Position numbers and translations under genes: made by a program. The notes beneath the pieces were generated by a model, which saw only the letters and a program-made list of their open reading frames with translations, was not told the origin of the DNA and did no database searches. This document shows, piece by piece, positions 1 through 64,000 of a stretch of 64,000 nt of DNA. Every line of letters begins with the position of its first letter. The first letter of the stretch is position 1. Source of the stretch: a virus; the IMG/VR virus record IMGVR_UViG_3300028610_002494, positions 47,838 to 111,837 of that record, one strand, 5' to 3'.

Positions 1-7
1 TGAAACA

Positions 8-229
8 ATGCGAAAAAGAATATCTAAAAGAAGTAAAGGAAAAGAACATAGTGAAAAAAGAGAAAGAAATTTAAGATCAAAAGCAAGTTGTTCTGAATCA
101 ACTTATAATAGACTTGAAGAAAATAGTACATTTATTAAAACTAAATTCGATACATCAGATTCTAAGATTTTTGATAATATAGTTATATATATATCTGAAA
201 TTATTGACAAAACACTAAAAAAGGAATAA
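8..229 (+). CDS. Small basic hypothetical protein
   Basis: A 73-residue protein that I do not recognise. The first 30 residues are rich in Arg and Lys, and the C-terminal part is a mixed hydrophobic/acidic stretch that could form a helix. A TGA at 1-3 may be the stop of an upstream neighbour. The gene ends 2 bases before the acetyltransferase gene, so it is probably the same transcript. The basic head could bind nucleic acid, which is inference only. Confidence 0.55.
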   Translation: MRKRISKRSKGKEHSEKRERNLRSKASCSESTYNRLEENSTFIKTKFDTSDSKIFDNIVIYISEIIDKTLKKE

Positions 230-231
230 AT

Positions 232-804
232 ATGGATTTTTTGATAAGAAAAATTAAAAATGAAAATGATAAAACACAAATTAAAATAATTTGTGAAAGT
301 GTGGACAATAAAACAGTGAAATCTTTTCCTAATATTTGGGAAAGATTTAATAACTGGGAAAAGAATCCACCTTATGTTGTTGAAATAGATGGAAAGATAA
401 TTGCTTTTATGGGATTCACGATTAATAGAAATAATTATATTAATTTTTATGATTTTGCAGTTTTACCTGAATACCAAAGAAAAGGTATTGGTTCAGCTTT
501 ATGGGATAAGGTTATTAAAATTGCAACAGAAAATAGTAAAACAAGAATAAAATGTTCTGCTCACATAGATTATGGTGGATATTTCTTTTACACTAAGAAA
601 GTTAATTGGAAACCAATTGCAAGAAAAGGGAAAGAATATAAATTTGATGCTTTAATTGAAGGAATTGATAATATTAATGATTTTACAAAAAGTATAAAGA
701 AACAAACTCCACCAGATAAAAAAGAGATTGAAAGATATCAGAGATTAGATGAGTATTTTTATAACTTAACTAAAAAAATATGGGAGTACTTTAAAAAATG
801 TTAG
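232..804 (+). CDS. GNAT-family N-acetyltransferase with PIP-like tail
   Basis: A 190-residue GNAT fold protein expected to transfer an acyl group from acetyl-CoA to an amine; the substrate is unknown. The acetyl-CoA loop (motif A) is visible as QRKGIGSALW near residues 83-92, after the typical beta-4 strand FYDFAVLPEY. After the GNAT core there is a charged C-terminal extension ending TKKIWEYFKKC. That tail closely matches the ends of two neighbouring proteins and resembles a PCNA-interacting peptide lacking the usual first Gln. The gene overlaps the next by 7 bases. Confidence 0.85.
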   Translation: MDFLIRKIKNENDKTQIKIICESVDNKTVKSFPNIWERFNNWEKNPPYVVEIDGKIIAFMGFTINRNNYINFYDFAVLPEYQRKGIGSALWDKVIKIATENSKTRIKCSAHIDYGGYFFYTKKVNWKPIARKGKEYKFDALIEGIDNINDFTKSIKKQTPPDKKEIERYQRLDEYFYNLTKKIWEYFKKC

Positions 805-1403
805 AAACAATTGATGAAGAAGATAAAATAATTAGGAAATTAACTTTTAAAGAAAAATTAGAAATTGGAAAATGTGGAGAAAAAATTACAGATGAGAGAA
901 TAGTAGATATAATCCATTTCTTTACAGCTTATAATTCACCAAGAAGATGGTATATAGAAAAAAGTGTATATCAAAAACTATCTCCATATGAAAGATATAA
1001 AAAATACCAAGGCAACGGAATTGATGGATTACTTCATTATGATAGCTTATTAGTTCAAGTAAAAACAAGACAACTTGCATATCTCTTAGAAGAAGACATA
1101 TATTTTGAATTAGGAAGAAGTATAAAAGGAATAAATAAATATAGTGGATGGTATTGGAAAAATATTGATTTATTATTATATTATTTTTATAGCTTAACAA
1201 AAAAGAAGATAATGTGTGGATATGTTATACTTCTGGATGAATTTAAGAAAACATATAACACTCCTGTAAAAATTAATAAGAAGTTTGAAATAAAATGTGA
1301 TTGGAACTTTAATCCAACAAAAATATATTTTTGTCCTAAATTTAAAGATTTTCCAAATAATTCATTTTATGATATAACACCAATAGTAAAGGAGCTGGAA
1401 TAA
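798..1403 (+). CDS. PD-(D/E)XK-like nuclease, putative
   Basis: A 201-residue protein with a possible restriction-endonuclease-like core: an N-terminal Glu in KCGEKIT (about residue 28), an Asp in GNGIDGLL (about residue 75) and a QVKTR strand (about residues 90-94), which fits E...D...(E/Q)xK spacing. If correct it would cleave or resolve DNA, perhaps during replication or packaging. It overlaps the acetyltransferase gene by 7 bases and sits in a DNA-metabolism operon. The family assignment rests on motif pattern only. Confidence 0.5.
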   Translation: MLETIDEEDKIIRKLTFKEKLEIGKCGEKITDERIVDIIHFFTAYNSPRRWYIEKSVYQKLSPYERYKKYQGNGIDGLLHYDSLLVQVKTRQLAYLLEEDIYFELGRSIKGINKYSGWYWKNIDLLLYYFYSLTKKKIMCGYVILLDEFKKTYNTPVKINKKFEIKCDWNFNPTKIYFCPKFKDFPNNSFYDITPIVKELE

Positions 1404-1404
1404 A

Positions 1405-1821
1405 ATAAAACTAATTCCTGATGTAACAGATAAAACATTAGAAACAAAGAAATTTAATCCAAAATTAATTTATGAATCTATATTAAGAGAAACTGATATT
1501 TCTGAAGAAGATGCTAAAAGAATTATGGAAGAAGTTGTAAGAAAATTAGTTTTTATGGGTAAAAAAATAAAGTTCCTATCTGCTCGAATGATAAGAGAAA
1601 CGACAAATGCAACATTTCCAGAATATGGATTTGAAGAAGAAAGAAAAAAATATACAGTAATTGGAATTCCATTCTATGATTTAAAAAATTGGGTTGAAGA
1701 TAAAACCTTAATTCAAACAGAAATTGATAAAAAAATAGTAGAACATATTAGAACTGAATATTTAAATGTAGAAAACCTAATAGAAACAATAAGAAATGGA
1801 GAAAATAATGAGAGATTATAA
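1405..1821 (+). CDS. Orphan ATP-cone protein, resembling the N-terminus of class III ribonucleotide reductase
   Basis: About 138 residues that read like the nucleotide-sensing ATP-cone at the head of anaerobic ribonucleotide reductase NrdD. A KKFNPKLIYESIL segment is followed by ISEEDAKRIMEEVVRKL, a SARMIRETTN segment and GFEEERKKYTVIGIPFYDLK. No catalytic glycyl-radical domain follows. The first ATG in frame is at 1525, but the cone begins about 40 codons upstream and there is no ATG, GTG or TTG in frame there. The start is therefore probably a non-standard codon near 1405 (ATA), 10 bases after AAGGAG. The domain may regulate a host or distant reductase by binding dATP/ATP. Confidence 0.55.
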   Translation: MKLIPDVTDKTLETKKFNPKLIYESILRETDISEEDAKRIMEEVVRKLVFMGKKIKFLSARMIRETTNATFPEYGFEEERKKYTVIGIPFYDLKNWVEDKTLIQTEIDKKIVEHIRTEYLNVENLIETIRNGENNERL

Positions 1822-2926
1822 TATAACAGACTACAGAACTGAAAGATGGAATGGTTTTAAGGATTATTATATTAAAGAAATGTACTGTGGTGATGATCCA
1901 AATTATCCTGCTTTAAATTATATTTGTGATAAATTAAAACTAACTGAAGAACAGAGATATTGGATTGCATTCTTATATGGAACTAATTATTGTGTTCCAA
2001 CAACATATTACATTTTTAAGGAATTTCCTGATTATGAAAGAATAGATATTGACGAACTACAACATTGGTGGGATAAAAATAAAGAAAAAACACATTTCCA
2101 AACAGACAGAGCAAAAGTAAAGAACTTTAATTATTTTGTAAAATGTGTTGAAAGCTATCAAGATTTAGTAGGAAAAAACCAAGTAGAAACTTTTGATATA
2201 TTTACTGAAATAGATGATAATCAAGAAAAATATAAAATGGTTTATGATTTTACTAATGAAATATTTTATTTTGGAAGATTTAGTTTATTTAATTATCTTG
2301 AAACAATTAATAAACTCACTAATTTAGAAATGGAACCAGATGGTTTAGATCTTAAATATGCAGAGAGTGCACGTAATGGACTATGTTATGCTTGTAATAA
2401 AGAAGAGTTTATCACATTACATCACAAAAAATCAAAAGAAAAGATAAATTATAGGTATTTACAAGAAAAACTCGAAACAATTGTATATGAATTAAAAGAA
2501 GAGAACCCTGAGATTGATGTAAACTACTGGAATGTTGAAACTGTTTTATGTGCATATAAAAAACTATTCTGGAACACAAGATATCTTGGTTATTATATTG
2601 ATAGACAAATGGAAGATATAATTAAATTGCAGAATAATGTAGATATAATAGATTGGAAAATTCTATGGGATTTTAGAGCTGAATTTCATCATCCACAATT
2701 TCTTGGTGAATTTAATGACTGGAATGGGATAAGAGAAGAGAACAAGTATTATGTAACAAAACATGGAATACTTGATATTAAAGAATTTCCTAAATATAAA
2801 ACCTGTTTAAGAAAAGTTGATTTACAATCTACTAAAAAACCAAAATTAATAAACAACTTAGAACATTATAAAAGAAGAATAATAAGCAAAAAACCTAAAC
2901 CAAAAAAAATATGGGAATATTTTTAA
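1808..2926 (+). CDS. Amino acid:DNA transferase-like protein (thymine hypermodification), PIP-like tail
   Basis: A 372-residue protein whose layout matches my recollection of phage amino acid:DNA transferases (AADT). It has RWNGFKDYY at the N-terminus, EEQRYWIAFLYG, FQTDRAKVKNF, FGRFSLFNYLE, SARNGLCYA, a VETVLCAYKKLFW...RYLGYYIDR block and WKILWDFRAEFHHP. In phages this family attaches an amino acid to phosphorylated 5-hydroxymethyl-uracil in DNA. No hydroxymethylase or base kinase is seen in this window, though a dUTPase lies just downstream. The protein ends KPKPKKIWEYF, a PIP-like tail. An ATG at 1796 is also possible, but the one at 1808 has GGAG 6 bases upstream. Confidence 0.6.
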   Translation: MRDYNITDYRTERWNGFKDYYIKEMYCGDDPNYPALNYICDKLKLTEEQRYWIAFLYGTNYCVPTTYYIFKEFPDYERIDIDELQHWWDKNKEKTHFQTDRAKVKNFNYFVKCVESYQDLVGKNQVETFDIFTEIDDNQEKYKMVYDFTNEIFYFGRFSLFNYLETINKLTNLEMEPDGLDLKYAESARNGLCYACNKEEFITLHHKKSKEKINYRYLQEKLETIVYELKEENPEIDVNYWNVETVLCAYKKLFWNTRYLGYYIDRQMEDIIKLQNNVDIIDWKILWDFRAEFHHPQFLGEFNDWNGIREENKYYVTKHGILDIKEFPKYKTCLRKVDLQSTKKPKLINNLEHYKRRIISKKPKPKKIWEYF

Positions 2927-2939
2927 AAAGAGGTGAAAT

Positions 2940-3179
2940 ATTATAACAAATCATAAAGAAATAAGATACAAAATCTGTTTTAATTGTAAGGTGTTTATGC
3001 CAATTTTCACTTGTGATGCCATTAATCTACAAGAACTAACAAATTTCGAAAGAATACATAATGAACATATGGTTCAAACTATAAACTACAACGAAATACC
3101 TACAAATTATATATTTATTAAAGGCAAAAATGCAAGAGAAAGAACTTTAACACAAATTCAAAAAATGTTAGAAGTATGA
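2940..3179 (+). CDS. Small putative Zn-binding protein with non-AUG start
   Basis: A 79-residue protein with CFNC near residue 13 and a further Cys and His (FTCDA, RIHNEH), suggesting one zinc site. The first standard start in frame is GTG at 2991, but that removes the CFNC pair. GAGGTGA at 2930-2936 points to ATT at 2940 or ATA at 2943 as the start, since an in-frame TGA lies at 2934. Function is unknown. It overlaps the next small gene. Confidence 0.45.
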   Translation: MITNHKEIRYKICFNCKVFMPIFTCDAINLQELTNFERIHNEHMVQTINYNEIPTNYIFIKGKNARERTLTQIQKMLEV

Positions 3180-3337
3180 AAAAATGTAAGGGATGTGGAT
3201 ATCCTCAAAATCCACCAAATAGCAATAAAATTTGGTTATCTGAGGATGGTCTATGTTCAATATGTTATTCAAAACAAATAAAACTTAAAAAAAATAATAA
3301 AAAACCTAAAAAAATATGGGAATATTATGATAATTAA
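3176..3337 (+). CDS. 53-residue zinc-finger protein with PIP-like tail
   Basis: A small protein beginning MKKCKGCGYP with a second pair CSIC, giving CxxC...CxxC, which is a probable single zinc ribbon. After a Lys/Asn-rich linker it ends KPKKIWEYYDN, close to the tails of the acetyltransferase (ends at 804) and the AADT-like protein (ends at 2926). It overlaps the preceding gene by 4 bases (ATGA) and the dUTPase gene by 11. It may be a PCNA-binding adaptor (inference). Confidence 0.6.
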   Translation: MKKCKGCGYPQNPPNSNKIWLSEDGLCSICYSKQIKLKKNNKKPKKIWEYYDN

Positions 3338-3818
3338 AATAAAGAAAATGGGAAGAAATGTAAAATTACCAACAAAACAAAGAGAAGGAGATGCTGGATA
3401 TGATGCTTATATTTATGGTTTCCAGAAATATACTCAAAATAAAATTAATAAAAATAAAAATCCAGTTAATTTGAATAGATCAGAATATATTTTAGAACCA
3501 TTAGAAAGGGTTGATTGTAGATTAGGATTTGCCACAGAAATTCCTGAAGGATATTATGCTCAAATTGTACCAAGAAGTGGTTTAGCAATTTGGAATGGTT
3601 TAACTGTATTAAATACACCTGCTACAATTGATTCTGGTTTCAGAAATGAATGGATGGTGATAATTGTTAATATTTCTGATAAAAAAGTGAAGTTAATAGT
3701 TGGAGACAGAATTTGTCAAATAATCATAAGAAAATTGGTGGAATTTGAATTTAAAGAAGTTAAAAAATTAAATAAATCTGAAAGAAATTTAAATGGATTA
3801 GGGAGCACAGGAAAATGA
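3327..3818 (+). CDS. dut: dUTPase (trimeric, all-beta)
   Basis: A 163-residue deoxyuridine triphosphatase that hydrolyses dUTP to dUMP and pyrophosphate, keeping uracil out of DNA and supplying dUMP. The family motifs are visible: GDAGYDAY (motif 1), PRSGLA (motif 3), the VLNTPATIDSGFRNEW stretch with the nucleotide-binding hairpin, and C-terminal GLGSTGK (P-loop-like motif 5). The ATG at 3348 is an alternative start. In an element that may hypermodify thymine the dUMP product could feed a modified-pyrimidine pathway. It overlaps the glycosyltransferase start by 4 bases. Confidence 0.92.
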   Translation: MIIKIKKMGRNVKLPTKQREGDAGYDAYIYGFQKYTQNKINKNKNPVNLNRSEYILEPLERVDCRLGFATEIPEGYYAQIVPRSGLAIWNGLTVLNTPATIDSGFRNEWMVIIVNISDKKVKLIVGDRICQIIIRKLVEFEFKEVKKLNKSERNLNGLGSTGK

Positions 3819-5017
3819 AAATATTAGTAATAGCAGGATATCTTGAAGCAAATATCAAGAATGAAACACACAAAACTCAAAGTATTAAAGGTGGAGCATC
3901 TAAAAGTATTACAAACATAGTTAATAGCTTAAGAGATATAAAAGGTATCCAAATAAAAGTTTTAACACAAAAATTTAGAAACAAACTCTTAAAATCACTT
4001 GATCTTGATGCTTATATATTAATTCCAAGAATAATAAAAAATATTTCGAAATTTAAACCTAACATTATTATAACACAAGACAGAATTGCTTTTCCAACAA
4101 TTCTCATTTCCAAAATAATGAAAATTCCTGTTATTTATATAATCAGATCTCCCACAGAGTTTTGTCCAAAATATGTAGATGTTGTTAACTATGGAAAAGC
4201 ATGTTCAGGAATAAATAACAGGAGACAATGTTTTAAATGTATTAATAAATGGAAAACCTTGCGGATTTTAATTGATAATAGACCAAAAGGTTCAGAATAT
4301 TCCATTAAAGCTTCTTTATTAAATGTTTTTTTTAAAATACGATATTTTATATGTTTATTCAATTTGTATTTAACTAAAAAAGCTAATATGATTCTGGTTG
4401 CTTCTACATTAATGAAAGAATTTTTTTCCAATAAGATAAACCAAGATAAAATTAAAATAATTAATATAACTCCAATCCACAAATATATAAATAATGTAAA
4501 TAGAAAAAAGAAACAATTGATATTTATCAGAACCCATTATAATGCTGCACATAAAGGTTTAAATTTCATTTTAAAATTATCAAAAATTATACCTGAAAAA
4601 TATCGTATTTTAATAGTTGGCAGTTCTGAGGACAAACAACAAGAAAATAATCCAAAAATATTAAATGTTGGATATATTTCTTCTAAAATATTACTTAACA
4701 AAATGTTTGCAGAATCCAAGATCACTTTAGTTCCATCTTTCTTTACTGAAGCTTTTGGAAGGATTATTCCTGAAAGTTTGTCAAATAAAACTCCAGTTAT
4801 CTCTTCTCCACAATGTGGTGCAAACCAATTTTTTAAGGAAAAAGATTTTTTAAGGGTTGTTCCTTTAAAATTAAACTTATGGATAAAAACAATTGAAGAT
4901 ATTATCCAAAATCCTCCAATTATTACTGATAATGATATTTCTCAAATTTATGAGCAATTCTCATTAGAAAAGAGTAAAAAAGATTTAATGAATATAATAA
5001 AAAATATTAAAAGGTGA
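3815..5017 (+). CDS. Glycosyltransferase, GT-B fold (GT4-like)
   Basis: A 400-residue GT-B glycosyltransferase. The N-terminal Rossmann half starts MKILVIAGYLE with a glycine loop GGASKSITN. The C-terminal half carries the GT4 signature SFFTEAFGRIIPESLSNKTPVISS, whose Glu residues contact the nucleotide-sugar. It probably adds a sugar to a surface glycan or glycoprotein in the cytosol. It opens a run of modification enzymes through 9540. A central CSGINNRRQCFKC stretch has three Cys and may bind metal. Confidence 0.85.
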   Translation: MKILVIAGYLEANIKNETHKTQSIKGGASKSITNIVNSLRDIKGIQIKVLTQKFRNKLLKSLDLDAYILIPRIIKNISKFKPNIIITQDRIAFPTILISKIMKIPVIYIIRSPTEFCPKYVDVVNYGKACSGINNRRQCFKCINKWKTLRILIDNRPKGSEYSIKASLLNVFFKIRYFICLFNLYLTKKANMILVASTLMKEFFSNKINQDKIKIINITPIHKYINNVNRKKKQLIFIRTHYNAAHKGLNFILKLSKIIPEKYRILIVGSSEDKQQENNPKILNVGYISSKILLNKMFAESKITLVPSFFTEAFGRIIPESLSNKTPVISSPQCGANQFFKEKDFLRVVPLKLNLWIKTIEDIIQNPPIITDNDISQIYEQFSLEKSKKDLMNIIKNIKR

Positions 5018-5364
5018 TTAAAATAAAAGAATGGAAAGAATGGAATTCATTTATACAATGGATATGTATTATTGGTTTTTTTTTAATAATTATAATGGTA
5101 TTTATTGAAGTTTTTTATTTTATTATAAATATTCCAGATGAACTTATTCTTGGGATTCGTGAAAATAGTATAGGGAAACATTATCTCAATAATCCAGAAT
5201 TAGTAGCTGAGATGGAAGCTTTAGCATCATCATCTGAGTTTTTACATTATACAATAGTATTTTTATTATATACATTGATATGTATAGTATTATTTTTTTC
5301 ATATAATGAGGTTAGAGAAAATGAAAAAATATTTAAAAAAAGGAAAAAACATAGAAAAAAATAA
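5014..5364 (+). CDS. Small membrane protein, two TM segments
   Basis: A 116-residue protein of unknown function with a GTG start overlapping the glycosyltransferase stop. There are two hydrophobic segments (about residues 13-38 and 78-95) separated by a short polar loop rich in acidic residues, and a Lys/Arg-rich C-terminal tail, so both ends are probably cytosolic. It is likely cotranscribed with the next small membrane protein and may anchor the glycan enzymes (inference). Confidence 0.6.
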   Translation: MIKIKEWKEWNSFIQWICIIGFFLIIIMVFIEVFYFIINIPDELILGIRENSIGKHYLNNPELVAEMEALASSSEFLHYTIVFLLYTLICIVLFFSYNEVRENEKIFKKRKKHRKK

Positions 5365-5617
5365 ATTGAAACACATTTTTAAATCTATTTTATTCTATAC
5401 TAAACTTGTGTTTTATGTTTCAATAGGAATTTTAAGTTTAGGAATGATATTTGTATTGTTTATGGGTTCGGATTTAGAAGAAGAAATATTTGAAGATGAA
5501 TATGAATTAATGAGGAGAAGAGAACAATTAGAAGATGATTTAATATCAGAAAAGACAAAAAAATACAATAAATTAACTTTAATAAAAAAAGAGGAAAATA
5601 ATGAAAGAGAAATATAA
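5321..5617 (+). CDS. Small membrane protein, one TM and acidic tail
   Basis: About 98 residues: a Lys-rich head, one TM segment (LVFYVSIGILSLGMIFVLF) and a highly acidic, possibly coiled-coil tail. The ATG at 5321 is preferred over the one at 5306 because GAGGTT at 5309-5314 lies 6 bases before it. It overlaps the previous gene by 44 bases and the following methyltransferase by 17. Function unknown. Confidence 0.55.
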   Translation: MKKYLKKGKNIEKNKLKHIFKSILFYTKLVFYVSIGILSLGMIFVLFMGSDLEEEIFEDEYELMRRREQLEDDLISEKTKKYNKLTLIKKEENNEREI

Positions 5618-6344
5618 AGATTGGAAAGAAGCATTTCAAATGAAAAAAAAGTATTCAAAAAACTTTCCATTTTGTTTCTATGATTTAGCTGCAAAATATT
5701 TACCTGAAGATGAGAAAGCTATAGTTATTGATGTTGGTTGTGGAGAATGTAGATTTGAGGATTATCTTGATCTATGGAACAAATATAAAAATTTATTTGT
5801 TTTAGATGGAAATCTTGAAACTGTTGATAAAATAAAAGAAAAAACAAGATTGATACATGAATTTGATTATACAATTGAATATATAGCACCAAATAGAATG
5901 TTATTTGAAAATGAATCAGTGGATTATATATTTTGTGGACACTTAATAGAACATCTTGATTTCAAGGAATTATATAAATTATTTAAAGAATTTGATCGAG
6001 TTTTAAAAAATGATGGAATTCTTGTTGTAAGCACTCCTATGTTATGGAATGGTTTTTATGGGACACTTAGTCATGTAAAACCTTATCATCCAGCACTTTT
6101 CAAGGATTATTTTTATACTGATGATGAAAATATAAACCCATCATATAAACCTATTTCCAGAAAATATAAACTTGAGGAACTTGTTTATAGATACCATACA
6201 TTTGTAGATATACATAATACAATGGGATCATCTATAAAAGCATTTGATTTTCTAATTCAATTCTCGAAGTATGTTTTGAGAGCTTTAGGAATAAAAAAAT
6301 ATACTCAAACTGGATATACAATAATTTTAAGGAAACAAAAATGA
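5601..6344 (+). CDS. Class I SAM-dependent methyltransferase
   Basis: A 247-residue Rossmann methyltransferase. Motif I is VIDVGCGECRFEDYL, the acidic residue after beta-2 is in FVLDGN, and the post-motif region VDYIFCGHLIEHLDFKELYKLF with LKNDGILVVSTPM is typical of the Methyltransf_11 group acting on small molecules or sugars. It lies in the glycan/modification island and may methylate a sugar. It overlaps the next gene by 4 bases. Confidence 0.85.
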   Translation: MKEKYKDWKEAFQMKKKYSKNFPFCFYDLAAKYLPEDEKAIVIDVGCGECRFEDYLDLWNKYKNLFVLDGNLETVDKIKEKTRLIHEFDYTIEYIAPNRMLFENESVDYIFCGHLIEHLDFKELYKLFKEFDRVLKNDGILVVSTPMLWNGFYGTLSHVKPYHPALFKDYFYTDDENINPSYKPISRKYKLEELVYRYHTFVDIHNTMGSSIKAFDFLIQFSKYVLRALGIKKYTQTGYTIILRKQK

Positions 6345-7021
6345 ATAACATTAAAGATACAAGCTGGATTTCATATAAAACACTTCAATCACATTTTATG
6401 CAAATTTATTTAACAATAAAACTAAAAGCTAAAGATGTTCTTGAGATTGGAGTATTAAGGAAAATTGTCACTTCTATTTTAAATCAATATTGTAATTTAA
6501 CCACTCTTGATTTTAAAGAAGAGTTTAATCCAGACTTGATTATTGATATTACTGATTCTAAACAGCTTGATACCATTAAAAATAATGCTTATGATTTAAT
6601 ATTACTCTGTGAAGTGTTAGAACATATTTCTTATGAAAAAATAGATAAAATACTCAAAATATTAAAAAAGAAAACAAGAAAATACCTAATAATTTCAGTT
6701 CCAAATCAAACTACATATATAAATCTAACTTTCTTTAATCACAGTAATAATAGAATACTTAAAAAAATAAAAGATTATTTTAATTTATTTTTTATTAAAA
6801 TAGGAAACTTAATTTCAAAATTAGACTATAATATAAGGAAAAAACATAGAAAATATAAATCCGAAGGGACTTTCTTTCCTCATTGTTGGGAATTAGGAGT
6901 AGATAAATATAGTATAAACACATTTAAAAAACTATTAGAAAAGTATTTTACAATTATAAAAGAAGAAAGACTTAGAGATCATCCTTTTCACCATTTTTTT
7001 ATATTAAAAAAGAGGTTATAA
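6341..7021 (+). CDS. Methyltransferase-like protein
   Basis: A 226-residue protein with a weaker class I methyltransferase pattern: DVLEIGVLRKIVTS in place of motif I (the Gly-rich loop is degenerate), DLILLCEVLEHISYEKI and YLIISVPNQ. The absence of GxGxG suggests altered SAM binding or a non-catalytic partner of the neighbouring methyltransferases. It overlaps the upstream gene by 4 bases. Confidence 0.6.
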   Translation: MNNIKDTSWISYKTLQSHFMQIYLTIKLKAKDVLEIGVLRKIVTSILNQYCNLTTLDFKEEFNPDLIIDITDSKQLDTIKNNAYDLILLCEVLEHISYEKIDKILKILKKKTRKYLIISVPNQTTYINLTFFNHSNNRILKKIKDYFNLFFIKIGNLISKLDYNIRKKHRKYKSEGTFFPHCWELGVDKYSINTFKKLLEKYFTIIKEERLRDHPFHHFFILKKRL

Positions 7022-7022
7022 A

Positions 7023-7757
7023 ATGGGATTAACAAATGTTATCATTGATTTTCAAGAAGAAATCATTCAAAAAATAGGTTTTCAATGGCAAAACATAAGA
7101 ATATGTGAACTTGGTGCTATGTATATGAGAACAGTTGATATTCCTGCAAAAGAATATTATATTAAAGAAAAAAAAGTATTAGAACATATATCTATTGATT
7201 GGAATGGTATGTATGATTCACTTCCAATTGATTTATGTTTTCCTGTTCCTGAAGAATTATTAAATAGATTTCATTTAATAACTGATTTTGGAACAATAGA
7301 ACATGTAGATAATCAATATCAAGTTTTTAAAAATACACATGATATATGTACTAAAAATGGAATTATGATCCACATCTTACCAACCTTAAATTATTGGAAA
7401 TTTCATTGTCGTTATTTTTATACAAAAGAATTCTTTTTAAAATTAGCAGAATTATGTAAATATAAAACTCTTGATTTAAAAGAAGGAAATTGTTGTGATC
7501 CACCAATATTTAAGAGAGATTTGATTTATGTAGCATTTTTAAAACTAAATAATAATAAATTTACTTCAGAAAAAGAATTTAATAAGCTTAATATATTTGA
7601 TATAAAAGAACCAGATAATACTAACAAACTTAGAACAGAAAATATTGTTTACATTTTATGGAAATTAACAGAACACCAATTTTTTTTGAAGGGTTTTCGT
7701 AAAATACTTAAAAATATCTATAAGATATATATAAATGTTAAAAAAGGTATAAAATGA
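7023..7757 (+). CDS. Methyltransferase-like protein, divergent
   Basis: A 244-residue protein with CELGAMYMRTVD at the motif I position, LITDFGTIEHVDNQYQVFKNTHDICTKNGIMIHILP as the beta-4/beta-5 block, and a conserved-looking CCDPP segment. It is the third methyltransferase-like gene in a row, and all three probably act on one glycan or small molecule. It overlaps the nucleotidyltransferase by 4 bases. Confidence 0.55.
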   Translation: MGLTNVIIDFQEEIIQKIGFQWQNIRICELGAMYMRTVDIPAKEYYIKEKKVLEHISIDWNGMYDSLPIDLCFPVPEELLNRFHLITDFGTIEHVDNQYQVFKNTHDICTKNGIMIHILPTLNYWKFHCRYFYTKEFFLKLAELCKYKTLDLKEGNCCDPPIFKRDLIYVAFLKLNNNKFTSEKEFNKLNIFDIKEPDNTNKLRTENIVYILWKLTEHQFFLKGFRKILKNIYKIYINVKKGIK

Positions 7758-8629
7758 AAACAAGAATATTCATACTCTGTGCAGGGAAAAATGTAAAATA
7801 TTATGGAATTACAAGACAATTATTAAAGATAAATGGAGAAGAAATATTAGGAAGAATGATTAGATTAATAAAAGAAGAATGTAATTATGAGATTTTTATA
7901 ATCACCAATAATGATATTATAGAGAATTATATTAAAAGTATTAGAAATAATAAAATTATACTTTTTCATCCTGCTGCTGAACGATATCATATGGAAAGCT
8001 TATATTCAACTAAAGAAGAATGGGTTGAAAGAAATATATTCTTATTTGGTGATGTAGTGTTCTCTAAACATGCTATAAAAAAAATATTAAATTCTGATAA
8101 TAAATTAAGTTTCTTCTTTAGAATAAAACCACATTTATATTTAAACAAACGTTATCCTGAAGGTTTTGGTATGTTAATTCCATTGAATGAAACTAATAGG
8201 ATGTCAGATATCATTTTAAGATCCTATAAAAGAGCATCTATACATGGTGGAGTATTTATATTTAATAGTATTTGGAAAGAACTTAATTTAAGATTAGGAG
8301 AAGAACATTTAGAATTTGAATCTTATAAAACACGTGATTTAATCAGTAAACTATGCTTAAATGAATTTATAAGAGGTATTTTTTATGGAATAATACGATC
8401 CATTGAAGGAAAAATAATACGATTTATTTTTTATAAAGCTAAAATATCTGATAAATGGAAAAATAAACTTGTTAAATTATTTTTAGGGAAAAAAATTCCA
8501 GATTATAATAAAAACTTATTATCATCTAAATACATTGTAGAAATACATGATATAACTGATGATATAGATCATCCAAGAGAGTATAAAGATTATATTAAAC
8601 TAATAGTGAAAAAAGGTTTATTACAATGA
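7754..8629 (+). CDS. Sugar nucleotidyltransferase-like protein
   Basis: A 291-residue protein with an N-terminal nucleotidyltransferase (NTP_transferase) pattern. FILCAGKN replaces the usual GGxGxR loop, followed by RQLLKINGEEILGRMIRLI and EIFIITNND, and an acidic metal-binding LFGDVVF. It may activate a sugar phosphate with an NTP for the upstream glycosyltransferase. The divergent loop leaves activity uncertain. It overlaps the radical SAM gene by 4 bases. Confidence 0.65.
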   Translation: MKTRIFILCAGKNVKYYGITRQLLKINGEEILGRMIRLIKEECNYEIFIITNNDIIENYIKSIRNNKIILFHPAAERYHMESLYSTKEEWVERNIFLFGDVVFSKHAIKKILNSDNKLSFFFRIKPHLYLNKRYPEGFGMLIPLNETNRMSDIILRSYKRASIHGGVFIFNSIWKELNLRLGEEHLEFESYKTRDLISKLCLNEFIRGIFYGIIRSIEGKIIRFIFYKAKISDKWKNKLVKLFLGKKIPDYNKNLLSSKYIVEIHDITDDIDHPREYKDYIKLIVKKGLLQ

Positions 8630-9540
8630 TGGATGCTACTGATAAATTTACTACAATTGGTTTTGAAATAACGAACCACTGTAATAAAAACTGTAAATTT
8701 TGCACTAAGATGACAGGATATAAATATAAAATCAGATATACAAAATTAGATGATTATGAATATGTTGTGTCTTGTATAAACAAGAAAGACAGAGAAAAAT
8801 TTAGAAAAGTAGTGATCACTGGTGGAGAACCACTTTTACATCCACATTTTATAGAATTAATGAATTTAGTAAGAAAAGATTTTCCGAAAGCTGAGATTAA
8901 AGTACAATCAAATGGAAGATTAATTAAAAGATTGCCACAAAAGAAATTAAGAATTTTACCTAATATAAAAAAAGTAATATTTTCAGTATCCCATTATCCA
9001 AGCTGGAACGATGAAATAAAGAAAATATATGACGGAAATATTAAAACACCGTTAATTTATAGAAGAGTAATCAGAAAACTAACCAAAAATAACAAATTTA
9101 TAAAATTACTCAATTTAGATTATAGAATTCCATTTATAAAAAAAGTAAGACGATTTATTAGCAATCCTTTTAAAAGAGGAAATGTTTACTTTAAGAATTT
9201 CACAGGATTTCGTGATCCTTATGTAGATCCAAATCTAACGAAAGAAAATGCAAAAATAGTTAGAAAAACATGTCATTATTTTATTTGGATAATAGACAGA
9301 AAGCTTTATAGCTGTTGTGTAGATTCTGTTTATGAAAGATATTATAACACCAAATCTGTTGGTATTAAATTTGATAAAAACTGGAAAAAAAATTATTTCA
9401 AATTACCAACATGGAGAGCTTGTGCTCATTGTCCACAAGGATATAATAGGTACATAGTAATTAGTTCAGGATTTGAAAAATATAAATTAATTAGTTTAAG
9501 AAAAAGATTAGAATTTGTGAGGATTAAAACCCATGTTTAA
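8626..9540 (+). CDS. Radical SAM protein with C-terminal Cys-rich (SPASM/Twitch-like) region
   Basis: A 304-residue radical SAM enzyme. Cys19, Cys23 and Cys26 form the CxxxCxxC that binds a 4Fe-4S cluster cleaving S-adenosylmethionine, and GGEPLLHP is the next SAM-contact motif. Late cysteines (CHYFIW, SCCVD, CAHCPQGY) suggest an auxiliary cluster. The substrate is unknown; its place at the end of the sugar island suggests a sugar, lipid or peptide modification. It implies an anaerobic setting. It overlaps the next gene by 8 bases. Confidence 0.85.
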   Translation: MMDATDKFTTIGFEITNHCNKNCKFCTKMTGYKYKIRYTKLDDYEYVVSCINKKDREKFRKVVITGGEPLLHPHFIELMNLVRKDFPKAEIKVQSNGRLIKRLPQKKLRILPNIKKVIFSVSHYPSWNDEIKKIYDGNIKTPLIYRRVIRKLTKNNKFIKLLNLDYRIPFIKKVRRFISNPFKRGNVYFKNFTGFRDPYVDPNLTKENAKIVRKTCHYFIWIIDRKLYSCCVDSVYERYYNTKSVGIKFDKNWKKNYFKLPTWRACAHCPQGYNRYIVISSGFEKYKLISLRKRLEFVRIKTHV

Positions 9541-9967
9541 AAAAATAAAATTATCACAATTCATTGGCAGACAATTATCAAGATTAAAAATGGGTCAAGT
9601 ATATTATGTAATGGGAATGTATTCTATAACAGCTGTAGGAATATTAAAAGTAGCATTTCCACAAATAAGTATTTGGACATTTATACTTTTTATTCCATTT
9701 ATGTTTGTTGGAGCTTTTTTAATTGGTTTTATTGCAGATAGAAGTAATGTTACAACGATGGATTATCAGAAGACAATAGAGATGACAAACAGATATTTAA
9801 CCATTTTAGACTTTAAAAATAATGATTTTAGAATACTCCAAATGGAAACTATGTTTGAATGGATAAAATCCTTAAAAGAAAATAAACCTTTAGATAAAAA
9901 TATATTAAATGAGAAATATAAAGAATTTTTAAATAAATGGAGTCCTAAAAAAGAAAATGAAAAATAA
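9533..9967 (+). CDS. Membrane protein, two TM segments
   Basis: A 144-residue protein with two hydrophobic segments (about residues 24-42 and 47-66) in a hairpin, then a charged cytosolic tail of about 75 residues with helical, partly coiled-coil character. I recognise no family. It overlaps the radical SAM gene and the next small gene by 8-11 bases, so translation is coupled. Confidence 0.6.
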   Translation: MFKKIKLSQFIGRQLSRLKMGQVYYVMGMYSITAVGILKVAFPQISIWTFILFIPFMFVGAFLIGFIADRSNVTTMDYQKTIEMTNRYLTILDFKNNDFRILQMETMFEWIKSLKENKPLDKNILNEKYKEFLNKWSPKKENEK

Positions 9968-10145
9968 AATAATAACACCTAAAAACTTAACAAATCAACA
10001 AAAATGTGATATTGATTGGATTATAAATGTATTAACCAAATCAACAAAAAACTCAATAAGTTCTGTAAATATTTATTTTAATGGGTTTGATATTAAATTT
10101 AATTATAAAATAAAAATTAAGCTGAGGAAAAATGGAAAAAAATAA
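9957..10145 (+). CDS. Small basic hypothetical protein
   Basis: A 62-residue Lys/Asn-rich protein that I do not recognise. It is wedged between and overlapping both neighbours (11 and 14 bases), which supports it being translated in the same operon. No motif is visible. Confidence 0.45.
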   Translation: MKNKIITPKNLTNQQKCDIDWIINVLTKSTKNSISSVNIYFNGFDIKFNYKIKIKLRKNGKK

Positions 10146-10587
10146 AGATTTAATTGATACTTTAGATCCACTACATTATTACACTAAAAAGGATTTATGT
10201 GGAAATTGTAAATATATAAAATCATTTTTATGTGATAAGAGATATGCTGAAGGAATTAACATAACCTATTTAGAACAATATCAAATTAAAATATATATAT
10301 ATAAATTTATATCAAATAATTTAAGAAAGATAATTGATTCATTACACGACAAAGAACTATATCATCATAGACAAGGTGGATATTTTGCTTTAAAATCAAC
10401 CAATTTCCATTGTGGTGAATCTTGTGATTGTGATTGTTCTACAGAAAGATGCTGGGAATTTGAAAGAGTACCAAGTAGAAGACAGCCACATTGCATCAAG
10501 TTTTTTGGTTTGGATTTACCTGAAAAATATAAAGAGAACAATATTACATTTATTTTAGGCAATTTAGAGTTTGAGAAAATAATATAA
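10132..10587 (+). CDS. Cysteine-rich hypothetical protein
   Basis: A 151-residue protein with an N-terminal CGNCKYIKSFLC site and a second cluster CGESCDCDCSTERCWEF followed by a PHCIKFFG stretch. About ten cysteines suggest zinc or Fe-S binding. I recognise no family. Its stop codon lies inside the first of two tandem dyad repeats, and the next gene has its own promoter, so it closes the first operon. Confidence 0.55.
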   Translation: MEKNKDLIDTLDPLHYYTKKDLCGNCKYIKSFLCDKRYAEGINITYLEQYQIKIYIYKFISNNLRKIIDSLHDKELYHHRQGGYFALKSTNFHCGESCDCDCSTERCWEFERVPSRRQPHCIKFFGLDLPEKYKENNITFILGNLEFEKII

Positions 10588-10614
10588 ACAAGGTTTATAT
10601 AAACAAGGTTTATA
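10583..10614. promoter_or_regulatory. Tandem dyad repeat, TATAAAC-AAG-GTTTATA x2
   Basis: Two copies (10583-10599 and 10598-10614) of a 7-bp inverted repeat with a 3-base spacer, spaced 15 bases apart and sharing their outer TA. They overlap the stop codon of the upstream gene and sit about 25 bases before a strong TATA-type promoter. This is a likely binding site for a dimeric regulator. Confidence 0.75.
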
Positions 10615-10638
10615 TAAAATAAAATAAAGTTAAATAGT

Positions 10639-10661
10639 AAAATAGTCTTTAAATAATTATA
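10639..10661 (+). promoter_or_regulatory. Archaeal promoter, AAATAGTCTTTAAATAATTA type
   Basis: A TATA-like AAATAG block followed by TCTTTAAATAATTA, almost identical to those at 17653, 37566, 40918 and 46056. A second AAATAG occurs 8 bases upstream. It probably drives the radical SAM/PolB operon, with AGAGGTT as ribosome-binding site just downstream. Confidence 0.65.
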
Positions 10662-10678
10662 GAGGTTAAAAATTAAAT

Positions 10679-11968
10679 ATGAAATATAAAATGAAAGAAT
10701 TAAGTATTGAAATAACATATAAATGTCCAATGAATTGTATTCATTGTAGCAGTAGAGCAGAACTTGAAAATGAGACAATGATACCAACAGAAAAGATTTT
10801 AGAAATGATTGGAAGATGTAAAATATACTGTGGAACTGAATGTGTTTCTCTTTCAGGTGGAGAACCATTTGAACATCCTGATTTCTGGAAAATATTAAAA
10901 CACATTAAAGCTCAAGGTTTAAAAAGTATAGTTTATTCTTGTGGAATTGAGATGTCACCTGATGGATATTATTGGTGTTTTAGTGATGAAAGAATAAAAA
11001 AACTAAAAACCTTATGTGATGTGTTAATAATAAGTTTACATGGAACTGGTGATAAACATAATAAAATATTAAATATTGGAGATACTGCTTTTTGGAATGT
11101 ATTATATACAATAATGAAAGCAGTGCGTGAAAGTATTAAAGTTGAAATTCACTTTGTTCCTATGTCTTTTAACTATAAAGACATTAAAATTATATATGGA
11201 GTCTGTATGGCACTTGGTGTTTCTAAAATGTCAATATTACGATATGTACCACAAGGAAGAGGATTAGAAACAAGTAAAACTGAAGGAGAAATAAACCTAA
11301 ATAAACCACAATTTATCGAACTACAATATGATATGAGATATATAAGAGATTTATCTAAAATCACTGGTATGACTGAATTTAGAATTGGTATTCCAGCAGA
11401 CTTTACATTTTTACTTGATTATCTTGAAGGGAATAATGATGCCAAAAAAACTAAAGCTTGTACAGGTGGAAAAACTAAAATACTTGTAAAAGCTGATGGG
11501 TTTGTTCAAGTATGTCCTGCTTGGAAAGAACTTGATCACCTTTCAGCAGGAAATATTTATAAAGAAGATATTGTAGATATATGGAAAAAAGGAAATACTT
11601 ATTGTAAATTTAGAGAATTTACCTATAAAGATTTAGGAGAACCATGTAAAAATTGTAAACTTGTTGAAAGTTGTTTAGGTGGTTGTGGAGCTCAAAGAAT
11701 TTTGAATTCAACCTTTAAAGAAATAAATGGACTAAAAATTGCTCCTGATCCATTATGTTTTTATGATGAAATAGAACTTACTAAAAAAGGGTTGATTGAA
11801 TTAATAGATATATTAGAACTAAAGAAATGGTTAATCAATAAAAAAGAAGAATATGAAGAAATTGCTGTTAATTCAATGTCAGATTCACGAGCAGTTAATT
11901 ATATGGCAAGAACAACTACTATTAAAGAAATCCTTAAATATATTGAAGAAATAAAAGAGATTAATTAA
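10679..11968 (+). CDS. Radical SAM protein with SPASM domain
   Basis: A 429-residue radical SAM/SPASM protein resembling peptide-maturation and cofactor enzymes (PqqE/AlbA-like). Cys16, Cys20 and Cys23 (CPMNCIHC) bind the radical SAM cluster, with SGGEPFEHP after it. The SPASM region holds a Cys in ACTGGKTK, then CPAW, CKNC, CLGGCGAQR, giving the auxiliary-cluster ligands. A helical tail of about 70 residues follows. A radical-based change to a peptide or protein is expected; the target is not evident. It is the first gene after a strong promoter and tandem operator, and ATG at 10691 is also possible. Confidence 0.85.
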   Translation: MKYKMKELSIEITYKCPMNCIHCSSRAELENETMIPTEKILEMIGRCKIYCGTECVSLSGGEPFEHPDFWKILKHIKAQGLKSIVYSCGIEMSPDGYYWCFSDERIKKLKTLCDVLIISLHGTGDKHNKILNIGDTAFWNVLYTIMKAVRESIKVEIHFVPMSFNYKDIKIIYGVCMALGVSKMSILRYVPQGRGLETSKTEGEINLNKPQFIELQYDMRYIRDLSKITGMTEFRIGIPADFTFLLDYLEGNNDAKKTKACTGGKTKILVKADGFVQVCPAWKELDHLSAGNIYKEDIVDIWKKGNTYCKFREFTYKDLGEPCKNCKLVESCLGGCGAQRILNSTFKEINGLKIAPDPLCFYDEIELTKKGLIELIDILELKKWLINKKEEYEEIAVNSMSDSRAVNYMARTTTIKEILKYIEEIKEIN

Positions 11969-12184
11969 ATGTATGCAATCCCAAGGAAGAAAAGGAAAAA
12001 TAAATCAATAGAAATCTCTGAGAAATTATTTTCAGAAGCTATACATAATCAAGATTATGAAAAAGCAGCATCGGTTGTTTTTTGGTGTGTTCTTAAAGAA
12101 TTTGCTCAAGAAGGAATTATAAGTGCATTAGAAAATGGAAATTCATTCTATGAAAGAAAAAAATATAGAAATAGAGGTTTATAA
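11969..12184 (+). CDS. Small hypothetical protein
   Basis: A 71-residue protein starting at the base after the radical SAM stop and ending 2 bases before polB. The N-terminus is basic (PRKKRKNK) and the middle is helical with alternating hydrophobic residues. It is not recognised; position suggests translational coupling with polB. Its last codons contain AGAGGTT, the polB ribosome-binding site. Confidence 0.5.
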   Translation: MYAIPRKKRKNKSIEISEKLFSEAIHNQDYEKAASVVFWCVLKEFAQEGIISALENGNSFYERKKYRNRGL

Positions 12185-12186
12185 TA

Positions 12187-14544
12187 TTGAGAAGAAGATT
12201 CACATTTGATATAGAAATTAATTATGATGAAATAGACCCATTTGATTTAGTAATTAAAAAAGGATCAAGTCCTATTCAAATGTTTGGTTGTTATGATTAT
12301 TATAAAAATAAATTTTATTCCTTTTTTTATCATAAAAACGTGAAATTAATACCTGCAGAAGAAATTAAAAATAAAATTGATAAAAAAATATATTTAATGC
12401 TTAAAAAACATTTTGGAAATCAAAAATTTGTTGTTAAAGAAGGATTTTTTAATTCTACTGAAAGTGGAAGAAAATGGAAATGTAGATATCTTTCTTTTAA
12501 TAATGAAAAAATAATGATTAGAGCATTTATGAAATTTGTTAAAGATATCAGTCCAGACATTTGGTCTGGGTTCTTTATTGAAACATTTGATCTTGTTTAT
12601 ATTATGAACAGATGTAAAACACTAAAAGTTAGTTATAAATATTTAAGTCCACTTTATGAAGCTTATATAAGTCATGGAAGAGCTAAAATAAGAGGAAGTA
12701 TAATATATGACACTCCTAAAACTTATGCTAAATATATGGGAACTCATCGTCATGCTAATTCACTGAAAAAAATAGCTGAATCACATCTGAAAAGAGATGA
12801 TGACCACAAAATAACTAAAACATCTGAAAGTATTATAAACGAAGATTGGTATGATAATGATTGGAAAAAATTCATAGAATATTGTTTAGTAGATGTAGAA
12901 TTATGTGTTTTATTAGAAGAAGAACTTGAACTAATAAGCATGGCAGAAGGATTTGAAAAATTTACTGGAACCAACCCTGAATTTGTATTTTTTCCTTCTC
13001 ATCTAATTGAAAGTACATTTAATTTCATTAAACCTATTTATGAAGAACAAGTATTAAAAAATGAATATAAAATTGCATTTAACACTAAAAAGAGAAGAAA
13101 ATTTGAGAAAGCAGCAGGTGCAAAAGTATTAGAAAGTAAAAAAGGATTTTATCGAAAAGGATTAATGATAATCCTTGATCTTGCAAAAGAATATCCAAAA
13201 ATAATAGAAAGTATAAATATATCACCTGAAACTTTAGTTAAAATAATAGATCAAAATGAGAAAGACAAATACAATTATTGTAAAGAAAATGATGTATATT
13301 ATGTTAAAGAACCAATAGGATTTGTTCCTTTTGCTTTTAAATTTCTTTATTTAATAAGAGATCGTATAGAAAAAGAAAGAGATAAATTTGAATTTGGTTC
13401 TGATAAATTTAATGATATGAACAAAAAAAGACAAACAGTAAAAGATTTGATAAATGCTGTCACAGGTCAAGCTGATTATGCAGACTCAATTATTCTTAGT
13501 CCAATATGTGCTAATTCATGTAGATTAACTGGACAAAAAGAAATAGTAATATCTGTTAATTACACAAAAAAATTTGGTATTGAATTAAAATTAAAACTTA
13601 AGGTTATTTATGGTGATACTGATTCTATTTTTGTTTGGTTAGAAAATGTACAAGATGTTGAGATTGCAAAGAAAATAGCTAAAGAAATATGTAAATGGAT
13701 ACAAGTTGGGTTTGATAAATATGCAAAAGAACTAAATTTAAAATCTCACCAATTTGAAATAGGTTTAGAAAAAATATTAGATATTTTTGTTAGTATAGGC
13801 AAAAAGAAAAAGTATTTTGGGCATATTTTATGGGCAGATGGTAATTATGTAAAAGAAGAAAGCAGTTTACTTGTAAAAGGATTTGAGACAAGAAGATCAG
13901 ACAGTAGTGATTTTACAGATAAAATACAAAAAGAAATATTTGGATTAATAAACAAAACAAGAATATTAGGATGGCATAAAGTAAGAAAAAAAATACTACA
14001 TAAAATAAAAGTGGAATATCCAGATGGGTTTTCAGAAGATAATTTACTTACAATTGGAATACCTAAAAAAATAAATAAACGATTTAAAGATTACAAAGTG
14101 ACAAATGCTCATCTAAGAGGATGTGAATATGCTAATAAATATGTTAATGCTAATTTTCATGCTGGTTCTAAACCTAAATTGATTTATATTAAAGAGGTTA
14201 AACAAAAAGGTGATATAACTTTTCCAAAAAAATATCCACCAACAGATGTATTATGTGTGCAAGAAGGTATGAAAATTCCAGAAGGAGTTTTTATTATTGA
14301 CAAAAAAACAATGCTGGAAAAAACAGTTTATAAAAAATTAAGACAAACACTTGATGTTGTAGGAATACCAATATCACAAATACAAAGTGGATTGAAACAA
14401 ACTAATATAAAAGATTATTTTAATAAATTTAGTAATGACAAAAAAATAACGAAAAAACATATTTTAACTATAAATAAAGAAAAGTTAGGTAAAATATTAA
14501 TTAACTCTAAAAATATTCTTAAAACTATGAAAAAAGAGGTTTAA
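12187..14544 (+). CDS. polB: DNA polymerase, family B, with canonical PIP box
   Basis: A 785-residue replicative DNA polymerase (TTG start). Proofreading exonuclease motifs: TFDIEIN (Exo I, residues 6-12), FFIETFD (Exo II, about 128) and YCLVDVEL (Exo III, about 233). Polymerase motifs: ILDLAKEYPKII (A, about 329), KDLINAVTGQADY (B, about 419), VIYGDTDSIFVW (C, about 474) and KKKKYFG (about 539). Motif A has AKEYPKI where SLYPSI is usual. Near the C-terminus QTNIKDYF (Q at about 738) is a textbook PCNA-interacting box, so the enzyme probably works with an archaeal sliding clamp. It is followed directly by a Cas4/RecB-like nuclease. Confidence 0.93.
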   Translation: MRRRFTFDIEINYDEIDPFDLVIKKGSSPIQMFGCYDYYKNKFYSFFYHKNVKLIPAEEIKNKIDKKIYLMLKKHFGNQKFVVKEGFFNSTESGRKWKCRYLSFNNEKIMIRAFMKFVKDISPDIWSGFFIETFDLVYIMNRCKTLKVSYKYLSPLYEAYISHGRAKIRGSIIYDTPKTYAKYMGTHRHANSLKKIAESHLKRDDDHKITKTSESIINEDWYDNDWKKFIEYCLVDVELCVLLEEELELISMAEGFEKFTGTNPEFVFFPSHLIESTFNFIKPIYEEQVLKNEYKIAFNTKKRRKFEKAAGAKVLESKKGFYRKGLMIILDLAKEYPKIIESINISPETLVKIIDQNEKDKYNYCKENDVYYVKEPIGFVPFAFKFLYLIRDRIEKERDKFEFGSDKFNDMNKKRQTVKDLINAVTGQADYADSIILSPICANSCRLTGQKEIVISVNYTKKFGIELKLKLKVIYGDTDSIFVWLENVQDVEIAKKIAKEICKWIQVGFDKYAKELNLKSHQFEIGLEKILDIFVSIGKKKKYFGHILWADGNYVKEESSLLVKGFETRRSDSSDFTDKIQKEIFGLINKTRILGWHKVRKKILHKIKVEYPDGFSEDNLLTIGIPKKINKRFKDYKVTNAHLRGCEYANKYVNANFHAGSKPKLIYIKEVKQKGDITFPKKYPPTDVLCVQEGMKIPEGVFIIDKKTMLEKTVYKKLRQTLDVVGIPISQIQSGLKQTNIKDYFNKFSNDKKITKKHILTINKEKLGKILINSKNILKTMKKEV

Positions 14545-14546
14545 AT

Positions 14547-15338
14547 ATGAAAAAAACAAAAATTAGCAGTAGTAAAATTGATGGATATGATTGGTGTAAT
14601 AGAAAATATAGAATTAGAGAAATAGAAAAAATTCCATCTGGAGTTCCACCACATCCTTCATTAATACTTGGAAAAGTAAGTCATAAAGAAATACATAATT
14701 TTTGGGAAAGATATAACCTTGATCTGGATAATTATGTTTTTCATATACAAAATTACTATACTAAAACCATTAAAAGAATTAGAGGATTAAGTGAAGAAAA
14801 TTATATAAAATTCCAGTTGTATTTCTCAAATTTTATTAGTTTCCAGAAAAGAAGAATTGATACTTACATAAAAAAATATGATGATGAATATTATATTATT
14901 GATAAGCTGTTTTTTCCCATAATCTCCGAAAAATATGGAAAAGTAAATATAACAAGTGATATTACTTTTGGATTCATTATAGATTCTTTATTTTGGAATC
15001 CTACTGGCAATATCCTAATAGACTGGAAAACAGATAAGGATTGTACTGAGGAAAAATTCAAGAGTCATATACCTCAACTTAATAGATATTCAGAATGTTT
15101 ACCACATATTAACCATAGTTGTAAAAAAATAGGGATATACTTCCTAAAAGACTCATTATTTTTTAACAGGTTAAACACAATAGGATATTCACTTGAAAAA
15201 GAAGTATTGACTTTTATAAGAAAAATACAGATCTCTAAATTTCCAAAGGTGTCAAAAAGAGATAAATGGAAATGTCATAATGCAGATCTCAGTTATACTT
15301 GTGAATATTATCCAGAAATATGTACAGGAGTTGAATAA
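14547..15338 (+). CDS. Cas4/RecB-like PD-(D/E)XK nuclease with Fe-S ligands
   Basis: A 263-residue nuclease. The order of motifs fits the RecB/Cas4 group: an early Cys (YDWCNRKYR, about residue 17), GKVSHKEIH, Asp in GFIIDSLF, ILIDWKT (the D-x-K core), QLNRY (QxxxY motif), and a C-terminal trio of cysteines (KCHNADLSYTCEYYPEIC) that with Cys17 can hold a 4Fe-4S cluster. It probably processes DNA ends in replication or recombination, given its position 2 bases after polB. No CRISPR genes are nearby. Confidence 0.8.
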   Translation: MKKTKISSSKIDGYDWCNRKYRIREIEKIPSGVPPHPSLILGKVSHKEIHNFWERYNLDLDNYVFHIQNYYTKTIKRIRGLSEENYIKFQLYFSNFISFQKRRIDTYIKKYDDEYYIIDKLFFPIISEKYGKVNITSDITFGFIIDSLFWNPTGNILIDWKTDKDCTEEKFKSHIPQLNRYSECLPHINHSCKKIGIYFLKDSLFFNRLNTIGYSLEKEVLTFIRKIQISKFPKVSKRDKWKCHNADLSYTCEYYPEICTGVE

Positions 15339-15693
15339 AACGGTTTATAAAATAATTTGTTCTAAATGTAGTAAATATACAAATATTTATTATACAAAAA
15401 TTAAAAATCATTATATACGATGTCCAAAATGTGGTGCTTCTACATTTAAAATAGAAATCATAAAAGGATCTCATCAAGAAAATACAATTTATAAAATAAA
15501 CTGTGTTCGATGTAATGAGTATTTTACACTTAATTATTCGAAAGTCAAAGAATTATCTTTCCCATTTATACAATGTCCTATATGTAAACAATTTATATTT
15601 AAAATAGAAATTATGAAAGGAAATAGAATTGAGATATTAAAATTAAATAGAAGAACAAAAGACATTTACGAGAAATATGATACTTCAACTTAA
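15331..15693 (+). CDS. Tandem zinc-ribbon protein
   Basis: About 120 residues made of two copies of one module: CSKC...CPKCGASTFKIEIIKG and CVRC...CPICKQFIFKIEIMKG, each with two CxxC pairs (one zinc each). The internal duplication is clear at protein level. TTG at 15331 is the likely start, since the upstream part of the frame is a shadow of the nuclease gene. It lies between replication genes and may bind DNA or proteins. Confidence 0.6.
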   Translation: MNKTVYKIICSKCSKYTNIYYTKIKNHYIRCPKCGASTFKIEIIKGSHQENTIYKINCVRCNEYFTLNYSKVKELSFPFIQCPICKQFIFKIEIMKGNRIEILKLNRRTKDIYEKYDTST

Positions 15694-15733
15694 AGTAGTA
15701 ATAAGAAAAATATTATAAAGAAGATAAATGTAA

Positions 15734-16492
15734 ATGAGAATATTTAAGAACAAAATTATCTTAGGAAATTGTTTAGATATCTTAAAATTTATAGATGATC
15801 AAGTAGATTTAGTTTTAACTGATCCACCACAATATAGATTAATTAATGATGATATTAAACTAAATAATAGAAAAGATTTTGTAAGAAAAGCCAATTTTGA
15901 TTTATTTAATTCATATAAAGATTTCCTTATTTTCACTGAAAAATGGATTAAATTAACATCAGAACTGATGACTAATAACTCAACAATATATATTTCATAT
16001 GCTGAACAATTCTCAAATGACCTAATTAATATTTGTAAAAACTATGATTTATCATATTTTGATACATTTTATTGGCATAAAACCAACCCAATGCTACAGA
16101 TCAGAAAAAGAAACTTTAGATCATCAGTAGAGACAACCCTAATATTTACAAGAGGAAAATACACATTTAATTTCTTAGAACAGAGTAAAATGCATGATTT
16201 TATGGAATTGCCAATATGTTTAGGAAAAGTAAGACTAAAGAATAAAAAAGGTGGAACATTACATCCAACACAAAAACCATTAAAACTAATCAAGCATTTT
16301 GTTAGAATCTCATCTAACATTGGAGATAAAGTATTGGATCCATTCTCTGGCACTGGAACAACAAATGTTGCCTGTAAAATGTTAAATAGAAAATGTTTAG
16401 GTATAGAAATTAATGAGGAATATTATTTAGCAAGTATTAAAAGATTAAATAAAATAAATACCACAAAATCAGGTGTATTAGGTTGGTTATAA
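15734..16492 (+). CDS. DNA methyltransferase (amino-group, N6-A or N4-C type)
   Basis: A 252-residue DNA methyltransferase of the circularly permuted beta-type order. The catalytic motif IV, LVLTDPPQYR (about residue 34), comes first, then HPTQKPLKLIKHFVR (about 176) and the SAM-binding motif LDPFSGTGTTNVACKML near the end. It methylates DNA at an exocyclic amine; specificity cannot be read. No restriction partner is adjacent, so it may protect the element's own DNA or act in regulation. It overlaps the primase start by 10 bases. Confidence 0.88.
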   Translation: MRIFKNKIILGNCLDILKFIDDQVDLVLTDPPQYRLINDDIKLNNRKDFVRKANFDLFNSYKDFLIFTEKWIKLTSELMTNNSTIYISYAEQFSNDLINICKNYDLSYFDTFYWHKTNPMLQIRKRNFRSSVETTLIFTRGKYTFNFLEQSKMHDFMELPICLGKVRLKNKKGGTLHPTQKPLKLIKHFVRISSNIGDKVLDPFSGTGTTNVACKMLNRKCLGIEINEEYYLASIKRLNKINTTKSGVLGWL

Positions 16493-17609
16493 AAGTATTT
16501 GGTCTTTATGAACAATTTCCAAGAAGATATGGAAAATCTAATAAAGTAATATATTCCAAAAAAGAATTTCTAAGACTTATTAATAGAGATAATGGATATA
16601 ATGATGTTTTTGTAAGTGTTTTTAGTTATGCTTATTTAAAGGAAGGAACAAATGGAACATATAAAATAGATTCTGAATCTGCTATTATTGATAAAACATA
16701 TATTGATATGGACACTAAAGATTTTGTAGATTATTATGATTTTTATGCAAATAATCCTGATTTTGAAAAAATAAAAGAAAAGACAAAATTCTAAGAATTT
16801 ATGTTTATAGTGGTGGTGGATTTCATCTATATAGTTATATTGGGAATAGACCAGAAAACAAAAAATACTTTTGCAGGAATGCTATTGATTATATAAATAA
16901 ACTGGTATGTAAAGATGAAGAAAAATATACAGATATAAATGGAAAAGAAAGAATAAGAAAAATATGGGATCCGCATAGTCCTCTTAAGCTCTCTCAAATG
17001 GCACGTGTAATTGGAACATATAATCCTAAAAGAAAACTATTTTGTACATCTTTAGATGAACATGATTTAGATATGGGAATAAAATGGATAAAAATAAAAG
17101 CAAAAGAACAACATGATAAAATCCATTACTTAGGAAATAAATTAATGTATTTTGACAGTTCTTTTGACCAATCTAATATCTTAGAAAAATGTTCTGAAGT
17201 TTTAGAATTAAATTTAGAAGATTACTCTTCAGACATTAAAGAACTCCTCGAATCATTAGGTATTTTATGGAAAGAAATATCGTTATGTATGAAATATTTT
17301 CTAAAAGAAAAACAAAAGCTAAACTATAATGAAAGATACCTAATAATAACCTTTCTATATAGATGTGGACTCAGCAAAAAAGAAATAATAGAAGTATTAA
17401 AATTAATATTAACTCCAGATAAATTATACCACTGTTGTGGTGTAATCACAAATAATTATAGATCAACATCACGACAAAAAAGTAGAATAGAATATCAACC
17501 AGATGATATAATAGAAAATGATTATTATATCTCATGTTCTCAGATTAAAAATTATGGAATGTGTAATGTTTTATGTAAAATAAAGGATGTATTATATTAT
17601 TTTTCTTAA
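16483..17609 (+). CDS. Archaeo-eukaryotic primase (AEP), reading frame interrupted
   Basis: About 375 residues in two frames. The first part (TTG at 16483, stop TAA at 16792) carries KTYIDMDTK, the catalytic DxD. The second part, open from 16791, continues directly with LRIYVYSGGGFHLYSY (the sxH motif), KLSQMARVIGTYNPKRKLFC and a C-terminal Cys set (CCG, SCSQIKNYGMCNVLC) like the Fe-S domain of the primase large subunit. Adding one base near 16789 would restore a single frame, so either the gene is decayed, it frameshifts, or the read lacks a base. The expected product makes primers for the adjacent polB. Confidence 0.75.
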
Positions 17610-17652
17610 GTAAAAGAAATGGATAAACAAAAAAAGAAATAATTTTAAATAG

Positions 17653-17676
17653 TTAAATAGTCTTTAAATAATTAAG
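17653..17676 (+). promoter_or_regulatory. Archaeal promoter, TTAAATAGTCTTTAAATAATTAAG
   Basis: Matches the promoters at 10639, 37566, 40918 and 46056 over the AAATAGTCTTTA core. It follows the primase gene and precedes the gene at 17719 by about 45 bases. Confidence 0.6.
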
Positions 17677-17718
17677 AAATAGAAAAAATTAATATATATT
17701 ATTATATATGGAGTTGTA

Positions 17719-17997
17719 GTGTTGGAAGTTGATAACTCAGATGAATCCAAAAATAAAAAAACTCTGTGTGCTGTTAAGAACCCATCAATAAGATCCAATC
17801 AGAGTTGGTTCTATAACATATTTTTAGGGAATATATCAAAAAATAAACCAGATCACTCACACATAAAAGTAAATTGGATTATGCAACTTAATGAAAATGA
17901 AATTAATCTATTAAAAGAAAAAAGTTGTAAAGTAATAGAAATAGAAACTAAAATAAAAAAATCAATTAAAACAGGTGTGGAGATAAATGAACTCTAA
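17719..17997 (+). CDS. Hypothetical protein flanked by complementary sequences
   Basis: A 92-residue protein (GTG start) that I do not recognise: a polar N-terminal half, NQSWFYNIFLGNI in the middle, and a Lys/Glu-rich end. TATGGAGTTG just before it (17707-17716) is exactly complementary to CAACTCCATA just after it (18005-18014), and its last codons form a 12-bp stem with 18027-18038. It is the first gene after a promoter. Confidence 0.45.
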   Translation: MLEVDNSDESKNKKTLCAVKNPSIRSNQSWFYNIFLGNISKNKPDHSHIKVNWIMQLNENEINLLKEKSCKVIEIETKIKKSIKTGVEINEL

Positions 17998-18038
17998 ATT
18001 AAACCAACTCCATAATTTATTTCTTGTCTCCACATCTG
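17972..18038 (+). terminator. Large stem-loop after the 17719 gene
   Basis: CAGGTGTGGAGA (17972-17983) pairs with TCTCCACATCTG (18027-18038), 12 base pairs including one G-U, around a 43-base loop. The loop contains the sequence complementary to the region before the gene. It could be a terminator, a processing site or an autoregulatory RNA. Confidence 0.45.
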
Positions 18039-18064
18039 ACCTAATTAAGAGTTGAATTAAAAAA

Positions 18065-18382
18065 ATGGAAAAAGTAGTAAACTTGCATATGGTTAATGGA
18101 ATAAGACCATATTATGATATTTATATTGGTCGTAGATTAAATTATCCTAAAGCAACATTTCCACTAAGTAAATGGCATAACCCATTTATTATAAAATTTA
18201 TGAAATATAGTATTGAAGAAAATTTAGAACTTTATGAAAAACACATTAGAAATACTCCTAAATTATGGAAAGATTTGGATGAACTGGAAGGAAAGATTTT
18301 GGGATGTTGGTGTAAACCTGATCCATGCCATGGAGATATACTTATAAAATTATTAAAAGAAAAACGAAGACGGACAAGATAA
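18065..18382 (+). CDS. DUF4326 family protein
   Basis: A 105-residue protein matching the DUF4326 pattern: IYIGRRLNY, SKWHNPF, YEKHIR, LWKDLDELEGKILGCWCKPDPCHGDIL. The CWCKPxxCHGD motif is typical of a family common in phages and mobile elements; the biochemical role is unknown to me. It sits between a structured RNA region and a winged-helix protein. Confidence 0.8.
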   Translation: MEKVVNLHMVNGIRPYYDIYIGRRLNYPKATFPLSKWHNPFIIKFMKYSIEENLELYEKHIRNTPKLWKDLDELEGKILGCWCKPDPCHGDILIKLLKEKRRRTR

Positions 18383-18385
18383 AAA

Positions 18386-19576
18386 ATGCAGGCTAAATTA
18401 AAAAGAATGGAATCTTTAATTTCACCATTACAATATGAAATACTGGAATGTTTATCTACTGGATCTAAAATAAGAGAAGATCTGGTAAAAGAACTAAATA
18501 CATCAAGAACTACTGTGTATGATAATCTTGAAAAACTTGAAAATAAAGGTATTATATTTAAAAGTTCTATATCAAATGGTTGTTGTGGAAGACCGCCAGT
18601 TCATTGGCAAATCAAACAAGCTCATGATTTGGTATTATTTAATGTTATAACTAAAAAAATTGGTGTTATAGGTTCAGGAGAATATAAAAAGAAAAAAATT
18701 GTTATTAGAAAACTTGAACAACTAATAGATAAACAAAGAGATATAATTGTTTCAGGACATAGTCCAAGAAATCCAATCTTTAAAGATGGTATATTAATAC
18801 GTTATAATAACGCTGATATATGGTCAGAAGATTGGGCATATGTATGGTGTCAAAATCCACCAATCATTCATCCAACTAAAGAATTTACAAGGGATGGATT
18901 TTTTGCAAGAAATAAATTAATTGCATTAGATTCAGAAGAATTAATTGTATTTATAAATAAACACCAATATCAATCTGGAGCTTGGAACACTGTAAAATAC
19001 TTTTTAGAAAAACCAGATTTTGACTATAATAACTTAACTATTTATGATGAATTTGGTAAAGAATTTGGAATACATGATTTACCAGAATGGTGCCAAAATA
19101 AAATAAAAATACCTGAACAAGAAACTCAATTATATAAATATTTATCTCAAATACGTTATTTAAAATCATTAGAAAAAGAAAAGAAAAAACAGAAAAAATC
19201 TTTAAATCCACAAAAAAAAGAAAAAGACTTAAAATCAACAAAATCTCTTAATAAAATAAATTCTTATATTTTAAATAATAGAAATTCAAAAATAACTAAA
19301 TTTGCTTTAGAAGAAATAGATAAATATACTTATTTTAGAACAACAACAATAAGTAAAATTTATATTAAGAAAATCTTGAAAATCAATAATATAAATGGAA
19401 CACTTAAGAGAAGTGTATCTAATAAAATTGGTCAAATTGTTGGAGAACTTAGAAAATTAGGAATTATTATAATGCATTCAAAAAGTACATGGAAAAATCT
19501 ACATAAAGATCAATTACATGTTGTTCTTAGTGAAAAAATGAAGAAAAATTATAATAAAACAATTAAAAAAGGCTAA
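18386..19576 (+). CDS. Winged-helix DNA-binding protein, large
   Basis: A 396-residue protein whose N-terminus is a winged helix-turn-helix: LQYEILECLSTGSKIREDLVKELNTSRTTVYDNLEKLENKGII (MarR/ArsR-like, about residues 15-60). The remainder is unrecognised, with a Lys-rich linker near residues 255-280 and a second helical region. It probably acts as a transcription regulator or replication initiator. ATG at 18407 is an alternative start. It lies next to the integrase, so control of integration is possible. Confidence 0.65.
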   Translation: MQAKLKRMESLISPLQYEILECLSTGSKIREDLVKELNTSRTTVYDNLEKLENKGIIFKSSISNGCCGRPPVHWQIKQAHDLVLFNVITKKIGVIGSGEYKKKKIVIRKLEQLIDKQRDIIVSGHSPRNPIFKDGILIRYNNADIWSEDWAYVWCQNPPIIHPTKEFTRDGFFARNKLIALDSEELIVFINKHQYQSGAWNTVKYFLEKPDFDYNNLTIYDEFGKEFGIHDLPEWCQNKIKIPEQETQLYKYLSQIRYLKSLEKEKKKQKKSLNPQKKEKDLKSTKSLNKINSYILNNRNSKITKFALEEIDKYTYFRTTTISKIYIKKILKINNINGTLKRSVSNKIGQIVGELRKLGIIIMHSKSTWKNLHKDQLHVVLSEKMKKNYNKTIKKG

Positions 19577-19579
19577 TTA

Positions 19580-20233
19580 ATGTCTAAAAAGAAAAAAGTA
19601 AGAGTTAGAAAAGAAAAAATTGCACTTACAGAAGAACAAGTTAAAGATTATCTTAAAACTATAAAAGAAGAAGATAAAAAACATAGTCATAGGAATTATT
19701 TGATGGCATTAACTTGGTTCAGCACAGGATTAAGAGTTGGAGAAATGTGTAATTTTATAGTTGGTTGGATTGAAAAAAGTAATGATAATTATATACACGT
19801 GAAACAAAATGAAGCACCATTTGTATTCGCACCAAAATATGGATCTACAAGAAGAATAGCTGTCCAAAAGGATTTAATTAAAGAACTGAGAAAATATTTA
19901 GCTGGAAGAACTAAAGGATATGTATTTAAACCACAATCTAACAATCAAACAAATCCTTATGCTAAATTTCATGACAAATCTCCAAATCCAATATTTAATA
20001 AATATTTCAGAGAAACAAAATCAATTGGAAGAAACCTTGGCACACATACATTTAGAAGAACTTTTGCTACTCAATTAGCATATAGTAAACCACCAGTTCC
20101 ATTGCCTAAAATTAGTTATTATCTTGGTCATAGAGACATACAAACAACATTAAATTATCTAAAGCAGATCACGAACGATGACCATACTGAACTCTTGAAT
20201 GTAGATTATATTAAAGATATATATAAATATTGA
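19580..20233 (+). CDS. Tyrosine recombinase / integrase
   Basis: A 217-residue phage-type integrase catalytic domain. The pattern is complete: Arg in FSTGLRVGEM (about residue 50), a Lys-bearing beta hairpin (APKYGSTRRIAV), HTFRR (about 155-159), LGHRD (about 182) and the nucleophile Tyr in TTLNYLKQI (about 193). It is short because the N-terminal arm-binding and SAM-like domain is absent or minimal. It would integrate or resolve the element. No attachment site is evident nearby. Confidence 0.9.
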   Translation: MSKKKKVRVRKEKIALTEEQVKDYLKTIKEEDKKHSHRNYLMALTWFSTGLRVGEMCNFIVGWIEKSNDNYIHVKQNEAPFVFAPKYGSTRRIAVQKDLIKELRKYLAGRTKGYVFKPQSNNQTNPYAKFHDKSPNPIFNKYFRETKSIGRNLGTHTFRRTFATQLAYSKPPVPLPKISYYLGHRDIQTTLNYLKQITNDDHTELLNVDYIKDIYKY

Positions 20234-20234
20234 G

Positions 20235-20780
20235 ATGATTAAAAAAATGGCAAAAACAGATTTTGATGAATTAGCTGTTGAAAGTTATAATGGAAAACAT
20301 TATGATCGATCTAAATCAAATAAATACAAGAAAAATATTCCAGAGACGAATAGTATATATACTAAAGAATGTATTAAATGTAAAAAAGTTTTACCTGCTA
20401 CAGCAGATAATTTTTATAGAGATCGTTATAGATATGATGGATTTATGCCTAAATGTAAAGAATGTAAAAAAAGAGAATATCACGAAAAAAAAGCTAAACA
20501 AAAAAGTAAAATTATTTCATTTCGAGTACAAAAAGATGTCTATAATAACAATAAAAAAGAAATTAGAAAGAAGATTAATGAACTTCTTAAATCAGAATTC
20601 GAAAATAATGTTGACGAAAAAATAGTTGAATTAGAAAAGGAATTAAACAAACTCAAATCAGATAATTTAGATAATGAAGATGGTATTTATGAATGGGTTA
20701 AAACACTTACAAAAGATAAGAGAAATTTATTAGACCAAACAAAAATTAGTGAGAAAATTAAAGAAGAATTATTTAAATAA
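20235..20780 (+). CDS. Zinc-ribbon protein with coiled-coil tail
   Basis: A 181-residue protein. KECIKCKKVLPATADNFYRD and KCKECKKREY give CxxC...CxxC, a zinc ribbon often seen in front of HNH nucleases, but no HNH catalytic motif follows. The rest is charged and helical (VELEKELNKLKS). ATG at 20248 is a possible alternative start. It directly follows the integrase gene and may be a DNA-binding accessory. Confidence 0.6.
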   Translation: MIKKMAKTDFDELAVESYNGKHYDRSKSNKYKKNIPETNSIYTKECIKCKKVLPATADNFYRDRYRYDGFMPKCKECKKREYHEKKAKQKSKIISFRVQKDVYNNNKKEIRKKINELLKSEFENNVDEKIVELEKELNKLKSDNLDNEDGIYEWVKTLTKDKRNLLDQTKISEKIKEELFK

Positions 20781-20801
20781 AATAAATGAGTTGATTAAAA
20801 G

Positions 20802-21371
20802 TTGACTAAAATACTTAAAATTAATACAAAAGAGATACATATTTTTGATATTGATGGTTGTATATTTCCTGCTAAAAATAATAATGGAAAACAAATCATA
20901 CCAAATGAATATGGATTTAAAGAGATCCCAGCTGAAATAATACTTGATAACATGAAATCCATAAAATTATTTCCAAAATTTGTTGATTTTTATAAACTAA
21001 TTACTAAAAGTAAACCTATTGAAATTTATTTTATAACAGGAAGAAAGAAAAAAGATTATCTGAATATAACATTAAAACAATTATCTATTCTGAAAATAAA
21101 AAAGAACAAGGATTCTTTAATATTTTTTCCTGATGAAAAAATTCTAACAAGAAGATCTTATTATGAATTTAAACTTTATAATACTTTAAAAATAATTATT
21201 AAAGATAATTCATCTTCTAAAATAAACATTTATGATGATAAATACTCATACTTCTCTGTCTTAAAAAATAGGTTAAATGATATAGAAATTAATAGTATAA
21301 ATTATAATAAAATAAACCAACCTGAGTATTTTTGGAACTTGAAATATAATGAATACAAGAACTTTAGTTAA
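20802..21371 (+). CDS. HAD-superfamily phosphatase-like protein
   Basis: A 189-residue protein (TTG start). HIFDIDGCIFP near the N-terminus is the HAD motif I (DxDG) with the nucleophile Asp, IYFITGRKKKDYL is motif II (TGR), and INIYDDKYSYF is a plausible acidic motif IV. It resembles the phosphatase half of polynucleotide kinase or 5'-nucleotidase-like HAD proteins, so it may repair nucleic acid ends or dephosphorylate nucleotides. Confidence 0.75.
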   Translation: MTKILKINTKEIHIFDIDGCIFPAKNNNGKQIIPNEYGFKEIPAEIILDNMKSIKLFPKFVDFYKLITKSKPIEIYFITGRKKKDYLNITLKQLSILKIKKNKDSLIFFPDEKILTRRSYYEFKLYNTLKIIIKDNSSSKINIYDDKYSYFSVLKNRLNDIEINSINYNKINQPEYFWNLKYNEYKNFS

Positions 21372-21407
21372 TATATATAATAATAACAACAAAAAGAGGA
21401 ATTAAAA

Positions 21408-22169
21408 ATGGTTAGTAAAAAAGAATTAAAGAAAATGAAAAAAACTAAGATGGTATGGCAAGATTTGGATGAATTGGCTATTAAATTCTTAAAAACAACA
21501 AATCTAAAAGACACTGATAAATTAAAAATGATATTTATTAAATTTCCGAGACCAATTATGATATCTAACATCTTTATTAGTGATAATTATTATAAGAGAA
21601 TCCAAATTAAAGAAGCAACACTATTCTCTGATGAAAAAGCACCACCAAATTGTTTTACTATGCCAAAAATCTTTAATACACATATTTTAAAATATTTTCC
21701 TAATAAAAATCAAGCAATAATAATTGTAAAAAGAAGGAAAACAACAAAAATATCATCAACAAATATAAAATTTAAGATAAGTTTGGTATCGTTTGAGAAC
21801 TTGAATTTTATAAGATATCAATTTATTCTAAAACCAAGTTATCCTTTTGATTATCTCTTAAGATTTATTGGTTATAACATAGAAAGTCCAAGTGAAGGAA
21901 TATTCAGATTTAAGTTTCTTTTAGAAATGGAAAATATTGGAAAGTTAAATTTTATTGGTGCTTGTAATGTTTTATCAGATAACCAAAAAGAAATAGAAAT
22001 TTTATTGGAAAATAAAACCAAGAAATTAGAAGACAGATTTTTTGAAAAGATAATATTTAGATCTTTTCTCAAGTGTAAAGAATTTTTACAGGTTGAAGGA
22101 TTACCATTTCCAGATCCTGAACTATTAATGAAACAAATGAAAGTTAAATATCAACAAGGGATTGATTAA
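21408..22169 (+). CDS. Hypothetical protein, 253 aa
   Basis: I do not recognise this protein. It starts with a Lys-rich head (MVSKKELKKMKKTK) after a clear AGAGGA ribosome-binding site. The middle is beta-rich with alternating hydrophobics (KFKISLVSFENLNFIRYQF) and it ends in a Gln/Lys-rich helix. No catalytic motif is visible. It closes the integrase-side operon before the tiny-gene block. Confidence 0.6.
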   Translation: MVSKKELKKMKKTKMVWQDLDELAIKFLKTTNLKDTDKLKMIFIKFPRPIMISNIFISDNYYKRIQIKEATLFSDEKAPPNCFTMPKIFNTHILKYFPNKNQAIIIVKRRKTTKISSTNIKFKISLVSFENLNFIRYQFILKPSYPFDYLLRFIGYNIESPSEGIFRFKFLLEMENIGKLNFIGACNVLSDNQKEIEILLENKTKKLEDRFFEKIIFRSFLKCKEFLQVEGLPFPDPELLMKQMKVKYQQGID

Positions 22170-22172
22170 AAA

Positions 22173-22351
22173 TGAGTAAAAAAAGAATAGGAATAAGGAT
22201 ATTTAGTGAAGGTGTAGAACTAAATTTAACTCCTGAAGAAAAAACAAATTCAGAAAAAGATATGTGGAATCAATACACCAAATGTCCTTTTTGTAAAAAA
22301 GAAATGAGAATAATAAAATGGATTGAAGAATTAAGTATGATTAAATTTTAA
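22173..22351 (+). CDS. Small Zn-binding protein, frame uncertain
   Basis: A start typical of this region (ATG AGT AAA AAA) is followed by a frame encoding FSEGVELNLTPEEK...TKCPFCKKEM, about 59 residues with one CPFC pair. As written the start and the body are in different frames. One more A in the A-run at 22179-22185 would join them, so a lost base or pseudogene is likely. Confidence 0.35.
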
Positions 22352-22353
22352 AA

Positions 22354-22370
22354 TATAAACAAGGTTTATA
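22354..22370. promoter_or_regulatory. Dyad repeat TATAAAC-AAG-GTTTATA
   Basis: A single copy ending 2 bases before the ATG at 22373. AAGG in the loop region lies where a ribosome-binding site is expected. Confidence 0.7.
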
Positions 22371-22372
22371 AT

Positions 22373-22891
22373 ATGCCAACTATTGGACACTTAATAATAG
22401 GAATAATAATACCTATTTTAATATATTTTGCTTTAAATAAGAAATATTCAGTTGAAGTTGGTTTGTACTTTTTAGCTGGAAGTATTTTACCAGATATTTA
22501 CACAATCATCAAAATGTTTATTTTTACAGACATTAGAAAATATGTGTCTTGGAACATAACACATGGAATTGTGGCTTGGATCGTATGGGGATTTATATTC
22601 ACCATTATCATTTTTATCTCATTTAGAAAAATTTCCAAATTGAAATTTACTCAAATATATATCATATTATTATTAGCTGGATGGTTGCATCTAACTATTG
22701 ATATGATGACACAACCTGTTAGAATAATAGGAAATGTTCATTTATCATTTTCAGATTTTTTTACAACAGAAACAATATTATGTGAACAGGATTTTATAAT
22801 AGTTTTTTATATTATTTTAATAATCCCAATAATATTATTAACAAGATACATAAAAGAAATAAAAAAAGGTGAAATAAAAACATGGGATTAA
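22373..22891 (+). CDS. YdjM-like membrane metal-dependent hydrolase (putative)
   Basis: A 172-residue polytopic membrane protein, with four to five hydrophobic segments. His and Asp residues sit where the YdjM/DUF457 family has them: GHLIIG at the start, AGSILPD, THGIVAW and AGWLHLTIDM. That family is predicted to be a metal-dependent hydrolase. It is translated from a start immediately behind a dyad repeat and overlaps the next gene by 10 bases. Confidence 0.7.
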   Translation: MPTIGHLIIGIIIPILIYFALNKKYSVEVGLYFLAGSILPDIYTIIKMFIFTDIRKYVSWNITHGIVAWIVWGFIFTIIIFISFRKISKLKFTQIYIILLLAGWLHLTIDMMTQPVRIIGNVHLSFSDFFTTETILCEQDFIIVFYIILIIPIILLTRYIKEIKKGEIKTWD

Positions 22892-23109
22892 AAAATTGGT
22901 TAAAAAATAATAAAAAATGGATACTTCTCGTAATATACATCATAATAATAACATATATTGCATTATTTGTTGATTTTGTTATTTTTGTTATTATTGCTGG
23001 TATTGTAATAACATGTAGTATAATTGTTTATATAAGATTTGAATATCAAACAAGAAAAAAAGAAAAAGATCTTGAAGATTTTTTAAATAAGGTTTATAAA
23101 AATGAGTGA
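22882..23109 (+). CDS. Small two-TM protein, NWLK family
   Basis: A 75-residue protein starting MGLKNWLKNNKKW, with two adjacent TM segments and a charged tail. It is a paralogue of the protein at 30158 (same LKNWLK head, same two-TM layout, similar E-x-QxxKK tail). Function unknown. Confidence 0.6.
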   Translation: MGLKNWLKNNKKWILLVIYIIIITYIALFVDFVIFVIIAGIVITCSIIVYIRFEYQTRKKEKDLEDFLNKVYKNE

Positions 23110-23341
23110 TAAAAGAAAAAGAATGGAAACAAAGTATTGTGTAGAACATACACAACATTACTCTATTGAATTTCCATGTGTTCTTTGTAAAATTAAAAAA
23201 TTAGAAGAACAAAACTCAAAAATTATACAAACATTTAAGAAAATCATTGGTTTTCATATTGGTATAAATGCACCACTTGGAATGAAACAATTGATTATTT
23301 TTCTAAAAGAAATACTAAATGAATTACAGGAATTAGAATAA
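23102..23341 (+). CDS. Small Cys/His protein with helical tail
   Basis: A 79-residue protein with YCVEHTQHYSIEFPCVLCKIKKLEEQN, a possible single zinc site (C, H, CxxC), then a helix. It overlaps the upstream gene by 8 bases. Not recognised. Confidence 0.5.
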   Translation: MSDKRKRMETKYCVEHTQHYSIEFPCVLCKIKKLEEQNSKIIQTFKKIIGFHIGINAPLGMKQLIIFLKEILNELQELE

Positions 23342-23368
23342 AATTATAAAAAAGAGATGAAATAAAAA

Positions 23369-24043
23369 ATGTTAGAAAAGGTTATATTTGATTTAAAAAC
23401 TGAAAAACTAAAAGATAAATATAAAGATCATAACTCAATGATGTATGATCTTAATTTTGGAGAAATAGAAAAAATAAAGGAAAAAGCAAATTGTATTACA
23501 TCTGTTGGTATTTATTCCGCAGCTATTTTTTTTACAATATTCACTTCTAATTTAGGATTTTTAATAACCATACCAACAATTATTCTTGTATCACTTTTCT
23601 TTTTGTTATATAAAGCTATAATAGATGATATCATTGTTCAAGATAAACTTAAAGAAATTTATAGAACTGGTGTTTATATTTATGGACACATTGAACATTC
23701 ATCATCCTTAAATGAAATTATCGAAGATGTTATTTTTGAACCTGAATCCATTGATTCTTATGTAAAAGAAAAATTAGAAGAATTTAAACAATTAACAGAA
23801 AAAGAAAAACAAATAAAAAGGGATTTTGCTGCATCAATTAGGAACAATATAGTTTTAGAGAAACAAAAATGTTTTAAATGCCAAACAGAAATATATTATA
23901 CTGAGTTTTATAGTAATAATATTTCCAAGATACCAATACAACAATTGGAAAAAATATGGAATTCTCCTTATATTCGGCTATATTGTTGTAGATGTTTTAA
24001 TAAAAAACAATTAGGTTATTATTTAAAAAAATTAAAAATTTAA
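23369..24043 (+). CDS. Membrane protein with C-terminal zinc site
   Basis: A 224-residue protein with a soluble helix, two closely spaced TM segments (about residues 42-79), a long charged helical region, and a C-terminal CFKC...YCCRCF pair set likely to bind zinc. AGAGATGAAA precedes the ATG. It is the largest protein in the tiny-gene block; not recognised. Confidence 0.6.
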   Translation: MLEKVIFDLKTEKLKDKYKDHNSMMYDLNFGEIEKIKEKANCITSVGIYSAAIFFTIFTSNLGFLITIPTIILVSLFFLLYKAIIDDIIVQDKLKEIYRTGVYIYGHIEHSSSLNEIIEDVIFEPESIDSYVKEKLEEFKQLTEKEKQIKRDFAASIRNNIVLEKQKCFKCQTEIYYTEFYSNNISKIPIQQLEKIWNSPYIRLYCCRCFNKKQLGYYLKKLKI

Positions 24044-24066
24044 AAAAATTAAAGAGGTGATAATAA

Positions 24067-24273
24067 TTGGAATCATTAGAAAGAATGATACATAAACAAA
24101 ATATGGAAGATAAATATAGTGAATATTTATTAGAATTAGATACTTATGTTAGAGGAATTTGCAGATTAGAAGAAAACACAGAATATTTAGAAAAACTAAT
24201 TAATAAATGCAGAAAGAAACGTAAGAAATTAAAATACAAAATAATTAAAAAAATAAGTAAAAAAATTATATAA
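24067..24273 (+). CDS. Small helical hypothetical protein
   Basis: A 68-residue protein (TTG start, GAGGTGA 6 bases upstream), strongly charged, predicted all-helical with Glu-rich first half and Lys-rich end. Not recognised. Its stop codon lies inside the dyad repeat that precedes the HNH gene. Confidence 0.45.
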   Translation: MESLERMIHKQNMEDKYSEYLLELDTYVRGICRLEENTEYLEKLINKCRKKRKKLKYKIIKKISKKII

Positions 24274-24285
24274 ACAAGGTTTATA
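24269..24285. promoter_or_regulatory. Dyad repeat TATAAAC-AAG-GTTTATA
   Basis: A single copy ending 2 bases before the ATG of the HNH gene at 24288 and overlapping the preceding stop codon. Confidence 0.7.
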
Positions 24286-24287
24286 AA

Positions 24288-24701
24288 ATGAAAGAACAAT
24301 TAGATGGATTGACTGTATATAAAAACGCAGGTAATGGATATGATTATATAAAAATTAGTGAAGGATATCATATTCCTCTACATGATTATATAATACAGAA
24401 AAAAATTGGTAGAGAACTAAAACAAACAGAAGTTGTTCATCATATTGATCGTAATACCAAAAACAATAATTTAGATAATTTATTTTTATGTGATACTCGA
24501 ACAAAACACTCAAAAATACACACCAGCTTAAGGAGATTGTTTCTAAATAAAATATTTAAAGTATTATTTGATAATAATATACTTTATTTTGATTGTAAAC
24601 ACGGAAAATACAAAATAAATGATATAAAATTACTTGAATTAAAAAATATATTAGATAAAAATGAAGAATTAAAAAATATTACCTTTATTCATGAAAGGTA
24701 A
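24288..24701 (+). CDS. HNH endonuclease
   Basis: A 137-residue HNH protein. VVHHIDRNTKNNNLDNLFLC...HSKIHTSL is the HNH core (double His, Asn-rich middle, late His) that coordinates a metal and nicks or cuts DNA. Such free-standing HNH genes are common in viruses as homing or packaging nucleases. The stop codon is inside a perfect 12-bp hairpin. Confidence 0.8.
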   Translation: MKEQLDGLTVYKNAGNGYDYIKISEGYHIPLHDYIIQKKIGRELKQTEVVHHIDRNTKNNNLDNLFLCDTRTKHSKIHTSLRRLFLNKIFKVLFDNNILYFDCKHGKYKINDIKLLELKNILDKNEELKNITFIHER

Positions 24702-24705
24702 TATT
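24675..24705 (+). terminator. Perfect 12-bp hairpin across the HNH stop codon
   Basis: AATATTACCTTT (24675-24686) and AAAGGTAATATT (24694-24705) pair perfectly around a 7-base loop. The right arm contains the TAA of the HNH gene. There is no T-run directly after, so this may be an mRNA end or stability element rather than a simple terminator. The 113 bases to the next gene hold a GAGGT with no credible ORF. Confidence 0.5.
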
Positions 24706-24818
24706 ATTTAAAATTAAAAAGAGGTAAAATATATTAGAATAAGGATTGGAGTTGTTTTAAAAATTATAAATCGTAATATTTTATTTAAAAAATAAAAAAT
24801 AAAAAATAGAGATTAAAA

Positions 24819-25187
24819 ATGGGATTAATAATTGAGATAATTGATGTTATTCTTACTTTATTAGCAGTAATAAGTCCTTATATAATAATGTATATAATTA
24901 AACGCAGAAAGAAGTGTTATAACTGTGGAAGTAATTTATTTACGTGGAGTAAATATGAGTATATTGAGTATGATGATTTTAATTTATATAATAAATGGAA
25001 ATGTATTAGGGTTGGTTGTAATCAATCTATTATTACTATGGAAATTAAGAAATATATCCTTATTTCTGAGCAGATTCCATCAAAACGTTATAACCTTAAA
25101 CAACGTATAAAAATACGGATTAGAGTATGGTATATTAGAAAGAAAGGAAAATCTCATAAGATATACTCGTTTGAACCGCAAATATAA
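24819..25187 (+). CDS. Membrane-anchored zinc-ribbon protein
   Basis: A 122-residue protein with an N-terminal TM segment (IIEIIDVILTLLAVISPYIIMYII), then CYNCGSN...CIRVGC, a likely zinc ribbon, and a basic tail. Not recognised. Confidence 0.55.
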   Translation: MGLIIEIIDVILTLLAVISPYIIMYIIKRRKKCYNCGSNLFTWSKYEYIEYDDFNLYNKWKCIRVGCNQSIITMEIKKYILISEQIPSKRYNLKQRIKIRIRVWYIRKKGKSHKIYSFEPQI

Positions 25188-25225
25188 TAGAAAAAGAAAA
25201 AGTGAAAAAGATGATAAATAAATAA

Positions 25226-25444
25226 ATGACAAGTTTTTTAAGTTATATTATAAAACCAATTCCTAAAGAAGCTAAAACTTTTTGCGATTATCCAAAATGT
25301 AAAAATAGAGGTTGGTGGAACATTCAAAATGGTAATGCAATTTACTGTGATAAACATTTATGTAAATGGATAAAAGATAATGAAGGAAATTATTTAATCG
25401 TAAATAGATCGTTAAAAACATTATTAAAGGAGATAAAAAAATGA
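25226..25444 (+). CDS. Small zinc-binding protein
   Basis: A 72-residue protein with FCDYPKCKNRGWW and YCDKHLCKW, a compact zinc site of the kind seen in many viral proteins. It overlaps the next start by 4 bases (ATGA). Confidence 0.55.
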   Translation: MTSFLSYIIKPIPKEAKTFCDYPKCKNRGWWNIQNGNAIYCDKHLCKWIKDNEGNYLIVNRSLKTLLKEIKK

Positions 25445-25590
25445 GTTGGGAAATAAAAATAGATTGGGATGAATGCCCATATCTTAGATGTTATCCAGAT
25501 GATTTATTTGTATGTACACATTTAGAAAAACAAAAACGTCATCGTTTATGTGAAGAGAAAAATTGTCCAATAAAAATTAAAAAAGGTTAA
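25441..25590 (+). CDS. 49-residue Cys-rich protein
   Basis: A small protein with five cysteines (DECPYLRCYP, VCTH, LCEEKNCP), probably metal-binding. Its start overlaps the upstream stop in ATGA, which supports translation. Not recognised. Confidence 0.5.
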   Translation: MSWEIKIDWDECPYLRCYPDDLFVCTHLEKQKRHRLCEEKNCPIKIKKG

Positions 25591-25594
25591 AATT

Positions 25595-25768
25595 ATGACC
25601 AAAAATAAAAAAGTAATTATCTGGTGTGGTGGTGAATATACCTTAAAAGAAGGAGAAACTATTGACAGTGTTATGAAGGATTACAATGAAGAAGTTTTTG
25701 ATTTAGAACTTGATTACACAAAAATTACTGATTTGGAAGGAAATACCCTAAAAGAAGAAAAAATATAA
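25595..25768 (+). CDS. Small protein, paralogue of the 39690 C-terminal domain
   Basis: A 57-residue protein: KKVIIWCGGEYTLKEGETIDSV...KITDLEGNTLKEE. It aligns throughout with the C-terminal half of the protein at 39690 (SEVIIWEGFKWTMEEGETVDDV...KITDLNGIVLKE), defining a small family in this element. The stop codon is inside a dyad repeat. Confidence 0.55.
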   Translation: MTKNKKVIIWCGGEYTLKEGETIDSVMKDYNEEVFDLELDYTKITDLEGNTLKEEKI

Positions 25769-25780
25769 ACAAAGTTTATA
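25764..25780. promoter_or_regulatory. Dyad repeat variant TATAAAC-AAA-GTTTATA
   Basis: The dyad with AAA in the spacer, overlapping the upstream stop codon and 26 bases before the ATG at 25807. Confidence 0.6.
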
Positions 25781-25806
25781 AAAATTAAAATTAAAGAGGT
25801 GAAAAA

Positions 25807-25974
25807 ATGGAGAATGGAGATTTGAAGATACAATATAAAGTAGAACAGAGTATAGATTCTGTATTAGATAAAAAAATAGAAATTTTATTAAGATCTCTTG
25901 GATATAAATGGACAGGCAGTGGTATTTCTGTTCATGAAAACATAAGAGATATACAATTCATTAAAGAAAATTAA
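25807..25974 (+). CDS. 55-residue hypothetical protein
   Basis: A small acidic protein with GAGGTGAAAA before its ATG. VLDKKIEILLRSLGYKWTGSGIS suggests a helix then a strand, like the edge of a small alpha/beta domain. Not recognised. It ends directly before a T-run/hairpin element. Confidence 0.5.
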   Translation: MENGDLKIQYKVEQSIDSVLDKKIEILLRSLGYKWTGSGISVHENIRDIQFIKEN

Positions 25975-25975
25975 A

Positions 25976-26016
25976 TTTTTTTGTAAGTGTGCCAGACTTC
26001 CTGAGCACCAAAAAAA
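25976..26016 (+). repeat. T-run/hairpin cassette, copy 1
   Basis: T7, GTAAGT, then hairpin GTGCCAG-ACTTC-CTG-a-GCAC, then CAAAAAA. It lies 1 base after the stop codon of one small gene and about 25 bases before the next start. The T-run may end the upstream transcript. Confidence 0.7.
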
Positions 26017-26039
26017 TAAAACTAAAAGAGGTTAAAAAG

Positions 26040-26261
26040 ATGAACTTAAAAAGAGAAATAATCTGTGAATATCTTATAATGTTTGGATGTATTATTATAA
26101 TCGGACTATATATAGGTGGACTCATAACAACAGCTGATTTCTATGTTTCAAATTTCTTAGATTCAACAATAATTATGATTCTTACAATTATAATTTTTAT
26201 GTTGGTATTTGAAAGACATTCACATAGTCTTAAATTATTAGCAGAAAAAGAAATAAAATAA
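26040..26261 (+). CDS. Small two-TM protein
   Basis: A 73-residue protein with two TM segments (IMFGCIIIIGLYIGGLI and IIMILTIIIFMLVF). The start at 26040 follows AGAGGTT; an upstream GTG at 25989 in the same frame lies inside the hairpin cassette and is not used. Not recognised. Confidence 0.55.
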   Translation: MNLKREIICEYLIMFGCIIIIGLYIGGLITTADFYVSNFLDSTIIMILTIIIFMLVFERHSHSLKLLAEKEIK

Positions 26262-26267
26262 TAATTA

Positions 26268-26310
26268 TTTTTTTTTGTAAGTGTGCTGGATTTCCCAAGC
26301 ACCAAAAAAA
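26268..26310 (+). repeat. T-run/hairpin cassette, copy 2
   Basis: T9, GTAAGT, hairpin GTGC-TGG-ATTTC-CCA-a-GCAC, CAAAAAAA. Compared with copy 1 the inner stem changes from CAG/CTG to TGG/CCA on both sides, keeping pairing. Confidence 0.7.
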
Positions 26311-26331
26311 TTAAATTAAAAGAGGTTTAAA

Positions 26332-26637
26332 ATGACTGAATGTGAAAAAAGACTTGAAATCGTGAAAAAATGTTTTACTTATATTATATTACTTGTTTGT
26401 AGTGCTTTCCTTCTAACAGGAACTATATTATTTATCATACAATGGTATTACTATATTCCAAGTGATGCTATAACAGATATAATGATTATGATAGTTATTA
26501 CATGTGTTATTTATACAATGATTCCAACCATATGTTGGGTGATTTGGTATGTAAATGTATATTCCAAAATGTATATTCCTGTTAAAAAAAGCAAATATAC
26601 AGAAATGAAAAAGAAAATAAAAGAAATTGAAAAATAA
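26332..26637 (+). CDS. Small two-TM protein
   Basis: A 101-residue protein with two TM segments (about residues 15-36 and 46-70) and a Lys/Glu-rich tail; AGAGGTTT precedes the ATG. It sits between two hairpin cassettes. Not recognised. Confidence 0.55.
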   Translation: MTECEKRLEIVKKCFTYIILLVCSAFLLTGTILFIIQWYYYIPSDAITDIMIMIVITCVIYTMIPTICWVIWYVNVYSKMYIPVKKSKYTEMKKKIKEIEK

Positions 26638-26641
26638 TATA

Positions 26642-26686
26642 TTTTTTTTGTAAGTGTGTTTAGGTTTCCTGAGCACCAATAAAAAT
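26642..26686 (+). repeat. T-run/hairpin cassette, copy 3
   Basis: T8, GTAAGT, hairpin GTGTTTAGG-TTT-CCTGAGCAC with G-U pairs, CCAATAAAAA. It is placed between 26332 and 26711 genes. Confidence 0.7.
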
Positions 26687-26710
26687 AAAGAAAAGAGTTG
26701 ATAATAAAAT

Positions 26711-26986
26711 ATGGGAAAATTACTGGAAAGATTTATTGATTTCTTTCATTATACACCAATTAAAGACGGTATTAGACAATCCTCTAAAAATATAGAAAGG
26801 AATGAATTAAATATAGAATACACAAATAAAGAAATAAAATCAACTGAACGACAATTATTTTACTTAAACAGTCTGAAAAACCACTTACTGGCAGAAATTG
26901 ATAAACTAAATGAGTGGAAAAAAGTTCTTAGTGATAAATTAGAAGACGAAAATAAAGAAAGAATAGTAGAAAAAAGTTTATTGTAA
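26711..26986 (+). CDS. Coiled-coil hypothetical protein
   Basis: A 91-residue protein: a short hydrophobic/aromatic head then about 60 residues of heptad-like helix (ELNIEYTNKEIKSTERQLFY). Probably oligomeric; not recognised. Confidence 0.5.
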   Translation: MGKLLERFIDFFHYTPIKDGIRQSSKNIERNELNIEYTNKEIKSTERQLFYLNSLKNHLLAEIDKLNEWKKVLSDKLEDENKERIVEKSLL

Positions 26987-27012
26987 AAAAATTATATCCT
27001 GAATACAAAAAA

Positions 27013-27029
27013 TATAAACAAGGTTTATA
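27013..27029. promoter_or_regulatory. Dyad repeat TATAAAC-AAG-GTTTATA
   Basis: A single copy ending 3 bases before the ATG at 27033. Its last 6 bases plus the first codons are duplicated 30 bases downstream. Confidence 0.7.
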
Positions 27030-27032
27030 AAA

Positions 27033-27299
27033 ATGAGTAAAAAAGAAAATAGATTTATAAAAATGAGTAAAAAAGAAAATAAAAAAGAAAAAAAAGAAAG
27101 ATTTTTTTTTAATTTAGAAAATTTAGAAATAGGAGATAATATATCAATGGAACCACTTAAAGTTGGAAGAATTTCTATTCCTATTCCAGAAGAAAATTTA
27201 GAACCACATTTTACTGAATTCGATAAAATTAAGGATGATTTTATTGATGATTTTTTATGGAAAAATTTAACAAATTCAAATAATAAAAAGGAAAAATAA
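27033..27299 (+). CDS. Hypothetical protein with duplicated MSKKEN leader
   Basis: An 88-residue protein starting MSKKENRFIKMSKKENKKEK: the leader and its upstream TTTATAAAA are tandemly duplicated with a 30-base period (ATGs at 27033 and 27063, in frame). The rest is acidic with a PIPEENLEPHFTEFD stretch. Not recognised. Confidence 0.5.
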   Translation: MSKKENRFIKMSKKENKKEKKERFFFNLENLEIGDNISMEPLKVGRISIPIPEENLEPHFTEFDKIKDDFIDDFLWKNLTNSNNKKEK

Positions 27300-27300
27300 A

Positions 27301-27317
27301 TATAAACAAGGTTTATA
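27301..27317. promoter_or_regulatory. Dyad repeat TATAAAC-AAG-GTTTATA
   Basis: A single copy starting at the base after, and partly abutting, the upstream stop and ending 4 bases before the ATG at 27322. Confidence 0.7.
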
Positions 27318-27321
27318 AAAA

Positions 27322-27636
27322 ATGATATTTTTAGGGTTTATTTTAATGATACTTCAAATTTTGGATATTATTACAACAAATATAGGACTAAAAAATGGAT
27401 GTAGAGAAAGAAATCCACTTATGAGAAAAATATATAAAACAAAAGTTCCACTTGGGATGATAATAATATTACAATTAAGTATGAGTATTTTACTTATTTG
27501 GGTTTTATCACTTAATTTTATAATAATAGCTTGGATTGTTTTTGGTCTTAATATTTTTCTGGTTGTTATAGTATCGTTAAATTTAATAAGTATTTATATT
27601 CAAAAAAAATATAATAAAAATGAGTGGTTGAAATGA
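27322..27636 (+). CDS. DUF5658-like small membrane protein
   Basis: A 104-residue protein with three hydrophobic segments and the pattern LDIITTNIGLKNGCRERNPLMR, which is the conserved loop (D...T...G..E.NP) of DUF5658. The function of that family is unknown to me. It overlaps the next gene by 13 bases. Confidence 0.6.
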   Translation: MIFLGFILMILQILDIITTNIGLKNGCRERNPLMRKIYKTKVPLGMIIILQLSMSILLIWVLSLNFIIIAWIVFGLNIFLVVIVSLNLISIYIQKKYNKNEWLK

Positions 27637-27896
27637 GTTGGCAGGAATTTAATGATATATTATTTGAGAAATTAAAAATCGAGAATCTTAAACCTGAATG
27701 GGTTGAGAATGGTTGTATAAAAATAAAAGACAAATATATATCTGTGATTATTAGAGTGTTAGAAGGTTATTTTGACAAGAAAGTAAATGGATTAATGATT
27801 GTTTGGGGATATGATAAAACATATAGGGAAATTGAACTTATAAATTTTACAATAGATGAATTAATAGAAAAAATAAAATTAATGATATTATGGTGA
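27624..27896 (+). CDS. Hypothetical protein, 90 aa
   Basis: A small soluble alpha/beta-looking protein (EFNDILFEKLKIENL..., VIIRVLEGYFDKKVNGLMIVWGYDKTY). It overlaps genes on both sides; not recognised. Confidence 0.5.
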   Translation: MVEMSWQEFNDILFEKLKIENLKPEWVENGCIKIKDKYISVIIRVLEGYFDKKVNGLMIVWGYDKTYREIELINFTIDELIEKIKLMILW

Positions 27897-28129
27897 ATGA
27901 TTATAAAAATGGATGGAAATTAAAAATGAATGATTTGATTTTTGTTGGATTAGTATTTGGTCTTGTTGGTTGGTTATTACATTTTATATTTATTATGACA
28001 GCTATGTTTAGCAAGATAAAATGGTTTATTTGGGTTGATTATAATAAATATCATGAAGGATACTTGGAAGTCATTTTAATCTCAATGGTTATAGGACTTT
28101 ATATAATAATTATAATTTTAGAATTTTAA
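27890..28129 (+). CDS. Small two-TM protein
   Basis: Up to 79 residues with two TM segments (LIFVGLVFGLVGWLLHFIFIMTA and VILISMVIGLYIIIIIL). ATG at 27890 overlaps the upstream gene; the ATG at 27926 is an equally good start. Not recognised. Confidence 0.5.
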   Translation: MVNDYKNGWKLKMNDLIFVGLVFGLVGWLLHFIFIMTAMFSKIKWFIWVDYNKYHEGYLEVILISMVIGLYIIIIILEF

Positions 28130-28139
28130 GAGGATAATA

Positions 28140-28472
28140 ATGAAATTAAACAAAACAGATTTTAACACATTGGATAAACTACTGAACAAAATAGGATTTG
28201 GTTCTTATTATGATCTGATTCAAATGCTAAAAGATACAGCATATAATATTCAACCAAAACTACAAGATAAATTAGAAAAAGAAACAGATTTATTAAAAAT
28301 AGTTAATTTGATTAGTAGATTATCACGTATTCTAAATAAAGAAAATAAAAAAAGTTATTTAACATGTTGTTGTGGTGGAATAGATTTTAAATTATTGAGA
28401 GAAATGTTAGTTTTAGATGACATAACTTCAGTGTGGAAATGCTTAAAATGTGGAAAAATAATAGAGGTTTAA
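28140..28472 (+). CDS. Hypothetical protein with C-terminal zinc ribbon
   Basis: A 110-residue protein: helical N-terminal two thirds, then TCCCGGIDF...WKCLKCGKI, a likely zinc ribbon. Good AGAGGATAAT spacing before the ATG. Confidence 0.55.
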   Translation: MKLNKTDFNTLDKLLNKIGFGSYYDLIQMLKDTAYNIQPKLQDKLEKETDLLKIVNLISRLSRILNKENKKSYLTCCCGGIDFKLLREMLVLDDITSVWKCLKCGKIIEV

Positions 28473-28473
28473 A

Positions 28474-28755
28474 ATGTTGGAAGAATTGCTTAAACGTATA
28501 AATAAATTACGTACTGAGTTATTTTTAGATGTTGACTTAAAAAGATATGAATATTCGAACGATGAACAAAGAGCAGAATTAAGAGAAAAATATAGATTAT
28601 TAAAGGACACAAATTGTTCACGTTGTGGTAAGAATTCAAGATTATTGAAAGTATTCTATGAACATTATAAAAAATACAAATTATTTATGTTTATTTATTA
28701 TAATATACCAAGAGAAATTGATATAAATCGTCTTAGATTATTGAGAGAATGTTAA
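28474..28755 (+). CDS. Hypothetical protein with CxxC
   Basis: A 93-residue helical protein with one CSRCGKNS knuckle. AGAGGTT in the end of the upstream gene serves as ribosome-binding site. Not recognised. Confidence 0.5.
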   Translation: MLEELLKRINKLRTELFLDVDLKRYEYSNDEQRAELREKYRLLKDTNCSRCGKNSRLLKVFYEHYKKYKLFMFIYYNIPREIDINRLRLLREC

Positions 28756-28756
28756 A

Positions 28757-29227
28757 ATGAGTAAAAAAGAAAATAAAAAGAAAGAACTAAAAAAATATTT
28801 TGATAAATGGAAAAATGAAGTAATAAATAATCCAAATTATGATGAACCAACCAAAAAATTTCTGCTCAGTTGTAAAAAAGATCTATATAGTTTGAATAAA
28901 AAAGCACTTAAAAATGGAATAACAATAGAAGAAATTGAAAAAATTGAAAGATATGCAAGTTATTTTTATTCTAAAACTTATGACAATTATCTTATAAGAG
29001 AATATAATGGTTTTGTTGCAGCAGGTATTTTTAAAATTCCTGCAGATCATAAAACTAAAGAAGTTAATCCAATTTTTATTTATGCTTGTGGTCATAATAA
29101 AGAATGGGATGATATTGAAGAACAAATTAATGTAGAACTAACTTTAGGAGAAGCAGAAGATTTAGTTAAATGTATTAATATATGTATAAAAATATTTAAA
29201 GAAAAAGAAAAAAATAAAAATGAGTAA
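28757..29227 (+). CDS. MSKKEN-leader hypothetical protein, 156 aa
   Basis: Starts MSKKENKKKEL, shared with several unrelated neighbours, then an alpha/beta domain (YLIREYNGFVAAGIFKIPADH, NPIFIYACGHNKEWDDIEEQINVELTLGEAEDLV). No catalytic motif recognised. It overlaps the next gene by 8 bases. Confidence 0.55.
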   Translation: MSKKENKKKELKKYFDKWKNEVINNPNYDEPTKKFLLSCKKDLYSLNKKALKNGITIEEIEKIERYASYFYSKTYDNYLIREYNGFVAAGIFKIPADHKTKEVNPIFIYACGHNKEWDDIEEQINVELTLGEAEDLVKCINICIKIFKEKEKNKNE

Positions 29228-29513
29228 AAAAGAACAACATATAGGAATTACTGAAGAAGATATAGAATTCTACAAGAAGTATCATCAATCTCGTATTGAT
29301 TCTGAAAAAAATGAAGAAAATATAATAGATGGAGAAGAATGTCCATATTGTAATGAACCAATAGATCCAATAGATATTATGGGAGACTCAGATTGGGATG
29401 ACCAACAATATAATTGGTATGAAGCTGAATGTGGTAAATGTGGCAAACAATACAAGATTAGACAATATGATGTAGAAACAATAAGAAGTTTTGAAACTAA
29501 AAAAGATGATTAA
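29220..29513 (+). CDS. MSKKE-leader zinc-ribbon protein
   Basis: A 97-residue protein with CPYCNEPIDPIDI...ECGKCGKQYKI, a classic zinc ribbon, behind an MSKKEQH start. Acidic overall; may bind proteins or nucleic acids. Confidence 0.6.
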   Translation: MSKKEQHIGITEEDIEFYKKYHQSRIDSEKNEENIIDGEECPYCNEPIDPIDIMGDSDWDDQQYNWYEAECGKCGKQYKIRQYDVETIRSFETKKDD

Positions 29514-29515
29514 AA

Positions 29516-29764
29516 ATGATTCATAAACCACAATCAATCAAAGAAATATTAGGAAGAATAGAAGTCATGGCTAAATTATATGAAGCTTGGAATGTTCTAA
29601 CTCTATTATATATTAAAACATTAAAAATTGGTAAAGATGATTGGGGAATGGACAGAAATAGAGAAATGTTAATATTTAGAGCTAAAGAATTCATACCAAA
29701 AATAAGAAATTTAATAGAACAAGTCATAGAATTATTTAAAAAAGATATAAAAGAAATGGTATAA
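29516..29764 (+). CDS. Helical hypothetical protein
   Basis: An 82-residue, all-helical-looking protein with amphipathic repeats (IEVMAKLYEAWNVLTLLYIKTLKI). It starts 2 bases after the upstream stop. Not recognised. Confidence 0.5.
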   Translation: MIHKPQSIKEILGRIEVMAKLYEAWNVLTLLYIKTLKIGKDDWGMDRNREMLIFRAKEFIPKIRNLIEQVIELFKKDIKEMV

Positions 29765-29766
29765 AA

Positions 29767-29979
29767 ATGAGAAAACTAAAAACAATACAAGAACCTGAAA
29801 AGAAATGTTATTATTGTTATTTCTTTCCATTTGATCAAGAATTTTCAACTGAAATGATTAAACGATGTGCAGAAAATTGGCTAAAAGCTGAAGACTGTCC
29901 TAATTGGAAACCATATAATGTATATTCATATATGAAAAACCGAAGGAAATTCAAAAAAGTTAAAATGATAAAAGGTTGA
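29767..29979 (+). CDS. Small Cys-rich protein
   Basis: A 70-residue protein with KCYYCYFF...KRCAENW...DCPNWKPY, four cysteines that could bind one metal ion, and a basic tail. Not recognised. Confidence 0.5.
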   Translation: MRKLKTIQEPEKKCYYCYFFPFDQEFSTEMIKRCAENWLKAEDCPNWKPYNVYSYMKNRRKFKKVKMIKG

Positions 29980-29983
29980 AAAT

Positions 29984-30133
29984 ATGATTGAAATTATAGA
30001 TAAAATTAATTATACCTGTAAAACAGTTGAAGATGATATTGATATGGTTATACATCCATTAAATAAAGAAACCACCTTTCTAAAAGATGTTGAATTAGAA
30101 GGACACCAAATTATAGGTGTAATATTTAAATAA
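29984..30133 (+). CDS. 49-residue hypothetical protein
   Basis: A small beta-rich protein (ETTFLKDVELEGHQIIGVIFK at the end). AAAGGTTGAAA precedes the ATG. Not recognised. Confidence 0.45.
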   Translation: MIEIIDKINYTCKTVEDDIDMVIHPLNKETTFLKDVELEGHQIIGVIFK

Positions 30134-30157
30134 AAATAAAAAAAGAGGTTAAAAAAT

Positions 30158-30376
30158 ATGAACCTAAAAAATTGGTTGAAGAAACACTACAAATCCTTAA
30201 TATGTTTGATAATTAATAGTGTTATACTATTAATTACTATAATATTAGCAAATCTTGTTTTTGCATATATTGTATTTGGAATATTTCTAATTATTACTAT
30301 ATATTTTTTGATTAGTGTTATAATCCTTGAATACCAAATAAAAAAATCAAATAAGGAAATTGTTGAAAATGAGTAA
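30158..30376 (+). CDS. Small two-TM protein, NWLK family
   Basis: A 72-residue protein starting MNLKNWLKKHYKS with two TM segments and a charged tail; paralogue of the 22882 protein. AGAGGTT precedes the ATG. It overlaps the next gene by 8 bases. Confidence 0.6.
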   Translation: MNLKNWLKKHYKSLICLIINSVILLITIILANLVFAYIVFGIFLIITIYFLISVIILEYQIKKSNKEIVENE

Positions 30377-30620
30377 AAAAGAAACAATTAACCATCCAAA
30401 ACATTATAACATAGGAATATTTGAAGTTATAGATATTATTGAAGACTGGGATCTTGGATTCCACCTTGGAAATGCTGTAAAATACATTGCCAGAGCTAAA
30501 CATAAAGATAATGAAGAAGAAGATATAAAGAAAGCTATATGGTATTTGAAAAGATACTTAAAAAGAGAAAAATATAAAAAAATAAGAAAACTAATTAAAG
30601 AGGATTTAGATAATGTCTAA
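30369..30620 (+). CDS. DUF3310 family protein
   Basis: An 83-residue protein matching DUF3310, a family frequent in phages: NHPKHYNIGIFEVIDIIEDWDLGFHLGNAVKYIARA, then DIKKAIWYLKRYLKRE. The family is sometimes called a nucleotide kinase, without a kinase motif visible here. The MSKKE start at 30369 is preferred over a TTG at 30360. Confidence 0.85.
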   Translation: MSKKETINHPKHYNIGIFEVIDIIEDWDLGFHLGNAVKYIARAKHKDNEEEDIKKAIWYLKRYLKREKYKKIRKLIKEDLDNV

Positions 30621-30834
30621 AAAAGAAATACAAAATTTATCAAATCAAATTGACAAGCTTTCACCAATGGAATTTTCTAAGTTATGCCTAAAGGTTATTA
30701 AAAAAATAATGAGAAGGCAAAATAGTGAAACAATTGAAAATTCAACTGAAAAAAATGATAAAAGGGTTTTAATTGACCTAATGATTAAAAATGATATAAA
30801 AATAGATGAAAAAGAGGAAAAAATTGATTCTTAA
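30613..30834 (+). CDS. MSKKE-leader small helical protein
   Basis: A 73-residue protein starting MSKKEIQNLSNQIDKLSP, charged and helical. Overlaps the neighbours at both ends; its tail holds AAGAGG, the next gene's ribosome-binding site. Not recognised. Confidence 0.5.
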   Translation: MSKKEIQNLSNQIDKLSPMEFSKLCLKVIKKIMRRQNSETIENSTEKNDKRVLIDLMIKNDIKIDEKEEKIDS

Positions 30835-31543
30835 ATTGTCAAAACAGTTTATTGAGGAAATTACTCCATTTGAAACAATTTATTGTCAACAATCAGGTGG
30901 AATTCATTCTTCTGCTATTGCATATTTATTAAAAGATTATGGTTTTAAAAATGTTTCACTCATTCATAACTTAACATATTTAGAATATCCAGAATGTTTG
31001 AATCTAATTCAAAGAATTATTTATGATACAGATTATTCTTATAATTTGATATATCCTAATCTTAAAGGAAAGAGAATGTCTGAAATTATGAAAGAATCAT
31101 TTTTAGCAATACCAAAAATAAAAAAAGGACTAAAAGATGGAACAATTAAATCAGGAAACGTCCGAGACCATATAACTTGTTGTAAATTCCTTAAAAAGAC
31201 TTCAAGTAGAATATGGTACACTAAAAACATTAATAAAGAGACCAGTGTTGTTATTATGGCAATAACACCATATGAAAGTAAGAATAGAAAGAGACATCTT
31301 ACTGAATTAAGAAGAAAAAGGACTTATCTTAGACTACACAAAAAACACGGAAATGTATGGCATGCATATCCATTTAGAGATATTTATAGTGGATATCATT
31401 TTTATAAATATTTAATGAGTAAAAATGTAGTTCCAATACATAGTAGTTGTCAAATCTGTCCTATGAGAATAATTTTTAATATGACTTATCCAGATGATAA
31501 GACACTTTTGTATTACAGAAAACTAAAATCAGCTGGAGATTGA
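30824..31543 (+). CDS. PAPS reductase-like PP-loop protein
   Basis: A 239-residue adenine nucleotide alpha-hydrolase-like protein. QQSGGIHSSAIAYLL is the PP-loop (SGGxxSS) that binds ATP or PAPS. ITCCKFLKK and SCQICP resemble the paired cysteines of CysH/DndC-type Fe-S enzymes. It may reduce PAPS or carry sulfur to a nucleic acid or small molecule. TTG at 30824 has GAGG 6 bases upstream and is preferred over the ATG at 30806. Confidence 0.75.
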   Translation: MILKLSKQFIEEITPFETIYCQQSGGIHSSAIAYLLKDYGFKNVSLIHNLTYLEYPECLNLIQRIIYDTDYSYNLIYPNLKGKRMSEIMKESFLAIPKIKKGLKDGTIKSGNVRDHITCCKFLKKTSSRIWYTKNINKETSVVIMAITPYESKNRKRHLTELRRKRTYLRLHKKHGNVWHAYPFRDIYSGYHFYKYLMSKNVVPIHSSCQICPMRIIFNMTYPDDKTLLYYRKLKSAGD

Positions 31544-31590
31544 AATTAAATCAAAAAACTTACCTGAAGAATGAAAAAATGTGAAAAATA

Positions 31591-31764
31591 ATGGAAGGCA
31601 TAAGAAAACCAAGAATAAATAATAAATTAAGGGATGTAATGATAACACTTAATAAACTTAATAAAGAAGGAACAATTAATAGTTTAAGTGTAATTCCAAG
31701 TGGTATAAATGCTTGTGCTAATTATGATTATATTTCGTTTAAAATACCAAAAAATAATATATAA
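31591..31764 (+). CDS. 57-residue hypothetical protein
   Basis: A small protein with RKPRINNKLRDVMITLNKLN (basic helix) then a strand with SVIPSGINACANYDYISF. No strong ribosome-binding site. Its stop overlaps the first tandem dyad. Not recognised. Confidence 0.4.
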   Translation: MEGIRKPRINNKLRDVMITLNKLNKEGTINSLSVIPSGINACANYDYISFKIPKNNI

Positions 31765-31791
31765 ACCTTGTTTATATAAACCTTGTTTATA
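31760..31791. promoter_or_regulatory. Tandem dyad repeat TATAAAC-CTT-GTTTATA x2
   Basis: Two copies (31760-31776 and 31775-31791), 15 bases apart, in the CTT orientation, about 20 bases upstream of the promoter at 31811. The dyad plus promoter is almost duplicated at 52217-52304. Confidence 0.75.
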
Positions 31792-31810
31792 CAATCCTAT
31801 TATAATAAAA

Positions 31811-31847
31811 ATATTTATATTTAAAAGTAGTTATTAAATAATTAAGG
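31811..31847 (+). promoter_or_regulatory. Promoter with TTAAAAGTAGTTATTAAATAATTAAGG
   Basis: TATA-like TTATATTTAAAAG followed by TAGTTATTAAATAATTAAGG; nearly identical to 52268-52304. It drives the gene at 31886 and probably the operon through 34887. Confidence 0.6.
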
Positions 31848-31885
31848 AAAAATAGTTAAATTAAAATATAAATAGAGTTGAAAAA

Positions 31886-32173
31886 ATGTTTGCAATAGAA
31901 CATGAAACAGATTGGATAGAAGGAGAATGTATTTCTATAAGTTTAAAAGAAGAAGAAACATTTCTTGGTAATCATAATGAAGATTTTAAATGGATCGCAG
32001 AAAAAACACTTCATTATGGTGGTGATACTATTGATAAAACATATTATAGAATCACAAAGAATGGAATATATATTAAGTTCTTCAGAAAAGAAGATGAAGG
32101 AATATATGGTATCCATTTTGTTCCACACGATAATATAATATTATTTGAAGTATATGAAAAAAAGAATAACTAA
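31886..32173 (+). CDS. Hypothetical protein, 95 aa
   Basis: The first gene behind a duplicated operator/promoter. Acidic, beta-rich (ECISISLKEEE, YRITKNGIYIKFFRKEDEGIYGIHFVPHDNIILFEVY). Its place directly behind the tandem dyad makes it a candidate for the regulated target. Not recognised. Confidence 0.55.
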   Translation: MFAIEHETDWIEGECISISLKEEETFLGNHNEDFKWIAEKTLHYGGDTIDKTYYRITKNGIYIKFFRKEDEGIYGIHFVPHDNIILFEVYEKKNN

Positions 32174-32185
32174 AAAAATGATAAA

Positions 32186-33082
32186 ATGTCAAAAAACACA
32201 TTTAAAAACACATTTAAAAATAGGAAAAAGATAAGAAATCTTCAACAAAATAAAAGAAAACCTAAGAAATTAGTTTTTAATCCTAAAAAATATAAATTCA
32301 AGTGTTTACAATGTGGAAATTGTTGTAGTACACTTTTAGATAATGCAATGATTAGTCCTATTCCATCTTTCAATCATAAAGGAATTTTTGTAAAAAAACC
32401 AAAAAATGGAGTTATTATATTTCAGTTTGAGATTGATAAAATAAAACGAAATCTTACTCAAGAACAATTATCAAAAATTAATTATGGAACTACTATTTTT
32501 TTGAAAGATTATCCTGTTGGGTTTGTTGCTACATATCAAATAGAATACAACAAATATGGTCATTGTAGTTTTTTTGATTTCAGGACAAAAAAATGTAATA
32601 TCTACAATTTTCGACCTTTTTCATGCAGACTACATCCTCTTTTTTATTCAGGTAATTTTACGTTTACTATGGGTGGTGGCGACTTAAGTAGATGCAAATC
32701 AATTCAATCAGAAATTGCACACCAAAATTCTATAAATATTGAAAATATAGATATAACCCATTTTGAGTTTTCAGATAATGAATTAATACATTCCTTTCCT
32801 TCTTTTACACAAGAAAAATTAAAGATAGTACAAATAGACTTAGTTGGACATATATTTTTAGATTATTTTTTTGATATTATTATATTAGATCCAATCCAAT
32901 TAACTCCAAATAGAATAGAAATATATAAACTTTTAGATTTTAAAAATTTTACAAAATGGTTTAAAATTAATATAAAAAATAAAAAATTATTAGAAAGATT
33001 AAATAAATACCAAGAAGAATTAAATGATTTCAACCAAACAGGAGATATATTTAATAAAAAATATTTAAAAATAATTAAATAA
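32186..33082 (+). CDS. YkgJ-like CxxCxxCC cluster protein
   Basis: A 298-residue protein with the YkgJ/Zn-Fe cluster signature: KCLQCGNCCSTLL, then HCSFFDFRTKKCNIYNFRPFSCRLHPLF. The cysteines are thought to bind an Fe-S or zinc centre; YkgJ-type proteins occur beside modification enzymes. The N-terminus contains a short tandem duplication (KNTFKNTFKN). The C-terminal half is unassigned. Confidence 0.75.
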   Translation: MSKNTFKNTFKNRKKIRNLQQNKRKPKKLVFNPKKYKFKCLQCGNCCSTLLDNAMISPIPSFNHKGIFVKKPKNGVIIFQFEIDKIKRNLTQEQLSKINYGTTIFLKDYPVGFVATYQIEYNKYGHCSFFDFRTKKCNIYNFRPFSCRLHPLFYSGNFTFTMGGGDLSRCKSIQSEIAHQNSINIENIDITHFEFSDNELIHSFPSFTQEKLKIVQIDLVGHIFLDYFFDIIILDPIQLTPNRIEIYKLLDFKNFTKWFKINIKNKKLLERLNKYQEELNDFNQTGDIFNKKYLKIIK

Positions 33083-33093
33083 AAGGTATAAAA

Positions 33094-34887
33094 ATGAGTA
33101 AAAGATTAAGAAAATATATAATAACATCTAAAGAAGAAGAAAAATTAATAAAAAGGGCACTGAAAAAAAGAGAAGAAAAAATAATTGATTATTATTCACA
33201 ACAAAAAGAAAATGAAGATTTAAACGAAATAGAAGATGATATTTTAGCTTATTTTGATGTTGATGATGAATGGTATCATTGTAAAGGATATAATTATTAT
33301 GGTGAAACAGAAGGATTATTCTTGAATTCTTGGAAATTATTAGTTGATAGTTATTTAAAATCTGATTTAATAGAAGATTTTCTTTATATCCTTGAAGATC
33401 TTTCAGTTGGTATAATTTGTGGATGGACTAAAGAAACAAAAAAATTTGATGAAATAATAAAAAAAATAAACAAGTATTCTATAGAAGTTCATAATATTGA
33501 TATTAATGAATGTTTAGAAGAAATTGGTAAAACAAAAAGAAAACAATATAAAATAGATAAAAAGAACTATGATGAAAGAAAAGAAGAACAAAGAAAACAT
33601 GAAGAAAAAATACTAAAAGAATCAGAAATTGATTTTAGTAAGTTTGATAAAAAAGACTTTGAATTGTGGAACAAAATAAAAAAAAGATTACATCCTTCTA
33701 ATTATTTAAGACTAAATGAAGAAGTTTATAGAAAAAAAACCAATAAAGAAATACAGGAAATATTTAACATAATCAAAGAAAATGAATTAAAAAATGACAA
33801 TAAATCAAAAGAACAAGTTTTAAAAGAAAAAAATTATTGGAAATTAGATGTATATGATTTAGAAAGATATAATGGGATTTCTTTACAACAATTAACTAAA
33901 ATTGAGATTAGTTTTTTAACATTTAATGGAATTATATTATGGAAAGATGTATTATTATTCTTAAAAGATGAAATTGATGCATCGGATGGATTTCTTGACG
34001 ATGAATTTCATACAGGTGGTTATTCTTATTCTCATGTTGGTCAAGAAGGTAATGAATTACAAGAATTAACATCAATTGGTGTAATTAAACCAAGTCTTGA
34101 TTATGATTGTAATTTAGGAAATAAACACTATACACATGGATGCAAACATATGTATTATTTTCATTTAACAATAGAAGGAAAAAGATTTATTGATTTTATG
34201 AATTGGCATAATGAACACTATACTTCAGAAGAAATAAATATCATAAAAAATGAATCATTAAATTATTTTTATTATGATCCTGAATTTAAAGAGATATATC
34301 AAGAATATCTACAATTAAGAAAAAAAGAAGAATATAAAATTGAAGAAAATGAAGAAATATTACAAATAAGTAAAATAAAAAAATTAGGTTATTCTAAAAG
34401 TTATCCTAAAGAAAAAATCTATAAATCTGATAACTGGAAAATAAGATCAGAAGAAATTAGAAAAAGAGATTCACAAATAGACTTATTAAGGTTATTTGAT
34501 GATGGTATTATAACAAAAAGTGAACCTATTCACCATATATTTCCTATAAAGTTTTTTCCTGAAATAGCTTTAGAACCATATAATTTAATAGCATTAGATA
34601 TATCTCATCATAAAAGTATTTATAAGGATTACAGAAATCCTTTAGATTTATTTAAAAGAATGATTGAAATACATAAAATTTGGAGAAATCATAAGAAAAA
34701 ATATGGGGAAAAAATATTAATGAAAATAATTTCTATTATTTCAAGACAGTATGAAATAACAACCAACCTTGAAAAAATAAAAACTAAAAAGAAAAATTAT
34801 ACAAAAGAATTAGGAACACTAACAAAAAAGATTGATGTTCTTGAAAAAAAAACAATAAATAATATTAAGAAAATCTTACCTATATAA
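33094..34887 (+). CDS. Large protein with C-terminal HNH domain
   Basis: A 597-residue protein. The first 400 residues are charged and unrecognised, with a middle region GYSYSHVGQEGNELQELTSIGVI followed by HYTHGCKHMYYFHLT. From about residue 450, WKIRSEEIRKRD...PIHHIFPIKFF...EPYNLIALDISHHKSIY is an HNH nuclease core, and a coiled-coil ends the protein. It may be a homing-type or defence nuclease. Confidence 0.65.
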   Translation: MSKRLRKYIITSKEEEKLIKRALKKREEKIIDYYSQQKENEDLNEIEDDILAYFDVDDEWYHCKGYNYYGETEGLFLNSWKLLVDSYLKSDLIEDFLYILEDLSVGIICGWTKETKKFDEIIKKINKYSIEVHNIDINECLEEIGKTKRKQYKIDKKNYDERKEEQRKHEEKILKESEIDFSKFDKKDFELWNKIKKRLHPSNYLRLNEEVYRKKTNKEIQEIFNIIKENELKNDNKSKEQVLKEKNYWKLDVYDLERYNGISLQQLTKIEISFLTFNGIILWKDVLLFLKDEIDASDGFLDDEFHTGGYSYSHVGQEGNELQELTSIGVIKPSLDYDCNLGNKHYTHGCKHMYYFHLTIEGKRFIDFMNWHNEHYTSEEINIIKNESLNYFYYDPEFKEIYQEYLQLRKKEEYKIEENEEILQISKIKKLGYSKSYPKEKIYKSDNWKIRSEEIRKRDSQIDLLRLFDDGIITKSEPIHHIFPIKFFPEIALEPYNLIALDISHHKSIYKDYRNPLDLFKRMIEIHKIWRNHKKKYGEKILMKIISIISRQYEITTNLEKIKTKKKNYTKELGTLTKKIDVLEKKTINNIKKILPI

Positions 34888-34914
34888 ACCTTGTTTATAT
34901 AAACTCTGTTTATA
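34883..34914. promoter_or_regulatory. Tandem dyad repeat, CTT and TCT spacers
   Basis: Two copies (34883-34899 with CTT, 34898-34914 with TCT) overlapping the upstream stop codon. TTTTAAA at 34922-34928 is placed like a TATA box for a leaderless start at 34954. Confidence 0.7.
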
Positions 34915-34953
34915 ATTATCCTTTTAAACCCATAAGATAATATATATTTATCT

Positions 34954-37032
34954 ATGTCTATTTTTAGTCAACTTAAAAAAATTAATCCACTTAAATTGGA
35001 TGAATATTTAGAAGACTCTTGGTTGTTGAGTTATGAAGAAGGAATTAATTTAACTCATTATTATGTCAAAAAACTCATTAAAAACATCCATGTTGATTCC
35101 CATTTAAAATTAAGATGGTTGATACTTAACGATAAATATAAAAAAGCTTTTTTTAGTTCTACAAGAATCCATTTATTCCGAACCCATACAGGTTCAGGGA
35201 AAACTGTCACAAGTGTGATGTGGGTTAAATTTTTGACACAATTAAGTTCCAAAATTGAAGGATTTGTGGTGCTTTCTGCTGAATATGATCATGGCACTAC
35301 TGAGATAGAAAAAATTATAATAAAACACGGAAATCAGGTTGATTATATTAGGTTTGAAGGAAAAAATAGGTTATGTACTCAACGACATATCAAAATAAAC
35401 AAAAAAGGAACAACAATTGAGACTTTAATGAAAAATGGAATCTCAATCAAGAGATATTGTGAAAATGATTGTCCAGAATTAAAAACCTGTATATATAAAT
35501 GTAATTGTGCTCAAGTTATAGCACCAATAGAAAAAGGTGGTATTAAGAATTGGATTGGAGTCCAACACCAAATTGGTCATTTCTTACCAATTTTTATGTA
35601 TCATGTTGGAAATATTTTCCTTGTTATAGACGAGAATTTTTCAGACGCAATTAAGGAACACCACAAATATGGAGTACCAATACTAAAAGAAAATATTAAG
35701 TTTTTAAATATGATATTAAAAAATATAAATCCAATAGTTGAAGAGAATTATTGGTATTTTGTGAATGAATTTAAAAAGCTTTTAACTAATTTTAAACAAT
35801 ATTTATTTAAACACTTAACAGAACTTGATTATGAATTAATTGGAGATATTTTAGACAATATAGACGATTCTAAAGGAATAGATAATCTTTATACTGATAA
35901 ACTAAATGAACAAGCATTTGATTATGTAAAAAATGGTAAAATTAAACCATTTAAATTCATTTTTGGAGAAATCTGTAATTTCATAGATAACTATGAGGAA
36001 TTATTAAACTCTAATTATGATGATATTAATAACTGGATGAGAGCGAGTTTCTATAAAAAACAAGATAAGTATGAGATAACATTTTTGTACTATGATAAAT
36101 ATAAACTGGATGCTTTGTTTAACAGAGATAATTTAACCAAATTGATAATTAATGATGCCACTGCTAATAAGATTGAATTAAGCTATTTAATTGGTGATAA
36201 AGAACCAGTAATTGAACACAATGAAAATTGGATGTATGAGAATTGTGAGTTTCATCAACTTAATAAAAGAGTTAATGTACAAAAAATTAATGCCAAAAAT
36301 AATAGAGAATATAAGAAATTTGCTCATTACCCTAAAACATCATTTATGTTTGAAAAGACTTTTTTTTATTTGATTGGAGATCTAAAAGTAATCTTAGAGC
36401 GACACAAGGATGAACCTGTGCTTGTTGTGGCAAGAGAAATAGAAGGAAAAGATCTCAAATTCAATGGTGGAATAAAACTTTCTGATTATATTCAAACTTT
36501 AGGATATAATAATGTTATTTTTGAGGATTATCCACTCAAAGCAACTAATGAATATTCTGATATTAATGTAGTGGTATTATTAGGTAAACCAGAATTGCCA
36601 ACAGCAGTAATTAAAAGACAATCCACTTTAATAGGTATGGAACATAATGAATATAGAGAAATGTACTCTAAGACTAATATGGTTCAAGCAATAGGACGTA
36701 TTATGCGTGGAAATGAACTAAAATATGTTTATATTCTTACTGGGTTTGATTTGAAGTTGAATAGACCAGTAAAAAGCTATAAAAGTCATACAGATTTGAG
36801 AAATAGTCTTTTGGCTGAGATTAAAGCTATTAAAATAAAAAAAATTGAGATCTTTAGATATAATATAATATCAACCTATATAAAAAAACACAAATATATC
36901 ACAATAAAAAAATGTGAAGAACTGTTTAAGATATCAAACTATAAAGCAAGTATAATCCTTAAAAATTTTGAAAAGCAAGGAAAACTTAAATCCAAGAAAA
37001 TTGAGAGAGGAAGGTTTGTTTTCACATTTTAG
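34954..37032 (+). CDS. SF2 (XPD-like) helicase with Cys cluster and C-terminal winged helix
   Basis: A 692-residue ATPase. Walker A THTGSGKT (about residues 77-84), Walker B-like FLVIDENF (about 223-230), motif VI MVQAIGRIMRG (about 576). Between motifs I and II are LCTQRH and RYCENDCPELKTCIYKC, which recall the Fe-S ligands of XPD/Rad3 helicases. The last 65 residues (ITIKKCEELFKISNYKASIILKNFEKQGKL) look like a winged helix. It is probably a replicative or transcription-linked helicase. The start appears leaderless, since no ribosome-binding site is seen. Confidence 0.75.
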   Translation: MSIFSQLKKINPLKLDEYLEDSWLLSYEEGINLTHYYVKKLIKNIHVDSHLKLRWLILNDKYKKAFFSSTRIHLFRTHTGSGKTVTSVMWVKFLTQLSSKIEGFVVLSAEYDHGTTEIEKIIIKHGNQVDYIRFEGKNRLCTQRHIKINKKGTTIETLMKNGISIKRYCENDCPELKTCIYKCNCAQVIAPIEKGGIKNWIGVQHQIGHFLPIFMYHVGNIFLVIDENFSDAIKEHHKYGVPILKENIKFLNMILKNINPIVEENYWYFVNEFKKLLTNFKQYLFKHLTELDYELIGDILDNIDDSKGIDNLYTDKLNEQAFDYVKNGKIKPFKFIFGEICNFIDNYEELLNSNYDDINNWMRASFYKKQDKYEITFLYYDKYKLDALFNRDNLTKLIINDATANKIELSYLIGDKEPVIEHNENWMYENCEFHQLNKRVNVQKINAKNNREYKKFAHYPKTSFMFEKTFFYLIGDLKVILERHKDEPVLVVAREIEGKDLKFNGGIKLSDYIQTLGYNNVIFEDYPLKATNEYSDINVVVLLGKPELPTAVIKRQSTLIGMEHNEYREMYSKTNMVQAIGRIMRGNELKYVYILTGFDLKLNRPVKSYKSHTDLRNSLLAEIKAIKIKKIEIFRYNIISTYIKKHKYITIKKCEELFKISNYKASIILKNFEKQGKLKSKKIERGRFVFTF

Positions 37033-37065
37033 AAAAAATTAAATTATATTTTAATACTTCCAACC

Positions 37066-37171
37066 TCTAAAACCCAGTTTTAAATTTTTTCTCCTCTCTA
37101 TAAAATTATTATATTCTTTTCTCTTTACTATTTTGTAGAGAGAACAACTTCTTTTAAAACTGGGTTTTAGA
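37066..37171. repeat. Nested inverted repeat
   Basis: The outer arms TCTAAAACCCAGTTTTAAA and TTTAAAACTGGGTTTTAGA are exact complements (19 bp). Inner arms CTCTCTATAAAA and TTTTGTAGAGAG pair with one G-U. The outer arms contain the only GGG/CCC runs for hundreds of bases around, so this is not just AT richness. Confidence 0.75.
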
Positions 37172-37565
37172 AACTTCTATTCATATCAAGTGATACCCAA
37201 AAAATCAAAAAAATTATTTTTTCCATTATCTGGTGTACATTTAGTATTTTATTTATATTGTTCTGGTATCTTGTTTCATAATTTAAGTGTTCTAATTGTG
37301 TAAACAAAACTAAACAAGGTTTAATTTTTTTAAAAAAAATAATTATTTTTTATGATTATTTTTTGATAGAAAACCATAGTAGAAGATTTAAGTACATAAT
37401 AGAACATATAAACATTGCAGACACAATAATTTTTCAAAAGTTGGTGTAAAGCTTGTAAAAAAAAATGTATGTAAAAAATTAAGAAAAACGACATTTTAAA
37501 CGATTTTTTATTTTTTTTAGAATATTTATATTTTTAAAGAAATGCATTTCACAAAAGTATATATG

Positions 37566-37591
37566 TATAAATAGTCTTTATAGAATTAAGG
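37566..37591 (+). promoter_or_regulatory. Archaeal promoter TATAAATAGTCTTTATAGAATTAAGG
   Basis: TATAAATAG with the shared TCTTTA and ATTAAG downstream block. CAAAAGTATATATG upstream also resembles the region before 46056. It drives the GHKL fusion gene. Confidence 0.7.
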
Positions 37592-37637
37592 AAAAAAAAT
37601 TTAAAAAATAACCTAAAAAACTAAGGAGTTGGTTTAA

Positions 37638-39194
37638 ATGGGAGAAAGAACAGATTTTGTAATGGCACAGGAACTTTTAAAGAGTGTTATTTTTGATCAA
37701 GCAGGCAGTGTTATTAAAGCTATTGAAGAACTATTCCAAAATAGTATTGATGCTGGTGCTACTAAAATAGAAATTATAATAAATAAGGAAGGAATGATAT
37801 TTTCAGATAATGGAAAAGGAATGAACAAAAAAGAAATTAATACTTATTTTAGACAATTTGGAAATTCAGCAAAAGCAGGAGACTCAACCAAAATAGGTAA
37901 ATATGGAATTGGAAGAGGTCAAGTATTTGCTCAAGGATGGAATAGGTGGAGAACTCAAACTTTTATGATGAGAACAAATTGTAAACAGAGTTTATCATAC
38001 AGACTAAAAGAAAGATTAATACATTTAAATGGAATGAGTGTTTATGTCATGTTCTATGAAAAAATGGATAATTGGACATATGACAGAACTGTTTCATTAA
38101 TTAAGGAATATGTTATTCCTAAAAGAATTGAAATAACTATAAATGGATCAAAATTCACTGAGGAAGATGCTGGAATAACAAGAATTGATGATTATAGTAA
38201 TGAGTCTTTTGAAGTATTTGAAAGTTGTTTGTATGAAAGACGAATTTTTGCCCAAGCATTATTTGTAAAGAAGTTTAATACTACAACTAAATACAATATT
38301 AATTGTAAAGGAAAAATGAAGTTAAATACCGCAAGAAATGATTTACACGAAGACAGGAAATCAACTAAAGAACTTTATGATTTAATTGCAAGAATTGAAA
38401 GAGAAGAACTTTTGAAAGCTAAACGATTTGATGCAACAACAGGAAAACAAATTCTTAAATACATAAGGAATGGAAAGCTAAACATAATTGATTTTATGGA
38501 TAAAAAAATAATTGAATTAGCTGATGGAGAATTGGTTTCGATAAAAGATATTAATGGTAAAAAAGTGATGTTTGGTGAAAAGAATGATACTTCTGATCGA
38601 GCAATTCAAGCAGGATATATAGTAGTTAATAACAATTTTAAATGGGTTCTAACTGAATTAAGTAAACAGAAAAAAGTTGGATATACAAGAGATTATAGAA
38701 GTCCTGCTGAAGTAGTTCCAAAAGGTTATCGTAAACAAATAGAAGAAGCAAGACTTTTTAAAACTCACGGTAAAAAAGCTTTATTACATTGGTATTTAGC
38801 AAAAGAAATGAACAAAAGAATATTTGGAGATGAAAGAGAACTTTCAATTGGTTCTTCTGATATTGCAGAAGCTTGGACTGATGGACATTATAATATAACA
38901 CTAAATGCAAGTATGTTTAAGAAAAGAGACAAACGAGGAGTGGTTGTTATGAATGTTTTTCATGTTCTTTGTCATGAGTATGCTCACGAGAATGATGATA
39001 CAAATGAAACAAGTCATGATGGAAACTTTTACAAACGATACTATGAATTGGTTGAACAAAAGAAGAGAAGAATTGGTGATTTTGTTGTTTTTGTTGGTCT
39101 TAGAGAAATTGAGAGAAATTATAAACAAGATATTGAAGATGATATCTTTAGTGCAAAATTATTAAAAACTAATAGAAAAAAAAGAAGTGGTTAA
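37638..39194 (+). CDS. GHKL ATPase fused to HExxH metalloprotease-like domain
   Basis: A 518-residue protein. The N-terminal GHKL (Hsp90/MutL/topo VI B type) ATPase shows the N box ELFQNSIDAGATKI (about 34-47), G1 box FSDNGKGM (about 56-63) and GKYGIGRG (about 86-93). The C-terminal part, after an unassigned middle, has VLCHEYAHENDD (HExxH, about 445) and SHDGNFYKRYYEL, like a SprT-type zinc protease. It may use ATP-driven dimer closure to control proteolysis. It has its own promoter after the structured region. Confidence 0.75.
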   Translation: MGERTDFVMAQELLKSVIFDQAGSVIKAIEELFQNSIDAGATKIEIIINKEGMIFSDNGKGMNKKEINTYFRQFGNSAKAGDSTKIGKYGIGRGQVFAQGWNRWRTQTFMMRTNCKQSLSYRLKERLIHLNGMSVYVMFYEKMDNWTYDRTVSLIKEYVIPKRIEITINGSKFTEEDAGITRIDDYSNESFEVFESCLYERRIFAQALFVKKFNTTTKYNINCKGKMKLNTARNDLHEDRKSTKELYDLIARIEREELLKAKRFDATTGKQILKYIRNGKLNIIDFMDKKIIELADGELVSIKDINGKKVMFGEKNDTSDRAIQAGYIVVNNNFKWVLTELSKQKKVGYTRDYRSPAEVVPKGYRKQIEEARLFKTHGKKALLHWYLAKEMNKRIFGDERELSIGSSDIAEAWTDGHYNITLNASMFKKRDKRGVVVMNVFHVLCHEYAHENDDTNETSHDGNFYKRYYELVEQKKRRIGDFVVFVGLREIERNYKQDIEDDIFSAKLLKTNRKKRSG

Positions 39195-39197
39195 AAA

Positions 39198-39422
39198 ATG
39201 TTATACAAATTATTTATTGATGATATGAGAAATGCTATTTCTCATGCTTATTTAACTCGAAGTGTTCAAGAGAATATTAAAATAAAGATTAGAGCTATTG
39301 AATCTTGTTTTAATACTTGGGTTAATCGATTAAATAAATCTGAGAAAAGAGTATATAAGGAAGACATAAATTCTTTCAGAGAGGATTTAAAAGCAATACT
39401 AAAAGAAATTTATAAAAACTAA
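39198..39422 (+). CDS. Small helical hypothetical protein
   Basis: A 74-residue, charged helical protein (RAIESCFNTWVNRLNKSEKRV). It follows the GHKL gene by 3 bases and precedes a hairpin cassette. Not recognised. Confidence 0.5.
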   Translation: MLYKLFIDDMRNAISHAYLTRSVQENIKIKIRAIESCFNTWVNRLNKSEKRVYKEDINSFREDLKAILKEIYKN

Positions 39423-39430
39423 TTGATTTA

Positions 39431-39472
39431 TTTTTTTGTAAGTGTGTTTAGGTTTCCTTAACACCAATAAAA
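39431..39472 (+). repeat. T-run/hairpin cassette, copy 4
   Basis: T7, GTAAGT, hairpin GTGTTTAGG-TTT-CCTTAACAC, CAATAAAAA. Here the right arm reads AACAC against GTGTT, fully paired, where other copies have AGCAC. This supports selection on pairing. Confidence 0.7.
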
Positions 39473-39501
39473 ATAAAATTACAAAAAGAAGGTAAATAAA
39501 A

Positions 39502-39675
39502 ATGAATTTAACAGAAAAAGGAAAAGAACAAACAAAATTAATCTCGAAAATGTTAGCTGATATTAGAACCGAATTTATGAAAGCTTTTCTTAATTTTGAA
39601 GAAAAGGATATTATCCTAATTCTTGATATAAAATATATGAAACAGAGTTTTATGAGATGGGTAAATAAAAAATAA
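39502..39675 (+). CDS. 57-residue hypothetical protein
   Basis: A small helical protein (KLISKMLADIRTEFMKAFLNF). GAAGGTAAATAAAA precedes the ATG. Not recognised. Confidence 0.5.
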   Translation: MNLTEKGKEQTKLISKMLADIRTEFMKAFLNFEEKDIILILDIKYMKQSFMRWVNKK

Positions 39676-39689
39676 GAGGTTAAAAGAGA

Positions 39690-40082
39690 ATGGAAAATAT
39701 TAGACCAAGAAATGAAATAAGAGCTTTATGTCCACGGTGTGGAGGATCATATAGTGGATACCCTGCTTTAAGTCGTCGTGATAACAAAAGTAAGATATGT
39801 TCTGATTGTGGAAACGAAGAAGCGATATTTGATCTTAAGATGCATCTATGGGATGATGAAAAAGAAAAGAAAGAATTAATAATAAAAGAAAAGAAGTGGT
39901 TAGAAATGTCTAAAAAAAGTGAAGTAATTATATGGGAAGGATTTAAGTGGACAATGGAAGAAGGAGAAACTGTGGATGATGTTATAGATAAACTTAATGA
40001 TGGTGCAATAACTTCCTATGCAAACCATTTCATAAAAATTACTGATTTAAATGGAATTGTACTTAAAGAAATAAATATTTAA
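39690..40082 (+). CDS. Zinc ribbon fused to EGET-type small domain
   Basis: A 130-residue protein. RALCPRCGGSYSGYPALSRR...ICSDCGNEEA is a zinc ribbon. The second half, from MSKKSEVIIWEGFKWTMEEGET, matches the free-standing protein at 25595 and even retains the MSKK leader internally, so two genes may have fused. Confidence 0.6.
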   Translation: MENIRPRNEIRALCPRCGGSYSGYPALSRRDNKSKICSDCGNEEAIFDLKMHLWDDEKEKKELIIKEKKWLEMSKKSEVIIWEGFKWTMEEGETVDDVIDKLNDGAITSYANHFIKITDLNGIVLKEINI

Positions 40083-40128
40083 TTTTTTTTATTGTTAGTG
40101 TGCCAGATTTCCTGAGCACCAATAAAAA
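40083..40128 (+). repeat. T-run/hairpin cassette, copy 5
   Basis: T8, ATTGTTAGT, hairpin GTGCCAG-ATTTC-CTG-a-GCAC, CAATAAAAA, starting directly after the stop codon at 40082. Confidence 0.7.
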
Positions 40129-40150
40129 TAAAGAAAAGAGTTGATTAAAA

Positions 40151-40387
40151 ATGGTTAAAAAAGAGACTATGGAAAATTATAAAAAAGAACTTTTTGATTT
40201 AGCATTACATCTTGAAAATTGGTTAAATGGAATTGTTATTGAATCTTGGGATGCAGAAAATTTAAGAAATAGAGTAGTTAGTAAGATTCGTCTTTTTAAA
40301 CAAGATGGACATACTGATGTATTTCATCCTGATATTGATCGTGGACAAGTAGTAGAAAGAATGAAGGAACAGAATGTTAAATCATAA
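40151..40387 (+). CDS. Hypothetical protein, 78 aa
   Basis: Starts MVKKETMENYKKEL; soluble, mostly helical with a HTDVFHPDIDRGQV stretch. It sits between two hairpin cassettes. Not recognised. Confidence 0.5.
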   Translation: MVKKETMENYKKELFDLALHLENWLNGIVIESWDAENLRNRVVSKIRLFKQDGHTDVFHPDIDRGQVVERMKEQNVKS

Positions 40388-40400
40388 ATATAAAAATAAA

Positions 40401-40446
40401 TTTTTTATTGTAAGTGTGTTTAGGTTTCCTGAGCACCAATAAAAAT
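40401..40446 (+). repeat. T-run/hairpin cassette, copy 6
   Basis: T6, ATTGTAAGT, hairpin GTGTTTAGG-TTT-CCTGAGCAC, CAATAAAAA; same inner sequence as copy 3. Confidence 0.7.
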
Positions 40447-40471
40447 AAAAAACTCAAAAGAGGTGTAAATT

Positions 40472-40690
40472 ATGGTTGAAGAAGTTAAAGCTTATAAAAC
40501 AACAGATAACGTTATATTTGAAAATGAAAAAAATGCTAAAAAACATCAAATAGAAATAGATTTTGATGATGGATTAAAAAAGTTAGTAGAAAAACACATA
40601 TCATATTATGATAATGAAGTTATGGTATTTGATTTCATTAAAGAACATAAAATAGAAATATTTAATTTATTATTATTAAAAAACATTTAA
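40472..40690 (+). CDS. Hypothetical protein, 72 aa
   Basis: An acidic protein starting MVEEVKAYKTTDNVIFENEKNAKKHQIEIDF, a pattern (aided by ...A..H...) common in small phage proteins. AGAGGTG precedes the ATG. Function unknown. Confidence 0.55.
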   Translation: MVEEVKAYKTTDNVIFENEKNAKKHQIEIDFDDGLKKLVEKHISYYDNEVMVFDFIKEHKIEIFNLLLLKNI

Positions 40691-40703
40691 AAGAGAATAA
40701 AAA

Positions 40704-40922
40704 ATGCCAGAATGTATGGAATGTGGAAAGGATATTGAATTAACCCAATGGAACATTTGGAATATATTTCATATTTGTTATGAATGTGAAGAACATTTGA
40801 ACGAAAAAGCAAGGTGTCCATATTGTAATGGATATTTTCCATGTCTTAGAGCATCAAAATTTAAGGAACATATTGAAAATTGCAGAAAAAATAAAAAAAT
40901 TCACAAAAATTTAAATGTATAA
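40704..40922 (+). CDS. Double zinc-finger protein
   Basis: A 72-residue protein with CMECGKD...CYECEE and RCPYCNGYFPCLRASKFKEHIENC, the second resembling a C2HC finger. The stop codon overlaps the TATA box of the following promoter. Possibly DNA-binding. Confidence 0.6.
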   Translation: MPECMECGKDIELTQWNIWNIFHICYECEEHLNEKARCPYCNGYFPCLRASKFKEHIENCRKNKKIHKNLNV

Positions 40923-40944
40923 ATAGTCTTTACAGATTATAGAG
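40918..40944 (+). promoter_or_regulatory. Archaeal promoter TATAAATAGTCTTTACAGATTATAG
   Basis: The shared promoter core, overlapping the upstream stop. It is followed by about 170 bases of leader with GAGAGAAC and no ORF before the topoisomerase, an unusually long 5' leader for this window. Confidence 0.65.
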
Positions 40945-41113
40945 AGAACGTCAGTAGTAAAAAAATTTTGAGTTTATATAAATAACCTATGAATAGAGAC
41001 GAAATTATAAAACATGAGAAAAAAGCCTGTACTATGCGAAACATTTATATACTTTATTTCTACAGAGGGATAATTTAAGTAAATTGAAAAATAAAATTAA
41101 AAGAGATAAAAAA

Positions 41114-43084
41114 ATGAAAAATATTGTAATAATTGCAGAAAAACCAAGTCAAGGAATCAATATAGCTGAAGCATTTAATCTTACTGAAGTAATAGATGGA
41201 GCAAAGATTAAGGATGAAATATTTAATGTAAAGATTCATTGTGGTGAATTTCAAAATGATAATTTAATTTTAATTTCAGCAAAAGGACATATAATGGAAT
41301 TACGAGGTCGAAGTCCTAATATTATATATTTTGGTTTTGAATGGAAAGAACCAACAATAAGAGATAAGGACAAACGTGCCAGATTTTTGTTATTAAAGAA
41401 ATATATAAAAATAGCTGATGAAATTATAATTGCAACTGATGCAGATGATGAAGGAGAATTGATTGGATATAATTTGGTGAAATATTTTGGTAAGTTAGGT
41501 ATTACTACAAGAATGTTATTTATGTCTTTAACAGAACGAGAAGTTATAAGATCTTTTAATAATAGAGCTGGATTAAGGATTAATATTGCTTTAGCTGCAG
41601 AATTAAGATCATGGGCAGATAAGGTTTTTGGATATATTTTTAGTAAGTTTTTGACAAAATCATATATGAGTGTTGTTGTTAATTCAGGTTATATTAAACT
41701 TCCTGTTGGAAGAGTAATGACTCCTATTTTAAGTTTAGTTGTTGACAGAATTAACTCAATAGAAAAAATAAAAAGTGAACTTAAAGATAAGAAACCAGTG
41801 ATTAAGATTGATTTTGATATCATTCCAAAAATGCCTTCTATTTCTATGTTTGATGAGAAATTTGATTTAGATGAGGATCAATATGATATTTCAATGGAAG
41901 ATGCATTAAAACTAAAAGAATTCTATGGTGTAATAGAAGGAAAAATTATTAAGGTATATAAAGAAGAACAAGAAAAAGAACCAAAAGAGTCTGGTTTAAC
42001 AATAGATGATATAAGAGAGTGGTGTTACAAAAAAGGAATAGATTATCATGAGACAGACCAAGTACTGCAAATGCTTTATAATAACAAGTTAATTACTTAT
42101 CCAAGGAGTGAATCTACTATTTTACCTAATCCTGATGATAAAGATATAGGAACACAATATTACAGAGAAATAATTGATAATTGTTTGGAACAATTAGGAT
42201 TATTTGATTATAAAAATGATCTTATAGAGACCTATGTGCCAAGAATGGGAACTGAATCCGATGGTGCTCATTATGCAATACATCCAACTAATATAAAATT
42301 AGAAACTGAACTTCCTCATATCCATAAATTTATTTATGAGTTTATTATGAGGAAATTTATTAAAGGTTTTGGTTTTCCAAAAATGTGGACTAACTATGTG
42401 TGTGAGGCACAATTTGAAAATGAAAATATTATATTATCAAAAACTATGAAATCTATTTTTTGGCAAGAAATAGATGATTTTGGTTATAAATGTGTAGATA
42501 ATCCTTCTAAGCTTAATTATGAGAGCTTAGAAGAAGATGAGATACCTATGATTGAAGTTGGAGATAATGTACCATGTTTAACAAAAATAGAAGAAAGGGT
42601 TGCAGTTGTTGTTCCTCCTGAACGATTTTCTAAAGAAGAATTATATGCTTTTTTAAAAGATAATCATTTAGGAACTGATGCAACACGTTCAATTATATTA
42701 CAGAAATTGTGGAATGGAAATTTATTAAAAGGGAATCCACCTTTTCCTACTGTACTTGGTAAAAGAATAATTGAAGCAATTAAATTAATAAATATTAAAT
42801 TAACTAAAACTCAATTAACAAGAGAATTTGAAGTGAATATGAAAAAGGTTAAAGATGGATCACATGAAGTTAATGATATTAAAAAAGATTTAAGAATTGA
42901 AATAATTAACATTGTAAATGCCAAAATTGGTATTATGGAAACAATTGGGAATAATATTGCTTTTTTTGGTAAATGTCAAAGATGTGAAGGAAGGATGAAA
43001 CTCATTTCTTATGTTAAACAAGGTCAAACAGGGTTCTTTTTAGCCTGTGAAAAAGAAAATTGTAATTATACAATGCCAATATAA
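41114..43084 (+). CDS. topA: DNA topoisomerase type IA
   Basis: A 656-residue topoisomerase that relaxes or decatenates DNA by cutting one strand through a tyrosine. Toprim: IVIIAEKPSQG at the N-terminus and ATDADDEGELIG (about 108-119). PVGRVMTPIL marks domain IV. The active site is LITYPRSES (Tyr about 328). One C-terminal zinc finger, CQRCEGRMKL...CEKENC. The ATG at 41114 fits the toprim start better than TTG at 41084. It looks closer to archaeal topo III than reverse gyrase, as no helicase part exists. Confidence 0.92.
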   Translation: MKNIVIIAEKPSQGINIAEAFNLTEVIDGAKIKDEIFNVKIHCGEFQNDNLILISAKGHIMELRGRSPNIIYFGFEWKEPTIRDKDKRARFLLLKKYIKIADEIIIATDADDEGELIGYNLVKYFGKLGITTRMLFMSLTEREVIRSFNNRAGLRINIALAAELRSWADKVFGYIFSKFLTKSYMSVVVNSGYIKLPVGRVMTPILSLVVDRINSIEKIKSELKDKKPVIKIDFDIIPKMPSISMFDEKFDLDEDQYDISMEDALKLKEFYGVIEGKIIKVYKEEQEKEPKESGLTIDDIREWCYKKGIDYHETDQVLQMLYNNKLITYPRSESTILPNPDDKDIGTQYYREIIDNCLEQLGLFDYKNDLIETYVPRMGTESDGAHYAIHPTNIKLETELPHIHKFIYEFIMRKFIKGFGFPKMWTNYVCEAQFENENIILSKTMKSIFWQEIDDFGYKCVDNPSKLNYESLEEDEIPMIEVGDNVPCLTKIEERVAVVVPPERFSKEELYAFLKDNHLGTDATRSIILQKLWNGNLLKGNPPFPTVLGKRIIEAIKLINIKLTKTQLTREFEVNMKKVKDGSHEVNDIKKDLRIEIINIVNAKIGIMETIGNNIAFFGKCQRCEGRMKLISYVKQGQTGFFLACEKENCNYTMPI

Positions 43085-43096
43085 GAGGAAATAAAA

Positions 43097-43975
43097 ATGA
43101 ATAGAAATATAACTGAAATATTAACACGTGTTTTATTTGTTGTTTTATATGTTTGTGTTGTTATGTTATTATTTATATCAAACCTTATTTTTACTTATAT
43201 TATAGCTGGTTGTATTATAATATGTTTTATCTTATTTTTTATCTTATTTGTAATAATAAATTATGCAAAAATAAAGGATTATATACGTGGTTTTAATATA
43301 AGACGTTTAATAAAATGTCTTTCACAAGATATTCTAAAAAAAAGAAAACCTGAAAAAATATTTAAAATAAATGATATTGTTGAGTTGAAATTAATACAAG
43401 GTAAAACACATATTTATATTAAAGGTAAGGAGTTTATACAATGTATGTATCTTTTATTAAACATTCCTGTTGAAGAGATTGAAGATTATGATGAATATGA
43501 AAGTATTGATGATATTGCTGAAAGATTGGATCATTCTTTAGAAGGTAATAGAGGTGATATTGTTATTAGAGATGATGTTTCTAATCTTAATGGAGTTGAA
43601 TTTAGAGGTATTGAACTTAATATTGAACTTAATATTAATAGTAGAATAATTGATCCAGAAACTGAATTTATTGGACATTGTTCTAATTTACAGGTCTTTT
43701 TTGAAAATGGATTAGATACTAATATTTTACATTCAAATATTGCATTTCCATTATTAAAAAAGCTTTCAGAAGTAAAATATGAACCTGCTTTTCTTAGGTT
43801 TAGAGAAGAAATTGTAAAGAGGTTTAATGCTGGGAATGATAATGTAAGAGAGTTTCTTCATATTGAGGGATATCTTAATTATCTTAATGAAGAAGAGTTA
43901 AAATGTTTGGATGTTGATAAATATAACGAAAGTGTAAGAAGTTTAGAAAATATTGAAGTTTGGAGGTTTGTATAA
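43097..43975 (+). CDS. Membrane-anchored hypothetical protein
   Basis: A 292-residue protein with two N-terminal TM segments (about residues 10-55, similar in layout to the small NWLK proteins), then a soluble alpha/beta domain with repeated acidic turns (EEIEDYDEYESIDDIAERLDHSLEGN). Not recognised. Confidence 0.6.
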   Translation: MNRNITEILTRVLFVVLYVCVVMLLFISNLIFTYIIAGCIIICFILFFILFVIINYAKIKDYIRGFNIRRLIKCLSQDILKKRKPEKIFKINDIVELKLIQGKTHIYIKGKEFIQCMYLLLNIPVEEIEDYDEYESIDDIAERLDHSLEGNRGDIVIRDDVSNLNGVEFRGIELNIELNINSRIIDPETEFIGHCSNLQVFFENGLDTNILHSNIAFPLLKKLSEVKYEPAFLRFREEIVKRFNAGNDNVREFLHIEGYLNYLNEEELKCLDVDKYNESVRSLENIEVWRFV

Positions 43976-43976
43976 G

Positions 43977-44243
43977 ATGTCAAAAAAAGAAGTAGAAAAA
44001 TATTTGTATGAAATAAAACAAAAAAAGATAACAACACAATTATTTTACAGTCTATTAATAAGTTCAATAGAAAAGAATATGGATAAACTAATACAATTTA
44101 ACGATCAACAACTTGATGAAATAATGGGTAATTTAAAAAGTAATATCCATACCAATGTTAATAGAATGTTAAAAATTACTATGAGAACCAAGTATGGATC
44201 AAGTAGTGCAAAACAAGCTATAATAAAAGGTTATTATACTTAA
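43977..44243 (+). CDS. MSKKE-leader small helical protein
   Basis: An 88-residue protein starting MSKKEVEKYLYEIKQKK, helical, basic C-terminus. GGAGGTTTG lies 9 bases upstream, at the end of the preceding gene. Not recognised. Confidence 0.5.
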   Translation: MSKKEVEKYLYEIKQKKITTQLFYSLLISSIEKNMDKLIQFNDQQLDEIMGNLKSNIHTNVNRMLKITMRTKYGSSSAKQAIIKGYYT

Positions 44244-44268
44244 AAAATAAAAAGAGATGAAATAAAAA

Positions 44269-44577
44269 ATGGAAATGAAATTAATAAAAATATTATTAAA
44301 GAATCTAAATAATGATTCTCATACAGTAGAATTGATTTTTAAAGATAATACTATTATAAGACTTTATTTTTGTTGCAATATATTAATGGGTATAAAAGGA
44401 ATAGATAACGTTTATTATATAAGTGAAAATATTAAATCAAATTCTATTATAGACGATTATATTAATACTATTAATATAAATAAAGACGTTCGTTTAAAAC
44501 GTGAAATTTTTATAAAAATAGCTAATAAAATAATTAAAAAATATTTTTCAAATCATAAAATGTTTGAAATTAAATAA
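44269..44577 (+). CDS. Hypothetical protein, 102 aa
   Basis: A soluble alpha/beta-looking protein (KILLKNLNNDSHTVELIFKDNTIIRLYF). AGAGATGAAA precedes the ATG. Not recognised. Confidence 0.5.
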   Translation: MEMKLIKILLKNLNNDSHTVELIFKDNTIIRLYFCCNILMGIKGIDNVYYISENIKSNSIIDDYINTININKDVRLKREIFIKIANKIIKKYFSNHKMFEIK

Positions 44578-44596
44578 GAAAAAAGAGTGATAAGAA

Positions 44597-44887
44597 ATGT
44601 CAGAAACAAAATTAAGCTGGGAAGAAGTTTTTCAAATAAGAAGTAAGTTATACGATAAATTAATAGAAAAATACGGTAAATTACCTTCCAAGAAACAATA
44701 CATTTTAGATGTAATTGAAGATCGAGGTGGATCAGTTTCTCTACAACTTCTAAGTAAAATAATGCATTATAGAATAGATCTACTTGAGAATTGGGTATTA
44801 AAATTAAATGCTGAACATAAAATTAGTGTAAAAGGATTATATCCAGATTGGATATTAGTAAAATATAAAGGAAGTGATAAAAAATGA
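44597..44887 (+). CDS. Winged-helix-like small protein
   Basis: A 96-residue protein; KKQYILDVIEDRGGSVSLQLLSKIMHYRIDLLENWVLKL reads as helix, strand, helix-turn-helix and would suit a winged-helix DNA-binding fold. A possible regulator in the topoisomerase operon. It overlaps the next start by ATGA. Confidence 0.5.
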   Translation: MSETKLSWEEVFQIRSKLYDKLIEKYGKLPSKKQYILDVIEDRGGSVSLQLLSKIMHYRIDLLENWVLKLNAEHKISVKGLYPDWILVKYKGSDKK

Positions 44888-45036
44888 GTAAAAAACATAA
44901 ACTGTCTGAATTATTTTCAAGAAACTTTTTACTAAATAACCTAAAAGAAAAAAATATTGATGGTGAAACACATAGAATATTTAAATTTATTATACATAAA
45001 GATAAAATAAAAGAATTTATAGAACAGGTGAAATAA
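44884..45036 (+). CDS. 50-residue MSKK-leader protein
   Basis: A small helical basic protein starting MSKKHKLSELFSRNFLLNNL. The 4-base overlap with the upstream stop supports translation. Not recognised. Confidence 0.5.
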   Translation: MSKKHKLSELFSRNFLLNNLKEKNIDGETHRIFKFIIHKDKIKEFIEQVK

Positions 45037-45037
45037 A

Positions 45038-45583
45038 ATGGATAAAAAATATAAATTAATTGCTGAAGATTTAGAAGAATTTGAAGATGGAAGTATATTA
45101 CATTCTCGATTATGTTGTAGACCATTAACATCGACAGAATTAGAAGAGAGAAGAACAGAAGAAGGTGAAAGACAACAAAGAATTGAAATTTATAAATTAA
45201 GATGTGAACAAATAAGAGACAAAATACCTAAAACTAAAAAAGCAAAATTAGAATTCTTAAGAAAAAAAAGTTCTGAGTATAATCATGAATATCCATCATT
45301 AAATCCAGATTTTCAGAGTGCTTGTAAAAATTGTTATTATTATAGAATCTATTATAATTTTGGTTATATAGATTTTGGTAAAAGTCAATATTCAGATGAA
45401 ATTGATTTTGAAGGAGAAATAAGTATAGTTGGGAGTATAAAGCATATATGTAATTTCAATGGTTCTACAGAAATATGGATTAAATCCAAAAAATGTAAAT
45501 ATCATATACTTCGAAAACTTGAAGAGTTCAGAAGATTTCTTATGTTTAATATTTTGGATTGGAGTGGATATTATGAAAATTAA
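45038..45583 (+). CDS. Hypothetical protein with Cys pairs, 181 aa
   Basis: An acidic, charged helical N-terminal half, then FQSACKNCYYYRIYY...KHICNFNG...KKCKYHIL, cysteines that may bind zinc. It overlaps the VanZ-like gene by 11 bases. Not recognised. Confidence 0.5.
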   Translation: MDKKYKLIAEDLEEFEDGSILHSRLCCRPLTSTELEERRTEEGERQQRIEIYKLRCEQIRDKIPKTKKAKLEFLRKKSSEYNHEYPSLNPDFQSACKNCYYYRIYYNFGYIDFGKSQYSDEIDFEGEISIVGSIKHICNFNGSTEIWIKSKKCKYHILRKLEEFRRFLMFNILDWSGYYEN

Positions 45584-46019
45584 AAACTTAAAAAGGATTC
45601 CTGTGATTATACTTACCATTGTTATATTTGTTTTATCTTCATTAAAACAAAAAATTCCACCTATTGGAGCATATAAAATTGATTATCTTTTTATAGTTCT
45701 TCATATAGGTGAATTTGGATTATTTAGTATGCTTTTAATGTTAGGGTTTTATCCACAATTTAAATCATATTATTTAGTGATGGGTTGTATATTATATGGG
45801 ATATTGGATGAGATACATCAATATTTTGTTCCTACAAGATTTTTTGATGTTTTAGATATATTATGTAATATTGTAGGAGCAATATTAGGTGTGCTTATTT
45901 ATTTTTTGTTATTATATATAATAATAAAAATTAGGACTCCAAAATGGGCAATAAATATAATGTCAAATGAAGTAAATACTATTGAACAATTTATAAAAAT
46001 ATTAGAAAAAGAGGATTAA
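45573..46019 (+). CDS. VanZ-like membrane protein
   Basis: A 148-residue protein with four TM segments. KIDYLFIVLHIGEFGLFSMLL and YGILDEIHQYFVPTRFFDVLDILCNIVGAILG carry the VanZ family residues (H...E, DExHQ, P.R...D...N..G). VanZ-type proteins are linked to lipid or cell-envelope glycan traits. The ATG at 45573 fits the first TM; the frame upstream is a shadow. Confidence 0.8.
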   Translation: MKIKNLKRIPVIILTIVIFVLSSLKQKIPPIGAYKIDYLFIVLHIGEFGLFSMLLMLGFYPQFKSYYLVMGCILYGILDEIHQYFVPTRFFDVLDILCNIVGAILGVLIYFLLLYIIIKIRTPKWAINIMSNEVNTIEQFIKILEKED

Positions 46020-46055
46020 TTTTAGTTAAAAATCCATTTTACAAAAATTTATATG

Positions 46056-46080
46056 TATAAATAGTCTTTATAAAATTAAG
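46056..46080 (+). promoter_or_regulatory. Archaeal promoter TATAAATAGTCTTTATAAAATTAAG
   Basis: Nearly identical to 37566-37591, including upstream ACAAAA...ATATG. The start at 46088 is only 8 bases downstream of the ATTAAG block, so the transcript probably has a very short leader. Confidence 0.7.
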
Positions 46081-46087
46081 AATAAAA

Positions 46088-46321
46088 ATGATTGAAACAA
46101 TTAATATTGATGATTTGTATATAGGAGTTCCAGAACATATTTATAATAAGGAAGAAATTGAAAATGATTCTTATTTAATAAAAATGAAAGAAAATGTAGA
46201 AAATCTTCCTCCAATAGAAGTGATTGATTTAGGCAATGAATATTCACTTTCTAATGGTTATCATCGTGTTTCAATCTATAAATATTTAGGTATAAAAAAA
46301 ATTAAAGCAGAAGTTTATTAA
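46088..46321 (+). CDS. ParB-like domain protein
   Basis: A 77-residue protein with the ParB/Srx N-terminal fold pattern: LPPIEVIDLGNEYSLSNGYHRVSIYKYLGIKKIKAEV (the GYHRV box binds nucleotide). No HTH or dimerisation domain follows, so it is not a full partition protein. It may be a small CTPase/nuclease-like regulator. Confidence 0.65.
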   Translation: MIETINIDDLYIGVPEHIYNKEEIENDSYLIKMKENVENLPPIEVIDLGNEYSLSNGYHRVSIYKYLGIKKIKAEVY

Positions 46322-46352
46322 AAATAAAAAAACTAAGGAGTTGGTTTAAAGA

Positions 46353-47453
46353 ATGGCAGAATTAAAAAAATTCAATACTAAACATGAAATCCATATAAAA
46401 CTATGTCTAACATTAGCAAAACATGGTTTTAAGTTTTTAGGAACATGGGATCTTGGTGAGGTGTCTGGTTTTTGTCAGGAGTGCGGACATCTTATTAGGT
46501 ATGAACAAAATTTTATAGATGTTCAAACTAAGGATGAATATACAATAGGATCAGATTGTATGTTTAAAATTTATATCTTAAGTCATTGGAGGACTCAAAT
46601 TAAAGAAAAAGATTTAGAGAATAAAGATCTTCAAAGAGCTGGTAAGTGGCTCTGGATAATTCATAGAGATGGTTATTTAAATAAGATGGATGAGATGCTT
46701 CCACAACCTAAAGATTATGATGGTGATTTCAAGAAATTAGCTGATGATTTGAAGGTTCTTGTATTGAAGATCAGAATTAATATCAAGAAAGAAATGGAAG
46801 AAAAAAAAAGAAGAAAAGAATATGAACTAAAACAAAAAATATTAGAAGAACAAAAGAAAGTACAAGAAGTATATTTTCAAGGTTGGATCATATCTCAAGA
46901 AATTAACATAAATAATTGTAATGACTGGGAAAAAAATTTCTTGGAAACAATGTATAAAGCTGAGATCAAGGATTGGGTATTATCTGATAAGCAAAAAAGC
47001 ATATTTAATAGAATTAAAGATGAGAAAAATATTCAGCAGGTTGTTGAGAACAATCAAAATCTTGGTTCTGTTGCAATAGTTAATGAAGTCTCAAAAAAGG
47101 TTGATTATTCTGAGCTAAATGATTGGGAAAAAGAATTTATGGAATCCATAGGTCAACAGGTTGATGCAGGAAGTGTTTTATCTCAAAAACAAATAGAAGT
47201 TTTAGATAAAATTGATGAGAAATTTACAAATGGTAAAGAAACTGAAGATTTTAGTGATTATATCGGAAAGAGAGTTCAATCTTGGTTAATTAGTGATTTA
47301 TCAGGAATTTATACAACAGGAATTGTAAAGGTTGTTAAGAAAGAAACTAATATGGCAATACTATGTAATGTATTAGTTGAAGATGATTCAGAAACGATTC
47401 TTAATGAAGTTTGGATACCTAAATCTCAACTTATAATTGATATAACACTTTAA
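46353..47453 (+). CDS. Zinc-binding protein with NDWEK repeats
   Basis: A 366-residue protein. GFCQECGHLIRYEQNFIDV...GSDCMF is a zinc-binding module seen in phage proteins. A Lys/Glu coiled coil follows, then two copies of a motif: NDWEKNFLE...LSDKQKSIFNRI and NDWEKEFME...LSQKQIEVLDKI. A final beta-rich domain (VQSWLISDLSGIYTTGIVKVV) resembles an OB or SH3 barrel. Possibly nucleic-acid binding. GGAGTTGG precedes the start, as at 37638. Confidence 0.65.
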   Translation: MAELKKFNTKHEIHIKLCLTLAKHGFKFLGTWDLGEVSGFCQECGHLIRYEQNFIDVQTKDEYTIGSDCMFKIYILSHWRTQIKEKDLENKDLQRAGKWLWIIHRDGYLNKMDEMLPQPKDYDGDFKKLADDLKVLVLKIRINIKKEMEEKKRRKEYELKQKILEEQKKVQEVYFQGWIISQEININNCNDWEKNFLETMYKAEIKDWVLSDKQKSIFNRIKDEKNIQQVVENNQNLGSVAIVNEVSKKVDYSELNDWEKEFMESIGQQVDAGSVLSQKQIEVLDKIDEKFTNGKETEDFSDYIGKRVQSWLISDLSGIYTTGIVKVVKKETNMAILCNVLVEDDSETILNEVWIPKSQLIIDITL

Positions 47454-47515
47454 TTTTTTTATTTTATTTTTTCTAATTTTTTATTAATTTTAACTATTTT
47501 ACCTTATAAATTTCT
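47454..47515 (+). terminator. T-rich terminator region
   Basis: Several T-runs (TTTTTTT, TTTTATTTTTTC, TTTTTTATT) follow the stop at 47453, as expected of archaeal U-tract termination. This divides the DNA-metabolism side from the exported-protein side. Confidence 0.55.
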
Positions 47516-47548
47516 TTATTATTTTAAACTTTAATAGTAAAAGGTTGA

Positions 47549-47639
47549 TTTTATTGATTATATTTATAAACAAATGATTTAAATAATAGATAAATATATT
47601 TAACTTATATAAATTTAAATATAAATAAAATCAATAAAA
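47549..47639. promoter_or_regulatory. Promoter of the 47661 gene within an inverted repeat
   Basis: TTATATAAATTTAAATA (from 47605) is the TATA-like segment. TTTTATTGATTATATTTAT (47549-47567) is the reverse complement of ATAAATAAAATCAATAAAA (47621-47639) at 18 of 19 positions, so the promoter is bracketed by a long inverted repeat. GAGATAATAA is the ribosome-binding site. Confidence 0.55.
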
Positions 47640-47660
47640 TTAAAAAAAGAGATAATAAAT

Positions 47661-48734
47661 ATGGATTTTAAACAAAAAAAACGTGCTAAATACTATGTAG
47701 CAGGTGGAATCTTAGCTCTTTGTTTAGTTATCGGTCTTGTAGTTGCTTTTTCTACAATGTCACCTTGGTATATGTGGTGGGATGATGATGATGTCGCACC
47801 AACTCCTTTAGCTTATTCTACTTTTGTATTGACTTCAGCTGTTGACGGTGAAGATGTATCAAGTTGGGCAACAATGGATATTTGGGTTCCAAAATCTGAT
47901 GCTGATTTTGATGAAGGTTATGAAGACATTACAGCTTTAACTCAAAACTTTGAAAGAGAGGAAACAGGGAAAGATGCTGATGATATTTCTTTAGATTTAA
48001 GCATTTATCCTTATGTGTGGGCTGAAATTGTCGGAAATGCACCTTGGCAAAATCATTTTGAGTTAATCATTACTGGTGGAGTAAATAGGGTACATAGATA
48101 CAATGTTCATGATGCAAGTGAAGCTGCTCCTTTTAATATCTTAGTAAGAAATACTGGAGCAAACCTGACAACTTGGACTGAAACTAATGGTGGAGGAATT
48201 GATTCAAATTATACTGGTGTTGTGGATGTTCCTTTAAGTTATTTAGCTGCAGCCAAATGTCATTATGGTGATAATTGGAATATTGATGCAACTGAATTTG
48301 GTGAGTTAACTGCTACCCAGCAAGAGTTCTATTGGAATCAAAGAAATTGGGCAGATCAATTTCCTACTTATGATCCAACTGTAGATACTAATAATGAATT
48401 TGAACGAGAGTTTGAAGTGTTGACCAATGTTTTCTGTGTGTATATACAGATGAATGATACAATTAGTGTAGTTGATGGTGCTGTTACACAACTAAATGTT
48501 ACACTTGGAAGAGGTCAACCTATTGAAACTGTTATTGCTGGAGCTAATTTATATTTCTTGTGGTATGAGGGATTCAATTTTCTTGATGGTGTAATGTCAT
48601 GGGATTTTGAAATGTCATTCGGAGATAATCTTACTGTCGCAACAGCATACTCAGGAAGAATAGATGTTCCTGCTGGAGCATCATCCATAACTGGTTTTAT
48701 AGCATATAATGAAATTGGTTTAGTTGCTGCATAG
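47661..48734 (+). CDS. Membrane-anchored exported protein, candidate major surface/virion protein
   Basis: A 357-residue protein with a basic head (MDFKQKKRAKYY), one TM/signal segment (VAGGILALCLVIGLVVAFS) and an acidic, beta-rich ectodomain starting at WWDDDD. N-x-S/T sequons (NLT, NYT, NDT, NVT) suit glycosylation. Codon and base use are visibly richer in G/C and Ala/Gly/Trp than neighbours, and it has its own promoter, which suggests high expression. No family recognised; a spike or membrane-coat protein is plausible. Confidence 0.6.
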   Translation: MDFKQKKRAKYYVAGGILALCLVIGLVVAFSTMSPWYMWWDDDDVAPTPLAYSTFVLTSAVDGEDVSSWATMDIWVPKSDADFDEGYEDITALTQNFEREETGKDADDISLDLSIYPYVWAEIVGNAPWQNHFELIITGGVNRVHRYNVHDASEAAPFNILVRNTGANLTTWTETNGGGIDSNYTGVVDVPLSYLAAAKCHYGDNWNIDATEFGELTATQQEFYWNQRNWADQFPTYDPTVDTNNEFEREFEVLTNVFCVYIQMNDTISVVDGAVTQLNVTLGRGQPIETVIAGANLYFLWYEGFNFLDGVMSWDFEMSFGDNLTVATAYSGRIDVPAGASSITGFIAYNEIGLVAA

Positions 48735-48751
48735 TTTAAAGGTGAAAACTA

Positions 48752-50139
48752 ATGAAAACAAACAAAAGAAAGTCTAAAATTTTTTTTTTCTAATTTTTTT
48801 TTCTTATTTTATTTTAGTTGGTTTAACTAATCCTGTTAAAGCAAGTGTAAATTATACACCGACTATTGAAGCAGATTGGTTATATGTTGAAACAGGAAAT
48901 TTTGTTGATACTTCTCCTAATTCTTGGGAAACTGATATTAATATAGCAAGTGGTGGGATTGATTTATGGGATTTTGAAAATCTTGGAATTCTTTCTTATA
49001 CTAATGATGAAGTAATCTTTAAATCAAAAACTACATTTGGATTTGAAATCACGATGCATACTGATGTAGATTTTAGAGCTGTTTATCCTAATATAAATCT
49101 TGATAACCAACATAGTGAACAATTTTTCAGGATACAATATATGAATATTGATGGTGCTGAATCTGTATATTATTATGTAACATGGAATTCAATGGAGCTT
49201 GGTACTATGAGACAACATAATTATGACGGAACTATACCTATAACAGTAGGAATTAGGGATATATTAGGAAATAGTGGAACTATAACTATAAATGGTCAAA
49301 CATTTGATACACCAACATATGTTGCTGATGTGGTTAGAACAAGAATTACTGATGTTAATGATGGTGTAGTAGGTGCATATGATGATATATTTACTAATAT
49401 TGATGATGTAGATTCAGGAAGTGTTAGTTTTCAGGAACTTGAAGATGATTTTAGTGCTTCACAATCAAGAATAATTGCTTATGTTGATTCATCAAATCTT
49501 GGTTGGTCTGGTGGAAGTATTGAAGAAGGTCAAACATTACAACAATCAATGGTTGGTGGTTCTCAAAAAGGAGTGGAGTTTCATAATCCTACTATTTCTG
49601 ATTCTTATAGGTTTGATTTGAGTGCTCGAATCCAACCAGAAGTATCTAAATATTCCCAATATAATGATATTCGTGCTGCTGAAGTAAAATATTGGACTTG
49701 GGGATTATGGGCAGGAGATATGGATATATTAGTATCACCACATACCTATACAGCACCTGAAAGAATAGTAGCAATTCATACAGAAAATCAGTTTATTCAT
49801 TGGAATTTTGAAATAGATGTAGAATTTGTTGCAACAGTAGAATCAACAGCTGAATTAACACAAGCTATTTTAGATGATCCTTTTCTTAGAGCAGGAGATA
49901 TGATATGGGATGTAGGGTTTACTGGTGATTATGAGGTTGATATAGCATTACAGAAACGAGATCCTTTAGATATTTTTGAAGATATATTTGGGGATATTTT
50001 TGATTTTTTATTTGGGGATATTTTCAGTATTTTAATAGTTATTATAGTAGTTGGTGTAGGAATATATATATTTATTAAAGTAATTCCAACAATACAGAAA
50101 AGAAAATTAAGAAACAATCCAAAAAGAAATGGTTATTAA
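48752..50139 (+). CDS. Exported protein with C-terminal TM, frame broken in a poly-T
   Basis: A secreted, membrane-anchored protein of about 461 residues if one base is added. The ATG at 48752 with GGTGAAAAC upstream encodes MKTNKRKSKIFFF then stops. In the frame that carries the rest, FFFLIFFSYFILVGLTNPVKA completes a signal peptide straight after the T10 run at 48780-48789. The mature part is beta-rich, and residues near the end (DIFSILIVIIVVGVGIYIFI) form a TM with a basic tail. Sequencing error, phase variation or slippage could explain the break. Confidence 0.6.
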
Positions 50140-51940
50140 GATGGACAAAAGAAAATTGAAAAAAAATGCTAAAATAATAGCAAAAAGAGGCACAGAAGCA
50201 GGAAAAACATATGTGAGAAGGAGAATTATAATAGTTGCTATAATCTTATTTATTATAACATTAGGAGTAGTTGTTGCAGTACAGTTTATTCCATTTATGA
50301 TAAATTTGTATGATGATGGTGGTAGTGGTGATGGTTATGTATCTTATGAATCTCTTCCATCCAGACCAGTATTAAATGATATCCAACCTGATCCAAATAT
50401 CGATGGTTCAATTAGTTTAGTATGGAGTGCTTCTGAACGCATTTGGTTTTATAATGTCTATAGAAAAAAATCAGGTTATACTGAAGAAAAAATAAAATAT
50501 GCTACAACCAGTACTTCATTTATTGATGCAGCTGCAAAAACAAATGGGCTTTATTATTATAGAATTGAAGCAGTGAATAATATTGGAGATATTTATTCAA
50601 GTTCACAATCAGTAAGAATTGAAATTGCTGCACTTCCAACAACTTCACGAGAAGCAGATTTATATTCGGTTGTTGTGGCTGCTGATGGAAGTACTGTATT
50701 AAGATGGACAATAGAATCTACAACGAGTCATACTGATAAAATTGAAAGAAAGATTGATGGTGGTACATGGTCAGAAGTTGGTATGCTAACAACAAGTGGC
50801 GGAGGAACATGGACTGATACATTAATTAATTATGGCTCATATGGATATAGAATAAAGTCTATGTATAATATGGTTATTCGATGGGATACTTACTATTCAA
50901 AAGAAGTGTGGGTTTTATTTGCTGGAATAGTACCAGATGCAACAACAGTTAGTACAATAACTCCAAATCCTGATACTGATGGTTCTGTGATAATATCATG
51001 GGCAAGTGTTCCAAATGTACCTAATTATGAATTACATAAAAGCATTGATAATGTTGTATTTACAAAATTGACAACTGTTAGTTCAACATCGTTTACTGAT
51101 TCTGGATTATCTGATGGAACTTATTATTACAAGGTAAAATGCATAGGAGTAGATTATGATTCAGGTTTTTCTAATGTAGAATCAGTTAGAGTACAACAAG
51201 ATATATATGTACCAATAATTCCAGTTGCGACAATAGTTCATACAATAAGTCCAGATCCTGATGATGATGGTGAAGTACAAATAAGTTGGGATACTATTTC
51301 AGATGCTGATGAATATGAATTACATAGGAGTATAGACAGTGTTAGATATACAATACTAACAACCATTACTTCAACAGTATTTACTGATTATGGATTATCT
51401 GATGGTTTAACTTATTATTATAAGGTGAAGTGTATAGGACTTGATGGTGATTCTGGGTTTTCAAATGTTAAATCTGTTGTAATAACATTTCCAGTATTGG
51501 TTCCTCCAACAAATCCTTCAATACTAATAAATAATGGTGAGTCAACAACTAATTCTTTGGATATTACAGTTAAAATCAGTTGTACCGATGCAACAACGAT
51601 GAGATTTAAGTTATCATCGGATACAAGTTGGACTTCTTGGGAAAGATATGGTACATCAAGATCATTTACATTACCTGAAGTATCACTTGATAATCCAAAT
51701 TTTAATGTTGCTGTTCAATTTCAGAATGCTGATGGTGAAACAGGTGAAACTGATGCTGTAGATGGAATTACATATGTTGAGTTGGAAGAGGAAGAAGAGG
51801 AAGAAGAAGAGACAACAACAGAACCATTATTAACAACTGAACAAATAGTTATTTTAGTGGTTATACTTTCACTTGCAGTTTCTGGTGTAATAATAATTCA
51901 AGTAATAAATAAGAGAAGAAAACTAAAACCTAAAATCTAA
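50129..51940 (+). CDS. Fibronectin type III repeat surface protein, two TM
   Basis: A 603-residue protein. A basic head and N-terminal TM (IIIVAIILFIITLGVVVAVQF), then a run of FN3-like domains: each has PDPxxDGSxxISW, YELHRSIDSV, TSFTDSGLSDGTYYYKVKCIG, SGFSNVxSV. At least three are close copies (about residues 75-150, 270-350, 360-445), plus a divergent one. After a poly-Glu stretch there is a C-terminal TM (IVILVVILSLAVSGVIIIQVI). Probable cell-surface or virion adhesin. It overlaps the upstream gene by 11 bases; ATG at 50141 is also possible. Confidence 0.8.
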   Translation: MVIKMDKRKLKKNAKIIAKRGTEAGKTYVRRRIIIVAIILFIITLGVVVAVQFIPFMINLYDDGGSGDGYVSYESLPSRPVLNDIQPDPNIDGSISLVWSASERIWFYNVYRKKSGYTEEKIKYATTSTSFIDAAAKTNGLYYYRIEAVNNIGDIYSSSQSVRIEIAALPTTSREADLYSVVVAADGSTVLRWTIESTTSHTDKIERKIDGGTWSEVGMLTTSGGGTWTDTLINYGSYGYRIKSMYNMVIRWDTYYSKEVWVLFAGIVPDATTVSTITPNPDTDGSVIISWASVPNVPNYELHKSIDNVVFTKLTTVSSTSFTDSGLSDGTYYYKVKCIGVDYDSGFSNVESVRVQQDIYVPIIPVATIVHTISPDPDDDGEVQISWDTISDADEYELHRSIDSVRYTILTTITSTVFTDYGLSDGLTYYYKVKCIGLDGDSGFSNVKSVVITFPVLVPPTNPSILINNGESTTNSLDITVKISCTDATTMRFKLSSDTSWTSWERYGTSRSFTLPEVSLDNPNFNVAVQFQNADGETGETDAVDGITYVELEEEEEEEEETTTEPLLTTEQIVILVVILSLAVSGVIIIQVINKRRKLKPKI

Positions 51941-51966
51941 TTTTATTTTTATTTTTATTTTTTAAG
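51938..51966 (+). terminator. T-rich terminator
   Basis: TTTTATTTTTATTTTTATTTTTTAAG directly after the FN3 gene stop, typical of archaeal U-tract termination. Confidence 0.55.
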
Positions 51967-52049
51967 TATTATTGATTTAAAAGTTTAGAAAATAAGTATT
52001 AATTAAAATAAGTTTAAAATAAAAAATATAAAAGAGATGATAAAATAAA

Positions 52050-52214
52050 ATGGGAAAGAAAACAAGTTTACCAAAAAAAGCTAAGGTTGGAACTAAGGTT
52101 TCAAGAACAATAACAATAAATGGAAAGAAAAGAAAGCTTACTTGGAAAAGAACAAGACCACGTGGTAAAAATAAGAATCTAACATGGAAAATAGTTTCTA
52201 ATAAAAAAGCATAA
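52050..52214 (+). CDS. Small, very basic protein (putative DNA-binding)
   Basis: A 54-residue protein with about 40% Lys/Arg, including KRKLTWKRTRPRGKNKN. AGAGATGATAAAA precedes the ATG. Its composition suits DNA compaction or virion-core binding. Not recognised; charge is the only evidence. It is followed by a tandem dyad. Confidence 0.5.
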   Translation: MGKKTSLPKKAKVGTKVSRTITINGKKRKLTWKRTRPRGKNKNLTWKIVSNKKA

Positions 52215-52216
52215 AC

Positions 52217-52248
52217 TATAAACGTGGTTTATATAAACCTTGTTTATA
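52217..52248. promoter_or_regulatory. Tandem dyad repeat, GTG and CTT spacers
   Basis: Copies at 52217-52233 (GTG spacer) and 52232-52248 (CTT), 15 bases apart, upstream of the promoter at 52268. This arrangement repeats 31760-31847 with few changes. Confidence 0.75.
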
Positions 52249-52267
52249 CAATTCGATTATAATAAAA

Positions 52268-52304
52268 ATACTTATATTTAAAAGTAGTTATTAAATAATT
52301 AAGG
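52268..52304 (+). promoter_or_regulatory. Promoter with TTAAAAGTAGTTATTAAATAATTAAGG
   Basis: Near-identical to 31811-31847; drives the two small genes before the surface-protein pair. Confidence 0.6.
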
Positions 52305-52327
52305 AAAAGTATTTTATTAAATATATC

Positions 52328-52597
52328 GTGAAAATAATGGTTGATGAAAAAGAAATTATAGAAGTTATTGATAAACTTTTAGGTATAATAAGATATCATA
52401 AGATTGATAATGCAATAGAATTAAAGAAATACATTTATACCCATAATTTTTCAGAAAAGAATATGAAACAAATGAAAAAAATCTTTAATGAATTTGGTGA
52501 AATTAATGTGTTTAATTGTATTTTATCATATTATGATATTAAAATGCAAAATACCAAAAAAAATTTAATTAAAAGGATTAAAGGGTTTAAAATTTAA
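52328..52597 (+). CDS. Hypothetical protein, 89 aa
   Basis: A helical charged protein (GTG at 52328, or ATG at 52337). First gene behind a dyad-controlled promoter. It ends at the first base of the next start. Not recognised. Confidence 0.5.
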   Translation: MKIMVDEKEIIEVIDKLLGIIRYHKIDNAIELKKYIYTHNFSEKNMKQMKKIFNEFGEINVFNCILSYYDIKMQNTKKNLIKRIKGFKI

Positions 52598-52875
52598 TGC
52601 AAACAGTAAGAGAATCATTTTTTGATTTAGCAGTATCAGTTTATAATAAAAAGGAAAAAGAAAAGAAATTTTTTGATATAGTTAAAGAAGGTTTAACTAA
52701 GTGTGATGAAGTAAAACTTCCTATGCAACTTTTTGAGTCAATATTTGAGTTTGATTTTCATAGAGGAGTAAAACATCCAATTTCATCTAATATAGTAAAA
52801 AAATTTAAGGATCAAGGATTAAAGATATCAAAAGTTCGTAATTATTATCTTGTAAGAATTAAAAAAAGAAGTTAG
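52597..52875 (+). CDS. Hypothetical protein, 92 aa
   Basis: A small helical/basic protein with KHPISSNIVKKFKDQGLKISKVRNYYLVRIKKR at the end, which reads like a winged-helix recognition helix and wing. A possible regulator of the surface genes (inference). Confidence 0.5.
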   Translation: MQTVRESFFDLAVSVYNKKEKEKKFFDIVKEGLTKCDEVKLPMQLFESIFEFDFHRGVKHPISSNIVKKFKDQGLKISKVRNYYLVRIKKRS

Positions 52876-52922
52876 TAATATATATTAAATTAAAAATAAA
52901 GATGTGATAAATCATTAAAAAA

Positions 52923-55025
52923 TTGAAAAAAACAACATTATTATCAGGTTTACTATTAATTTTTTTAGTATTTGGTACCAGTTTTGTTTTATTTAATAGT
53001 AATTCTATAAATTGTGACTTAATGAAGGAAGAAGATAATTTAAATTTAAAAAGTTCTGATTTACAATCTATTACGTTTAATTTATTTGCTGAGAATGGAG
53101 TTTCATTTGATACGTCTGATCTTCGGTTATGTTGGGGATCGATAGGAAATGGGCTTAAATTTGGAGAATTAGTATATGTTGATATATCCGATGATGAACT
53201 TTGGATTTTTGATATGATTCTTTGGACATATATTTATTATGAAGATAATGTATATTTGTCTGGATTAACTGAATATAATATTACTTGTGAAGTTGGAAAG
53301 CTTACAATTAATTTAAATGCTCATGAAATTGGGCATTTTACATTAGACAAATTATCCGATGCTCAAACTCCTATATATTTTGATATGCAACCAAATACAT
53401 CAAAAGAATTTATATTGGAATATGGTTGGTATAATGCTACGTGGTTGAATACAGAAGATGATTCAACAACTTTATATAATTTTAATATGGATTCAAATAA
53501 TAAGGAAATAACATTAAATTCTATTTTTTGTAGTATAAATTTTATTTTATTTGCGGAAGGTGATAATAGATTAAATGAGTCCAATTTTTCTTTATATATT
53601 GATGGTATTAAAGAAGATTTTGGAGTATTGAAACTCATACCAGATTTTATTGAAATTACTGTATATGAAAATATTTTTAATGTAGTTGTTTTTAATCAAA
53701 CTGAATATCTTTCTGGTGATATGGAGTATAATATTATTTCTAATGTTAGAAAATTAACAATTAACCTGAATACTCGTGAAATTGGATATTTTACATTGAC
53801 AGAACAATCTACTCTTAATTCTATAAATTTTATGATGAATCCATATACATCGAGAGAATTTATATTGGGACAATCAGATTATAATGTTATGTGGTTAAAT
53901 ACCGAAGATAATTCGACGATTTTATATGATTTTAATATGAGTTCAAATAGAGAAATAACATTAAATACTGTTTTTTATAATGTAAATTTTACATTATCAG
54001 ATCAATTTTTAAATGAATTAGATGTATTTGATTATTCATTATATATTAATAATGTAGAAGAAGATTTTGGTATAATAGAATTGAATAAAGAAAATGTTTT
54101 AATTACTGTATATGATAGGTTTGGTATTGCTGGTTTTAATCAAACTATATTACTTTCGGGATTATCTGAATATAATATAATTGTTCCAATTTATAAACTT
54201 AAAATTGAAAATTTAGCATGTAAAATAGGGAATTTTACATTAAAAGAAAAGATAACACAACAGACATATAATTTTTCTTTAGATCCAGGTTTAAGTAGGA
54301 TATTTAAATTGAGAAGTGCTAATTATATGGTTATTTGGCTGAATGGTGAAAATTTACAGATTTATGAATATAATATAACCTTAACTTCAGATTTTGAATT
54401 AGTATTAAATTCAATTTATTATAAGGTATATTTTAGTATTTTTAATTTTGATGGGTTAGGACTTGATGATAATCTTGTTAGATTTTATATTAATGGAATA
54501 CGTTCTAACTTTGGAAATATTGAGTTAAATTCAATAAATAATGATTTATTAATTTTGGATTTTTTTAATAATACAATTTATAATGAAACAGTTGATTTAT
54601 CTGATAAAACAGAGTGGAATATTTATGTAGAAATGTATAATATTGAAATAAAAAATGCCTATAATTATGCAATAGATTTAATGTTTGAAAGAAATGGTTT
54701 TACTGTAAATATTACAGTTCCTGCTCAATTTTCACTTAAATATAGATTTGTTTTAGGTGTAGTTTATAATATTACTTGGTATAGAAGTTCTGATGGTTCT
54801 TATATAGGAGATACTGAAATTGAATTTACTAAAGAAAATTTAATTGTATCTTTTGGTGTTGTTGCAAATGTGAGTTCTAATATATTAAAAACAGATAATA
54901 TATTGAGTTGGATAATTTTTATTACAATTGCTACTATAATATCTACTTTAGGGATATTATTTAAATATAGAAAACGGTTATTATTATATTTTAATAAAAA
55001 ATTCAGGAGATTAGATAATGACTAA
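52923..55025 (+). CDS. Surface protein with four repeats and C-terminal TM
   Basis: A 700-residue exported protein (TTG start). Signal peptide LLSGLLLIFLVFGTSFVLF, then four repeats of about 145 residues starting near residues 50, 200, 340 and 490. Each contains LYINGxxEDFGxxEL, ITVYDxF, FNQTxxLSGxxEYNI, xKLTINL, GxFTL and a WLNTEDNSTxLYxFN segment. It ends with a TM (WIIFITIATIISTLGILF) and basic tail. The same repeat forms the end of the next protein. Many N-x-S/T sequons. Confidence 0.7.
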   Translation: MKKTTLLSGLLLIFLVFGTSFVLFNSNSINCDLMKEEDNLNLKSSDLQSITFNLFAENGVSFDTSDLRLCWGSIGNGLKFGELVYVDISDDELWIFDMILWTYIYYEDNVYLSGLTEYNITCEVGKLTINLNAHEIGHFTLDKLSDAQTPIYFDMQPNTSKEFILEYGWYNATWLNTEDDSTTLYNFNMDSNNKEITLNSIFCSINFILFAEGDNRLNESNFSLYIDGIKEDFGVLKLIPDFIEITVYENIFNVVVFNQTEYLSGDMEYNIISNVRKLTINLNTREIGYFTLTEQSTLNSINFMMNPYTSREFILGQSDYNVMWLNTEDNSTILYDFNMSSNREITLNTVFYNVNFTLSDQFLNELDVFDYSLYINNVEEDFGIIELNKENVLITVYDRFGIAGFNQTILLSGLSEYNIIVPIYKLKIENLACKIGNFTLKEKITQQTYNFSLDPGLSRIFKLRSANYMVIWLNGENLQIYEYNITLTSDFELVLNSIYYKVYFSIFNFDGLGLDDNLVRFYINGIRSNFGNIELNSINNDLLILDFFNNTIYNETVDLSDKTEWNIYVEMYNIEIKNAYNYAIDLMFERNGFTVNITVPAQFSLKYRFVLGVVYNITWYRSSDGSYIGDTEIEFTKENLIVSFGVVANVSSNILKTDNILSWIIFITIATIISTLGILFKYRKRLLLYFNKKFRRLDND

Positions 55026-58000
55026 TCTAAAAAAAACTAAAAAATTTATAATATTATTTATTCTTTTATTTATTTTTCTTTCACCTATTATATTTACTCA
55101 TATTGATATTCCTGGTAATTTTGTTAATCCTATTATATCAGACTGGGAACGTGGAGATGGAGAATTATCCCAATATAATGAAACAATTTCAGAAGGAGAT
55201 AATTTACAGGAAGATATATATTATAATTTCACTTCAGATTTAATTGATCTATTTAACTGTTCTGCTGTATATGGTGCAGGGTATTTAGAAGTTGAGTTTA
55301 AGGATGGTACGTGGCATACTTCTGATTATTATAACATTACGGTTCAAGATTTAATTAATTATAATGATTACATTGCTGGATTTGAAGATTTCTATGATCT
55401 TGTTGGGAATTTATCAGGTTGGGTTGATTTATCGTTAGGAGAAGCTAATGATGCATTATTCAGTATTTTTTACTCCACTGAGGTGTATGATTATCCAGCA
55501 ACGTTTAGTTTTGAGAATGATACTGTTGGTGGAGATCCTGCTAATTTTACAGTTTATGAAAGTGGTGGAACTGTTAATGTTAGTGAGTCTATTGGAAAAC
55601 ATAGACAAGTGGTGGAATTATTTGATGATCAGGCTGGTTTTGATACCGAACTTGTTCAATTATCTTTAGAAAATCGAACTAATGGGGTTATCGAGTTCTG
55701 GATGAAAACAGACGATGCTTCAAATGATTGTCTTTTTAGTTTATGGGATTCGGGAACTGAAGTTTTGAAGTTTGCTATTAGAGATGATGATTTTGATTAT
55801 TATGATGGTACTTGGCATGAAGTATTATCTCCTGCTGATGATGATACATGGTATCATATTAAAGTCATATTCGATGCTTCTGCTTATGGTTTAGAAGGTT
55901 TGGAGCAATATGATTGGAGATTATTTATTAATCAGGTTGAGTATGGAGATTATAATTTTATTAATGACCAAACACATGTTGACTGGGCTAATTGGAGTAC
56001 ATCAATTCTTGATGCCACTTATTATTATTATGTTGATGCGATTGGATATAGTTGGGAGAGCAATGGACTTTACAATGCGACCTATAGTTTTACGGATGAA
56101 ATTGATGGTACGAGTGGGATAAATATTGATTTTATAGACCAAGTTCCTTCTGGTTCCTCCGTTGAGGTTATTGCATCATTAGGTGGACATAGAAAACTGA
56201 TAGAATATACGGCAACTTTGGATTATCCATATAATAGACATAGTTTTTTATCTCCACAAGCTAATGGAACTATTGAGTTTTGGGCATATGTAGAACAAAC
56301 AAATCTTAGGTGTATGTTATATGTCTATGATGAGACTGTAAATGATATATTAATGGTTGCATTTCATGAGGGAGGAAATATACAATATTACGGTGGAGGA
56401 GGATTTATAGATACTGGTTTTACTTATGCAGCAGATATATGGTATCACATTAAAATTGAGTTTGATTGTATAGATAATTGGCATTTATGGATTGACGGTG
56501 TATCAATAGATGGAGGTGGTGGATATGTATTTCAAAACAATCCCACTGCAATGGATGGAATATATATGAGAATTAAAACAGGAGCTGTTATATATATTGA
56601 TGCTTGGGGAGAATCGTGGGATCCATTTTATACTATAGGAGACAACTTAGAACCCACTGAACGATATTATTTTATTGGAGATAACTATAACTGGAATTAT
56701 TATCCTGCTACTCATGATTTAGAGAATTATGATGATACATTAAGTGGGAATTATTATGGATCGGAGAGTTTTGATTATGGTACTGAACCTGAAGTGTATT
56801 ATGGAACGTATGATTTCAGAGTCTATGCAAATGGAGTAGAACCAAATGGATGGACTTCTACTAATGATGGAGGATGTACAACTACAATTATAGCCTCTTT
56901 AGATGGTCATAAAAAGGTATTGGAAATAGATGATCAAAACGGAGTAGGTTTAGCCAAGATATCAAATTCATTTAATGTTCAAACTGATGGAACGGTAGAA
57001 TTTTGGGTGCAAGGAAATAATATTGCAGTTGGAAATTTACAAATTAATCTTTATGAAGGTGCTATTTGGTGCATAAGAATTCGTATATCTGGAGGTAATA
57101 AAATAGAACAATATAATGGTACTGCGTGGAATACTATGGTTGTATTTGTTGAAGATATTTGGTATCATATTAAACTTATCTTTGATGATACGGCAGATAC
57201 ATTTGAATTTTTTGTTGATGGTGTTAGCAAAGGAGATTTTGGATATCAAATAAATAGTGTTGTTGGATTAGATGAATTACGATTTAATACTATTGATGGT
57301 CATAATGGTTTTCAATATTACATTGATGCAGTTGGCTATTCATGGGACACCACTTCTCATGGTGGTTATGGTTATACAGTTGGATGGAATATAAATCCTT
57401 ATGATTTAGTGCCATTATTTGATGCAGGTTTTATGGCACCAACAGAACCAGATTTACGATATAGTAATTATATAAGAGTTTTGAATTATCTTGATGGACA
57501 TAACAATGTTTTAGAGATGAATCATGGAACAGTAGCTAATATATTGGAATGGTATTATAATGTTTGGAATGCTGAATCTGGAACACACGAATTCTGGTGG
57601 AGATCTACTGATAATACAAAAGATTCTTATATTAAAGCTTATAATAATGATTGGAGTTCAGCTTTTGCTATAGTTTTTGCAAATGGTGGTAATATAGTAA
57701 TTGGAGGAGAAAACATTATTTCCATTAATTCAAATCAATGGTATCATATACGTATTGATTTTGAATGTGGAACTGGAAGATATCAGGGATTAATGCCAGA
57801 TACTTTTTATATGTATGTTGACGGAATTCGATATGGAATATTTAATTTTGTTACAACAGGTTTATATTTATATTATACTAAGTGGTATTCAGATGCTGAT
57901 GTTTCTCATTCTCATTATTTAGATGCTCTTGGATTTTCTTGGGATCCTGATTATTGTCAAAATGAAACAACGTGGAATTATGAAAACGATTATAAAAGTT

Positions 58001-61000
58001 GGAATAAAAACCCTTATGATATTACAAATTTATTCCCAGACAATTGGGATTACTATGGAGTATTAAATGGAACGTATTCTATAGATGGAGAGTTTGGAAT
58101 ACATAAAAAATACTTGGAATTGTATGATGATTCGGATACTAATTATTATAGAGGAACTGACAGTTTTGATTATGGAACTGCTGCTGAATGGTATTATGGG
58201 ACGCATGATTTTGTGGATGAAGATATAGGAGATACTAATGATGATATAACATTTATTGATGGAGGGTATAGTGGTACTGACTCTACATATTCTGCAACAG
58301 TTATTGCAGGAGAGGATAATCATAAAAAAGTAATACAATTTGATGCTGCGGGAGATAATGGTGTATATGCTCAATGGGATCACTCGCTTGGTACCATCAT
58401 TGATGGTATTATAGATTTCTGGGTTAAATATATTGATAATGGTGTAGGAACTCATATTATTTTTTTAAATGATGAAGGAGGAGCTTCTTGCATATATGTT
58501 TATTTTAATTCGATAGATAATAAACTTTATGTGAGATACGGTGATGGATTAGGAGGAACTACTACGGACAGTTATGATGCGGCAGCAGATACATGGCACC
58601 ATCTTAGATTCCTTATTGATTGTGCTACAGATAAACAATCTATTTGGTTAAATGGTATTCTATTAGTAGATAATGAAAACTTCTATGACGATGAAACCGC
58701 AATAACAATGAATGAATTTCGATTACGTATAAATAATGGTGCTGGAGCTAATGCACTTCAATGTTATTTAGATGCTTATGGAGAATCTTGGGATACTACT
58801 TCTCATGATGGTTTAGGGTATGAACTTGGATATAATATTAATCCTTATTATCTTGAATCATTATTGGAACATGGGTATGAATTTAATATAGATTTTAGTA
58901 CTTCAGTTAATGTTCAAGGTATTTTAGGTGGTCATAATAAAATTTTAAGATTATATGATAATACAGGAGGAGGTTATGTATCTGTTAAAAATTATTTTGA
59001 TCTATCTTCTCCTACAATAGGAACAATAGAATTTTGGGTTAGAGGTGATGATCCAACTGATCCACTACTTATATATGCATATGATAGTTTTGATTTAACC
59101 GTTTTTTATTTAAAAATAGAAGATGATAAAATGCAATATTATACTGATGCTTGGCATGATGTAACTGATGGTGCTATTGCGGTTAATACTTGGTATCATT
59201 TTAGAATGGTATTTGATTGTGATACGGATACATATGATATAGCGATTAATGGGGTTACTAAAGATGTTGGTGTGATATTTAGGGATGGTGCTGATGTTGA
59301 TGAGATAGCTAAAGTACATTTTACTACGACAACTGCTGATTCTAATTATAATTATTATATTGATGCATTTTCATACTCTTGGGATCTAAATTACATTGTC
59401 AATGATAATTATAATGATATTGGTTTACAAATCTGGAATACCTTTTCATCAAATCAAACTGATGATTATCTTTCATTTTGGATAAATGGAGATTTTGATG
59501 ATTATTATGAATATATTAGAATTTATCTTATGCAAGATAATGATTTTATTACGTCAATTATGATTAACAGTTCATTTTTATATTATCTAAATGGAACTTC
59601 TTGGGTTAAGGATGCAGCTGTTACAAATGCGTGGCATTATATTAGGATTTATTTTGATACCACAGCAGATACCTATGATTTATGGTTTGATAACACCAAT
59701 TATACATCATATTGTGACCATGGAATAACTTTTAATTTAACATTAATTGATTCGGATATTCCATTCCAGCAAACAACTACTGGAATAGACAGAATAATGT
59801 TCGAAACTATATGTGGATTAGATACTCCGACATATAAAATTGATGCATTATCATATTCGTGGGAGAACTCCTCTCTTAAATTAAATTTAATTCCTGATGA
59901 GTATGCTGAATTTGATGTTAAGATTGTTATCGATACTGAAGAGTATTATTATATTTGTAGTGATTTATATTGGGCGTTTTTAACCGAATCGGATGAATAT
60001 GTTAATTTTACTTGGTATAATTTTGATACAGATACATGGGATGTTATAAATCGTACTTATTTTGAAGATTCAGATGGAACACCTGGTCCTTGGACTGAAT
60101 ATGATATTAGTGGTGGTTGTTGGAATGCTACTTTTTTTAATTCTTATATTAATAGTTCAGGTCATATGTTATTCAGATTTAAGATTCTGGATTTTAATGA
60201 TGAATTTGAAATTTATTTTGACGAGTTGCGATTATCTATGATTGGTTATGTTCATCCTACTATTGAAAAAGATTTTGATTGGCGTGGAATTTGGCGATAT
60301 AGATGGTTTTTACAGAATGCCTCAGCAACTTGGATATGGACTGATTGGACGTATTATGAGGTAATTCCATATCATGAAGGTGCTAATTTTGAAGGAGTTT
60401 CCGAAAGTCCATATAGTACATATTGGAAATTAATGGGAAGTGGTACAGGTGTGGTGGAAAGATATTCTGATGATTTTGATGCTGGAACTTGGTATTTAGA
60501 TGGTATTGGTGAAAGAACATTTATAAAACCCTATGGAGAAGGTTTAGATTATTTATTATATAATTATACAAATATGGGTATTGTTTATACTGGTGTACAT
60601 TGGGATACATATGCACATGGTGAAAATCCCTACGGTGTTGCATCGGATGGAACTTATATTTATATCTTAGATGTAGGTGATGATGAAGTTTATAAATATC
60701 TCCCTGATGGTACATATATAAGTTCTTGGGATACAGGTGTACAAACCGATGTTCCTATGGGTCTTACATGGGATGGAACTTATTTTTGGATCGTTGATAG
60801 GGATGCTGAAGAAGTTTATCAATATCTCCCCGATGGTACATATATAGATTCTTGGGATACATCTGTACAAACCAATGTTCCTATGGGTATTGCATGGGAT
60901 GGAACTCACTTTTGGATATCAGATAAGAATGATGCAGAAGTTTATCAATATCTCCCCGATGGTACATATATAGATTCTTGGGATACATCTGTACAAGTTG

Positions 61001-64000: not shown

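Follow-up and report, generated by a model that had tools for sequence, protein, structure and literature searches.

The PeSL cassettes of T4-type phages, an idea ascribed to Arbiol et al. (2010), reportedly combine a stem-loop between modules with an early promoter, and they appear to be the nearest idea to the element described here. In both cases a large tailed virus carries a short stem-loop segment repeatedly between small accessory genes that are unrelated to one another, and modular shuffling is apparently helped by it. Whereas PeSL carries an early promoter, the present element has no recognised promoter motif and conserves a ribosome-binding site after the hairpin. Unlike PeSL, it also occurs in genomes from the probable host lineage, and its apical helix covaries.

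Individual features are shared with other families. Integron attC sites, which have been reported in Asgard archaea (PMC9668308), are likewise imperfect inverted repeats, lying just 3' of the stop codons of small genes arrayed on one strand, with structure conserved more than sequence. The element differs from them in lacking R'/R'' cores, in its length of ~45 nt and one-sided 5-nt bulge, and in residing in a virus in which no integron integrase was found. Ribosomal-protein leaders and similar 5'-leader or intercistronic RNA motifs of bacteria and archaea also display a covarying hairpin at a fixed distance upstream of the Shine-Dalgarno (SD) sequence and start codon; unlike these, the element has no Rfam match, precedes unrelated genes and is shared with a virus. 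REP and IS200-IS605-type terminal hairpins are bulged and intergenic too, but the element is distinguished by its gene-fixed orientation and spacing, its low copy number and the absence of recognised transposase ends.

The element appears to be previously uncatalogued. Rfam gave no match (at the gathering threshold, or in a local scan at E≤0.5) in the window, that is, the whole 64,000-nt stretch of viral DNA analysed, in window positions 25700–40600 or in positions 8100–10100 of the host sequence L050, and no description of it was found in the literature on Lokiarchaeota RNA motifs. In kind it would belong with intercistronic regulatory stem-loop modules, and its sharing between virus and host seems unusual. 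To our knowledge, almost nothing is known of Asgard gene regulation or of how Asgard viruses use host machinery.

Eight copies in a putative archaeal virus

The window corresponds to positions 47838–111837 of the virus record IMGVR_UViG_3300028610_002494 (here G000; record length 111,837 bp). The virus looks archaeal, judging from its polymerase match and replication gene set: its family-B DNA polymerase has its best E-value, among the phages listed, with Halorubrum tailed virus 27 (25% identity, E=4e-29), and its gene products include a clamp loader like replication factor C, a nuclease of the XPG/FEN1 type, a DEAD-box helicase and a topoisomerase IA. The virus also has a tyrosine recombinase, Xer-like and 217 aa long. 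The genome is compact, with 58 of its 98 called junctions measuring ≤30 nt. No close relatives of the DNA polymerase and topoisomerase were found in IMG/VR, two large proteins gave zero matches in the phage collection, and a 437-aa protein had no relative in the Asgard genomes searched. The assignment of Asgard archaea as the probable host lineage therefore draws mainly on the shared element.

The initial annotation had reported six copies of the element; all six were recovered in place on the + strand, but the true total is eight. The core pattern occurs six times on the + strand of the window, never on the − strand, and in none of 30 Markov-simulated windows. A covariance model (CM) built from the six window copies, R1, scores them at 67–71 bits and adds one copy at L008:4909–4954 (G000:44509; 70 bits) and a diverged one at L007:6266–6311 (G000:26066; 53 bits), the next-best match in the virus record falling to ~20 bits. 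The further models R2 and R3 again returned exactly eight copies, every one on the + (coding) strand. The copies within the window and their neighbouring features are listed here, the C- and T-type hairpins being described below.

25974–26018, + strand: copy 1, C-type, 67.2 bits with R1; outer helix TTTTTTTG/CAAAAAAA, bulge TAAGT, GTGC-CAG, loop ACTTC, CTG-A-GCAC
26010–26037, + strand: A-rich spacer and SD sequence AAAAGAGGTT downstream of copy 1; equivalent leaders follow copies 2–6
26041–26261, + strand: tiny gene between copies 1 and 2, hydrophobic protein, unrelated to the other flanking genes
26268–26312, + strand: copy 2, C-type with apical TGG/CCA, 70.1 bits with R1
26332–26637, + strand: tiny gene between copies 2 and 3, hydrophobic, 101 aa, no Pfam match
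26641–26686, + strand: copy 3, T-type, GTGTTTAGG/CCTGAGCAC, 68.9 bits with R1
26711–26986, + strand: gene after copy 3, 91 aa, no Pfam match
39429–39474, + strand: copy 4, T-type, 3' side CCTTAACAC, 66.7 bits with R1
39504–39675, + strand: gene after copy 4, 57 aa
40085–40129, + strand: copy 5, C-type, bulge TTAGT, A-U pair in outer helix, 71.2 bits with R1
40151–40387, + strand: gene between copies 5 and 6, 78 aa, no Pfam match
40401–40446, + strand: copy 6, T-type, 70.7 bits with R1
40472–40690, + strand: gene after copy 6, 72 aa, no Pfam match

A covarying hairpin with a conserved bulge and loop

Minimum-energy folds and the alignment together define an element of ~45 bases. Its outer helix, of ~8–10 bp, pairs a T-arm ending in ...TTG with CAA(T/A)AAAAA and is followed by a one-sided 5-nt bulge on the 5' side, UAAGU (variants UUAGU and CAAGU). 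The inner helix pairs GUG[C/U] with [G/A]CAC, and a variable apical helix of 3–5 bp is capped by a loop of consensus RYUUC. The C-type hairpin, GTGC-CAG..CTG-A-GCAC, leaves a single A bulged on the 3' side, and in the T-type, GTGTTTAG..CTGAGCAC, one additional base pairs with this A. A 3-nt UAA bulge is equally possible because GUGUG pairs in two registers, and the host variants that replace GUG/CAC with GAG/CTC (L076) or GA/UC (L085, L086) favour the UAA register. The outer helix varies as well, reading TTGTGTTG/CAACAGAA in the diverged L007 copy of the virus and TTTAAATTG/CAATTTAAA in the host L035/L069 copy, with A-U in place of U-A in some copies and with the T-run absent from the host copies L069 and L084.

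We compared this architecture with established motifs. A bulge-helix-bulge motif has two 3-nt bulges on opposite strands, 4 bp apart; here there is one 5-nt 5' bulge, opposed by a single A (C-type) or by none (T-type). In a kink-turn, tandem sheared G.A/A.G pairs come after a 3-nt bulge; in nearly all copies here it is Watson-Crick GUG/CAC that follows the bulge. Nor does the element resemble a bacterial-type intrinsic terminator, in which a GC-rich hairpin precedes a T-run: on the sense strand the T-run comes before the hairpin and an A-run after it.

The initial annotation took the retention of pairing under changing sequence as evidence of selection on structure, and this is borne out by a covariation test on 21 virus and host copies in a sequence-based MAFFT alignment, with shuffled and slid-partner controls. 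The copies had been gathered with a structure-aware model, which biases them towards pairing, but the strongest variation, in the apical helix, was not imposed by the model; with that proviso, 88% of cells are paired in the named structure, 27 cells are doubly changed (shuffles: 11.3 ± 2.5), and the covariation score reaches 0.269, compared with 0.132 in shuffles (0/500). Every covariation measure collapses when the partner is slid by 1–3 columns. The apical pairs include CAG/CTG, TGG/CCA, CTG/CAG, CTC/GAG and CAA/TTG, and the Lokiarchaeota copies bear compensatory changes in both helices additional to those of the virus.

The sense strand shows 22 G.U-type pairs vs 6 A.C, and the mean fold z-score is −2.9 on the + strand vs −1.9 on the reverse complement. 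The excess of G.U over A.C points to the mRNA-sense strand as the one that folds, and the fold z-scores agree. A folded single DNA strand would give equal covariation and an equal G.T bias.

Position and orientation between genes

The initial annotation placed each copy after a stop codon and ahead of a new ribosome-binding site, and all eight virus copies conform, each being followed by an SD sequence and a start. The upstream stop lies 8–46 nt from the foot of the outer helix, and the downstream foot of the hairpin lies 29–43 nt from the next start with the SD sequence in between. Element junctions measure 65–84 nt vs ≤30 nt for most junctions of the virus. In all copies with a clear gene downstream, the hairpin has the orientation of that gene. 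Host copies keep the virus spacing where both genes are clear; an upstream ORF ends nearby in 11 of the 18 scored, and an SD sequence and start follow in most. At L084 element and upstream ORF overlap at the ORF's 3' end, and the distance to the downstream start is kept. The host contig G115:C16 carries an array of three elements with small same-strand ORFs. Exceptions are L073 and L085, which have no clear downstream gene, and L074, which follows a gene and has no SD sequence after it; these are unexpected for a pure leader.

The genes that flank different copies are unrelated to each other, and comparison of flanking genes found none common to the virus and host arrays. The downstream genes have no function in common. 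Copies 3 and 5 are identical over 29 nt that start at the hairpin foot and take in the SD sequence, yet their hairpins are of different types and their genes unrelated; the re-used unit is therefore hairpin plus spacer plus SD. At the element junctions the stem-loop lies between unrelated modules, and two other repeated virus motifs, the 17-bp palindrome TATAAACAAGGTTTATA and TATAAATAGTCTTTA, are located elsewhere, outside these junctions; as a guess, with Asgard promoters uncharacterised here, they may be operator or promoter sites. The virus copies look operon-internal, since they sit inside gene runs and the two conjecturally promoter-like motifs lie elsewhere.

Copies in Asgard genomes

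A pattern scan of 84,980 prokaryote species genomes gave six matches, of which the CM validated only those in two Lokiarchaeota MAGs, CSMAG_1226 and 9R3_44 (62.5 and 55.6 bits); these two are the only certain Lokiarchaeota among the genomes with the element. Pattern matches in Staphylococcus, Bacteroidetes, Bacillales and Thermosyntropha scored <23 bits and were rejected. Across 228 genomes of the Asgard phylum, R1 detected the element in 8 genomes, R2 in 9, and R3 at 19 places in 9, with 1–4 copies per host genome; in 219 of the 228 the CM did not detect it. The genome G130 was picked up by R2 prior to its inclusion in any model. The initial annotation had proposed a covariance search for more structured copies, the lack of which would count against it. 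Because further structured copies exist, two more in the virus record and those at the 19 places in Asgard genomes, its proposal stands on this point.

A DNA search of window positions 22001–42000 against the same 228 genomes returned mostly AT-rich noise. The top match was an element with its leader, copy 6 against a Lokiarchaeota MAG (G001:C54; 90% over ~70 nt), and the other leading matches were mostly elements too. Some host copies adjoin cellular genes, among them a type II/IV secretion ATPase and a peptidase M20, and one lies beside an isopropylmalate dehydratase small subunit identified by reading of the sequence. Misbinned virus contigs are thus not the source of all host copies, since some adjoin ordinary cellular genes; such contigs or MAG contamination may explain some. 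Three host copies precede RmuC genes that are 86–89% identical, either immediately or with one gene in between, and the element is absent upstream of RmuC homologues at 56–73% identity. In the host sequence L050, the module (...AAAGAGGTTAAAACATG) is fused midway into a TnpB gene, which in other genomes runs unbroken through that point.

The element was not matched in a phage collection of 50,697 records, and strict and loose DNA-pattern scans of IMG/VR outside this record gave no credible copies, one scan being empty. After CM scoring, the best IMG/VR pattern matches reached 19.5 bits (R1) and 31 bits (R3) and were taken as chance matches; eight more were dropped by eye on fold and coding context, without a model score, including L064, which reads as coding sequence.

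Possible functions of the element

The initial annotation suggested that the T-run terminates the upstream transcript and is followed by the protected 5' end of the next one. T-runs are used in archaeal transcription termination, and T5–T9 does occur within ~20 nt after the stop in most copies. The run is, however, the 5' strand of the covarying outer helix, changing together with the A-run, and is missing from the host copies L069 and L084; because it is paired and not constant, termination is not supported. Ending transcription after each tiny gene would also require a promoter at every junction, and the copies lie inside gene runs with no recognisable promoter motif between the genes, so that we regard this reading as highly improbable, although a protected new 5' end could still possibly be created at the element. 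Somewhat less improbable is a small, non-autonomous mobile repeat of the REP/MITE kind that sits between genes with no role for the host gene. It would account for the unrelated neighbours, for the absence upstream of the more distant RmuC homologues and for the L050 copy joined to an internal TnpB fragment. A passive repeat leaves the fixed orientation and start-codon spacing unexplained, target-site duplications and paired ends were not seen, and each host genome holds so few copies; moreover, apical helices that have diverged and still pair imply long maintenance.

The initial annotation alternatively saw a mobile cassette joining accessory genes, of which one part stands, the module recurring between unrelated genes and in hosts, and another does not, the attC cores being absent. 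Such a site would resemble integron attC in being recognised by structure and would belong to another system, with the + strand folding as single-stranded DNA and a recombinase joining the cassettes; we consider this unlikely, if the best of the alternatives. The layout in the virus and in G115:C16, where a single element bounds each of a series of tiny same-strand genes, is consistent with it, as are the folded-strand covariation with conserved unpaired bases, the Xer-like recombinase of the virus and the reported enrichment of integrons in Asgard archaea (PMC9668308). Against it, a RYYYAAC (5', R'') or GTTRRRY (3', R') core is found in 0 of 27 copies, the viral recombinase scores 29.8 bits against the integron integrase model TIGR02249 (cut-off 265), the virus and host arrays share no gene, and homology between copies continues through the SD sequence with no crossover end inside the hairpin. 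More doubtful still is the specific form in which the hairpin would serve an unrecognised, attC-independent Asgard cassette system, the virus trading accessory genes with its host via folded single-stranded DNA and the Xer-like recombinase.

Our preferred reading, to which we give a probability of roughly 0.58, is that the element acts in cis as an intercistronic RNA leader module, comprising hairpin, A-rich spacer and SD sequence, that is read by a host factor, spread by recombination and exchanged between the virus and its host lineage. It is favoured because of the fixed distance to the SD sequence and start, the sense-strand bias, the agreement with gene orientation, and the conservation of bulge and loop within an otherwise freely varying hairpin. 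The module would be sited in a polycistronic mRNA between one stop codon and the following start, where the folded RNA may be recognised, via the conserved bulge and loop, by a host factor such as a processing nuclease or an RNA-binding protein. This factor would then set the stability or translation of the downstream cistron. Spread by recombination and exchange between host lineage and virus could have placed the eight copies such that tiny accessory genes within viral operons have a leader of their own. The element looks like a portable mRNA control segment that has been passed between virus and host lineages.

Should it be a leader module, the virus re-uses a host-type intercistronic leader and thereby fits accessory genes into its operons; should it be a recombination site, it would represent a new gene-capture system. 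As a defined RNA (or DNA), the element could serve as bait in finding the protein that recognises it. Its covariance model could also flag more Asgard viruses and host links.

Probable movement of the hairpin module

The tiny genes at window 25595-25768 and 39907-40082 are paralogues (44% identity over 55 aa) that differ in what lies downstream, the former being followed by a short palindrome and the latter by the fifth hairpin copy, which indicates that the spacer has moved independently of the gene. In a Lokiarchaeota-phylum genome, the hairpin and its leader are fused to a 3' fragment from within a TnpB gene (KHEKYAGKRISRGLF...NADVNGA) (L050:8380-8642), which shows that foreign sequence can be attached to the module immediately at its start-codon side.

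Closely similar RmuC-family genes also lie downstream of the hairpin, directly or one gene away, in genomes of this phylum:
L049:13613-14539, RmuC-family gene with hairpin upstream
L057:7228-8142, RmuC-family gene with hairpin upstream
L058:9790-10704, RmuC-family gene with hairpin upstream

In Escherichia coli, RmuC has been connected with short inverted repeats, and a possible functional link between hairpin and RmuC therefore deserves attention.

Other repeated motifs and viral genes

The palindrome, a near-perfect 17-bp TATAAAC-3 bases-GTTTATA, occurs many times in the window, frequently as tandem pairs or 1-6 nt upstream of a start codon, and has the look of a viral operator or promoter. 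A second motif, found in the longer intergenic regions, is probably a promoter.
10583, 10598, 22354, 24269, 25764, 27013, 27301, 31760, 31775, 34883, 34898, 52217, 52232: 17-bp palindrome
37566, 40918, 46056: second upstream motif, ATGTATAAATAGTCTTTA(T/C)A
19580-20233: Xer-like tyrosine recombinase, 217 aa
55018-63999: single open reading frame, 2994 aa or longer, continuing past the record end

By eye, the recombinase has the R/K/H/R/H/Y residues, and it is devoid of an N-terminal arm-binding domain. The giant frame, with five internal repeat copies at 126-nt spacing near 60.5-61.3 kb, probably encodes a giant virion or adhesin protein. A scan of the window ORFs additionally revealed an amino acid:DNA transferase-like protein (PF18724) together with dUTPase, DNA methylases and radical-SAM proteins, a complement which suggests that the viral DNA is hypermodified.
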